From the IMG/VR virus record IMGVR_UViG_3300009605_000113, positions 1-27,159 of that record: a DNA stretch of 27,159 nt. One strand, written 5' to 3'. Below the pieces are notes generated by a model. The model saw only the letters and a program-made list of their open reading frames with translations, was not told the origin of the DNA and did not search any database. Source of the DNA: a virus. Numbering within the stretch: position 1 is the stretch's first letter; each line of letters opens with the position of its first letter. Position numbers and translations under genes: made by a program. Below, piece by piece: positions 1 to 27,159 of the stretch.

Positions 1-3000
1 CCCTCCCTCTCTCTGACTCAGCCCAAGCCTACGTTGACTCTGTCCGAGTAGCCTGGAACACCGGGCTGAAGGTTAAGGTGACCTCCCTCTTTGACGCTGT
101 GTGGGACAGGGTTAATGGGAGGGTTGAGGCGTCACTTATTGGAGCTAAGAGCGTTGACGGTCTTAAGCTTCCAGCGGGGGCAAAGGCAAAGCTTGAAGAC
201 CTTGGCGGGAAGCTGACGACTCTTGACGCGGCTGCAAAAAACCTAGCTGTAGCCCGCGCGTCTGACGATCTCCTCAAGATTGAGAAGGCAGAGGAAGCCC
301 TTGGGGTGGCTCAGGTTCGCTACGACAGCAAGCGGACAGCGCTTTCTAAGGACATGCTTAAGACAGCAAAGAGGATTAAAGACAGGGCGCACTACGTTCA
401 CCCCGTTGGCTCTGAGGGACGGCGAATCCTTGAGGCTCTGGACCTGTACTACAAAAGCAGGATGGCTTCTATCAACGCTCAGGTAGCCACTGAGGCTAGC
501 GAGATTAGGAAGAGGTCTAGAGACGCAATCAACGAACTCTACGAGAGGTACAAGAAGAAGGCGCTTATCCCTGAGGGTAAGGAGGAGCAGTTCAAGAGGG
601 CTCTTGAGGATCTTTCTGAAGCCCTCTTTGGGAGGAACGTATCTGTAAAACTCCCAGGCACGAAGGACCTGTCTGCTGACATCCTTCTTCGCAAGGCAGT
701 CGCTAAGGCTAGGAGGTCTAAGGATCCAGCAGAGCGAGCGGCTGTGCTCAGTGGCGAGATTGTGAAGATCAGAGACAGACTCGCTAAGGTTGGCGACGAC
801 ATCAGCGAGACAGAGCTAGGCAAGGCACTTGAACAACTTGACGTTCTAAGGGCGAGGAAGAAGAGCACTGAGCCAGCGAGGGAGGCGTTTGAACTTGCCG
901 CGAAGGAGCGTGTTGACGCATTCCTCAAGGCTATTGACGACGTAGACTTCGACCTACGCCACCCAGACGACGTTCTCCGAGGGGTAGAGGGCCGGCTGGT
1001 GTCTGCATACAACGACCTAGAGGCTGGTGCCGGTCTTTACAAGGCGAAGCTATCTGCCCTCAGAAGCGCTGATGTGGCAGACATCATCCCTGGCCTGACA
1101 TCCGCAGAGAGAGCCCGCGTATCTGCCCTGATTAAGAATCCAAAACTGAGAAACACCCTCCGCTCAGACAAGCTTGTAGATGATGCAGTCAAGGGAAGAG
1201 GGGGTCCTGCCCTTCTTCTTAAGGACACTAAGGGTCGCCTGTCCGCTGCTCAGTCACGCCTAGCCCGCTACGTGGAGGATGGCAGTGATGAAGCCCTTGA
1301 GGCTGCAGAGAATCAGCGTGTGCTCGTTGGGGATCTTGAGCGTCAGGTTGAGATCCTTGGAGACGAGAAGAACATCGACAACGTTATTGCCGTGGCTGTG
1401 GAGATGAGGAAGTTCTTTGACCTCCACCTTGAGCGTCTCACAGAGGCTGGCATCATTGACAAGGCTTTTGACGCAGAAGCTTTCTTCTCTCGTGTCGATG
1501 TCGGTGCCTTCTTTCCTCACATTCTGTCTCGCGCAGCGCAGAAGAGGGCTGACGCCTTTGGCGTAGGAACGGGGGGAAGAATCGGTCGCTCTCTCGTTGA
1601 GTACTTTGGCAAGGACCGGAAGATCGCTGGCGTTATCGAAGACATCAACGATGCGAGGACGACCTACACCGCTGAGAACATCCTTCACCACGCAGCGAAG
1701 AACGGTGCCCACGGACCCTTTGCAGCGCAGGCTGCGGCAAAGGGAAGATCGAGTCTCAAGTCCTTCTTTGCGGACAAGTATGACGATCTAGTTGAAGAGG
1801 TTAAGCAGGGCCAACTGTTGGCTGAGTATGACGCCCTGTTCGAGGCAGACCCATTGGTTGCGATGGAGTACTACCACATGAGGACCTCTGAGGCTGTGGC
1901 AGACGCTCGCTTTATAAAGACCACCCTTGAGCTTTTCCCCGTTGGCCGCTTCTTGGCTGAAATCGCAGACCCTGCTGTGCGGAGGAAGAGAGCGGAAGCG
2001 TTGGGCTACGTTCCGCTTGGAGATGTCGAGTACCTACAGGCGACCCTTCAGAAGCAGCTCCCAAGAGGGCTCAAGAGGCTCGCTCCTGAGCTTAAGCAGA
2101 GGGTGATCGAAGGGGCCTCCCTTGAAGAGATTAAGCGTCTTGTCAGGGCTGAGCTTGGGGAGTCAGCTGACATCCCGGCTGACCTAATCACAGCCCTGTC
2201 GAGCCCCAAGCTCAAAGTCCCCTACGTGCCCATCCAGATTAAGGAGTACCTGAACTGGAGGAACTCAGCTGACGCCCTGCTAGCAAAGAAGACAGTTGGC
2301 TCTGATGTTTGGGATGGCTTGCAGGCGTGGGCTAAGGCGCAAGCCACCATCGTTGCTCTTGCCCACATTGGGCGCAACGTTGTTGGTAACGTAGTCTCTA
2401 CCATTCAAGAGCTTGGGGCTGGGGCCTTGAACCCAATGACCCAGATTACAGCGATGAGAATCTGGGGAACGTGGGGAGACAAGAACCTCAGCCAGCTAAT
2501 TAAGATCGGTAGCAATGAGATGTCTGTGAAGCAGTGGAGAGACTTCTTCTCTTCTCGTGGCTTCTTCGATCAAAACCTGTCTACAGACTTCCTTCAGGAA
2601 GCTACCGGCTTTACAGCAAAGGTCGTCCCAGACGAGCAACAGCTGGCAAAGCAGCTCACAACTACAACCATTGGGGCGGTCGGAGGAGGGCTTGCCCTTG
2701 GCGCTCTCTTCCCTGGCATGGGAGCCCCAGGGTTCTTCCTTGGTGGGGCGCTTGGGCTTGGCGTTGGAAAGCGCTGGTCTGGGGTTAAGGCTGTTCGGGG
2801 AGGAGGGGTTTACCAGCGGTTTGTTAAAGACGCTGTTGAGGAGATTAAGGCTTCTCCAAGAGAGGGCATCGCCCGCGCTGGCAACAGGCTCACTGGTGCT
2901 GCTGTTGGGGGAATCATAGGCTCTACCTTCTTTGGGGTTGGCGCGATTCCAGGGGCGATGATTGGGGCCAACAAGATTGAAGACTACATCCAGATGATGA

Positions 3001-4022
3001 GTGGGCTTAACCGTGCCGCTGAGTCACAGGCTCGCCTCTCTATTGCTGTTGGACTGATTAAGCGTGGCGAGGATATTGATAGCGCGCTGATTCGTACCAA
3101 CAGGGCTCTTCGTGACTACACGGACCTGACCCCACTTGAGAAGAACGTCTTCCGTCGCTTCTTCTTCTTCTACACCTGGGAGGCTGGAAACATTAAGTAC
3201 CAGCTTAAGTGGATGAGGGAGCGCCCTCGTGCTGTCCGCACTTTGTCTGCGTTCACCAACGGCGTCTATAAGATGCAGTTCACAGACGAAGAGCTTTCGA
3301 GTTTGCCTGAGCACTACAGGTATCCGGTGGTGGTTCGTAGTGGGGCGGCTAAGGTCATCGCCCTCTCTGGCCTTCCTCACCAGCCAATCCTTGAGGTACT
3401 CACTCGCCGCAAAGAGGGCTTCCCGATGCAGGGGCTCATTACGAGGACGCACCCTGCGATCCTTTCCTTCCTTGAGATGACTTATGGCGGGGGCAGGAGC
3501 TTCTACTACGGCAGGCCAATCAAAGAGCTGAACAATATCAACCAGCTAAAGGATGCCCCCCCTCTTCTTAAGATCATATTTGGGTATCCAGATGAGCCAA
3601 ACTACTACGTCCCTGTCTACAAGAATGGAGTGAAGACCGGGCGCACTAGGGCGGTTCGGAAGTCGAGTTCTCCGGTGATGTTCTACCTGGGGCAGAAGCT
3701 TCCTGGTTATCGGTGGATGAACCAGTACTTCAACATCGCGTCTGAGTCTTTCAACAGCTACGCCCTTGAGTCTGCCTTGACCCCTGATGAGGTTGAGGAG
3801 GCTAGGGCGTCCTTCTTTGAGAAGTCCATGATGTTCAGCCTTGGCTGGAGGCAGACTGCGATTGATTGGGATTACCAAGCGTTCAAAACCTCCTCTGAGC
3901 TTGAGAAGAGGATGCTCGACATGATCAACAACCAATACCCGATGGCTGTTGGAGAGCGTAGATACCTGAGGAAGAGGCTAAGCGCTGAGCCAAGCCCGCC
4001 AGAAATGAATCTTGAGGAGTAG
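1..4022 (+). CDS. Large virion protein with LPD38-like C-terminal region, 5' end outside window
   Basis: The frame is open from the first bases (complete codons from position 3), so the GTG at 78 is probably an internal valine and the true start lies upstream. About 1,339 residues remain. The first half is charged and helix-prone (rich in A, K, E, R), with coiled-coil-like stretches. Near nt 2355-2400 is HIGRNVVGNV. Two glycine-rich hydrophobic segments follow (about nt 2660-2785 and 2890-2985) that could enter a membrane, then DLTPLEKNVFRRFFFFYTW (about nt 3120-3180). From memory, this order resembles the LPD38 region of large phage polyvalent proteins; that assignment rests on motif recall only. 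The gene precedes fibre and lysis genes, so an internal virion or DNA-ejection role is the best inference. It ends with TAG at 4020-4022. Confidence 0.85.
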   Translation, partial: LPLSDSAQAYVDSVRVAWNTGLKVKVTSLFDAVWDRVNGRVEASLIGAKSVDGLKLPAGAKAKLEDLGGKLTTLDAAAKNLAVARASDDLLKIEKAEEALGVAQVRYDSKRTALSKDMLKTAKRIKDRAHYVHPVGSEGRRILEALDLYYKSRMASINAQVATEASEIRKRSRDAINELYERYKKKALIPEGKEEQFKRALEDLSEALFGRNVSVKLPGTKDLSADILLRKAVAKARRSKDPAERAAVLSGEIVKIRDRLAKVGDDISETELGKALEQLDVLRARKKSTEPAREAFELAAKERVDAFLKAIDDVDFDLRHPDDVLRGVEGRLVSAYNDLEAGAGLYKAKLSALRSADVADIIPGLTSAERARVSALIKNPKLRNTLRSDKLVDDAVKGRGGPALLLKDTKGRLSAAQSRLARYVEDGSDEALEAAENQRVLVGDLERQVEILGDEKNIDNVIAVAVEMRKFFDLHLERLTEAGIIDKAFDAEAFFSRVDVGAFFPHILSRAAQKRADAFGVGTGGRIGRSLVEYFGKDRKIAGVIEDINDARTTYTAENILHHAAKNGAHGPFAAQAAAKGRSSLKSFFADKYDDLVEEVKQGQLLAEYDALFEADPLVAMEYYHMRTSEAVADARFIKTTLELFPVGRFLAEIADPAVRRKRAEALGYVPLGDVEYLQATLQKQLPRGLKRLAPELKQRVIEGASLEEIKRLVRAELGESADIPADLITALSSPKLKVPYVPIQIKEYLNWRNSADALLAKKTVGSDVWDGLQAWAKAQATIVALAHIGRNVVGNVVSTIQELGAGALNPMTQITAMRIWGTWGDKNLSQLIKIGSNEMSVKQWRDFFSSRGFFDQNLSTDFLQEATGFTAKVVPDEQQLAKQLTTTTIGAVGGGLALGALFPGMGAPGFFLGGALGLGVGKRWSGVKAVRGGGVYQRFVKDAVEEIKASPREGIARAGNRLTGAAVGGIIGSTFFGVGAIPGAMIGANKIEDYIQMMSGLNRAAESQARLSIAVGLIKRGEDIDSALIRTNRALRDYTDLTPLEKNVFRRFFFFYTWEAGNIKYQLKWMRERPRAVRTLSAFTNGVYKMQFTDEELSSLPEHYRYPVVVRSGAAKVIALSGLPHQPILEVLTRRKEGFPMQGLITRTHPAILSFLEMTYGGGRSFYYGRPIKELNNINQLKDAPPLLKIIFGYPDEPNYYVPVYKNGVKTGRTRAVRKSSSPVMFYLGQKLPGYRWMNQYFNIASESFNSYALESALTPDEVEEARASFFEKSMMFSLGWRQTAIDWDYQAFKTSSELEKRMLDMINNQYPMAVGERRYLRKRLSAEPSPPEMNLEE

Positions 4023-4062
4023 CTCTTTGTGCTACGTTTCGACTTATAACCCCATAGACTCA

Positions 4063-4088
4063 CTGGCTATCCATCGCTTGATAGCCGG
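4063..4088 (+). other. Stem-loop between virion genes
   Basis: GGCTATC (4065-4071) and GATAGCC (4080-4086) pair perfectly around an 8-base loop, and the stem extends by a T-G and a C-G pair. No T run follows, so it is a poor intrinsic terminator. It lies between the stop of the large virion protein and the ribosome site (ggagcaggagg) of the next gene, and could be an mRNA-processing or stabilising hairpin. Confidence 0.55.
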
Positions 4089-4108
4089 ATAAGGAGCAGG
4101 AGGAAGCG

Positions 4109-4516
4109 ATGGCATATAGCTCTAAAGAAATCTGGATCCCTTGCGACAAGCAGACAGAGGAGATCGCTGCGAGCGGAACGGGGGAGATGACCCCCGTGCA
4201 GTCTGGGGGGCTCGGTGGTATCCCGGTCCCAGACAGCACCGCAAACATTCCCAGGGGGCTGTGCTACGGCTACCACGTTAAGGTGTCTGCCGCCCACGCG
4301 TCGAACTCTGCTGTGCCGATTAAGCTCTTTGACGCTGCAAGTGGAGACACCCTTTACAGCACAACGGTAGACCTCTCCACGCTTACGGAGGCGGTTGACA
4401 CGCTAGCAACTCCTGTCCCGTGCTTTGAGTCGCCCTACTTCCAGATTGGCGCTACCGGGGCGTCTGGCTCGTCTAAGGACTTCACAATTCGCTTCTTCTT
4501 CAAGGCCCTTGCCTAG
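4109..4516 (+). CDS. Small structural-type beta-rich protein
   Basis: Encodes 135 residues with a strong ribosome site (AGGAGGAAGCG before ATG). The sequence is rich in S, T, A, G and V and reads as beta strands with no charged helices. A central segment (IKLFDAASGDTLYSTTVDL) and an FFFKALA end resemble small head-decoration or tail-accessory proteins. A loosely similar small beta protein lies at 8313-8702. Virion placement is inferred from neighbours and composition; I do not recognise the family. Confidence 0.78.
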   Translation: MAYSSKEIWIPCDKQTEEIAASGTGEMTPVQSGGLGGIPVPDSTANIPRGLCYGYHVKVSAAHASNSAVPIKLFDAASGDTLYSTTVDLSTLTEAVDTLATPVPCFESPYFQIGATGASGSSKDFTIRFFFKALA

Positions 4517-4518
4517 TA

Positions 4519-5361
4519 ATGGCGAAGGTATTCCCAGGTGGCTCTAGTGTAACTAGGGTTTTCCCGCCCTCCCTTGCTGGAGGGGGTGGTGGTGGCGTTG
4601 CTGTCGAGCCCTGGACCGTCGAGTATGAGATCGACTTCACTGCGGAGGGTGCTCACGACTTCACCGGAGGGGTCGTCAAGGTCTTATCGAATAACGGCCA
4701 GGACGTCACTTGGACGCCAACCGGGCAGGCGGGGGCACCTGGGACGTTTGAGCTTGAGGACGGTGTAGGGCTAAGGATCATAGCTACGGACCAAGATAAA
4801 AAGTGGTGGGGTACCACCAATACGGCTCCCTTGTTATCAGCGAAGATCGAGGACATGATGGACGGTTTCACGACCGCTGACACCGTTTGCCTTCAACTCC
4901 AGGTGGATTGTGACCCTGATGTTGCCGAAAACTACAACAATTACGGGCTTGGTCTGTGGAATGGCAACCTGACCGATGGTTATGGGATGGTTCAGTCGCG
5001 AAGGACTTACGAAAACGGGCAAAAAAATGGATTCCTAAGAGACACTGCGCTGGACCTCACTTCCTCCGCTACACAGTTCAACTTCTTTGAGATCGTATGG
5101 TTCCCCGGCGATGGTGAGATTCTGTCGTCTGGGGTTCTAGGCGAAGGTGTCGCCTTCCCCGATCCGCTAGCTACCACGACGCTTCGCTCATATACGAGCA
5201 CTAAAATGCTTACTGGTTACGGGTATGGCCCGGTCGCCGTCCCTGTGTGGAGGATCGCGCAAGCCGATGGTCGGTTTGCCGTCTTTGCCCAATCATGGAG
5301 TGGGGGAGTGCTGGACGTAACCGCTTACAAGATGCGAGTCCTTCGGAGGAACAACGCATGA
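4519..5361 (+). CDS. Fibre-like / receptor-binding candidate, copy 1
   Basis: Encodes 280 residues. It begins two bases after the preceding stop, with only a weak ribosome site, so translational coupling is likely. The first 19 residues (MAKVFPGGSSVTRVFPPSL) are identical to those of the protein at 5555-6400. Similarity continues through PWTVEYEIDFTAEGAHDF, then fades to scattered matches such as TQFNFFEIVWFPGDGEILSS. A glycine run (residues 22-26) separates the conserved N-terminus from the beta-rich body. A fixed N-terminus with a diverged body fits an adhesin or fibre docked to one virion site by its N-terminus. This is inference; no named fold was identified. The stop overlaps the next start (ATGA). 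Confidence 0.8.
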   Translation: MAKVFPGGSSVTRVFPPSLAGGGGGGVAVEPWTVEYEIDFTAEGAHDFTGGVVKVLSNNGQDVTWTPTGQAGAPGTFELEDGVGLRIIATDQDKKWWGTTNTAPLLSAKIEDMMDGFTTADTVCLQLQVDCDPDVAENYNNYGLGLWNGNLTDGYGMVQSRRTYENGQKNGFLRDTALDLTSSATQFNFFEIVWFPGDGEILSSGVLGEGVAFPDPLATTTLRSYTSTKMLTGYGYGPVAVPVWRIAQADGRFAVFAQSWSGGVLDVTAYKMRVLRRNNA

Positions 5362-5555
5362 CACAAGAGCGATGCTCCGAGGCGCGCCTCATACTCCTAG
5401 ATTCGGAGGGGATTTCGTACCCCGACGTTGCGCGAGAATACGCTGAACCCCAATCCGACGAGTCTATTGTCTTTAGCCTCTTCTCAGATCAAGCCGCCCT
5501 CTCTCTTATAGTTAGGGCCAAGGTCAACCCTGACGATTCGGTCGAGGTGCTCTAA
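5358..5555 (+). CDS. Small acidic protein between two fibre paralogs
   Basis: Encodes 65 residues from the ATG at 5358, which overlaps the preceding stop as ATGA; it ends as TAATG with the next gene. An upstream in-frame ATG at 5247 would overlap the fibre gene by over 100 bases and is unlikely. The ribosome site is CGGAGGAACAACGC. The protein starts MTQERCSEARLILLDSEG and contains DESIVFSLFSDQAALSLIVR. No family was recognised. Its place between two paralogous fibre-like genes suggests a fibre accessory, assembly factor or subunit. Confidence 0.75.
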   Translation: MTQERCSEARLILLDSEGISYPDVAREYAEPQSDESIVFSLFSDQAALSLIVRAKVNPDDSVEVL

Positions 5556-6400
5556 TGGCTAAGGTTTTTCCAGGTGGTAGCAGCGTTACTAGGGTTTTCC
5601 CGCCAAGCCTTACGCCAGGGCCTCCGGCGGTCGCGGCGATTGGTCCGTGGACAGTAAGGTACGAGGTTGACTGGACGGCTGAGGCCGCTCACAACTTCAA
5701 GACCGAGGGGGCTGTTGCTACGGTAGGTGGCGTCAACTGGGCGATGAGCGACGGGGGCAACGCCCAGACGGGGGCGATCACATCCAACGGACTTGAGATA
5801 AGTTGCGATCCGACCACGACATCCGACTGGCCCGAGGGGGGCACCTTGAGCGCACCGCGCTTCTATGTAGCGCTCGATGTTGGTACAAACCCGATGTTCG
5901 CTGCGGCGAACCTTTATCAGGCGTTCTGCTTTCAAGCCGTGATCACTTCGTCCGCCGACGTCTCCACGGATGCCTTCTACGGAACCGCCCTCCAAAACGG
6001 TGACGCCTCGCGTTGGGCCACATCACTGCGGGAGTACAACAGCGGCGTTTGGGGATCTCCTTACAAGGGGCACCAAATGACCGCTCAGCTTCCAGAAGCA
6101 AACTTCAGTTCGGAGTCGTCTGCTACCGCAACCCAGCACACATTCTATGAGCTGACCTTCCTTCCTAGCGGCACCATCCTCGCTAGCAGTTCGACGGCAA
6201 CCACCCTCCAAGACCCAATGAGCCAAACAGCATTCCAGGCGTTCCTTGCTACAAATACCAGCGTGACCGATGACCCGGACGCGACGAATTGGGACAAGGA
6301 CGAGCTTTACTTCCTGTACATGGCGGGGAACCCCAACGCTCTCGGCCCAAACATCACCCACACGATGACGCACTTTCGACTGCTTTCGGCGGGAGAGTAA
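5555..6400 (+). CDS. Fibre-like / receptor-binding candidate, copy 2
   Basis: Encodes 281 residues, start overlapping the previous stop (TAATG), with GAGGTG upstream. It is a paralog of the 4519-5361 product: the first 19 residues are identical, then GPWTVRYEVDWTAEAAHNF aligns with the same region of copy 1. A later block (TQHTFYELTFLPSGTILASS) aligns with TQFNFFEIVWFPGDGEILSS. The middle and C-terminus differ strongly. The body is low in lysine, rich in S, T, A and aromatics, and probably beta-sandwich. Tail-tip or head fibre adhesin is inferred from duplication, divergence pattern and position before the lysis genes. Confidence 0.8.
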   Translation: MAKVFPGGSSVTRVFPPSLTPGPPAVAAIGPWTVRYEVDWTAEAAHNFKTEGAVATVGGVNWAMSDGGNAQTGAITSNGLEISCDPTTTSDWPEGGTLSAPRFYVALDVGTNPMFAAANLYQAFCFQAVITSSADVSTDAFYGTALQNGDASRWATSLREYNSGVWGSPYKGHQMTAQLPEANFSSESSATATQHTFYELTFLPSGTILASSSTATTLQDPMSQTAFQAFLATNTSVTDDPDATNWDKDELYFLYMAGNPNALGPNITHTMTHFRLLSAGE

Positions 6401-6404
6401 TAGC

Positions 6405-6752
6405 GTGGAAGACCTTGGAGGACTAGGTGGGCTAAGTGCAGCGGGGATTTTCATCCTCATCATCCTGCGTGAAGTCTTTGCCTTCCTTAAGTCAAAGGAA
6501 GACGACAAGGTAGCCCCACTGCCAGCCTCCTCCGTTGACCCTGAGTGCGCCAGGGAGATTGAGGAGCAGGTACGCATCATCCGAGAAGCCCAGGCCAGGA
6601 CGGCGGCTTACTGCGAGAAGATGAGCGAGGTCTTATCCGCTAAGGATGTGGATGGGTTGCCACTTGTTTACACCCCGAGAAGCTTGGGAAAGTCGATAGA
6701 GAGTTTGAGTCTCTCGATAACGAAGCTAGCGGACGACGTTCGGGGGACCTGA
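6405..6752 (+). CDS. Single-TM protein of the lysis region (spanin- or holin-like)
   Basis: Encodes 115 residues from a GTG preceded by GGGAGAGTAATAGC. One hydrophobic segment near the N-terminus (residues about 10-27, AAGIFILIILREVFAFL) is followed by an acidic and helical domain with a coiled-coil-like stretch (EIEEQVRIIREAQARTAAY) and a C-terminal helix. This topology fits an inner-membrane spanin subunit or lysis accessory protein. The stop overlaps the endolysin start (TGATG), which supports a lysis role. No specific family was recognised. Confidence 0.75.
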   Translation: MEDLGGLGGLSAAGIFILIILREVFAFLKSKEDDKVAPLPASSVDPECAREIEEQVRIIREAQARTAAYCEKMSEVLSAKDVDGLPLVYTPRSLGKSIESLSLSITKLADDVRGT

Positions 6753-7507
6753 TGTCTATCAAGAAGGGGGATAGAGGGCCTCTCGTTAAGAGTCTTCAGA
6801 AGTTCCTAATCAACGCCGGGTTCCTACCCGAAGGAGAGGACGACGGCATCGCTGGGCGTAAGACTGACGTTGCTATCCGTGCCTATCAAGCCTCACGCTC
6901 CCTAGTTGCTGACGGCATCTTTGGCCCTGCTAGCGAGGCAGCTGCTAAGGAGGATGGGTGGGAAGCTCCTGACTTAGACGGGCCGACAGAGGCTCAGCTT
7001 GACGCAGCCAATGAGCTTGAGATTCCAGTAGCTGTTATCCAAACCATCCAGGCTGTTGAATCAAACGGCAGGCCAGACAGCCTTAGGTTTGAACCTCATG
7101 TCTTCATAAGGAAACGGCCAGACCTGAAGGAGCAAGTCCCCTTCACTCGCGGACCTCGTGGCTACAGCGTCACACGCGCTGAGACGAACAAGGCTGCGTT
7201 TGAGTACGCCTTTAACCTAGACCCTAAGTCTGCTACTGAGAGCACGTCCTTTGGCCTCTATCAAGTCCTGGGGGGGCATCTGATAAGGATCTACGGCTCT
7301 GCTGCCGGAGGAGTAGACAGCTTTTATGCCGATGCGACCTCAGCCTCGTACAAATTGCTCATCTCCTGGTTCAAGGATTCCCCGCGTGCTCTTAAAGCGG
7401 CTCGGGAGTTGGATTGGGACAGGCTCGCTCGTCACTACAACGGCCCTGGTCAGGTGGAGCATTACGGTGCGGCGCTCAGACGAGAGTACGCGAAGGTAGT
7501 AGCGTGA
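6752..7507 (+). CDS. Endolysin: peptidoglycan-binding domain plus N-acetylmuramidase
   Basis: Encodes 251 residues. Residues about 5-60 form a PG_binding_1-type repeat (KGDRGPLVKSLQKFL then DGIFGPAS). The rest matches the N-acetylmuramidase family once called DUF3380: VESNGR (E103, likely catalytic), FEPHVF (112-118), TSFGLYQVLGG (165-175) and RHYNGPG (227-233). It would cleave the glycan backbone of peptidoglycan at the end of infection. There is no signal peptide, so release would need a holin, and candidates follow directly. N-terminal binding with C-terminal catalysis is typical of endolysins of Gram-negative phages. It overlaps the next gene as GTGA. Confidence 0.93.
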   Translation: MSIKKGDRGPLVKSLQKFLINAGFLPEGEDDGIAGRKTDVAIRAYQASRSLVADGIFGPASEAAAKEDGWEAPDLDGPTEAQLDAANELEIPVAVIQTIQAVESNGRPDSLRFEPHVFIRKRPDLKEQVPFTRGPRGYSVTRAETNKAAFEYAFNLDPKSATESTSFGLYQVLGGHLIRIYGSAAGGVDSFYADATSASYKLLISWFKDSPRALKAARELDWDRLARHYNGPGQVEHYGAALRREYAKVVA

Positions 7508-7671
7508 ACGATGCAAGCTGGGGGCCAGAGGATGACAAGCTCGCTGCCATTGCAGTGCTTGTTCTTGTTGTCATTCTACTCATTGTTCGGCAGTGCATTC
7601 CGATGAAGTATCATCACCACGCGGAGCGCCCAGACACGCCTCCAGAATCTTTCTATAAGCCAGGGAAATAA
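7504..7671 (+). CDS. Small single-TM protein of the lysis group
   Basis: Encodes 55 residues from the GTG at 7504, which overlaps the endolysin stop (GTGA). An in-frame start at 7414 would lie deep inside the endolysin gene. Residues 13-33 form one hydrophobic helix (LAAIAVLVLVVILLIVRQC). A short basic, proline- and histidine-containing tail follows (KYHHHAERPDTPPE). It could be a holin, antiholin or spanin component. There is no lipobox, so an outer-membrane lipoprotein spanin is not supported. Confidence 0.72.
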   Translation: MNDASWGPEDDKLAAIAVLVLVVILLIVRQCIPMKYHHHAERPDTPPESFYKPGK

Positions 7672-7672
7672 C

Positions 7673-7903
7673 ATGGATAAGTTCATGAGCAGGAAGCTCC
7701 TCCTCACCGTCTTCGCAGTAACCATCGTTGCTGGCTCTAGCCTTCTCGGTCTTAACCTGGACGACGAAAGCTTGAGGGCTATCGTCAACATGGTGCTCGG
7801 GCTTGTCGGTGGGCAGGCTCTTGTAGATGTCGCAGAGGCAGTGCGCTCTGGGCGTAAGGTTGCTGAGGTTGTAGAGGAAGTCAGGGAGGCTAGCGATGAG
7901 TAG
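7673..7903 (+). CDS. Holin-like protein with two membrane helices
   Basis: Encodes 76 residues, starting one base after the previous stop. A basic N-terminus (MDKFMSRK) precedes TM1 (about 8-27, LLLTVFAVTIVAGSSLLGL), an acidic turn (NLDDES), TM2 (about 33-52, LRAIVNMVLGLVGGQALVDV) and a charged tail. Length, two helices and the GGQALVD end of TM2 fit small holins found beside phage endolysins. It would open the inner membrane to release the muramidase. Assignment is from topology and context. Confidence 0.75.
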   Translation: MDKFMSRKLLLTVFAVTIVAGSSLLGLNLDDESLRAIVNMVLGLVGGQALVDVAEAVRSGRKVAEVVEEVREASDE

Positions 7904-8312
7904 CGCTTCAGTCAGCAGGCTTCGTAAGGAGCGGGAGGCAGCAGCCTTTGTCGAGACGAACCAAGAGCAGATGTTCTCCCTGCTCCGTACCGTTACTGAC
8001 GACATCGGTGAGGAGTTAGTGGGTCTTACGGTTTGGCAGAGGGACAGTAGGACTGCGTTAGAGATGGCTTATAGACTTGATAAGGCTATAGAAATTCCAA
8101 ACGAACTCATTGAAGCCTTGGACTTTTTCGGCTTTTATCTTGGAAGCTTAATCGTTATCGGAATCTACAGGGCTGTAGAGCGTGCGATGAAGAGGAAGAA
8201 GGAGACTGCCGAGAAGCTCAAGCGTAGACTTGATGAGCGTGGTCCCCGGATGGCTAAGGCTGCGAAGCGTAGGATTGAGCGGCGCATTGCGAGACTAGAG
8301 AGGGCTAGGTAG
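7896..8312 (+). CDS. Membrane protein with strongly basic C-terminus
   Basis: Encodes 138 residues, overlapping the holin-like gene by 8 bases. A soluble, partly acidic N-terminal half is followed by one hydrophobic segment (about 76-93, FFGFYLGSLIVIGIYRAV) and a long basic helix rich in K and R to the end (for example MAKAAKRRIERRIARLERAR). The basic tail could bind membrane phospholipid or nucleic acid. It may be a lysis accessory or a structural protein; nothing decides between them. The family is not recognised. Confidence 0.7.
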   Translation: MSSASVSRLRKEREAAAFVETNQEQMFSLLRTVTDDIGEELVGLTVWQRDSRTALEMAYRLDKAIEIPNELIEALDFFGFYLGSLIVIGIYRAVERAMKRKKETAEKLKRRLDERGPRMAKAAKRRIERRIARLERAR

Positions 8313-8702
8313 ATGTCGGTCTACAGAACAACAATCGAGGCACAGGTAGCTACTTCTGTTGTCTCTCAAACGCAGTCGTTCCCGGCTGGGGGCGCGGCCC
8401 TTGCGGTAGAGACTATCTCTTCGTCAGCAACTGAAGTCTATGCGGTGGTTGTAGACAACAGCCTAAACACAGAGGCTTGTTACCTTAAGGGGTTTGACAC
8501 TACTGGCGGGGTAGTGGAGGGGGTAGACAAGCCGCACCTTATCCTCAAGGCTGACGCCGGCACGAAGGTTCAGTACAGCTTCGACAACGGGGTGTCTCTC
8601 ACTAGCGGTCTAAAGGCTATGGTCACAACCACAGCCGTAACGGCTGGAGTGACTGCCCCGGCTAGCGATGTTCAAATCTTCTACTTAGTCACGGTGACTT
8701 AA
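8313..8702 (+). CDS. Small beta-rich structural-type protein
   Basis: Encodes 129 residues, starting directly after the previous TAG. The sequence is rich in V, T, S and A, with few charges, and predicted all-beta (AVETISSSATEVYAVVVD, KVQYSFDNGVSLTSGLKAM). It shares general style with the 4109 product and with the next gene. Such proteins often decorate phage heads or cap tails. The stop overlaps the next start (TAATG), so the two are probably made together. Confidence 0.75.
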   Translation: MSVYRTTIEAQVATSVVSQTQSFPAGGAALAVETISSSATEVYAVVVDNSLNTEACYLKGFDTTGGVVEGVDKPHLILKADAGTKVQYSFDNGVSLTSGLKAMVTTTAVTAGVTAPASDVQIFYLVTVT

Positions 8703-9058
8703 TGGCTACTTCGTACAAGGTATCCCCATTCTCCACGCCCGGCCTTCAGACCTACATAGTGAACGGGGTTGAGGTAGACGAGACGGGCAAGCTCAACGCA
8801 ACCGGCACATCTGGGAGCGTCTATACAGCCCACATCTCAGGCGGCTCTGGTCAGAACTACCTCCTTATCTGGGACGGCGTTGCTGCAACAGATGAAGAGG
8901 CTGAGATCGTTGTCCCAATCGCCAGCGGTGAAGAGCTTGTTATGTATGTAGACAAGGGCATCACCTGTTCAACGGCAATCACCTTTGCTGTGTCGTCCGT
9001 TCAGTTCGGAGGCACTGCCCCCAACGGTAACGTAAACGCAAACCTCTTCACCACATAA
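8702..9058 (+). CDS. Small beta-rich structural-type protein, last rightward late gene
   Basis: Encodes 118 residues. It contains SGGSGQNYLLIWDGVAA, then VVPIASGEELVMYVDKGITC and FAVSSVQFGGTAPNG. The 'GI-x-CSTAIT-FAVS' pattern resembles the SGLKAMV region of the gene before it, so the pair may be distant duplicates. A virion accessory role is likely. It is the last gene before two hairpins and the convergent leftward block. Confidence 0.75.
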   Translation: MATSYKVSPFSTPGLQTYIVNGVEVDETGKLNATGTSGSVYTAHISGGSGQNYLLIWDGVAATDEEAEIVVPIASGEELVMYVDKGITCSTAITFAVSSVQFGGTAPNGNVNANLFTT

Positions 9059-9071
9059 CAGCAGAGGCTGC

Positions 9072-9089
9072 GGCCTGCCACTCCAGGCC
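9072..9089 (+). terminator. First hairpin after the late operon
   Basis: GGCCTG (9072-9077) and CAGGCC (9084-9089) form a 6-bp stem with a 6-base loop, 14 bases after the last rightward stop. No T run follows. It probably assists the larger hairpin just downstream. Confidence 0.45.
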
Positions 9090-9100
9090 CCCCTGCCTAG

Positions 9101-9137
9101 AAGGCGTCAGCTCGACCCCCCCTTGAGCTGGCGCTTT
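9101..9137. terminator. Probable bidirectional terminator between convergent gene blocks
   Basis: AAGGCGTCAGCTC (9101-9113) pairs with GAGCTGGCGCTTT (9125-9137): 13 pairs including two G-U, with an 11-base C-rich loop. An A-rich left flank and T-rich right flank make it usable in both directions. It lies between the rightward stop at 9058 and the leftward stop at 9142, where a terminator is expected. Confidence 0.7.
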
Positions 9138-9141
9138 CGCC

Positions 9142-9354
9142 TTATAGAACCCTAGCTCCCCACATCTCTCTGAACTTCATGCGCACAAGAGGCTTCTTCC
9201 TAGCTCTGTACCAGTGCTGAGAGCCACACTCGCATGACTGCACCCAGAAGGGCGGGAAGCGACAGGCTTGAATGAACTCAGCGTCAGGCAGTTCACTGTG
9301 CTCTCCGCTCTTATGAATTAGCCAGGGTCCATAGCGATGATAGTGGGCGCTCAT
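9142..9354 (-). CDS. Small protein with CxC motif, function unknown
   Basis: Encodes 70 residues and is the last gene of the leftward block. Its ATG overlaps the upstream stop (ATGA). It starts MSAHYHRYGPWLIHKSGEHS and carries a cysteine pair in SCECGSQHWYRARKK followed by a basic stretch, which could be half of a metal site or a nucleic-acid contact. No family recognised. Confidence 0.72.
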   Translation of the reverse strand: MSAHYHRYGPWLIHKSGEHSELPDAEFIQACRFPPFWVQSCECGSQHWYRARKKPLVRMKFREMWGARVL

Positions 9355-9782
9355 GGATCTCTCTTCTCTTCACCACTACTCCAGTCTCTTCCAAACAGGT
9401 CAGGCTGAGAGCCTAAAGGATAGGGCTCACGCACCTTCCCTGACCCTCCACATAGAGGGCAGCACTGAAGAGCCTTGTGTGGCTTCTGAGGAGCCTCATC
9501 GCAGGCTACCCAGACTGTTGCCCTCCTGCCTGAGCGAGTCACCCTCTTAACCCCAGAGTCTTTAGCCTTCCCCAGAAGGACAAGCTCTCTACGTCTGGCG
9601 CTAACTGTCTGGTGTCTCAGCCCAAGGGAGGCTTCAAGCTCATCGTCTGTAGCTCCGAAGAGTCCGCGAAGCCTGAGCATGGATGCGACCTTGCTCCTGA
9701 GGGAGCTTGGCTTGATGCTCTTAGCTGCTTCCTCTGAAGTCTCTGAGCCAGCTACGAAGGGGGGCTTGTTGTTGTAAGCCAT
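9351..9782 (-). CDS. Winged-helix DNA-binding protein with C-terminal zinc-like motif
   Basis: Encodes 143 residues from the ATG at 9782, chosen because a G-rich ribosome site (AAGGGGG) precedes it and it overlaps the upstream stop as TGATG. An upstream GTG at 9839 is less likely. Residues about 30-93 read as a winged helix: TDDELEASLGLRHQTVSARR (recognition helix) then VKRVTRSGRRATVWV (wing). Such domains are common in small phage regulators. A CCPLCGGSG motif (107-115) may bind zinc. A regulatory role is likely; its target is unknown. Confidence 0.78.
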   Translation of the reverse strand: MAYNNKPPFVAGSETSEEAAKSIKPSSLRSKVASMLRLRGLFGATDDELEASLGLRHQTVSARRRELVLLGKAKDSGVKRVTRSGRRATVWVACDEAPQKPHKALQCCPLCGGSGKVREPYPLGSQPDLFGRDWSSGEEKRDP

Positions 9783-9793
9783 CACGCACCCCC
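9779..9793 (-). repeat. Junction cassette type I, copy 1 (one variant base)
   Basis: Minus-strand GGGGGTGCGTGATGG. It contains the ribosome site, the TGA stop of the upstream gene (which ends EGGA) and the ATG of the downstream gene. Confidence 0.85.
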
Positions 9794-10204
9794 TTCCTTT
9801 TTCATTAGCCCTTTCCAGTGCTCTATCTCGTTCGACCAAGCAAGCTCAAATCGGTCTGTTGTCGCGTAGCCATCCAGAGCCATAGCCCAAGCGTCGTTTA
9901 CGGGTGCCGCTATCCCATCGAGTAACTTGATTGAGGCTCGGACGTTTTCGCTTCGCCTCAGTTCAGACCTGCAATATTCAACCAGTTCCCAAAACATTCC
10001 AGGCTGGCAGTCGTCGCAGTTCTCAATTCCTAGTGCTGGACTTCCAAGGGTACAACACCGATCTCTCAGCGAGACCTCCCGCCACGCTTTATCAATCTGT
10101 TTGCACTTCTCTCTTAGGTCGAGAATGTGCCTAGCCGCCCACTCTGTGCGAACGTCTTTTGTTTCTTGCTGAACGCTTAAGGTTGTTGGTTTCTCGCTTC
10201 CCAT
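9782..10204 (-). CDS. Hypothetical protein ending in EGGA
   Basis: Encodes 140 residues from the ATG at 10204 (a GTG lies one codon upstream, but the ribosome site is better spaced for the ATG). It is helical, with several cysteines (DRCCTLG, ENCDDCQ) and a WSNEIEHWKGLMKKEGGA end. The last four residues come from the shared junction sequence. No family recognised. Confidence 0.75.
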   Translation of the reverse strand: MGSEKPTTLSVQQETKDVRTEWAARHILDLREKCKQIDKAWREVSLRDRCCTLGSPALGIENCDDCQPGMFWELVEYCRSELRRSENVRASIKLLDGIAAPVNDAWAMALDGYATTDRFELAWSNEIEHWKGLMKKEGGA

Positions 10205-10215
10205 CACGCACCTCC
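10201..10215 (-). repeat. Junction cassette type I, copy 2
   Basis: Minus-strand GGAGGTGCGTGATGG, joining the stop of the 10204-10392 gene to the start of the 9782-10204 gene. Confidence 0.88.
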
Positions 10216-10392
10216 CTCTTTAGCCAGGAAGTCTCTGGCTTTAGTCAGCACATGCTGGGCGAGGCACAGGGGCGTAGCCACCAGTGTTCTTTCGTAGACC
10301 ATCGCCTCTTCCTCTACCGACGAAGCGATAAATTTCAGAGCCTTGTCAATCTCTTCGACAACCTTGGCGGCCTCTGTGAATTCGTATTCCAT
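10204..10392 (-). CDS. Small helical hypothetical protein ending in EGGA
   Basis: Encodes 62 residues from the ATG at 10392, which sits inside the junction cassette. An in-frame GTG at 10425 falls within the upstream gene and lacks a ribosome site. The sequence (starting MEYEFTEAAKVVEEIDKAL, ending ARDFLAKEGGA) is a single long amphipathic helical protein, perhaps a dimer. Function unknown. Confidence 0.72.
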   Translation of the reverse strand: MEYEFTEAAKVVEEIDKALKFIASSVEEEAMVYERTLVATPLCLAQHVLTKARDFLAKEGGA

Positions 10393-10403
10393 CACGCACC
10401 TCC
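10389..10403 (-). repeat. Junction cassette type I, copy 3
   Basis: Minus-strand GGAGGTGCGTGATGG. With the four preceding bases (AGAA) it matches copy 4 over 19 bases. Confidence 0.88.
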
Positions 10404-10844
10404 TTCTGTCCAAGAGCCACACCACTTGCTGACCAACTCCTCTACTTCAGCAGCCTGTCGCAAGAGGTCTACGTCGCCAACGACAGCCAACGACTTGGGT
10501 CCGTCGCCCCACAGGTCTGAGTAGTTCACCACCCCCATCGGGTTTTCCTGAAGGGCAGCGGCGTCTTGCCGCATACGCTCAACCTGCTCGCGCAGCAGCC
10601 GAACAATCTCGGCAATCTCGGCATAGGTCCAGCCGAAAGTGCGGCGCACATCTCCGTTACCATCACGCCTCTCGGGCAGCAGCTTCCTTACCGCCCCCCG
10701 GTCTAGGTTGTCTTCGTTACCCCACCCGAGTAGTGCGCTGGCTGTCTGATCGATGAGAGACGTAAGGCCATCCCACTGGAAGTCTTCTCCTTCCCACGGG
10801 GATGTGTCGGGCTGAACTCGCTCTGCGGCAACGATGTAACCCAT
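10392..10844 (-). CDS. Hypothetical protein ending in EGGA
   Basis: Encodes 150 residues from the ATG at 10844 (a GTG is one codon upstream). The protein is acidic and helical, with a coiled-coil-like centre (YAEIAEIVRLLREQVERMRQ) and a WCGSWTEGGA end. It has no recognisable domain. Its terminal EGGA matches three neighbours whose remaining sequences are unrelated. Confidence 0.75.
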   Translation of the reverse strand: MGYIVAAERVQPDTSPWEGEDFQWDGLTSLIDQTASALLGWGNEDNLDRGAVRKLLPERRDGNGDVRRTFGWTYAEIAEIVRLLREQVERMRQDAAALQENPMGVVNYSDLWGDGPKSLAVVGDVDLLRQAAEVEELVSKWCGSWTEGGA

Positions 10845-10855
10845 CACGCACCTCC
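10841..10855 (-). repeat. Junction cassette type I, copy 4
   Basis: Minus-strand GGAGGTGCGTGATGG at the stop/start overlap of the 10844-11113 and 10392-10844 genes. Confidence 0.88.
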
Positions 10856-11113
10856 TTCTCGCTTAAGACACGCAGGGCACACCCACTGTTGGGAGCCCCA
10901 CTTGCGTGGGTTATGTCGGTAGACCCAGCCTGTCATTTCAGTGACCTCATCTGCGCTTGGCTGAGCGAGGGACAGGTCACTGTCTACATACTCATCGCAT
11001 ATAGGCTCCTTCTCAAACTCTTCTACTTGGCAGTAGATAGTTATTGGAAGTCTGCTGTCGTTGATGATCTCCATGATTGCGTCATGGGCATTGGTTGGTT
11101 TCTTACTGCTCAT
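10844..11113 (-). CDS. Small protein with C-terminal CPAC motif
   Basis: Encodes 89 residues. The ATG is preceded by AACTAACTAGGAGATAGAT, the same leader as the 11159-11470 gene. It starts MSSKKPTNAHDAIMEIIND; cysteines at 28, 38, 79 and 82 (WVCPACLKREGGA) could form a zinc site. First gene of the EGGA group. Function unknown. Confidence 0.74.
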   Translation of the reverse strand: MSSKKPTNAHDAIMEIINDSRLPITIYCQVEEFEKEPICDEYVDSDLSLAQPSADEVTEMTGWVYRHNPRKWGSQQWVCPACLKREGGA

Positions 11114-11158
11114 ATCTATCTCCTAGTTAGTTGTGGGTTTCCCTTGTGTCGCGCCCTC

Positions 11159-11470
11159 TTATTGGTCGTCGTCCGCTTCCTCTAGCTCTAACGACCTTTG
11201 GATGTGAAATTCAGCCTTTTTCAGTTGCTGCTCCATGCAGCGCTTTCTTCGTTCCATAAGTCTGAACGCCAATTCTCGGGCGTCCGTTTTCAAATCGACT
11301 TCAACCTTTCGATCTCCCTGGTTTTCCGGCGTACCTCTGGGGGAGTCTGGTCCTAACTGCATTTCGGGCTCCTCTGGGATCGTCCCCAGCAAACCCCTGG
11401 TTACAAGGACCCATTCGTGCGGCGTAAGGATTAGGTGAAACTGAATTCCGGTTATCTGTACGTCTGACAT
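11159..11470 (-). CDS. Hypothetical protein with coiled-coil C-terminus
   Basis: Encodes 103 residues. Leader AACTAACTAGGAGATAGAC precedes ATG, repeating the leader of the next gene downstream. It starts MSDVQITGIQFHLILTPHEW. The C-terminal third (RELAFRLMERRKRCMEQQLK and on) is charged and helical with an acidic EEADDDQ tail. No family recognised. Confidence 0.74.
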   Translation of the reverse strand: MSDVQITGIQFHLILTPHEWVLVTRGLLGTIPEEPEMQLGPDSPRGTPENQGDRKVEVDLKTDARELAFRLMERRKRCMEQQLKKAEFHIQRSLELEEADDDQ

Positions 11471-11545
11471 GTCTATCTCCTAGTTAGTTGTTAGGTGAGG
11501 CACCTGATGCTTCCGCCCGCTGTGCCTCCCTGTGCGGGTGACTGA

Positions 11546-11585
11546 GAGAGCGTTGAGTAGAAAGAAGTAAAGACCCAACGCTTTC
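11546..11585 (-). ncRNA. Inverted repeat, candidate RNA hairpin
   Basis: Plus-strand GAGAGCGTTG (11546-11555) and CAACGCTTTC (11576-11585) give ten pairs, one of them a wobble, around a 20-base loop. It lies downstream of the recombination operon. Confidence 0.4.
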
Positions 11586-11599
11586 CCCGAAAATAAAGA

Positions 11600-11648
11600 T
11601 GCCGGTTTGAGACCCTTCAAAGCAGGGCTCCGTTCTCCACCACCGGCA
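11600..11648 (-). ncRNA. Two-level RNA structure with T-rich tail, candidate ncRNA or terminator
   Basis: On the minus strand TGCCGGT (11648-11642) pairs perfectly with ACCGGCA (11606-11600). Inside is a second hairpin, GAGCCCT with AGGGTCTC (11630-11609), with a 7-base loop and one bulge. The sequence continues TCTTTATTTTC, suitable for intrinsic termination. The acceptor-like 7-bp stem is not a tRNA: it spans only 49 bases and has no T-loop. Confidence 0.45.
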
Positions 11649-11692
11649 GGTATAGACCTGAACTTCCAAACATGAGCAATCGCTTGCTACGT

Positions 11693-11734
11693 GGTGCCCC
11701 AGGAAGGTACGAGCCTTATCAGGAGTGGGGCACC
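11693..11734 (-). terminator. Perfect 9-bp inverted repeat after the SSB gene
   Basis: GGTGCCCCA (11693-11701) and TGGGGCACC (11726-11734) pair perfectly around 24 bases, which contain a nested AAGG-tacgag-CCTT. It begins 6 bases after the leftward stop at 11740, where operon-end hairpins occur, but no T run follows directly. Confidence 0.5.
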
Positions 11735-11739
11735 TGTCC

Positions 11740-12231
11740 CTAGAAGAGGTCGTCTACCTCAGCCTCGTCAAAGGCATCAGCCGGCGGCTCTGGAATGGCA
11801 TCAGAGTTAAGCACCTTGTCCACGTAGATGTTGACGTAGGTGCGCTCCCCGTTCTGCTTAGATTTCTGGGTAAGCTGGACAACACGGCCAATGATTCCAT
11901 TGCGGATAGGTCCGGTACGGCCATCGACAAACAAGTCCCCCCACTCTGGGACCTTCCCTGTCACGGTCTTCACTGTGCTCTTCACAAAGCTGAAGGTCTT
12001 TGGCCCCAGCCCTGTGAAGCGCTGCAGTTGAGAGCCACGGTGAGGACCATCAGCAACCTCAAACCACCACGAGACGTAGTAGTCACCCTTCTTGCTCACG
12101 AACACAGAGAAGTCAGTGACCTCTGCGCTGTACGAGCCGTCAGGCACGGTGTCCATCTTGCGGTCGTCAGACTTCCCGCTGCTTTGCTCCTGCTTAGCCG
12201 GGGCGCTATTAAACATGCTTCCAATATCCAT
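11740..12231 (-). CDS. Single-stranded DNA-binding-like protein of the recombination operon
   Basis: Encodes 163 residues. After a polar N-terminus, the body DGSYSAEVTDFSVFVSKKGD, SWWFEVADGPHRG and IIGRVVQLTQKSKQNGERTY reads as a single beta-barrel (OB-like) domain of the DUF669/phage SSB type. The C-terminus is acidic and ends DEAEVDDLF, like the protein-docking tails of SSBs. It starts two bases after the ATPase stop; the ribosome site (GGAG) lies inside the ATPase end. It would coat single strands made by the exonuclease. The functional call rests on fold-like pattern, tail and operon context. Confidence 0.8.
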   Translation of the reverse strand: MDIGSMFNSAPAKQEQSSGKSDDRKMDTVPDGSYSAEVTDFSVFVSKKGDYYVSWWFEVADGPHRGSQLQRFTGLGPKTFSFVKSTVKTVTGKVPEWGDLFVDGRTGPIRNGIIGRVVQLTQKSKQNGERTYVNIYVDKVLNSDAIPEPPADAFDEAEVDDLF

Positions 12232-12233
12232 CT

Positions 12234-12968
12234 CTAGTTCTCCTTCTTTCCAAGCGTCTTCTTGAACGCAGCTGAAAGTGATTCAAAGGTCATCTCAATT
12301 GTCTCAGGCAGGGTGGCCCCTTCACTTCCTCTGGCCTTGGCCTCTACCTTCTCACGCTTGTTCTCTACTGGTTGTGTGCGGAGGATCCGCTTGTTGTCTG
12401 GGGTGAACTCGCACCGGATGATGAAGTCCACGGCAGAGTGAAGCGTCTGCCTTGCCGTGTTGGGCAGCGCAGTCGTCACCTTGTACATCCCTGTCTCAAC
12501 CATCTTCGAGCCAAGCTTTTCTTTGATCATCTCGCTCTTCTCATGGCCGATAAGGACCGTACACATAGGCAGCATTCGCAGCTTAGTGATGACGTTAGTC
12601 CACTCCCTGTTCAGGGTGCGCCATCCCCTGCCCCACTCTCCGTCAGCCACATCGTTCCACCCGTTGGCTTCGCAGACATAGGTTTCGCAGAGGTTGTAGG
12701 CGATGTCAGCGGTATCGAGGATAACCGTCTGATACCCGTGGTTGCCCTCGGCAAGTTCAGCGATGATCGCTTTTAACTTTGTCCAGTTAGGCGCTGGAAC
12801 TGCAGCTGCCCACATCGCCTCAGTGCCACTCTCCGTAGCAATAAAGACAGGGTTGGGAAACTGGTTTGCCAGCGTCGTCTTTCCCACACCGGGCACCCCG
12901 TAGAAGTGCCATGTGTAGTCCGACATGCGGACACTCGGCGGTGAAGGTTCGTCAGGAAGTAGGCCCAT
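12234..12968 (-). CDS. Sak4-like RecA-fold ATPase (AAA_24 type)
   Basis: Encodes 244 residues with AAAGGAGAAC before ATG. Walker A is GVPGVGKTT (24-32); Walker B is VILDTAD (82-88); a later strand reads TVLIGHEKS. The N-terminal pattern TWHFYGVPGVGKTTLANQFP is typical of phage nucleotide-binding proteins (PF13479) grouped with Sak4 single-strand annealing recombinases. Between exonuclease and SSB, it would load or anneal strands in homologous recombination or aid replication. It overlaps the exonuclease gene by 17 bases. Confidence 0.88.
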   Translation of the reverse strand: MGLLPDEPSPPSVRMSDYTWHFYGVPGVGKTTLANQFPNPVFIATESGTEAMWAAAVPAPNWTKLKAIIAELAEGNHGYQTVILDTADIAYNLCETYVCEANGWNDVADGEWGRGWRTLNREWTNVITKLRMLPMCTVLIGHEKSEMIKEKLGSKMVETGMYKVTTALPNTARQTLHSAVDFIIRCEFTPDNKRILRTQPVENKREKVEAKARGSEGATLPETIEMTFESLSAAFKKTLGKKEN

Positions 12969-13854
12969 GATTGTTCTCCTTTAGTTCTGTGTGTCTCTGC
13001 TCAAGGACTCTGAATGAGTCTTTAGTTACAGCCCCTACGCACAGGTCGAAGTAGGGGCAGCGTCCTCTGTTAAGGCAAGACTGTGTGCTGCGTATGGGGG
13101 TAGCTCCGTTGCGTATCTGAAGGATGCGCTCGTGCGTTGCCCACGCTTGCTTAGTCCAGCCGTCTAGTTGTTCATCTGTTCTCTCAACAACGGTGTCAAA
13201 GAAGTAGTGATCGGGTCGCTGGATGTAGTCTTCTTTCAGCCGTTCGATGTACTCCTTAAGATCCTCCGTCTTCTTCTGTCGAATCGTGGGCTTCTTCACC
13301 ACCCGGTAGACCATCTTCCTGACAGGCACACCGTAGAGCTGACTCGCTGCCCACATGTACGTGCTGACTTGAAAGTCAATCTCAAGCCTCTGCATGTAGT
13401 CATTGCTAACCTGAGCTGCCGTCTTCCACTCGCCTATAAGAACCTCGACACCACCTCCGATGTCGGTCCACACACCGTCGATGACTCCCTGCAGAACATG
13501 CTTCCTGCTAGGTCGCCCGGTCTTCGGGTTGCGGAGAGGGACCCTAAAGCCAACCTCGTGCTTGTCAGGCCAGTCGGTCCACTTGGCTAGGGCACCCTCA
13601 ACCATCGCTACAACAGTTGCCTCTCGCACCATCGCAGCGGGCCCCTCAAAGATGCTCCACATGGGGTCAGGCCCACGCAGTTCATTCAGAGCAGCGTCCA
13701 CACTTTGGTGCTCGATCCCAGCATGGAAGGCAGAGCCCATCCGTAACGCTGGGTGTTCCTGAAACGGAACAAGCAACTCGTTGTAACGAAGGTTGTGTCG
13801 TTCCTCACACCGGCTAAAGGTGACCTGTTCAGACTGAGTGATAGCCTCCTTCAT
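12952..13854 (-). CDS. PD-(D/E)XK exonuclease with candidate Fe-S cysteines (RecB/Cas4-like)
   Basis: Encodes 300 residues. It starts MKEAITQSEQVTFSRCEERH; the R-C-E-E-R region corresponds to the N-terminal part of RecB-family nucleases. Nuclease motifs: GVIDGVW (D126), LIGEWKT (E142, K144) and downstream Q162 (IDFQVSTY). Cysteines at 16, 260, 266 and 272 (SCLNRGRCPYFDLCVGA) follow the one-plus-three pattern of Fe-S nucleases such as Cas4 and AddB. It would resect double-strand ends for the Sak4-like and SSB proteins. The ATG overlaps the HTH stop (ATGA). No cas genes are nearby, so a CRISPR role is not supported. Confidence 0.87.
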   Translation of the reverse strand: MKEAITQSEQVTFSRCEERHNLRYNELLVPFQEHPALRMGSAFHAGIEHQSVDAALNELRGPDPMWSIFEGPAAMVREATVVAMVEGALAKWTDWPDKHEVGFRVPLRNPKTGRPSRKHVLQGVIDGVWTDIGGGVEVLIGEWKTAAQVSNDYMQRLEIDFQVSTYMWAASQLYGVPVRKMVYRVVKKPTIRQKKTEDLKEYIERLKEDYIQRPDHYFFDTVVERTDEQLDGWTKQAWATHERILQIRNGATPIRSTQSCLNRGRCPYFDLCVGAVTKDSFRVLEQRHTELKENNHGPTS

Positions 13855-14210
13855 TCCTTACCCCGAAAGGCAGCGTGCGAGGAAGTCATCCGCTCAAATA
13901 TCTCTGTGTCGCGAGAGGATGGTATCCCCCGTGCCCGTCGAATGCTGCTCACGTTTTGCCTGGAGCAGCCAAGCTTCTCGGCTAGCTCTGCGTCAGGAAC
14001 CTTCCCAAGTAAGTCCCACTCAGGACCAAGCTCCTTCTTACTTCGCGGCTTTCCCTTCTGCGCCCCAGGTCTTCGTATCTTTGTTCTCTCTGCAAGGTAA
14101 CGGGTGATGGTTGCCCTGGTTAACCCATACCTCTCAGCCAAACACGCAAGACTGTCACCAGACCTGTATCCTGCAACGCACTGAACCATCTGCTTCTTCG
14201 TAAGTTTCAT
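13851..14210 (-). CDS. Helix-turn-helix protein with two HTH segments
   Basis: Encodes 119 residues. Residues about 18-42 (DSLACLAERYGLTRATITRY) form one HTH. Residues about 71-97 (VPDAELAEKLGCSRQNVSSI) form a second, joined by a basic linker (RRPGAQKGKPRSKKE). The layout resembles small phage regulators and resolvase-type C-terminal HTHs. It is first in the recombination operon, behind a promoter at 14241-14268 and palindrome 14270-14291, so autoregulation or binding to the repeated palindromes is a reasonable hypothesis. Confidence 0.8.
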   Translation of the reverse strand: MKLTKKQMVQCVAGYRSGDSLACLAERYGLTRATITRYLAERTKIRRPGAQKGKPRSKKELGPEWDLLGKVPDAELAEKLGCSRQNVSSIRRARGIPSSRDTEIFERMTSSHAAFRGKE

Positions 14211-14240
14211 GTCTTCTCCTGTGCCTGTGACCCCGCTGAC

Positions 14241-14268
14241 AATATCACGAGGCCACAGGCGTTGGCAA
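14241..14268 (-). promoter_or_regulatory. Promoter of the recombination operon
   Basis: Minus strand: -35 TTGCCA (14268-14263), 16-base spacer, -10 GATATT (14246-14241), then GTCAGC. The shared TGTCAGC-type element links it to the promoters at 16352, 19464 and 22998. The -35 lies one base from palindrome 14270-14291. Confidence 0.6.
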
Positions 14269-14269
14269 T

Positions 14270-14291
14270 GTTTAACAGCTAAGAGTTAAAC
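14270..14291. promoter_or_regulatory. Class A palindrome 1 (GTTTAAC-N8-GTTAAAC)
   Basis: Perfect 7-bp arms with spacer agctaaga. It contains the TAA stop of the DUF932 gene (14286-14288) and abuts the -35 of the recombination promoter, a position suited to a repressor or activator. Confidence 0.65.
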
Positions 14292-15263
14292 GAGTTCACG
14301 AAGGACGTTTGTGCTGCGTCGAACGAAGTCAGCACCGGAGCCCATCATCAGAGACTCGAAGCGCTGGTTGCCTCGTGTCTGACGGTGGTAGCCAGCGAAC
14401 TCAGTGACCGCATTGTATGCACCCCACGCCGTACCCTGGACACCAGGGATGCGCGCCCCTCTACCGTCGAAGTAGAGGGAGGTCAGGGTGCTGCGGTTCT
14501 TCTCAGCAATAGACATCGCTCGCTTGCTGAAGTCACCGTTCTCGTCAACCACAGGGTTGGGGAACAGGGTGTGACAGAAGTCCATCCACTTGCTCGCAGG
14601 CATCGTTGTCCCTGCAAGCCCTCGCATGAAGTCATCAGACTCTTCAAACGCCTTGCGCCCAAGGCCAAGGACGCGACGAGCCTCGCCAACCTTAAGAACC
14701 ATGTTCTTAGTGTGTCGGATGCTGATGCCCTCTCCCTTTGGGTTGCTCAGTGCAGCGCGAGCAGTGTTCGCGCAGACAACTCGGATGGTGACCCAGAGAC
14801 AACGCAGCGCCGTCTTCCCGTCGTGCCCGCTGTAGATGAAGAGGTAGTGGTCTACCCTATCTCCAGGGACAATCTCGGAAGAGCCAACTTTGCCAAGGAA
14901 CCAAACCTTCTGCCCCCCACGCAGGGAGCCGGCGGTGTGGATGCGAAGTGACCCATCCTCCACTAGCTCATCAGCGAACTGAGCGATGTCCAGGTTTTGG
15001 AAGAGGTGGTAGTCCTTCCCAGCCAGCCCAAGGATTGCTTTGTTGTCGCTGCGGACGATAGCCCGGTAGTCAGGCAGCTCAATCTCTGGCTCACTCCAGT
15101 CGAGGTGGGGTTGAGTGAAGACCTTGTGCTTCTCAACGGTCCAGTCAAGGCCCGCCATCTGGTAGGCAATCTCGGTGGTAACAGGCTCATCCCCCACGTA
15201 CTTTCCAAGTCCGTGCCAAGGGGTTGCTCCTACGTACATCATGGTATCGAGTTCGTGTGCCAT
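14286..15263 (-). CDS. DUF932 phage/plasmid-like protein
   Basis: Encodes 325 residues. The N-terminus (MAHELDTMMYVGATPWHGLG) and later blocks (DYHLFQNLD, TAGSLRGGQKVWFLG, VCANTARAAL, RGTAWGAYNAVTEF in varied form) match the DUF932 family (TIGR03299), common in phages, plasmids and integrative elements and of unknown biochemical role. Length is normal for the family. Ribosome site: AGGAGTAAGAC before ATG. Its stop lies inside palindrome 14270-14291. It may act in replication or recombination, since it lies directly upstream of that operon. Confidence 0.9.
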   Translation of the reverse strand: MAHELDTMMYVGATPWHGLGKYVGDEPVTTEIAYQMAGLDWTVEKHKVFTQPHLDWSEPEIELPDYRAIVRSDNKAILGLAGKDYHLFQNLDIAQFADELVEDGSLRIHTAGSLRGGQKVWFLGKVGSSEIVPGDRVDHYLFIYSGHDGKTALRCLWVTIRVVCANTARAALSNPKGEGISIRHTKNMVLKVGEARRVLGLGRKAFEESDDFMRGLAGTTMPASKWMDFCHTLFPNPVVDENGDFSKRAMSIAEKNRSTLTSLYFDGRGARIPGVQGTAWGAYNAVTEFAGYHRQTRGNQRFESLMMGSGADFVRRSTNVLRELV

Positions 15264-15272
15264 GTCTTACTC

Positions 15273-15701
15273 CTAGTTTTGTGGTTGGTTGGTGGTGAAG
15301 GGAGCTGTGCTGACAACATTGTCGGCAACAGCAGGTTCCTCAGTAGACACTGAGGTAGGGACAGGTTCTGTCCTGGGTAGGATCCCAGCGTTGGTCAGCG
15401 CTGATACGAACTGATTGATTGCGATGAGTGCTAGGTGTTCCTTCTTAGCGGTCCGAACGATGTTCATCAGCTTCTCTACGTCCTCTTCGTTGTCCGGGTC
15501 TATGTCTGCAACGAACCTGAGGCCGCTTCGGATGTCGCTATAGGCACAGAGCTGTGCCCTCACATCTTCCGGGTCGCCAAACTGCTCCTCTATACCTAGC
15601 CAGCCGGCGAGGTTTTCAGGTATTTGATCCAACATATCTTTGGCAGAGTTGAGCTGGTCTATAGCTCCCTCAAGTTCGTAGTTAATGTCGTTAATATCCA
15701 T
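15273..15701 (-). CDS. Hypothetical acidic protein with P/T-rich tail
   Basis: Encodes 142 residues. Leader CCAACCAACAAGGAGTAAGAC precedes ATG. It starts MDINDINYELEGAIDQLNSA; the body is acidic and helical. The last 35 residues are rich in P, T, V and S (TEPVPTSVSTEEP) and end TTNQPQN, encoded by the leader of the next gene. A domain plus flexible tail is likely. Family not recognised. Confidence 0.74.
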   Translation of the reverse strand: MDINDINYELEGAIDQLNSAKDMLDQIPENLAGWLGIEEQFGDPEDVRAQLCAYSDIRSGLRFVADIDPDNEEDVEKLMNIVRTAKKEHLALIAINQFVSALTNAGILPRTEPVPTSVSTEEPAVADNVVSTAPFTTNQPQN

Positions 15702-15704
15702 GTC

Positions 15705-16286
15705 TTACTCCTTGTTGGTTGGTTGGTAGAGGTGGAACGTTTGGGTCAGGGGGTTCTCTGACCCGTCTTCGTAGAGGTCCACGAGGACACTCCCGGCTGC
15801 GGGGTGGGCACAGGCCACACGGGCCTCGTCGATGTCCCCATCCGCTCCGTCGCCAGAGAGATAGGAACCGTCAACCGAATAGACCGTAGCCTGGACAGCG
15901 CGGTTCCCTTCGGACCAGCTGGAGGTCCACTCAGAGGCTCCATTGCGGGCAAGAAAGTCCTCCAGTTGTTCGCGTAAAGTCATGCCTTGCTCCTTGTTGT
16001 TTGCTGTCTCTGACAGAAGAACATTCCTGTCGAGGACATCTTTGAATGTGTTTGCGGTTAGCTCCCCACGCAGGGCGCTACCTTGAGAATGAGCGGCCCA
16101 GACGTAGGCCAGTTCCTCAGCAAGCCGGAAGAACTCATCCAGCTGCTTAAGACCGTGCCCCTCAAAGGCAGGCTCTACCTCTCTCCACTCCGCTGTAGCC
16201 CTGTGAGCCTTAAGCGCAAACTTAGTAAGCTCTGCAAGGTGCGCTTGAAGCTGCCATGTGATTGTCTCTAGTTCTCTCAATTCCAT
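15705..16286 (-). CDS. Hypothetical protein, probable fusion of two genes across a start cassette
   Basis: Encodes 193 residues. The first 100 are helical (starting MELRELETITWQLQAHLAEL). Then ETANNKEQGM is encoded by a start cassette: AACAAGGAGCAAGGCATG at 15998-15981. The usual cassette is AACAAGGAGTAAGACATG with an in-frame TAA, so a T-to-C change seems to have removed a stop and fused two genes. The second part (from M102, nt 15983) is a compact acidic beta-rich protein with its own ribosome site, so a separate 92-residue product is likely. It ends YQPTNKE, from the next cassette. Promoter 16352-16380 lies upstream. Confidence 0.7.
   Translation of the reverse strand: MELRELETITWQLQAHLAELTKFALKAHRATAEWREVEPAFEGHGLKQLDEFFRLAEELAYVWAAHSQGSALRGELTANTFKDVLDRNVLLSETANNKEQGMTLREQLEDFLARNGASEWTSSWSEGNRAVQATVYSVDGSYLSGDGADGDIDEARVACAHPAAGSVLVDLYEDGSENPLTQTFHLYQPTNKE
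15981..15998 (-). promoter_or_regulatory. Internal ribosome site and start within a fused frame
   Basis: Minus-strand AACAAGGAGCAAGGCATG, equal to the cassette before 15701 except for two bases. AAGGAG is 6 bases from the ATG at 15983, predicting internal initiation. Confidence 0.6.
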
Positions 16287-16304
16287 GTCGTCTCCTGGTT
16301 GGGG

Positions 16305-16324
16305 TTTAACTCTCGCCTGTTAAA
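16305..16324. promoter_or_regulatory. Class A palindrome 2 (TTTAAC-N8-GTTAAA)
   Basis: Spacer tctcgcct. It lies between promoter 16352-16380 and the start at 16286, about 20 bases past the expected transcription start, where a bound protein could block elongation. Confidence 0.65.
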
Positions 16325-16351
16325 ACAACCTCTAACAAGCTGACACAATAG

Positions 16352-16380
16352 ACTATAGCTATGCTGTTCTGCGTTGTCAA
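16352..16380 (-). promoter_or_regulatory. Strong sigma70-like promoter
   Basis: Minus strand: -35 TTGACA (16380-16375, consensus), 17-base spacer, -10 TATAGT (16357-16352). It is followed by CTATTGTGTCAGC, the element shared with the other leftward promoters. It drives the gene starting at 16286. Confidence 0.78.
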
Positions 16381-16386
16381 AGCTAC

Positions 16387-16608
16387 CTACTTTCTTTGGA
16401 TCCAGCGCACAAACTTTCCTGAGCACGGCTCACACAGCACCCCTCCTGTGAGGGTGGTGGTGACTTTGAACTTGTGTACCTGTGCGACGTTCGCGGTATC
16501 TGACCCTGCCTTGAACTGCTTGCCGCACTTAAGGCAGCAGACGCTATCCAGACAGGCTTCTAAGAACTTATCTACGCCTTTGGACACGATGATGTCTCTG
16601 TCTCTCAT
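16387..16608 (-). CDS. Zinc-ribbon-like small protein
   Basis: Encodes 73 residues. Cysteines 25 and 28 (CCLKCGKQF) and 59 and 62 (LCEPCSGKF) make a two-CxxC ribbon separated by about 30 residues, followed by a basic FVRWIQRK end. The ATG overlaps the stop of the tiny membrane peptide (ATGA). A nucleic-acid- or protein-binding role is likely; family unknown. Confidence 0.75.
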   Translation of the reverse strand: MRDRDIIVSKGVDKFLEACLDSVCCLKCGKQFKAGSDTANVAQVHKFKVTTTLTGGVLCEPCSGKFVRWIQRK

Positions 16609-16670
16609 GGCAGGCTCCCTGCGAGGGCACCGAGAAGGACGATGATGGATGTGTATGCGACTAAGAACAT
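16605..16670 (-). CDS. Tiny membrane peptide, 21 residues
   Basis: ATG at 16670 follows CACACAGGAGAAAAC, the same leader style as neighbouring genes. The product is MFLVAYTSIIVLLGALAGSL plus P, a single hydrophobic helix. It overlaps the preceding gene's end by 10 bases and the next start as ATGA. Conserved leader and coupled overlap support translation. It could be a membrane-acting microprotein or only a coupling ORF. Confidence 0.5.
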   Translation of the reverse strand: MFLVAYTSIIVLLGALAGSLP

Positions 16671-16885
16671 GTTTTCTCCTGTGTGATTAGGTTGGTTAGT
16701 TGGTTAACAAGCCGGCTAGTTCCGAACCTTAAGATCAGTTCAGAGAGGAGGTCTTCTAGTAGGCCCTGTGTGTCTATCTCGTTTACTAGATCGTCTAGCT
16801 TTGCTGAGACGTAAGTGTTCTCTGAACTGAGAGTCAGCTCTCTAGTCTCCTCATAGTTATAGATGTCTACATACTCTGAACTCAT
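16661..16885 (-). CDS. Small acidic hypothetical protein
   Basis: Encodes 74 residues from the ATG at 16885, preceded by CAGGAGAACAGC; a start at 16924 would lie within the upstream palindrome. It starts MSSEYVDIYNYEETRELTL, is acidic and helical (LLEDLLSELILRF), and ends ITQEKTCS where the next gene's ribosome site is read as codons. Function unknown. Confidence 0.7.
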   Translation of the reverse strand: MSSEYVDIYNYEETRELTLSSENTYVSAKLDDLVNEIDTQGLLEDLLSELILRFGTSRLVNQLTNLITQEKTCS

Positions 16886-16904
16886 GCTGTTCTCCTGATG
16901 TCTA

Positions 16905-16928
16905 GTCTTTGTTTTTATTAACAAAGAC
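16905..16928. promoter_or_regulatory. Palindrome GTCTTTGTT-N6-AACAAAGAC
   Basis: Nine perfect pairs around tttatt, 20 bases upstream of the start at 16885. It occupies the place used by class A and B palindromes at other genes but has a different sequence. Confidence 0.55.
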
Positions 16929-16949
16929 GTTCTAGGTTCTAGGTTCTAG
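16929..16949. repeat. Tandem heptamer (GTTCTAG) x3
   Basis: Three exact copies, followed by TTCTATGAACC. It adjoins the palindrome 16905-16928 in the 150-base gap between the 17075 and 16885 genes. CTAG-rich strings recur at 26590-26650. Confidence 0.75.
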
Positions 16950-17074
16950 TTCTATGAACCATATAGTAATGGAGCCACCTCCTTTCTCTCTGAGTGAAAC
17001 CTACTGAGAGCCTCGTGCTTGCTCTCTACAGGCGATGCCTATGCCTCGACACCTAGTCAGGCGTAGAATCCATT

Positions 17075-17245
17075 CTAGGTATCTTCTTGCTCGTCTAGTA
17101 GCTCAGCTGGTCCTCCGCATTCAGGGCACCTAGTAGCTCCCTTCTCTGGCTCCCACCTGTAGTCACACTCAAAGCAGATAGCGCTGCCTGTCTCTTCCTG
17201 AGGTGGGAGTGCAGCTGGGCACAGTGCTGATTCAATCGGTGTCAT
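17075..17245 (-). CDS. Zinc-ribbon protein, 56 residues
   Basis: ATG at 17245 follows AACACACAACACAAGGAGACTGAAC, matching the leaders of other genes in this block. Cysteines 24 and 27 (CFECDYRW) and 40 and 43 (RCPECGGPAELL) form a classic rubredoxin/zinc-ribbon knuckle pair 16 residues apart. It ends TAG at 17075. A small DNA-, RNA- or protein-binding adaptor is likely. Confidence 0.78.
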   Translation of the reverse strand: MTPIESALCPAALPPQEETGSAICFECDYRWEPEKGATRCPECGGPAELLDEQEDT

Positions 17246-17274
17246 GTTCAGTCTCCTTGTGTTGTGTGTTGGTT

Positions 17275-17292
17275 TTAACTTCTAAGGGTTAA
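17275..17292. promoter_or_regulatory. Class A palindrome 3 (TTAAC-N8-GTTAA)
   Basis: Spacer ttctaagg. It begins 3 bases past the stop of the 17296 gene and precedes the ACACA leader of the 17245 gene. Confidence 0.6.
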
Positions 17293-17295
17293 GAG

Positions 17296-17634
17296 TTACT
17301 CGCTCTCCTTTTCGCTACGCAAAGCCTCCTTCTTTAAGAGCTTGTCGAACTCGCTCTCGCTCATGCTTGAGGCGTTTGTCCATAGCCCGATGTGAGCCTT
17401 GGCTGAGTCAAGGATCTCGCTCTGGTTTGCGGGCCAGCCGCGTGCCACGTTGAGCTGTGACATGCGAGAGGCGAACTCTCTGTAGTTTTCCTTTGTGATC
17501 TTGTTCATGCCGACTGACATAGCCCCCCAGATAAGACGGTCTGTAGACACCCTCATCTGCTGGTCATTGCCCTCGCCATAGAAGCAAACGGTTTCGTAGT
17601 CAGTTACCTCTGATAGATTCCAATTAAGACTCAT
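17296..17634 (-). CDS. Hypothetical protein, 112 residues
   Basis: Leader AACAAGGAGTAACAC precedes ATG, which overlaps the upstream stop (ATGA). It starts MSLNWNLSEVTDYETVCFYG and ends KKEALRSEKESE. A mixed, mostly helical and charged protein with no recognisable domain. Its stop lies 3 bases from palindrome 17275-17292. Confidence 0.74.
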   Translation of the reverse strand: MSLNWNLSEVTDYETVCFYGEGNDQQMRVSTDRLIWGAMSVGMNKITKENYREFASRMSQLNVARGWPANQSEILDSAKAHIGLWTNASSMSESEFDKLLKKEALRSEKESE

Positions 17635-17966
17635 GTGTTACTCCTTGTTTGGTAGTAGGTTTCGCACTTCTTACAGCTACGCTTGCCGGGAACTGCGTCG
17701 GCATATCCGCAGTCGCAGCAGGTATCCGCTAGGTCTGGGCAAGACTCGCCGCGTGCCTCTAGCCAAGCCCTTGCTTGGTCAGCGCGGGAGGCCCACGCAG
17801 CAAGCTCTCTCTCGCCCCCGCCACAGCACCAGTCACAACCGCTAAGGTTTACTCGCATCCAGGCGCACTCCGCTAGCGCGGAGGCATGCTCTCTGCGAGC
17901 TTCCTCGACGCTGCGGGGGGCGACCACGGGGCCAGGGTCTTCCTCTGGATATTCTAGGTAGCTCAT
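17631..17966 (-). CDS. Cysteine-rich hypothetical protein
   Basis: Encodes 111 residues. The start lies in a type II junction cassette. Cysteine clusters: GCDWCCGGG (44-48), TCCDCGYA (83-86) and SCKKCETYY (98-101). The last two probably form a C-terminal zinc ribbon. The middle is helical and alanine-rich (ERELAAWASRADQARAWLEA). The terminal YQTRSNT is the start cassette of the next gene read in another frame. Function unknown. Confidence 0.76.
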   Translation of the reverse strand: MSYLEYPEEDPGPVVAPRSVEEARREHASALAECAWMRVNLSGCDWCCGGGERELAAWASRADQARAWLEARGESCPDLADTCCDCGYADAVPGKRSCKKCETYYQTRSNT

Positions 17967-17977
17967 GCTTCCTCCTT
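17961..17977 (-). repeat. Junction cassette type II, copy 1
   Basis: Minus-strand AAGGAGGAAGCATGAGC: ribosome site, upstream stop (protein ending KEEA) and downstream ATG (protein starting MS). Confidence 0.88.
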
Positions 17978-18202
17978 GATGCTCACTAGCTCCACTTTCC
18001 AGTCAAGCCCAGCCCACCTCAGCCAGCCCTCAGGGGTGTCGTCGGTCGGCCTGTTGTTGGTAGCAAATAGGGCGCAGGCGATCTCGCTAGCCGGAACTCC
18101 AGCGGAGGAGAGCGCATAAGCGGCCTGTCGAGCGTCCTCTAGGCTGAACGTCGCGTAGTCAGGGCCGACAATCCCGTGCCACGGTGTGTGTTCCTTGCTC
18201 AT
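17963..18202 (-). CDS. Hypothetical protein ending in KEEA
   Basis: Encodes 79 residues. It starts MSKEHTPWHGIVGPDYATFS, then a helical segment (LEDARQAAYALSSAGV) and GWLRWAGLDWKVELVSIKEEA. Junction cassettes lie at both ends, so the whole gene is a cassette-bounded unit. No domain recognised. Confidence 0.74.
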   Translation of the reverse strand: MSKEHTPWHGIVGPDYATFSLEDARQAAYALSSAGVPASEIACALFATNNRPTDDTPEGWLRWAGLDWKVELVSIKEEA

Positions 18203-18213
18203 GCTTCCTCCTT
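18197..18213 (-). repeat. Junction cassette type II, copy 2
   Basis: Minus-strand AAGGAGGAAGCATGAGC between the 18199-18405 and 17963-18202 genes. Confidence 0.88.
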
Positions 18214-18405
18214 CAGGAACTTTTCATCCATGTTTGTGAGAGCGTTAAAGGCGTCAGCTATTGCTTGTGCTGCATCCATGGAGAAGGTGTAAGCGATTGG
18301 GTTTTCCCCTCTCCATGAGGTTGCGATGACAACGTGAGTGACGGGGCCTCTGGTTGTCTCCAGGGTGGTGAACGCGGTGGCGCGCGCTGTGTACGTGTAG
18401 CTCAT
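18199..18405 (-). CDS. Small hypothetical protein ending in KEEA
   Basis: Encodes 68 residues from the ATG at 18405, which overlaps the upstream stop (ATGA) after AACAGGAGAAGAC; a start at 18435 has no ribosome site. It starts MSYTYTARATAFTTLETTRG. The first half looks beta-rich (VTHVVIATSW), then a helix (MDAAQAIADAFNAL) and KFLKEEA. Function unknown. Confidence 0.74.
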   Translation of the reverse strand: MSYTYTARATAFTTLETTRGPVTHVVIATSWRGENPIAYTFSMDAAQAIADAFNALTNMDEKFLKEEA

Positions 18406-18581
18406 GTCTTCTCCTGTTCGTCCTTGCACTCGCAAGGAACTTCATCTGTGTAAGGTTCACCGCAATCGCGGCAGAAAACGCAGCCTTCGCATACGCCTGT
18501 GTCTGTCCAGCCATGCCACCCGCACAGGTCACACCCTGCGTAGATGTAACCAAGCTCGTCTGACCTGTCTGAGCCTCTCAC
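18402..18581 (-). CDS. Cysteine-rich protein, paralog of the 19118-19405 product
   Basis: Encodes 59 residues from the GTG at 18581, preceded by CGGAGTAAGAG and overlapping the upstream stop (GTGA). Eight cysteines (17, 20, 31, 34, 37, 40, 50, 52) have exactly the spacing of the first eight in the 95-residue protein at 19118-19405. Shared text includes CD-x-C-x5-WT-x-TG-x-CE-x-CV-x-C. Two zinc sites are likely. It ends DEQEKT before the ATGA start of the next gene. It is a duplicate lacking the second protein's C-terminal extension. Confidence 0.78.
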   Translation of the reverse strand: MRGSDRSDELGYIYAGCDLCGWHGWTDTGVCEGCVFCRDCGEPYTDEVPCECKDEQEKT

Positions 18582-18781
18582 CTCTTACTCCGTGTTGCAC
18601 TCTCAAGGATTGAGAGGGCGTTGCTGATTGCCTTTAGCGCATTCATGGTGGTTGGCCGGCGAAGTTGAGTCGCCAGCGCGAGTTCTGAGTGGGCTTCGAG
18701 TAGCTCAGAGCGAGCTGACCGTATAGCCACGGTTAGGTAGGTTTCTCTTTGGGTTTCTTTGCCTGTGAGTATGTTGCTCAT
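18578..18781 (-). CDS. Small helical hypothetical protein
   Basis: Encodes 67 residues, starting in a type II cassette. It starts MSNILTGKETQRETYLTVAI, continues as amphipathic helices (RSARSELLEAHSELALATQL) and ends SATRSKR, where RSKR is the next start region read in a shifted frame. No domain recognised. Confidence 0.72.
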   Translation of the reverse strand: MSNILTGKETQRETYLTVAIRSARSELLEAHSELALATQLRRPTTMNALKAISNALSILESATRSKR

Positions 18782-18792
18782 GCTTCCTCCTT
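18776..18792 (-). repeat. Junction cassette type II, copy 3
   Basis: Minus-strand AAGGAGGAAGCATGAGC. With copy 1 the identity extends upstream through GCATC, giving 22 matching bases. Confidence 0.88.
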
Positions 18793-18966
18793 GATGCGCT
18801 CGCCTACCATCTTGTCAATCTCCTGCACATGCCTATCAGCCCAGCCAATCTGGTCCTTTAGCAGTGAGTAGAGGGCACGTATCTCAGCGTGCATAGATGC
18901 AGCAAGGTTGCTGTCTAGTGCGTGGAAAGGGACGGGGGGTTTCTCGGTGTGCCTGTAGTTACTCAT
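18778..18966 (-). CDS. Small helical hypothetical protein ending in KEEA
   Basis: Encodes 62 residues from the ATG at 18966, which overlaps the stop of the two-TM protein (ATGA) and follows AACAGGAGAAGAGGC; an upstream start at 19038 lies inside that gene. It starts MSNYRHTEKPPVPFHALDSN, and the rest is helical (LYSLLKDQIGWADRHVQEID). It ends GERIKEEA. Confidence 0.72.
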   Translation of the reverse strand: MSNYRHTEKPPVPFHALDSNLAASMHAEIRALYSLLKDQIGWADRHVQEIDKMVGERIKEEA

Positions 18967-19130
18967 GCCTCTTCTCCTGTTTGTGTTGCAGCAACGAGGA
19001 CGATCAGGCCCAAGCCACTTAGGTTGATGAGCCAGCACCAGTTGCTAGCCTCAGGTGTGTGCTCTGCTCCAGCTAAGAGAAGTCCAAGGACTATCCCGGC
19101 TGCAGCCAATAGGTTTCTTATGCTGGGCAT
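18963..19130 (-). CDS. Small two-TM membrane protein, 55 residues
   Basis: ATG at 19130 overlaps the preceding gene by 13 bases. TM1 is about residues 5-21 (RNLLAAAGIVLGLLLAG), then a polar loop (AEHTPEASNW), then TM2 about 33-48 (WLINLSGLGLIVLVAA), and the end TQTGEEA. The end carries the GEEA and ATGA junction found at neighbours, which supports translation. An inner-membrane protein of unknown role; superinfection exclusion and antiholin roles are only guesses. Confidence 0.62.
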   Translation of the reverse strand: MPSIRNLLAAAGIVLGLLLAGAEHTPEASNWCWLINLSGLGLIVLVAATQTGEEA

Positions 19131-19405
19131 CTTGGACACCACCCTTCTCCGTTGCCGTCAGACCCCCACCGGAGCCCGGTGTTTAGACAGGTGCCGCAAG
19201 GATTGTTCTCGCCACCTTCTGTAGTAGATTCCTCTGGCTCTCCGCAGTTGCAGGCAGGCTCTTCAAGCCAGGGAACCTCGCAAGTAACGCAGTAGACGCA
19301 TCGCTCACACATGCCTGTCTCTGTCCAGGCTGTGTAGTTGCATACGTCACAGCGGACGAGAGTGTGATCGCTGTCGGCTGAGAACCTAACTGTCTTCCAA
19401 CTCAT
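19118..19405 (-). CDS. Cysteine-rich protein with 12 cysteines
   Basis: Encodes 95 residues. ATG follows CACAGGAGGCACAGC. Cysteines lie at 19, 22, 33, 36, 39, 42, 52 and 54, then 70, 73, 90 and 93. The first eight match the 59-residue paralog at 18402-18581 in spacing. The last four (CGTCLNTGLRWG, CPRCPA) form an extra zinc ribbon like DnaJ-type CxxCxGxG units. Three zinc sites are plausible. It is first in an operon behind promoter 19464-19492. Function unknown. Confidence 0.8.
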   Translation of the reverse strand: MSWKTVRFSADSDHTLVRCDVCNYTAWTETGMCERCVYCVTCEVPWLEEPACNCGEPEESTTEGGENNPCGTCLNTGLRWGSDGNGEGWCPRCPA

Positions 19406-19463
19406 GCTGTGCCTCCTGTGTTGGTTGTTGGTTAACTTAAAGTGTGTCTCGCTGACACCATAT

Positions 19464-19492
19464 ACAGTAGCGACTTAGCATTTACCCGTCAA
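19464..19492 (-). promoter_or_regulatory. Promoter of the cysteine-rich/small-gene operon
   Basis: Minus strand: -35 TTGACG (19492-19487), 17-base spacer, weak -10 TACTGT (19469-19464), then ATATGGTGTCAGC. The last eight bases (GTGTCAGC) are identical to promoter 16352. The AAGTTAACC sequence downstream resembles a class A half-site. Confidence 0.58.
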
Positions 19493-19514
19493 GGTGTATC
19501 TGCTTAAGGCGTAG

Positions 19515-19961
19515 CTACTGAGAAGACAGGGCGTGCTCGCCCCAGAAAGCCTTGGCCTCAGCCTTTTCCTCGTCGTTCATGCTCTTGTCCCAGGGCTCAC
19601 GCGGCGCAACCACCTGAGATCCATACGCCGTGTAGATGAGAGGCTCATCCCCAGGGGACTCGCCGGGGCCAGCGATGAGGACCATCTCTCGGCACGGGCG
19701 AGGCTCCCTGCTGACAAGGCGAGAGGGGCCAGCTCGGTTGGCTCTGGTGACGTACTCAACCTCATCCTCAGCGATGGGGTCGTCCCCTGCTGAAGGGCCA
19801 TGCAGGTCTGACAGCAGAGGGGGGCAGTCCTCTGGCATCGTGGCGTGAAGCCGGGTGAAGCTGCCATCCCAGCCACTGAGCAGGGTGTCAATGAACTGAA
19901 GGTGCCTCTGCTTCAGTCCGTGGTCGTCGTGAAAGAAGGCGATTCCGTTTGGTGTTTCCAT
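19515..19961 (-). CDS. Conserved-type phage hypothetical protein with YTAYG / APREP motif
   Basis: Encodes 148 residues. It starts METPNGIAFFHDDHGLKQRH. The C-terminal part, LIYTAYGSQVVAPREPWD then AKAFWGEHALSSQ, matches from memory a motif in many uncharacterised phage and bacterial proteins. No catalytic residues can be named. Ribosome site AAGGAGTAAGAC precedes ATG. It is last in its transcription unit before promoter 19464. Confidence 0.78.
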   Translation of the reverse strand: METPNGIAFFHDDHGLKQRHLQFIDTLLSGWDGSFTRLHATMPEDCPPLLSDLHGPSAGDDPIAEDEVEYVTRANRAGPSRLVSREPRPCREMVLIAGPGESPGDEPLIYTAYGSQVVAPREPWDKSMNDEEKAEAKAFWGEHALSSQ

Positions 19962-19964
19962 GTC

Positions 19965-20579
19965 TTACTCCTTGGTTGGTTCGTTGTACTGAATCTGAGC
20001 ATCAATGAGGGCGAGGGTGGCTTGCTTAAACGCAACCTCATGCTCTTCGGCGTAGCAATATGTGGTGTAGGAACGCTCTACGAGCTTTCTGAGCATAGGG
20101 AGGCTCCCATCCCCGAAGCAGGCTATGGACCCCACAAATTCAAGCCACTTCTTGTATGCGCTGGCGACTTCTACCTCGCTGCAAGTTGGAATCCTGTATC
20201 CAACCCACCGAGAATCGACTGGTCTTCCGGCTTCATGGTTGCTAACAGCTAAGAACTCGTCAGGGGCGACAGCTTTCCACCTTTTGATAGCCTCCCTGTT
20301 GGCTTCAAAGGAGGAGTTTTCCCCATAAGGCCCCTCGCTGGGGTACATGCCAGAGGCGAGCCTCCTGACCGTGTTATTAACACTGCCAGAGCAGTATTCG
20401 TGGTCCTCGGGTCCGTCAACATTAGCGAATGAGACAGAATGGGGACCGTCCCTGTATAGGGCTTTGTTGTGAATACCCAGGTCCCACTTCCTCCCTCTGG
20501 AATCTGTGAACGGGCCAAGGTGAAGGCAGTATGTCCAGATGTGGTGATCTTTTCCGTGATGAAATTCATTGTCGAGCAT
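19965..20579 (-). CDS. Hypothetical protein, 204 residues
   Basis: Leader CAGGAGATAGAC precedes ATG. It starts MLDNEFHHGKDHHIWTYCLH and is rich in H, W and Y in its first half (GRKWDLGIHNKALYRDGPHS). A helical C-terminus follows (KKWLEFVGSIACFGDG, FKQATLALIDAQIQY). It ends NEPTKE, from the next gene's start cassette. The histidine pattern could bind metal, but no family was recognised. Confidence 0.75.
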   Translation of the reverse strand: MLDNEFHHGKDHHIWTYCLHLGPFTDSRGRKWDLGIHNKALYRDGPHSVSFANVDGPEDHEYCSGSVNNTVRRLASGMYPSEGPYGENSSFEANREAIKRWKAVAPDEFLAVSNHEAGRPVDSRWVGYRIPTCSEVEVASAYKKWLEFVGSIACFGDGSLPMLRKLVERSYTTYCYAEEHEVAFKQATLALIDAQIQYNEPTKE

Positions 20580-20604
20580 GTCTATCTCCTGTTGAAGGTA
20601 ATAG

Positions 20605-21462
20605 TTAATTGTTAATGACCTGAAGGCGTGGCTTGAAGTGCTTCTTTCCTGAGCCGTGGACGATTAGCGTTGGGTTGCCTGCAAGTCTCTTGTCGTTGGG
20701 GTTGCCGTTGCAGGCTCCGCATCGATCACACGTAAGCCGCTTGCCCTCTTCAGCACTCGCGGGACACGAGAACTCTCCCTCTAGGATGGGTTCGCCCTCA
20801 GCCCTGCCACGGAAGGTGCGCCAGCCTAGCTCGCGTGCCTCCCAATACTCAGCCTCAGTGTCAACAGACGCCATCAGGTAGGGGCGCAGCTGTGGGTTGC
20901 CTCTCCACTGGTGCGTGTAGCCTGTGCTCTTGTCGTCACCGATGAGCTGAGTCCATACACTGAGCGGCACCGCAGACGGGTCACCGTAGCTACCGCACCG
21001 ACGCATCCTGTCGCCCATTAGATCCCATGCCCTGGGGTAGTCATCGATGTGTGCGTAGCCGCCTCTCTTGAAGCACTTCCACACGCTGGCAGGCGCATCC
21101 ATCCGTACGTAGCAGCTACGGTCTGGCTGCTTGCGTCCCTTGCGAATCGTCAAGACTTGTGGCCGGTGGATGCAATCACCGCAGATTGATACGTCTGCTC
21201 CTGTCTTAAGTGCTTCGCTTGGGTGCATGGATACGAGCAAGATCCAAACCTGGATCTCATCGCCTGTCTTGTCGTTGTCGCTGGACTTGGTGAGCCCTGT
21301 AGCAATCACCACAATCTCAACGCCATCGATGAGGGAGGGACCTTGCCAGAGGATCACACCGTTGCGGTTGATACCTAGCTTGCGCTTGCGCTTGGTGGTG
21401 AGCTTGGTGACACGGAAGCCCGCATCCTCAAGCGCAGCCCGTGCCTGCAGTAAGTCGTACAT
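20605..21462 (-). CDS. Conserved phage/plasmid protein with Cys motifs and YGDPxAVP block
   Basis: Encodes 285 residues. Landmarks: CGDCIHRP (94-101), CYV (117), YGDPSAVPLSVW (159-170), TGYTHQWR (180-187), MASVDTEAE (197-205), GWRTFRGRAEG (213-223) and a C-terminal CDRCGACNG (245-253). I recognise this arrangement from a family of uncharacterised phage and plasmid proteins. At least nine cysteines suggest bound zinc or iron. Leader AACACACAAC and CAGGAGAAAAC precede ATG. Function is not known. Confidence 0.82.
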   Translation of the reverse strand: MYDLLQARAALEDAGFRVTKLTTKRKRKLGINRNGVILWQGPSLIDGVEIVVIATGLTKSSDNDKTGDEIQVWILLVSMHPSEALKTGADVSICGDCIHRPQVLTIRKGRKQPDRSCYVRMDAPASVWKCFKRGGYAHIDDYPRAWDLMGDRMRRCGSYGDPSAVPLSVWTQLIGDDKSTGYTHQWRGNPQLRPYLMASVDTEAEYWEARELGWRTFRGRAEGEPILEGEFSCPASAEEGKRLTCDRCGACNGNPNDKRLAGNPTLIVHGSGKKHFKPRLQVINN

Positions 21463-21498
21463 GTTTTCTCCTGATTAGAGTGTGTGAGGGTTGTGTGT

Positions 21499-21518
21499 TT
21501 TAACTTGGCTACGTTAAA
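21499..21518. promoter_or_regulatory. Class A palindrome 4 (TTTAAC-N8-GTTAAA)
   Basis: Spacer ttggctac. It lies 8 bases past the stop of the 21527 gene and is followed (leftward) by the AACACACAAC leader of the 21462 gene. Confidence 0.68.
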
Positions 21519-21526
21519 GGATTGGC

Positions 21527-21664
21527 CTAGCTCTCTTCCTCCATCCAGTGAGTTCCACCGCCGTACTTCTCATTCATTTCCTTGCAAGTATCGCGTGCCT
21601 CCACGTAACTGATTGGCGTGCCATGCCCACACTTGCCGTTGATTTTCCAGTGAACTATCCACAT
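21527..21664 (-). CDS. Small hypothetical protein, 45 residues
   Basis: ATG at 21664 follows CAACAACTAGGAGCAGAC, a leader shared with neighbouring genes. It starts MWIVHWKINGKCGHGTPISY and ends GGTHWMEEES. It could be a single small beta-alpha domain. The reading frame fills the gap exactly and ends 8 bases before a class A palindrome, supporting a real gene. Confidence 0.66.
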   Translation of the reverse strand: MWIVHWKINGKCGHGTPISYVEARDTCKEMNEKYGGGTHWMEEES

Positions 21665-21672
21665 GTCTGCTC

Positions 21673-21729
21673 CTAGTTGTTGGTGAGTGCCGCCGCTGCG
21701 ACGACGAAGGTTGCTGCGATAAGACTCAT
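21673..21729 (-). CDS. Tiny membrane peptide, 18 residues
   Basis: ATG at 21729 lies in a type II-like junction (GGAGGAAGCATGAG). The product is MSLIAATFVVAAAALTNN, one hydrophobic segment. Its TAG is inside the ribosome-site leader of the next gene. The strong site argues that it is translated; it may act in the membrane or only couple its neighbours. Confidence 0.48.
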   Translation of the reverse strand: MSLIAATFVVAAAALTNN

Positions 21730-21740
21730 GCTTCCTCCGA
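21724..21740 (-). repeat. Junction cassette type II, copy 4 (diverged)
   Basis: Minus-strand TCGGAGGAAGCATGAGT, 14 of 17 bases as in the other copies. The upstream protein ends SEEA. Confidence 0.78.
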
Positions 21741-22052
21741 GGTTGCGTTGTTGATTGCCTTTGCTGCTATGCCCCTCATCCGGTCGAAGTCGGCCTTGAT
21801 GTCCTCAACTGGCGTGTCCTCGTCGTAAGCATGGTGGAGGATGCTGTCGAGGGCAGTCAGCAACTCATCCCGCTGCTTCTTTGTCTCAGGCGCAGCGACG
21901 ATGAGTTCAGCGTTGGCTTCTGTGTAGGCGTCAGCTATTCGCTCTACTTCGTAACCCTCATCGCCCGGTATGTTCGCCTTATAGATTGCGATATGGGGCA
22001 CCTCGGCGCTCGAAGCATCGTGGCGGTCCCACGGTCCAGGTGTATGTCTCAT
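21726..22052 (-). CDS. HTPGPW-type phage hypothetical protein
   Basis: Encodes 108 residues. The N-terminus MRHTPGPWDRHD and the core TEANAELIVAAPETKKQRDE match a widespread family of small phage proteins (HTPGPW ... ANAxLIAAAPxLL). Their function is unknown. Leader: class A palindrome, AACACACAAC, then GGAGAGACAAC before ATG. It ends in the SEEA junction. Confidence 0.85.
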   Translation of the reverse strand: MRHTPGPWDRHDASSAEVPHIAIYKANIPGDEGYEVERIADAYTEANAELIVAAPETKKQRDELLTALDSILHHAYDEDTPVEDIKADFDRMRGIAAKAINNATSEEA

Positions 22053-22094
22053 GTTGTCTCTCCTTCCGGGCGGTTAGCCCTCTCTGTTGTGTGT

Positions 22095-22114
22095 TTTAAC
22101 TTGCTGCTGTTAAT
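22095..22114. promoter_or_regulatory. Class A palindrome 5 (TTAAC-N8-GTTAA)
   Basis: Spacer ttgctgct. The stop codon of the 22110 gene (22110-22112) is in the right arm. Confidence 0.65.
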
Positions 22115-22355
22115 CGAAGGTGGGTGTGAAGTGTCGTTCGGTGTAGATGTAAAAGGCTCCCGTCCAGAATTCCTCACGGTCCTCGGGGTCCGCGTGTAGG
22201 GATTCTTTGTAGTCGTGGGGGTGGTACTCGATGATGTGATCGATAGCCTCTTGACCGAAGCCTCGGGAGGAGTCAGTCCGCGTGGACAGCCACTCCCCGC
22301 AAAGGGAGCATGCGAGGATCCGAAGCTGGGTTTTTGGATTGATCTTGAGTCTCAT
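22110..22355 (-). CDS. C2H2-like zinc-finger small protein
   Basis: Encodes 81 residues. C16 and C19 (ACSLCGEW) and H40 and H45 (AIDHIIEYHPH) give a C-x2-C-x20-H-x4-H pattern. The basic N-terminus (MRLKINPKTQLR) could contact nucleic acid. Ribosome site GGAGAGACAAC as at the 22052 gene. The stop lies inside palindrome 22095-22114. Confidence 0.76.
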   Translation of the reverse strand: MRLKINPKTQLRILACSLCGEWLSTRTDSSRGFGQEAIDHIIEYHPHDYKESLHADPEDREEFWTGAFYIYTERHFTPTFD

Positions 22356-22377
22356 GTTGTCTCTCCTGTGTGAGTTG

Positions 22378-22395
22378 TTTATTCAGAGGAATAAA
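22378..22395. promoter_or_regulatory. Class B palindrome 1 (TTTATTC-N4-GAATAAA)
   Basis: Spacer AGAG. It lies between the stop at 22422 and the ribosome site of the 22355 gene. Confidence 0.66.
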
Positions 22396-22421
22396 TAAGG
22401 TTGCCGGGTTCGGGTGTGTTG

Positions 22422-22700
22422 TTAGTTCTGTCCCCAGCCAGATCGGACGGTGAAGGTGTCAACCACCTCCCCGTAGCAGACCTGCCCCCGCTCATCGGTG
22501 CGGCGGTTGCCCTCATAGATACGGGCCGAAGTACATGCTCCGCCGCTCTCTAATACGGCAGCCTCAGCCTCTCTCTTAATCTGCCCAAGACTGCCTCCGC
22601 TCCATTCGCTGGGGCTGGGGAATCCGGCTCTCATGCGCCCGCTCTGGCTGGGGCCGAAGAGGCACACGGTAAATGCGGCCCGGTCGTTCGTGTCTTCCAT
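22422..22700 (-). CDS. Hypothetical protein, 92 residues
   Basis: It starts MEDTNDRAAFTVCLFGPSQS and continues with FPSPSEWSGGSLGQIKREAE, a helix, then RIYEGNRRTDERGQVCYGEV, a hairpin-like basic stretch. The ATG follows a GC-rich hairpin (CCCGG/CCGGG, about 22717-22735) and GCAGGAGGATTGAGGGT. No family recognised. Confidence 0.73.
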   Translation of the reverse strand: MEDTNDRAAFTVCLFGPSQSGRMRAGFPSPSEWSGGSLGQIKREAEAAVLESGGACTSARIYEGNRRTDERGQVCYGEVVDTFTVRSGWGQN

Positions 22701-22746
22701 ACCCTCAATCCTCCTGCCCGGGTTACCCGCCGGGTCGGGGTTGGGA

Positions 22747-22764
22747 TTAACTCCTAGAAGTTAA
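22747..22764. promoter_or_regulatory. Class A palindrome 6 (TTAAC-N8-GTTAA)
   Basis: Spacer tcctagaa contains the TAG stop (22754-22756) of the 22754 gene. Confidence 0.65.
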
Positions 22765-22957
22765 CGGGTCGAAACTCAAAGGTGAGGTGTGCGTTGCTGG
22801 CATGCGCGAGGTCTACCCGCTCAAGCTGTTCTTTCTCCTTGGTGGTGAATATCGTGGCCCGTATCAGGTTGCCCACGATTGTTCCATTGGACCAGTCAAC
22901 CGCACCGAAGCGCTTGTCGCCGGGTGCCTTGCAGTAAAGTCGGTATGCCTTGCTCAT
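22754..22957 (-). CDS. Small hypothetical protein, 67 residues
   Basis: It starts MSKAYRLYCKAPGDKRFGAV, then FTTKEKEQLERVDLAHASN and HLTFEFRPVNF. The pattern beta-beta-helix-beta suggests a compact domain. It is the first gene after promoter 22998-23026. Leader CACACAACAGGAGAAACAGGCTA precedes ATG. The last residues fall within palindrome 22747-22764. Confidence 0.74.
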   Translation of the reverse strand: MSKAYRLYCKAPGDKRFGAVDWSNGTIVGNLIRATIFTTKEKEQLERVDLAHASNAHLTFEFRPVNF

Positions 22958-22997
22958 TAGCCTGTTTCTCCTGTTGTGTGTTAGCTGTCACAATATC

Positions 22998-23026
22998 AAT
23001 ATAGGTCGTGCTTGTTTCCTTGGCAA
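22998..23026 (-). promoter_or_regulatory. Sigma70-like leftward promoter
   Basis: Minus strand: -35 TTGCCA (23026-23021), 17-base spacer, -10 TATATT (23003-22998), then GATATTGTGACAGC, a near match to the TGTCAGC element of the other promoters. It drives the 22957 gene and probably the genes after it. Confidence 0.75.
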
Positions 23027-23044
23027 CTCTTTTTTGCATAAGGT

Positions 23045-23064
23045 TTTAACTTGAGTGAGTTAAA
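23045..23064. promoter_or_regulatory. Class A palindrome 7 (TTTAAC-N8-GTTAAA)
   Basis: Spacer ttgagtga. It lies 2 bases past the stop at 23067 and 18 bases upstream of the -35 of promoter 22998-23026. Confidence 0.68.
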
Positions 23065-23066
23065 GG

Positions 23067-23408
23067 TCAGCCCCAGACAACCTCCTGTTGTGTGTCACGG
23101 GAATAGCGCAGCACTTCGCGCAGCTTGTCGATGCGCTTGTGTGTTCCACCGTATGCCGGGGGAAAGGTAGCTTCGGTCAGCTTGTCAGCCTCATTAGGAG
23201 AGAGGCTCCCGCACAGGTCGTCGTCGGTAGGCAGCCCCATAGCTCGGAGCACGAGGCATGCGTTTCTGTTTGAGAAGTTAACTTCGGGCGCAGTGCTTTC
23301 CTCTCGGAAGCCGGTGCATCCATACTTGGTGCCGCACCATCCCTTCTCGCAGTACTCACAAGGTACGGTTCTCCGGGCGGCGGAGGGGATCCAAAACGTT
23401 ACAGACAT
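23067..23408 (-). CDS. Protein with N-terminal four-cysteine motif
   Basis: Encodes 113 residues. It starts MSVTFWIPSAARRTVPCEYC. Cysteines 17, 20, 25 and 31 (PCEYCEKGWC, YGCTG) form a probable zinc site. Then comes NRNACLVLRAMGLP, an acidic stretch and a helical C-terminus (KRIDKLREVLRYSRDTQQ). Leader: class B palindrome, ACACACAGGAGAAACACG, ATG. Family not recognised. Confidence 0.76.
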   Translation of the reverse strand: MSVTFWIPSAARRTVPCEYCEKGWCGTKYGCTGFREESTAPEVNFSNRNACLVLRAMGLPTDDDLCGSLSPNEADKLTEATFPPAYGGTHKRIDKLREVLRYSRDTQQEVVWG

Positions 23409-23433
23409 CGTGTTTCTCCTGTGTGTTAGTGAG

Positions 23434-23457
23434 TTATTTATTCGGCTGAATAAATAA
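23434..23457. promoter_or_regulatory. Class B palindrome 2, 10-bp arms
   Basis: TTATTTATTC-GGCT-GAATAAATAA, a perfect palindrome 11 bases past the stop at 23468 and upstream of the 23408 gene. Confidence 0.72.
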
Positions 23458-23467
23458 GGGTAAAGGG

Positions 23468-23779
23468 TTATGGAGACTCAATGTATGCCTTGTGTGCGTC
23501 GAGGGCAGAGCACATCCATTCAAGTTGACCAATGAGAGGGTAGAGCCCACGACCCCTCGCCTTCAGTTGTCGTCCGAGAATCTGAGCACCCCTCCCGTAG
23601 TCTCCGTTCTCAATCCAACGGATGCGTTTAGCCACTAGCTCAGGCTGAAGGTGTAGGGCTAGAGAGAACTCATCCTTGCGTTCAGCCCTGATGTGAGCGG
23701 GCTCGTGTGAGTGGGCGGCGAGTTCTCGGTTTGTCCTGGCGAGTTCTTGCCTGTCGTATTTTTCTTCGCTGAATGCCAT
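23468..23779 (-). CDS. Hypothetical basic helical protein
   Basis: Encodes 103 residues. It starts MAFSEEKYDRQELARTNREL, with DEFSLALHLQPELVAKRI, GDYGRGAQILGRQLKARGRG and LEWMCSALDAHKAYIESP. Mostly helical with clusters of R and K. Ribosome site CAGGAGAAACGAC. The gap upstream (AACCCTTAACAACAC) holds a loose class A half-site. Function unknown. Confidence 0.74.
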   Translation of the reverse strand: MAFSEEKYDRQELARTNRELAAHSHEPAHIRAERKDEFSLALHLQPELVAKRIRWIENGDYGRGAQILGRQLKARGRGLYPLIGQLEWMCSALDAHKAYIESP

Positions 23780-23797
23780 GTCGTTTCTCCTGTGTTG

Positions 23798-24043
23798 TTA
23801 AGGGTTAATCAGATCGTCCACAGAGAAGAAGTGTGACGGCCCGCATCCTTGGTCCTCTCGCACTAGCGCCTCGCTGCCTGGAGAGGACAGCCAAGGGCGA
23901 CTACCTCGCGATATTAGGATTGAGATTCCCTTGCGTGCCGCCTCTAGTGGCGTGTCAGCCTCGATCACCAGCCCCATTTTGCTGCCGGTAAGCGTGCCCC
24001 TGTTGTGGCTAAAGCACTGCTCCATTCGATAAAGTCTGCTCAT
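23798..24043 (-). CDS. Hypothetical protein, 81 residues
   Basis: It starts MSRLYRMEQCFSHNRGTLTG, with VIEADTPLEAARKGISILIS. A beta strand followed by 'EADTPLEAARKG' resembles the small phage fold in which a strand is followed by an A-rich helix. It ends SVDDLINP. Leader ACACACAACAGGAGAAATC precedes ATG. Confidence 0.74.
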   Translation of the reverse strand: MSRLYRMEQCFSHNRGTLTGSKMGLVIEADTPLEAARKGISILISRGSRPWLSSPGSEALVREDQGCGPSHFFSVDDLINP

Positions 24044-24077
24044 GATTTCTCCTGTTGTGTGTCTAAGGCTGAGTTGT

Positions 24078-24097
24078 TTTTACTCAGTCAAGTTAAA
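24078..24097. promoter_or_regulatory. Class A palindrome 8, degenerate (TTTTAC-N8-GTTAAA)
   Basis: Spacer tcagtcaa; one uncompensated arm change. It contains the TAA (24080-24082) of the 19-residue peptide gene. Confidence 0.55.
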
Positions 24098-24139
24098 GGG
24101 TTCGGGTCGCCATTCGTTGTGGTGCCGTTCTTCGTCCAT
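24080..24139 (-). CDS. Tiny peptide, 19 residues
   Basis: ATG at 24139 follows ACTCAGGAGAATCAGC, an excellent ribosome site in the local leader style. The product is MDEERHHNEWRPEPFNLTE, acidic and polar, with its last five codons inside palindrome 24078-24097. It is bounded by class A palindromes on both sides. It may be real or a leader peptide for the gene at 24043. Confidence 0.45.
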   Translation of the reverse strand: MDEERHHNEWRPEPFNLTE

Positions 24140-24163
24140 GCTGATTCTCCTGAGTGAGTGGGT

Positions 24164-24183
24164 TTTAGCTTGAGTGAGTTAAG
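24164..24183. promoter_or_regulatory. Class A palindrome 9, degenerate (TTTAGC-N8-GTTAAG)
   Basis: Spacer ttgagtga, the same as in palindrome 7. It lies 2 bases past the stop at 24186. On the leftward transcript two of six pairs would be C/A mismatches, which argues for a DNA rather than an RNA role. Confidence 0.55.
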
Positions 24184-24185
24184 AG

Positions 24186-24770
24186 TTAGTAGATGCTCTT
24201 TCCGCACCTGTCGGCGGCGTTCTTCCCGTCGGTTGTGATCCTGATAGATCCTGCTTTGTTGACCTTGACCAGTCCCTTCGACTGCAGGAAGTCAAGGCGT
24301 TCAGCGCTAGGCCAAGGGACGCCAGCACGAGACGCACTTTCTTTTCGATAGGACGACTTGAGCGTGCGCAGGATGTAGAGAAACGCCTTGTCGTTGTCGG
24401 TGAGTTCGTCGTCGGTGCCAGGGAGTAGAGCCGGCAGCATTGCAGGATGCACGAGCACGCTCGCGAAGGTCTTATCGCCAGACGATCCGTTCACGACAAC
24501 GCAGTTTGGAGGGATGGGGTAGGAGTTAGGGTCAAGGTCAATCTGGTTCCCCGGATTGAACATGTTAGCTCCACCCCACGATCCAACCTTTGATTCAACA
24601 AGACCAGTCGTGATGTCGATGCACGCACAAAAGGCGCGCCGACCCCTTCCGCTGATTGAACGCGGGGAGTACTCCTCGGACGCGCTGATCTGTATATCGG
24701 CCCGGGAGTAGCCAAAAGACTTGAGGGTAGACCGGACAATTCCCGGAAGGGCATCGAGTGATACATACAT
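24186..24770 (-). CDS. Conserved-type hypothetical protein with C-terminal winged helix
   Basis: Encodes 194 residues. The N-terminal domain carries RAFCACIDITTGLVESKVGS, GGANMFNPGNQIDLD and IPPNCVVVNGSSGDKTFASV, a pattern I recall from uncharacterised phage and bacterial proteins. Residues about 123-190 (NDKAFLYILRTLKSSYRKES ... FLQSKGLVKVNKAGSIRITT) read as a winged helix with wing 'NKAGSIRITTDGKNA'. A DNA-binding regulator is plausible. Leader: class B palindrome, AACTCAGGAGAAACAGA, ATG. Confidence 0.78.
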   Translation of the reverse strand: MYVSLDALPGIVRSTLKSFGYSRADIQISASEEYSPRSISGRGRRAFCACIDITTGLVESKVGSWGGANMFNPGNQIDLDPNSYPIPPNCVVVNGSSGDKTFASVLVHPAMLPALLPGTDDELTDNDKAFLYILRTLKSSYRKESASRAGVPWPSAERLDFLQSKGLVKVNKAGSIRITTDGKNAADRCGKSIY

Positions 24771-24785
24771 TCTGTTTCTCCTGAG

Positions 24786-24809
24786 TTATTTATTTATCGG
24801 AATAAATAA
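24786..24809. promoter_or_regulatory. Class B palindrome 3
   Basis: TTATTTATT-TATCGG-AATAAATAA; in the class B register this is TTTATTT-ATCG-GAATAAA with one arm change. It lies directly upstream of the 24770 ribosome site. Confidence 0.66.
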
Positions 24810-24822
24810 GGGTGAAGGGTGG

Positions 24823-24834
24823 AGCCCGTAGGCT
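24823..24834 (-). other. Hairpin with UACG tetraloop
   Basis: On the leftward RNA, AGCC-UACG-GGCU, a 4-bp stem with a UNCG-family loop closed by C-G. It follows the larger UUCG hairpin and may be part of one structured intergenic element. Confidence 0.45.
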
Positions 24835-24850
24835 GAGGGTGGACCCCCGT

Positions 24851-24876
24851 CAGCCGCCCCCCGAAGGGGACGACTG
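24851..24876 (-). terminator. Eleven-pair hairpin with UUCG tetraloop after the 24889 gene
   Basis: On the minus strand CAGTCGTCCCC pairs with GGGGGCGGCTG, two of the pairs G-U, capped by TTCG. The plus strand would have C/A mismatches, so the structure is specific to the leftward transcript. It lies 13 bases past the stop at 24889. No T run follows, so attenuation, RNA stability or processing is as likely as termination. Confidence 0.55.
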
Positions 24877-24888
24877 CCCGGTTCCTTC

Positions 24889-25764
24889 TTAGCTGACGCG
24901 CAGCTTGCGGACCTCGCCCTTCACCTCGTTCTTTACCTGGGCGATGCGAGCCTCGACCATCCCCATGATGATGCGTTCCAACTCAGCGACCGATGAGGCT
25001 CCCAGGGTCCCCATGACCTTCTGACGGGCAGCATTGGTCCCGAAGTCGAGAGTAGCCTTGCTCCCGCCCGCGCTCGCTTCGTCGCTGCCCTCGTCGCTGT
25101 CCTTGCTCTTAGCTGCCCGCTTCAGGGCTACCGAGATGTTAGACGAGCCCGTCGCGAGCGCTTCAAACGCGGCTAGCTTGCTATCAAGGTAGGAGATGTT
25201 TGACGCTGCTCCGCCGACAGGGCGGACACTAGCAACGCCACGCTCCCAGACGATGACAGGCTCAAACCCTAGCAGGGACAGCGCGATACTGACCTTGCCA
25301 CGCTTGACACCGTAGGTCTGGAACTGAGTGTGACCCTTAGTCTTCAAGTGCTCAACTTGAGTCTTGCTTAGTCCCTTCCCATGCTGAGCCGCGACTACAG
25401 CGCAGCCGATAGCGACTTGATACACAGCACCTTCGTGGTCACACGAGAAACCCTCAGGAATCTCTAGCAGCCAGATAGGGAGACCGTTCTCGTCTACTTC
25501 ACGTCCGAGTGTGACCTTGACACGGGCAAGTCCATCGGTGGGCTTGTCCTTACTCCAGACAGACTGTCCAGGACCGAAGGTGACTTGAACCGATGGAGAC
25601 ACAGAAAAGGATTCGCGGAAGGTGGGAGTCTTCCGAAAACGGTTCATAAACATCGCAGCTACGTCTTCCAGACGAGTGACACGCTTGCCACGGTTCGCCT
25701 TTCCGGTACTCGCTTCAAAGCTGAGGTTCTTGGTTGGCTTGATGCTGGTGGTTCGATTGGCCAT
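24889..25764 (-). CDS. Early protein, first gene of the leftward block, function unknown
   Basis: Encodes 291 residues; ATAGGAGCTAGAAACC precedes ATG. It starts MANRTTSIKPTKNLSFEAST with a basic N-terminus (KANRGKRVTRLEDVAAMF). A compact centre follows (LPIWLLEIPEGFSCDHEGAV, VAIGCAVVAAQHGKGLSKTQ). A low-complexity linker rich in S, D, A and G lies at about 217-236, then a helical C-terminus (ARQKVMGTLGASSVAELERI and KNEVKGEVRKLRVS) suited to oligomerisation. First after the divergent region, it is probably expressed earliest. It could be a host-takeover or DNA-binding protein; no family was recognised. Confidence 0.8.
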   Translation of the reverse strand: MANRTTSIKPTKNLSFEASTGKANRGKRVTRLEDVAAMFMNRFRKTPTFRESFSVSPSVQVTFGPGQSVWSKDKPTDGLARVKVTLGREVDENGLPIWLLEIPEGFSCDHEGAVYQVAIGCAVVAAQHGKGLSKTQVEHLKTKGHTQFQTYGVKRGKVSIALSLLGFEPVIVWERGVASVRPVGGAASNISYLDSKLAAFEALATGSSNISVALKRAAKSKDSDEGSDEASAGGSKATLDFGTNAARQKVMGTLGASSVAELERIIMGMVEARIAQVKNEVKGEVRKLRVS

Positions 25765-25777
25765 GGTTTCTAGCTCC

Positions 25778-25799
25778 TATTTATTCGCTGGAATAAATA
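25778..25799. promoter_or_regulatory. Class B palindrome 4, abutting the ribosome site of the first leftward gene
   Basis: TATTTATTC-GCTG-GAATAAATA, perfect 9-bp arms. On the leftward RNA the AGGAG site follows at once. An alternative stem CTGGA (25788-25792) with TCCAG (25800-25804) excludes it. Confidence 0.66.
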
Positions 25800-25812
25800 T
25801 CCAGCTGTGAAA

Positions 25813-25824
25813 GCCCCGAGGGGC
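25813..25824. other. GC hairpin in the leader of the first leftward gene
   Basis: GCCCC-GA-GGGGC. On the plus strand it is followed after about ten bases by TTTTTTCTTTTT, so it could terminate rightward transcription entering the leftward block. On the minus strand it lies in the mRNA leader. Confidence 0.45.
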
Positions 25825-26042
25825 GGAAGAAGGTTTTTTCTTTTTAATATAGCGGAGGCAAGAGGAGATTGCACAGGTTTATTGTAAGTATTTCCTAAAC
25901 AGTCTTAGAAAGATTATATCTCTCCCCTCATGGGTGGTTACGTAGACGGGGAGTGGGGTTCAGTGTCTCTACCCCTTTGTCCCCACCACAGGGAGACCAT
26001 CCCCACCAGAGCAGAGCAGGAAGGCCCACGAGAGGAGAGGGG

Positions 26043-26062
26043 GCAGCCTGAGGCAGCCTGAG
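26043..26062. repeat. Tandem 10-mer GCAGCCTGAG x2
   Basis: Two exact adjacent copies in the purine-rich part of the divergent region. Such direct repeats can be protein-binding sites or replication slippage products. Confidence 0.7.
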
Positions 26063-26252
26063 GGGGACTGAGTTGCTCAGGAGGAGAAGAGGTCGTATCT
26101 AGGCAGCCGCGAGAGAGCGAACCCACCCCCCAGGGGGGGTCGTGGGCTGTATATATATTTATGCCAGCTAAGCGCGGACAAGCACTGCTAAACACCGCCT
26201 AGATTGTTAGGTTCTATGTATATTATGACGGCGTAGTTTAGAGGAGGCAGTG

Positions 26253-26450
26253 ATGAGTGATGAGAAGACAGGGATGACAGCCTACAAGTTTGCTTTTAAC
26301 GCGACTGCAGTAGGGAGAACTCCTGATGATGCCTTTGAAGAGCTTCTAGGGGCTCTTAAGGAGGACCCAAGGGCTGCTATCCATGAAGAGGTGAGCTACG
26401 CACCCTACGATTATTTCTATTTAGAGACTGAAAAGCCCTTAGAAAGTTAA
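26253..26450 (+). CDS. Small rightward early protein
   Basis: Encodes 65 residues from the ATG at 26253 (a GTG is one codon earlier), with a strong GAGGAGG site 5 bases upstream. It starts MSDEKTGMTAYKFAFNATAV, then GRTPDDAFEELLGALKED and ends EKPLES. The strand plus 'GxTPDDAFEELL' helix resembles small phage proteins of unknown role. Its TAA lies within the first of three 16-bp iterons. Confidence 0.76.
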   Translation: MSDEKTGMTAYKFAFNATAVGRTPDDAFEELLGALKEDPRAAIHEEVSYAPYDYFYLETEKPLES

Positions 26451-26492
26451 CCAACCCTTAAGTTAAGCACCTCTTAAGTTAACCAACCCTTA
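26445..26492. repeat. Three tandem 16-bp iterons
   Basis: AGTTAACCAACCCTTA (26445-26460), AGTTAAGCACCTCTTA (26461-26476) and AGTTAACCAACCCTTA (26477-26492). Units 1 and 3 are identical; unit 2 matches at 13 of 16 positions. The 16-bp period and TTAA content fit iterons or clustered operators. The half-site AGTTAA is also that of the class A palindromes. Confidence 0.8.
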
Positions 26493-26526
26493 ACTTAGCT
26501 ACTGAACAATTAGAAGTAGCGTTTTA

Positions 26527-26550
26527 CCCTTTCCCCCCCTGCACCCCCCC
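26527..26550 (-). other. G-quadruplex-capable tract
   Basis: On the minus strand: G7, four bases, G7, three bases (AAA), G3. Each G7 run can supply two G3 tracts, so four or more tracts with short loops are available. It lies 35 bases from the iterons. Confidence 0.55.
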
Positions 26551-26626
26551 TATCTCCGATAGAAGTATATTTATTAGTAGAACTATAGGCTCTATGTTCT
26601 AGACCTTAGATATCTAGGTTCTATTA

Positions 26627-26644
26627 CTAGTAGTGCTAGTAGTA
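26627..26644. repeat. Tandem 9-mer CTAGTAGT(G/A) x2
   Basis: CTAGTAGTG then CTAGTAGTA, followed by CTAG, in an AT-rich stretch that also contains TCTAG and GATATC. It may be an unwinding element; no protein site is recognised. Confidence 0.65.
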
Positions 26645-26723
26645 CTAGACTACCCCGCCCAGCGCTCCCTTAGAGTAAAGATATAGAGAGTAGTCGTCAA
26701 TGGGGTGTCTGTGTTTTGCTATG

Positions 26724-26752
26724 TTGACTGTGACGGCGTAATCAACTAGTAT
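26724..26752 (+). promoter_or_regulatory. Rightward sigma70-like promoter
   Basis: -35 TTGACT (26724-26729), 17-base spacer, -10 TAGTAT (26747-26752). The spacer contains TGACGGCGTA, which also occurs at 26226-26235 ahead of the other rightward gene. It would give a leader of about 160 bases before 26921. Confidence 0.6.
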
Positions 26753-26795
26753 GGTTCTTGTCCGCTCATCTGAGCACAGACACCAGCCCGTATAG

Positions 26796-26820
26796 CCCCT
26801 CTGAGGTAGCTCCTCAGGGG
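26796..26820 (+). terminator. Strong leader hairpin, possible attenuator
   Basis: CCCC (26796-26799) and TGAGG (26802-26806) pair with CCTCA (26812-26816) and GGGG (26817-26820), with a two-base bulge and a 5-base loop. GGTTTGG follows, so a T tract is nearly absent. It lies about 40 bases after the predicted transcription start. Confidence 0.5.
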
Positions 26821-26920
26821 GGTTTGGCTGGGGGGTCTATCAGAGAGGGTGGTTGGCTGGTCTTCTTAGAAGGCTTCTTACAGGTCTAAGCCCTATGGGG
26901 CAGGTGCAGAGGTGTGTGTG

Positions 26921-27159
26921 ATGAGAGAGACAGATGTGTACAAGATCATGGGTTACTTGATGGGGTTATGGGATGTAGGGCTTGGTAGCCCTAAAGGTCT
27001 TAAGAGCTGGGTAGAGAAGGCTCTGGTTGCTTATCCTGGGGTAGACCTGATGGCAGAGGCTAGGAGAGCTGCTGTTTGGGAGGCAGCTAGACCGAGTAGG
27101 AAGAAGAAAGACGTAAGACGCTTTCTCTCTAACTGGTGGTCTAGGACTCAGACAGATGC
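26921..27159 (+). CDS. Start of a rightward gene, cut by the window end
   Basis: ATG at 26921 after AGAGGTGTGTGTG; open to the end (79 codons). It starts MRETDVYKIMGYLMGLWDVG. The middle, LKSWVEKALVAYPGVDLMAE, is helical. The end of the visible part, PSRKKKDVRRFLSNWWSR, has the basic 'K-K-x-x-x-R-F-L-x-N-W' pattern seen near the C-terminus of several phage replication-initiation proteins. With the origin-like repeats upstream, a replication protein is a fair guess, but weak without the rest. Confidence 0.66.
   Translation, partial: MRETDVYKIMGYLMGLWDVGLGSPKGLKSWVEKALVAYPGVDLMAEARRAAVWEAARPSRKKKDVRRFLSNWWSRTQTD

Follow-up and report, generated by a model that had tools for sequence, protein, structure and literature searches.

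Genes and repeated joints in the window

The window analysed in this study is a virus record of 27,159 bases, which is possibly part of a larger genome. On its minus strand, six small genes (A to F) sit downstream of genes for a PD-(D/E)XK exonuclease (12952..13854; PF12705, phrog_1218), a Sak4-like ssDNA annealing protein that is a candidate recombinase (12234..12968; phrog_124) and an ssDNA-binding protein (11740..12231; phrog_7778, DUF669). Gene A (11159..11470) encodes 103 aa. Gene B (10844..11113, 89 aa) was not assigned a function and gave a weak match to phrog_9007, and gene C (10392..10844, 150 aa) was likewise not assigned a function. These are followed by gene D (10204..10392, 62 aa), gene E (9782..10204, 140 aa) and gene F (9351..9782), a member of the phrog_1123 family that forms the conserved anchor gene past the repeated joints. 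Genes were called by a simple script, which recovered the genes at these joints. No defence gene was matched among them by PADLOC, and an Rfam search of the window matched no RNA element. In INPHARED, which covers cultured phages, there was no DNA match to the window or to two other loci, L130 and L097, and no match for residues 1-807 of the window's 1314-aa protein; the cultured-phage matches of the Sak4-like protein were distant ones only.

The four successive joints B/C, C/D, D/E and E/F share the sequence GGAGGTGCGTGATGG, referred to here as the seam. It is present in three exact copies (seam 1, 10841..10855; seam 2, 10389..10403; seam 3, 10201..10215) and in one copy with a single mismatch, GGGGGTGCGTGATGG (seam 4, 9779..9793), all on the minus strand. 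Each copy holds a ribosome site, a TGA stop and an ATG start, and TGATG makes a 1-base stop/start overlap, as the first-pass annotation had claimed; its figure of 12-19 bp for the shared sequence is fair, the consensus being GGAGGTG[A/C/T]GTGATG (14-15 bp). There are two adjacent in-frame starts in each window seam (GTGATG), of which GTG gives a 4-base and ATG a 1-base overlap. The chance expectation of the exact 15-mer in the window is about 5e-5 by arithmetic. An additional match inside a gene (10660-10674) has three mismatches and is chance-like; shuffled controls gave 0.96 matches at three or fewer mismatches, and five matches were reached in 0 of 100 shuffles.

Read in the frame of the upstream gene, the seam is GAA/GAG-GGA/GGG-GGT-GCG-TGA. 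Therefore, proteins B, C, D and E end REGGA, TEGGA, KEGGA and KEGGA (in full LKREGGA, SWTEGGA, LAKEGGA and MKKEGGA before the stop). After trimming of these tails the four proteins had no significant mutual similarity, which bears out the earlier observation that otherwise unrelated proteins share the EGGA end in a frame fixed by the seam. Gene duplication as the origin of the tail was ruled out by the same dissimilarity.

Another type of seam, AAGGAGGAAGCATGAG, is found on the minus strand at three gene joints around 17.9-18.8 kb (17962..17977, 18198..18213 and 18777..18792), where the upstream proteins all end KEEA. Another start cassette, AACTAACTAGGAGATAGATATG, lies before gene B (11111..11136, minus strand), with a near-copy before gene A (11468-11493). 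The start-cassette family ACTAGGAGATAGACATG / ACAAGGAGTAAGACATG is repeated before unrelated genes with intergenic gaps (11103-11139, 11460-11496, 15253-15289, 15691-15727, 15973-16009, 17624-17660 and 19951-19987). Inverted repeats, TTATTTATTC..GAATAAATAA and TTAACT..AGTTAA, recur intergenically ahead of start cassettes (23434-23457 and 24786-24809; also 22747-22764 and 23046-23063). Several stretches of this kind (17240-17313, 23429-23462 and 24775-24820) share 95-98% identity with L006 or L008, in genomes that otherwise resemble the window at about 73-77%.

Gene order and breakpoints in related genomes

A search with the Sak4-like protein gave seven relatives at 85-87% protein identity and a second record of the same phage. 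Alignments between the window and its relatives end at seams. For example, the gene order in L012 is A-x-y-z-D-F: gene C is missing, as in other relatives, and gene E is gone, with both of its breakpoints at seams. The counterpart of seam 3, GGAGGTGAGTGATGG at position 3061 of L012, links D straight to F, and the counterpart of seam 2, at 2873, is preceded by an unrelated gene, so that the L012 homologue of D (73% aa identity) is flanked by seams with other neighbours. Similarly, gene y, which is common to L010, L011, L012 and L065, ends EEGGA and runs into a seam, after which come F in L010, q in L011, z in L012 and another gene in L065. L198 and L199, which are about 97-99% identical, differ in one place by an indel of 425 bp that holds one gene and in another by an indel of 1.6 kb; each of the two runs from seam to seam, and a third change begins at a seam. 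The gain, loss and swapping of genes at seams that the first-pass annotation predicted were thus seen in these three comparisons and also between L225 and L263. The recombination step that it proposed is itself inferred, and one case fits less simply. One gene (p66, ending REGGA) precedes F in L007-L009 and none does in L006; To either side of this difference L006 and L007 are about 99-100% identical. The changed stretch is bounded by a TTAAC half-repeat and by the start codon of F, at which the exchange broke; L006 has a different ribosome site there, and the seam was not retained in one allele.

The neighbouring gene was conserved across seam joints in 7 of 110 comparisons (6%), against 45-47% at non-seam joints no more than four genes away from a seam and an overall 58-72%. 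Averaged per gene family, neighbour conservation was 0.05 at seams, 0.26 at nearby non-seam joints and 0.46 overall (p=0.009 and 3e-5). In 12 pairs that share the upstream gene only, the sequences are near-identical through the seam to the ATG and then fall to about 25%; in 10 pairs that share the downstream gene only, identity begins exactly at GGAGG. Homology from either side therefore ends at the edges of the 14-bp seam, and the overlap of both is the seam only. All sequences are metagenomic, and the exchange is read from sequence comparison rather than seen in culture. Some doubt also comes from the genes at the seams being of the accessory kind, in a region that changes fast.

A control made within genes found the seam side to be the less conserved one in 12 comparisons against 2, or in 5 genes against 2. 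Since this control was too weak to deal with region effects, breakpoint and indel tests on loci selected by primase were added. Sixty loci were fetched through their primase, independently of the seam, and 55 were analysed; in these the exact seam occurs on the forward strand only. Among 35 pairs of similar genomes from this sample, which are not independent of one another, structural breakpoints were found at 22 of 53 seam joints, compared with 41 of the 442 other starts, giving an odds ratio of 6.9 (p=1e-8), and many of the 'other' starts are themselves seam variants such as GGAGGTGAATGATG or GGAGGTGAGTAATG. For the indel test, the primase loci were pooled with L198-L203 and the window's relatives, and sequences at least 90% alike were compared. 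This gave 19 clean indels of 0.1-1.6 kb, 13 of which have 8-28 bp of microhomology that is nearly always part or all of a ribosome-site/(stop)/start cassette. Microhomology of at least 8 bp is offered by 12.5% of gene-start pairs at similar distance (binomial p=2e-8, with some of the events related). The cassette AGGAGCAGTCATG in L207, L225 and L263 (for example L225, 2396-2542) is the site of equally exact gene indels, with microhomology of 13-28 bp, and the principle therefore extends beyond the GGAGGTG seam.

Translation, gene exchange and alternative explanations

The seam occurs well beyond the window's relatives. A scan of IMG/VR with an exact 17-mer gave 38 stretches, many of them at real gene joints of unrelated phages, and a degenerate scan gave more than 119. 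The seam also forms chains. On one 55-kb contig there are 14 copies, a second contig has 8 and three further ones have 7 each, with the copies confined to one strand and no match to a reversed control pattern. A second group of phages carries A at the variable letter (63 exact joints, proteins ending GGE; none with C among the common contexts listed), and one member that was checked, L191, encodes RecT- and RecE-like proteins. The letter is mostly C in the window's group (10 C, 3 A). A bacterial genome scan returned single joints and one chain-bearing contig. L277, a contig of a Chloroflexi MAG (JAAENG010000219.1), has four seams in an 8-kb piece and is probably a phage contig binned with that MAG.

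The core of the seam, AAGGAGGTG, is a near-perfect complement of the 16S rRNA 3' end. Each seam type is a strong ribosome site; the predicted anti-SD pairing of the first seam type is -15.4 kcal/mol with C and -17.6 kcal/mol with A, compared with -11.4 kcal/mol for the second seam type, about -7 kcal/mol for the other start cassettes tested and -7 to -11 kcal/mol at other sites. A stop/start overlap combined with a ribosome site that lies within the upstream coding sequence is the architecture of translational coupling, and translation across the seam is accordingly predicted to be coupled. Since the seam is a near-perfect ribosome site, selection for translation also maintains it.

Based on these results, we consider it likely that the seam is a translational-coupling joint that doubles as a short-homology point of gene exchange. 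GGAGGTG is a near-perfect Shine-Dalgarno sequence within the last codons of the upstream gene. In the proposed mechanism, the TGA that ends this gene would couple its translation to the overlapping ATG of the next. Two copies of the seam may then recombine, either between phages or, as a deletion, within one genome. Because all joints share the same letters and frame, recombination would leave an intact stop, ribosome site and start, and since every recombinant joint is intact, small genes could be gained, lost or reshuffled singly, from seam to seam. The joint would be kept because each product of exchange is translatable. We infer that the homology of the seam drives the exchange, probably through an annealing recombinase of the phage, which would be Sak4 in the window and RecT in the other family, or through replication slippage. 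The presence of Sak4, exonuclease and SSB genes in the window and of RecT and RecE in L191 is in favour of this proposal. However, efficient pairing by Red-beta has been reported to need 23-27 bp (PMC3945230), and the bare homology of the seam, 14 bp, is below this range, which counts against it. The broader claim, that multi-copy seams serve as homology sockets for annealing recombinases in a widespread and self-maintaining exchange of one-gene cassettes with no dedicated recombinase, is put forward tentatively, at slightly less than an even chance.

The main alternative is convergent selection only, in which each joint independently optimises its ribosome site and overlap, while exchange is random (illegitimate) and the products with intact genes survive. 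It would account for breakpoints falling at gene joints, and AAGGAGGTG(A) is the anti-SD complement. Furthermore, single copies of the exact 17-mer lie at gene joints in unrelated phages, and 31 of 76 matches in the bacterial scan lie at ORF/ORF joints; selection for translation alone can therefore produce the seam. However, microhomology at the clean indels exceeds the gene-start average (13/19 against 12.5%), and breakpoints prefer seams about 7-fold over other starts. In addition, the window's family mostly keeps the suboptimal C although pairing with the ribosome is stronger for A, and such sharing resembles copying inside one lineage more than independent optimisation. The remaining TGATG joints of other phages also seldom carry the seam, a qualitative comparison whose background is biased by contig selection. 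Taken together, these facts make convergence alone unlikely.

The two next alternatives are both very improbable. One is that the contigs are assembly artefacts, chimeric at short repeats. The relatives are indeed all metagenomic contigs, but the usual assembly k-mers are longer than the 14-15 bp of the seam. Moreover, identical seam joints recur across samples (L083/L123/L164 and L007/L008/L009), and the window and L005 are 99.99% identical over 15.9 kb. The other is that a dedicated, integron-like site-specific recombinase recognises the seam, which would agree with the exchange of one-gene cassettes at a constant short site and with the serine-recombinase-like genes near some joints in L201/L202 and L277. 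However, no dyad symmetry or attC-like structure was found in the seam by inspection, and the variants GGAGGTGAATGATG, GGAGGTGAGTAATG and AGGAGCAGTCATG behave alike. The serine-recombinase-like genes (YGYVRVSTDKQ) of L201, L202 and L277 (1480-2289 in L277) lie beside or near joints both with and without the seam.

The C-terminal tails were compared among homologous proteins. Over the larger set, the tail is present in 41 of 41 partners whose 3' joint is a seam and in 10 of 51 whose joint is not. Individual cases agree with this. The window gene at 18778-18966, upstream of the third AAGGAGGAAGCATGAG copy, ends KEEA; its L033 homologue ends REEGGA and is followed by the first seam type and by another gene. 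In the window and in L012 the end of gene A is DDDQ, but before a seam in L048 it is KEGGE, and one more gene has the end EEGGA in L048 and RRWRP in L033. In these individual cases the homologies were judged by eye from translations, and that of gene A alone was also matched by blastn. Because the tail comes with the seam joint and is mostly absent otherwise, it is best read as the translation of the DNA joint, and on these comparisons the EGGA/GGE tail is a by-product of the seam. Selection for the tail as a functional tag had been named in the first-pass annotation as one refuting alternative. Such a peptide would serve in localisation, degradation or interaction, with selection acting on the protein; several unrelated proteins do share the tail, but it is a translated ribosome site, it is lacking in 41 of the 51 homologues without a following seam, and it becomes KEEA or GGE or disappears when the joint changes, and the idea can be set aside with hardly any doubt.

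Comparison with known systems and significance

Short boundary sequences at the borders of phage modules are a long-standing proposal (discussed in PMC3029335), and the seam is best seen as a form of such boundary-sequence mosaicism, with Start-Associated Sequences, T4 PeSL cassettes and the lambda ninR chain as systems of a similar kind. At the seam as at these boundary sequences, recombination would take place at a short shared border sequence and C-terminal similarity is left as a trace; the modules exchanged at seams carry short homology at both borders. In Island3, gp67 and gp68 share 18 C-terminal residues through about 50 bp at one border (PMC3029335), whereas the seam is a coding joint of 14-15 bp, present in up to 14 copies per genome, at which single genes are exchanged.

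Cluster K mycobacteriophages and Cluster EF Microbacterium phages have Start-Associated Sequences (SAS), whose conservation goes further than anti-SD pairing requires and which have been proposed as translation elements (PMC3203893, PMC7302621). Like the seam, the SAS is an unusually conserved ribosome-site repeat found in many copies, at many unrelated genes in the non-structural half of the genome. However, it is a 13-bp repeat of the GGGATAGGAGCCC or GGGAAAGGACCCC type and not GGAGGTG[ACT]GTGATG, and it lies mostly before genes with gaps of more than 50 bp, whereas seam joints overlap by one base. The seam also fits anti-SD pairing plus the stop and start, and it marks gene exchange. The inverted-repeat stretches of the window resemble the extended SAS (ESAS) arrangement.

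The mobile regulatory cassettes of T4-type phages (PeSLs), as cited in PMC4503421, are intergenic, consist of a promoter and a stem-loop and shuffle genes. They are likewise repeated between small genes and mark regions of gene shuffling, but the seam is a 15-bp coding overlap with no promoter, stem-loop or intergenic DNA. The lambda ninR chain (J02459) also has stop/start overlaps that place the ribosome site in the upstream gene, which is why several of its proteins end AA; its ribosome sites vary from joint to joint, and the recurring part is only the GC(T/C)GCATGA-like end. Overlapping TGATG/ATGA pairs couple translation (PMC6728339); they have the same overlap architecture, and the subject of that work is expression and not gene exchange. 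A literature search, mostly without subscription papers, found no multi-copy coding stop/ribosome-site/start seam described as an exchange joint.

It has long been asked whether phage mosaicism arises from shared boundary sequences or from random joining that selection then filters. Here a short and well-defined coding boundary exists in many copies, and natural swaps with mapped breakpoints number in the dozens, which makes this question directly testable. The odd, repeated C-terminal tails (GGA/GGE/EEA) are also explained without invoking a function of the protein, and this bears on how small phage genes are annotated. If the proposal is true, exchange would always rebuild a translatable joint, and accessory genes would be combinatorially shuffled without a dedicated recombinase.

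Follow-up and report, generated by a model that had tools for sequence, protein, structure and literature searches.

Several phages carry repeated short elements between genes. The extended start-associated sequences (ESAS) of cluster K mycobacteriophages are 17-bp imperfect inverted repeats, spaced mostly by 4-13 bp, that lie next to a start-associated sequence (SAS) and include SigA-like promoter hexamers (PMC3203893, PMC11373665); the role of the repeats is still called unclear, repressor binding has been proposed, and an RNA hairpin was not supported (PMC3203893, PMC11373665, PMC12699233). Stoperators of cluster A phages, including L5 and TipsytheTRex, are 13-bp asymmetric sites that are oriented with transcription and affect elongation, and their regulator holds two DNA-binding domains in one chain (PMC9283540). 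In Bacillus phage SPbeta, a repeated intergenic 15-bp motif in prophage promoter regions (SPBRE) is bound by the master repressor MrpR (PMC10516654).

Here we describe a multi-copy palindrome from a marine phage that resembles L5 stoperators and especially ESAS in layout, and is a member of neither family. The phiC31 repressor, which binds conserved inverted repeats, is a further precedent. ESAS give the best layout match of the known systems: in both cases multi-copy inverted repeats lie in the non-structural half, in gaps just upstream of translation starts, and the repeat consensus diverges at specific positions, between subclusters in ESAS and between relatives here. The phage palindrome differs, however, in its 6-bp arms, its fixed N8 spacer and its sequence, and it overlaps no promoter-like hexamer. 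The SAS sequence GGGATAGGAGCCC, searched with up to 2 mismatches, gave 4 matches, none directly before a called start of the leftward gene block. With stoperators the likeness is one of logic, in that many sites genome-wide would serve one regulator, and the candidate here might also be two-domain; the sites in this phage are nevertheless palindromic and their regulator is putative. Using GGTGGMTGTCAAG, which we take to be the L5 stoperator core, we counted 3 matches with up to 2 mismatches against 1.30 expected, which is no enrichment. SPBRE shares the repeated intergenic element, whereas the sites described here lie mostly between cistrons in a phage without a detected integrase. A preliminary description of this DNA had proposed a stoperator- or ESAS-like logic with a different sequence and geometry, and indeed neither system matches in sequence or geometry.

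Nine palindromes with a fixed spacer

The window, the whole stretch analyzed, is a complete IMG/VR record of 27,159 bases and represents a phage fragment in which structural genes run rightward to ~9 kb and small genes leftward from 25.8 to 9.1 kb. The palindromes sit among these small early genes. A search of phages gave no near DNA match to the window among cultured relatives, and Caulobacter phage S2B, a distant protein relative, has no palindrome family of such kind; the gene at 24889-25764 had no relatives in the bacterial genomes searched. An 18.1 kb contig, IMG/VR 3300008218_000104, compared with window 1-18000, apparently belongs to the same phage, with its sites offset by ~20 bases. 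The palindrome, which we term family A, spans 20 bases (TTTAAC-N8-GTTAAA) and has nine junction sites in the window, listed here with one candidate binder:

Site 1, 14271..14290, TTTAACAGCTAAGAGTTAAA: includes the DUF932 gene stop; 2 bp separate its end from the -35 in the promoter of the tandem-HTH gene
Site 2, 16305..16324, TTTAACTCTCGCCTGTTAAA: a -10 hexamer lies ~28 bp upstream; the start codon at 16286 follows after 18 nt
Site 3, 17274..17293, TTTAACTTCTAAGGGTTAAG: within a 74-bp patch with 96% identity to a junction of the relative G006
Site 4, 21499..21518, TTTAACTTGGCTACGTTAAA: start of gene 20605-21462 follows after 36 nt
Site 5, 22095..22114, TTTAACTTGCTGCTGTTAAT: includes the stop of gene 22110-22355
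Site 6, 22746..22765, ATTAACTCCTAGAAGTTAAC: includes the stop of gene 22754-22957
Site 7, 23045..23064, TTTAACTTGAGTGAGTTAAA: adjoins the stop of gene 23067-23408; a -35 follows after ~18 bp
Site 8, 24078..24097, TTTTACTCAGTCAAGTTAAA: includes the stop of a 19-codon ORF
Site 9, 24164..24183, TTTAGCTTGAGTGAGTTAAG: adjoins the stop of gene 24186-24770
13851..14210, minus strand: tandem helix-turn-helix (tandem-HTH) protein, 119 aa, candidate binder only

All nine sites listed in the preliminary description were present, three of them shifted by one base (14271, 17274 and 22746). Four have exact arms, three have one arm mismatch (17274, 22095 and 24078) and two have two (22746 and 24164); across the window copies the arms are constant and the spacer sequence is variable. 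The comparison of genes, gaps and shuffled sequence that had been suggested as a check gave 11 matches with up to 2 mismatches, against 0.34 expected from dinucleotide shuffles (largest count 2), with nine in gaps and two, at 2809 and 12772, within coding sequence; these last two look like chance matches. Restricted to the 2225 bp of leftward gene junctions, the count was 9, versus 0.060 expected when the same junctions were shuffled. The leftward block holds all nine sites and the structural-gene gaps none; sites occur in 8 of 20 junctions of at least 20 bp (one or more in each) and in no junction below 20 bp. When we scanned spacers of 0 to 20 with up to one mismatch, N8 gave 8 matches and every other length gave 0, in line with the invariant 8-base spacer described before.

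Placement relative to stop codons, Shine-Dalgarno sequences and promoters

The sites had been described as placed on stop codons, and the underlying tally was reproduced: in four of the nine the upstream gene's stop falls inside the site (14271, 22095, 22746 and 24078, the last belonging to the 19-codon ORF), four lie within 8 bases after a stop (17274, 21499, 23045 and 24164), and the exception, 16305, lies beside the promoter TTGACA-17-TATAGT. These stop contacts are real, but in promoterless gaps the sites fill the short space from stop to next Shine-Dalgarno sequence, and in the more distant relative L009 it is the distance to the start codon that is tight. Most sites lie inside transcription units with a start codon 12-45 nt on; for several, the next start is at least 45 nt away, beyond a promoter or other element. 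The 19-codon ORF (window 24080-24139) has its own Shine-Dalgarno sequence and lies between two sites. Separately, GC-rich inverted repeats such as CCCGGCGGGTAACCCGGG are found directly 5' of Shine-Dalgarno sequences at window 22711-22740 and 22060-22080, and upstream of the homologue of gene 20605-21462 in G006 and a second relative, G012.

A scan of the leftward block found just three leftward sigma70-like promoters (16380, 23026 and 14268), each within 30 bp of a palindrome:

16352..16380, minus strand: TTGACA-17-TATAGT, near site 2
22998..23026, minus strand: TTGCCA-17-TATATT, near site 7
14239..14268, minus strand: TTGCCA-16-GATATT (or 18-TATTGT), promoter of the tandem-HTH gene, beside site 1

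Promoter-like sites were overall no commoner in the scan than in shuffles, and none of the nine palindromes overlaps a sigma70-like hexamer from it. Six of the nine have no promoter-like hexamers nearby and lie inside operons. Because the hexamers are left uncovered and these six sites are inside operons, we rejected a promoter operator as the general role. We found no intrinsic terminators at the sites.

Related phages and other palindromes in the same slot

Among the proteins of G006 (52.8 kb) are an SU10-like portal and adaptor, a terminase, a major head protein and a DnaB helicase. Pfam detected no integrase and no RNA polymerase among 59 scanned G006 proteins (one very long ORF was left out), and with no integrase a lysogeny-type shut-off is not indicated. 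With the patterns used, G006 has 10 family A copies and G012 has 11, located between stop codon and Shine-Dalgarno sequence, with the sense-strand consensus NNTAACYCYTAGAAGTTAAAAC. In these two genomes conservation is higher in the right half-site (GTTAAAAC) than in the left one, and the spacer bases follow a non-random pattern, YCYTAGAA.

The more distant L009 (63% identity to the window in the DUF932 protein) carries 11 copies of CTCAAC-N8-GTTGAG against 1.06 expected, and a spacer scan at 0 mismatches returned N8 only. Ten of the 11 copies end 12-22 nt before an ATG; between the eleventh and its gene lie TTGACA and TAGAAT hexamers. Compared with family A, the arms are changed at matching positions on both sides while N8 and the slot are kept; the G006/G012 and L009 motifs have in common AAC-N8-GTT and a CNTARA spacer core, and differ in the outer arm positions on both sides. 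Copies in G006, G012 and L009 show a consistent asymmetry of orientation, a few of them being reversed, whereas the window spacers are too variable to judge. Two further loci found by the L009 motif, L049 and L050, were discarded as site carriers, with one chance copy each.

Other palindromes occupy the same slot. Family B (TTATTTATT-N6-AATAAATAA) has 4 copies in the window versus 0 expected, and more in G006 and G012. The window copies are:

22375..22398 (one mismatch), preceding gene 22110-22355
23434..23457 (exact), preceding gene 23067-23408
24786..24809 (exact), preceding gene 24186-24770
25777..25800 (two mismatches), preceding gene 24889-25764

Family C (TTTTAAAAGACCACTTTTAAAA) has two copies in G006, and TTATCAG-N4-CTGATAA is a further palindrome in this position. 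Between relatives, the families replace one another in the same slot: G006 gene 33907-34038 carries C but its apparent counterpart in G012 carries A, and for G006 gene 34501-34683 the element is B in G006 and A-like in G012 (both pairs matched by position and length), while upstream of DUF932 the family C palindrome of G006 gives way to TTATCAGACAGCTGATAA in G004 within near-identical flanks. Tentatively, the space from stop to ribosome-binding site may be a standard position that exchanges palindromes (A, B, C, the L009 type and others), each with its own regulator or all with one structure-sensing factor; we consider this doubtful.

Proposed DNA recognition and a candidate binder

Folded as sense-strand RNA, family A sites average -1.7 to -2.9 kcal/mol per genome versus -4.7 for random local 30-mers, which is not the stable hairpin expected of an RNA element. 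Nor do the arm changes mostly preserve pairing, with 14 A·C against 4 G·U mismatches, counts that are not independent because many copies are related by descent. Since the arms are kept, the spacer varies, folds are weak and A·C exceeds G·U, DNA recognition is favored, and the case for an mRNA hairpin in the TTTAAC family is weak, as the preliminary description had argued. A hairpin just 5' of the Shine-Dalgarno sequence, through which a protein or enzyme would control translation or mRNA processing cistron by cistron, is an unlikely explanation, although the sites do lie in transcribed DNA and in L009 keep their short distance to the ATG (12-22 nt in 10 of 11). The L009 hairpins, moreover, average -8.3 kcal/mol, which is fairly stable, and conserve the loop ACWTAAAC, families B and C form near-perfect hairpins, and the DUF932 slot exchanges TTTTAAAAGACCACTTTTAAAA for TTATCAGACAGCTGATAA between near-identical flanks. 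Against this stand the weak family A folds, the lack of any Rfam match for the sites, and a window pattern of varying loop and constant stem that is the opposite of a typical RNA hairpin. An RNA role may hold for L009, with its better folds, or for families B and C.

A less probable idea is that the sites are cassettes of multi-frame stops between genes, spread with gene modules by recombination and lacking a dedicated binder. In the G006/G012 consensus NNTAACYCYTAGAAGTTAAA each frame has one stop (at +2, +9 and +16), and several of these are used by genes; homology blocks of these two genomes often begin or end at a site, and the window and G006 are 96% identical over the 74-bp patch that contains one. 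Such cassettes would not, however, require symmetry, N8 spacing or the matching arm change in L009, the middle stop is often missing from window spacers, and module breaks at gene ends are expected anyway. Promoters for a phage-modified RNA polymerase, starting transcription just before each gene, are improbable: nearly all G006, G012 and L009 copies share one orientation with respect to the genes, with a conserved, A-rich right flank and start codons close by, but the aligned sites give no -10/-35 pair, a promoter or other element separates several of the sites from a start at least 45 nt away, and no polymerase was found by Pfam in the scanned G006 proteins (less the one very long ORF).

We read the palindromes, with a probability of roughly 0.5, as intercistronic sites for a phage-encoded, sequence-specific DNA-binding protein that most likely brakes RNA polymerase elongation. 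Recognition of the sites by such a protein is supported by the enrichment in window and junctions (11 versus 0.34, 9 versus 0.06), the exclusive N8 spacing, the constant arms and the symmetric arm change in L009. The protein would recognize two symmetric half-sites with the core AAC-N8-GTT, their centers about one helical turn apart. Its occupancy would act inside transcription units, at gene junctions and near the three promoters. The most likely effect is that of a roadblock or brake to RNA polymerase during elongation, through which the many small early genes could be turned down together. By analogy, the closest known logic would be that of stoperators. A dimeric protein acting at many gaps, as first proposed, fits the symmetric site, the fixed geometry and the number of gaps, but the half-site asymmetry and non-random spacer of G006/G012 are not what a purely symmetric dimer would predict. 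A single binder would not account for the presence of families B and C and TTATCAG-N4-CTGATAA in the same slot.

Three HTH proteins had been put forward as binders, and all are putative in this role: 24186-24770 has no relatives in any fetched locus, 9351-9782 was undetected in site-bearing L009, and 13851-14210 occurs in the site-bearing relatives but also in a locus without sites. This tandem-HTH protein has relatives in G006, L012, L042 and L044 and a more distant one in L009 (26%). Because the gene is also present in L057, where 5.5 kb of upstream sequence holds no repeated palindrome, it is a candidate only, and the case for it as sole binder is weakened. Its structure model is moderate (mean pLDDT 74, pTM 0.42), and fold comparison gave weak hits, none better than E 0.046, to the IstA and Mos1 transposases and to the Tc3 and Pax paired domains, from which no family can be assigned. 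Proteins that L009 shares with the window or G006 outside the core replication genes do not resemble regulators. A promoter-linked element like TGATATTGTCAGCGG (or TTGATTGTGTCGGC) lies upstream of the tandem-HTH gene at window 14230-14250 and in L042, L044, L012, L055, L056 and L057, and also upstream of the DUF932 gene in several relatives; it is possibly a start-site operator. An element distinct from the palindromes, like GATATTGTCRGCG at a promoter, recurs upstream of the tandem-HTH gene in several relatives and may be the target of the tandem-HTH protein itself.

The function of phage start-associated inverted repeats has been an open question since their description in 2011. This marine group has an apparently independent set whose geometry is simpler and whose specificity appears to have switched naturally from one relative to another, and one short palindrome in two sequence versions of about ten copies each makes a binding test straightforward. 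If the slot before the ribosome-binding site does exchange palindromes as a module, these phages would have interchangeable gene-by-gene control.
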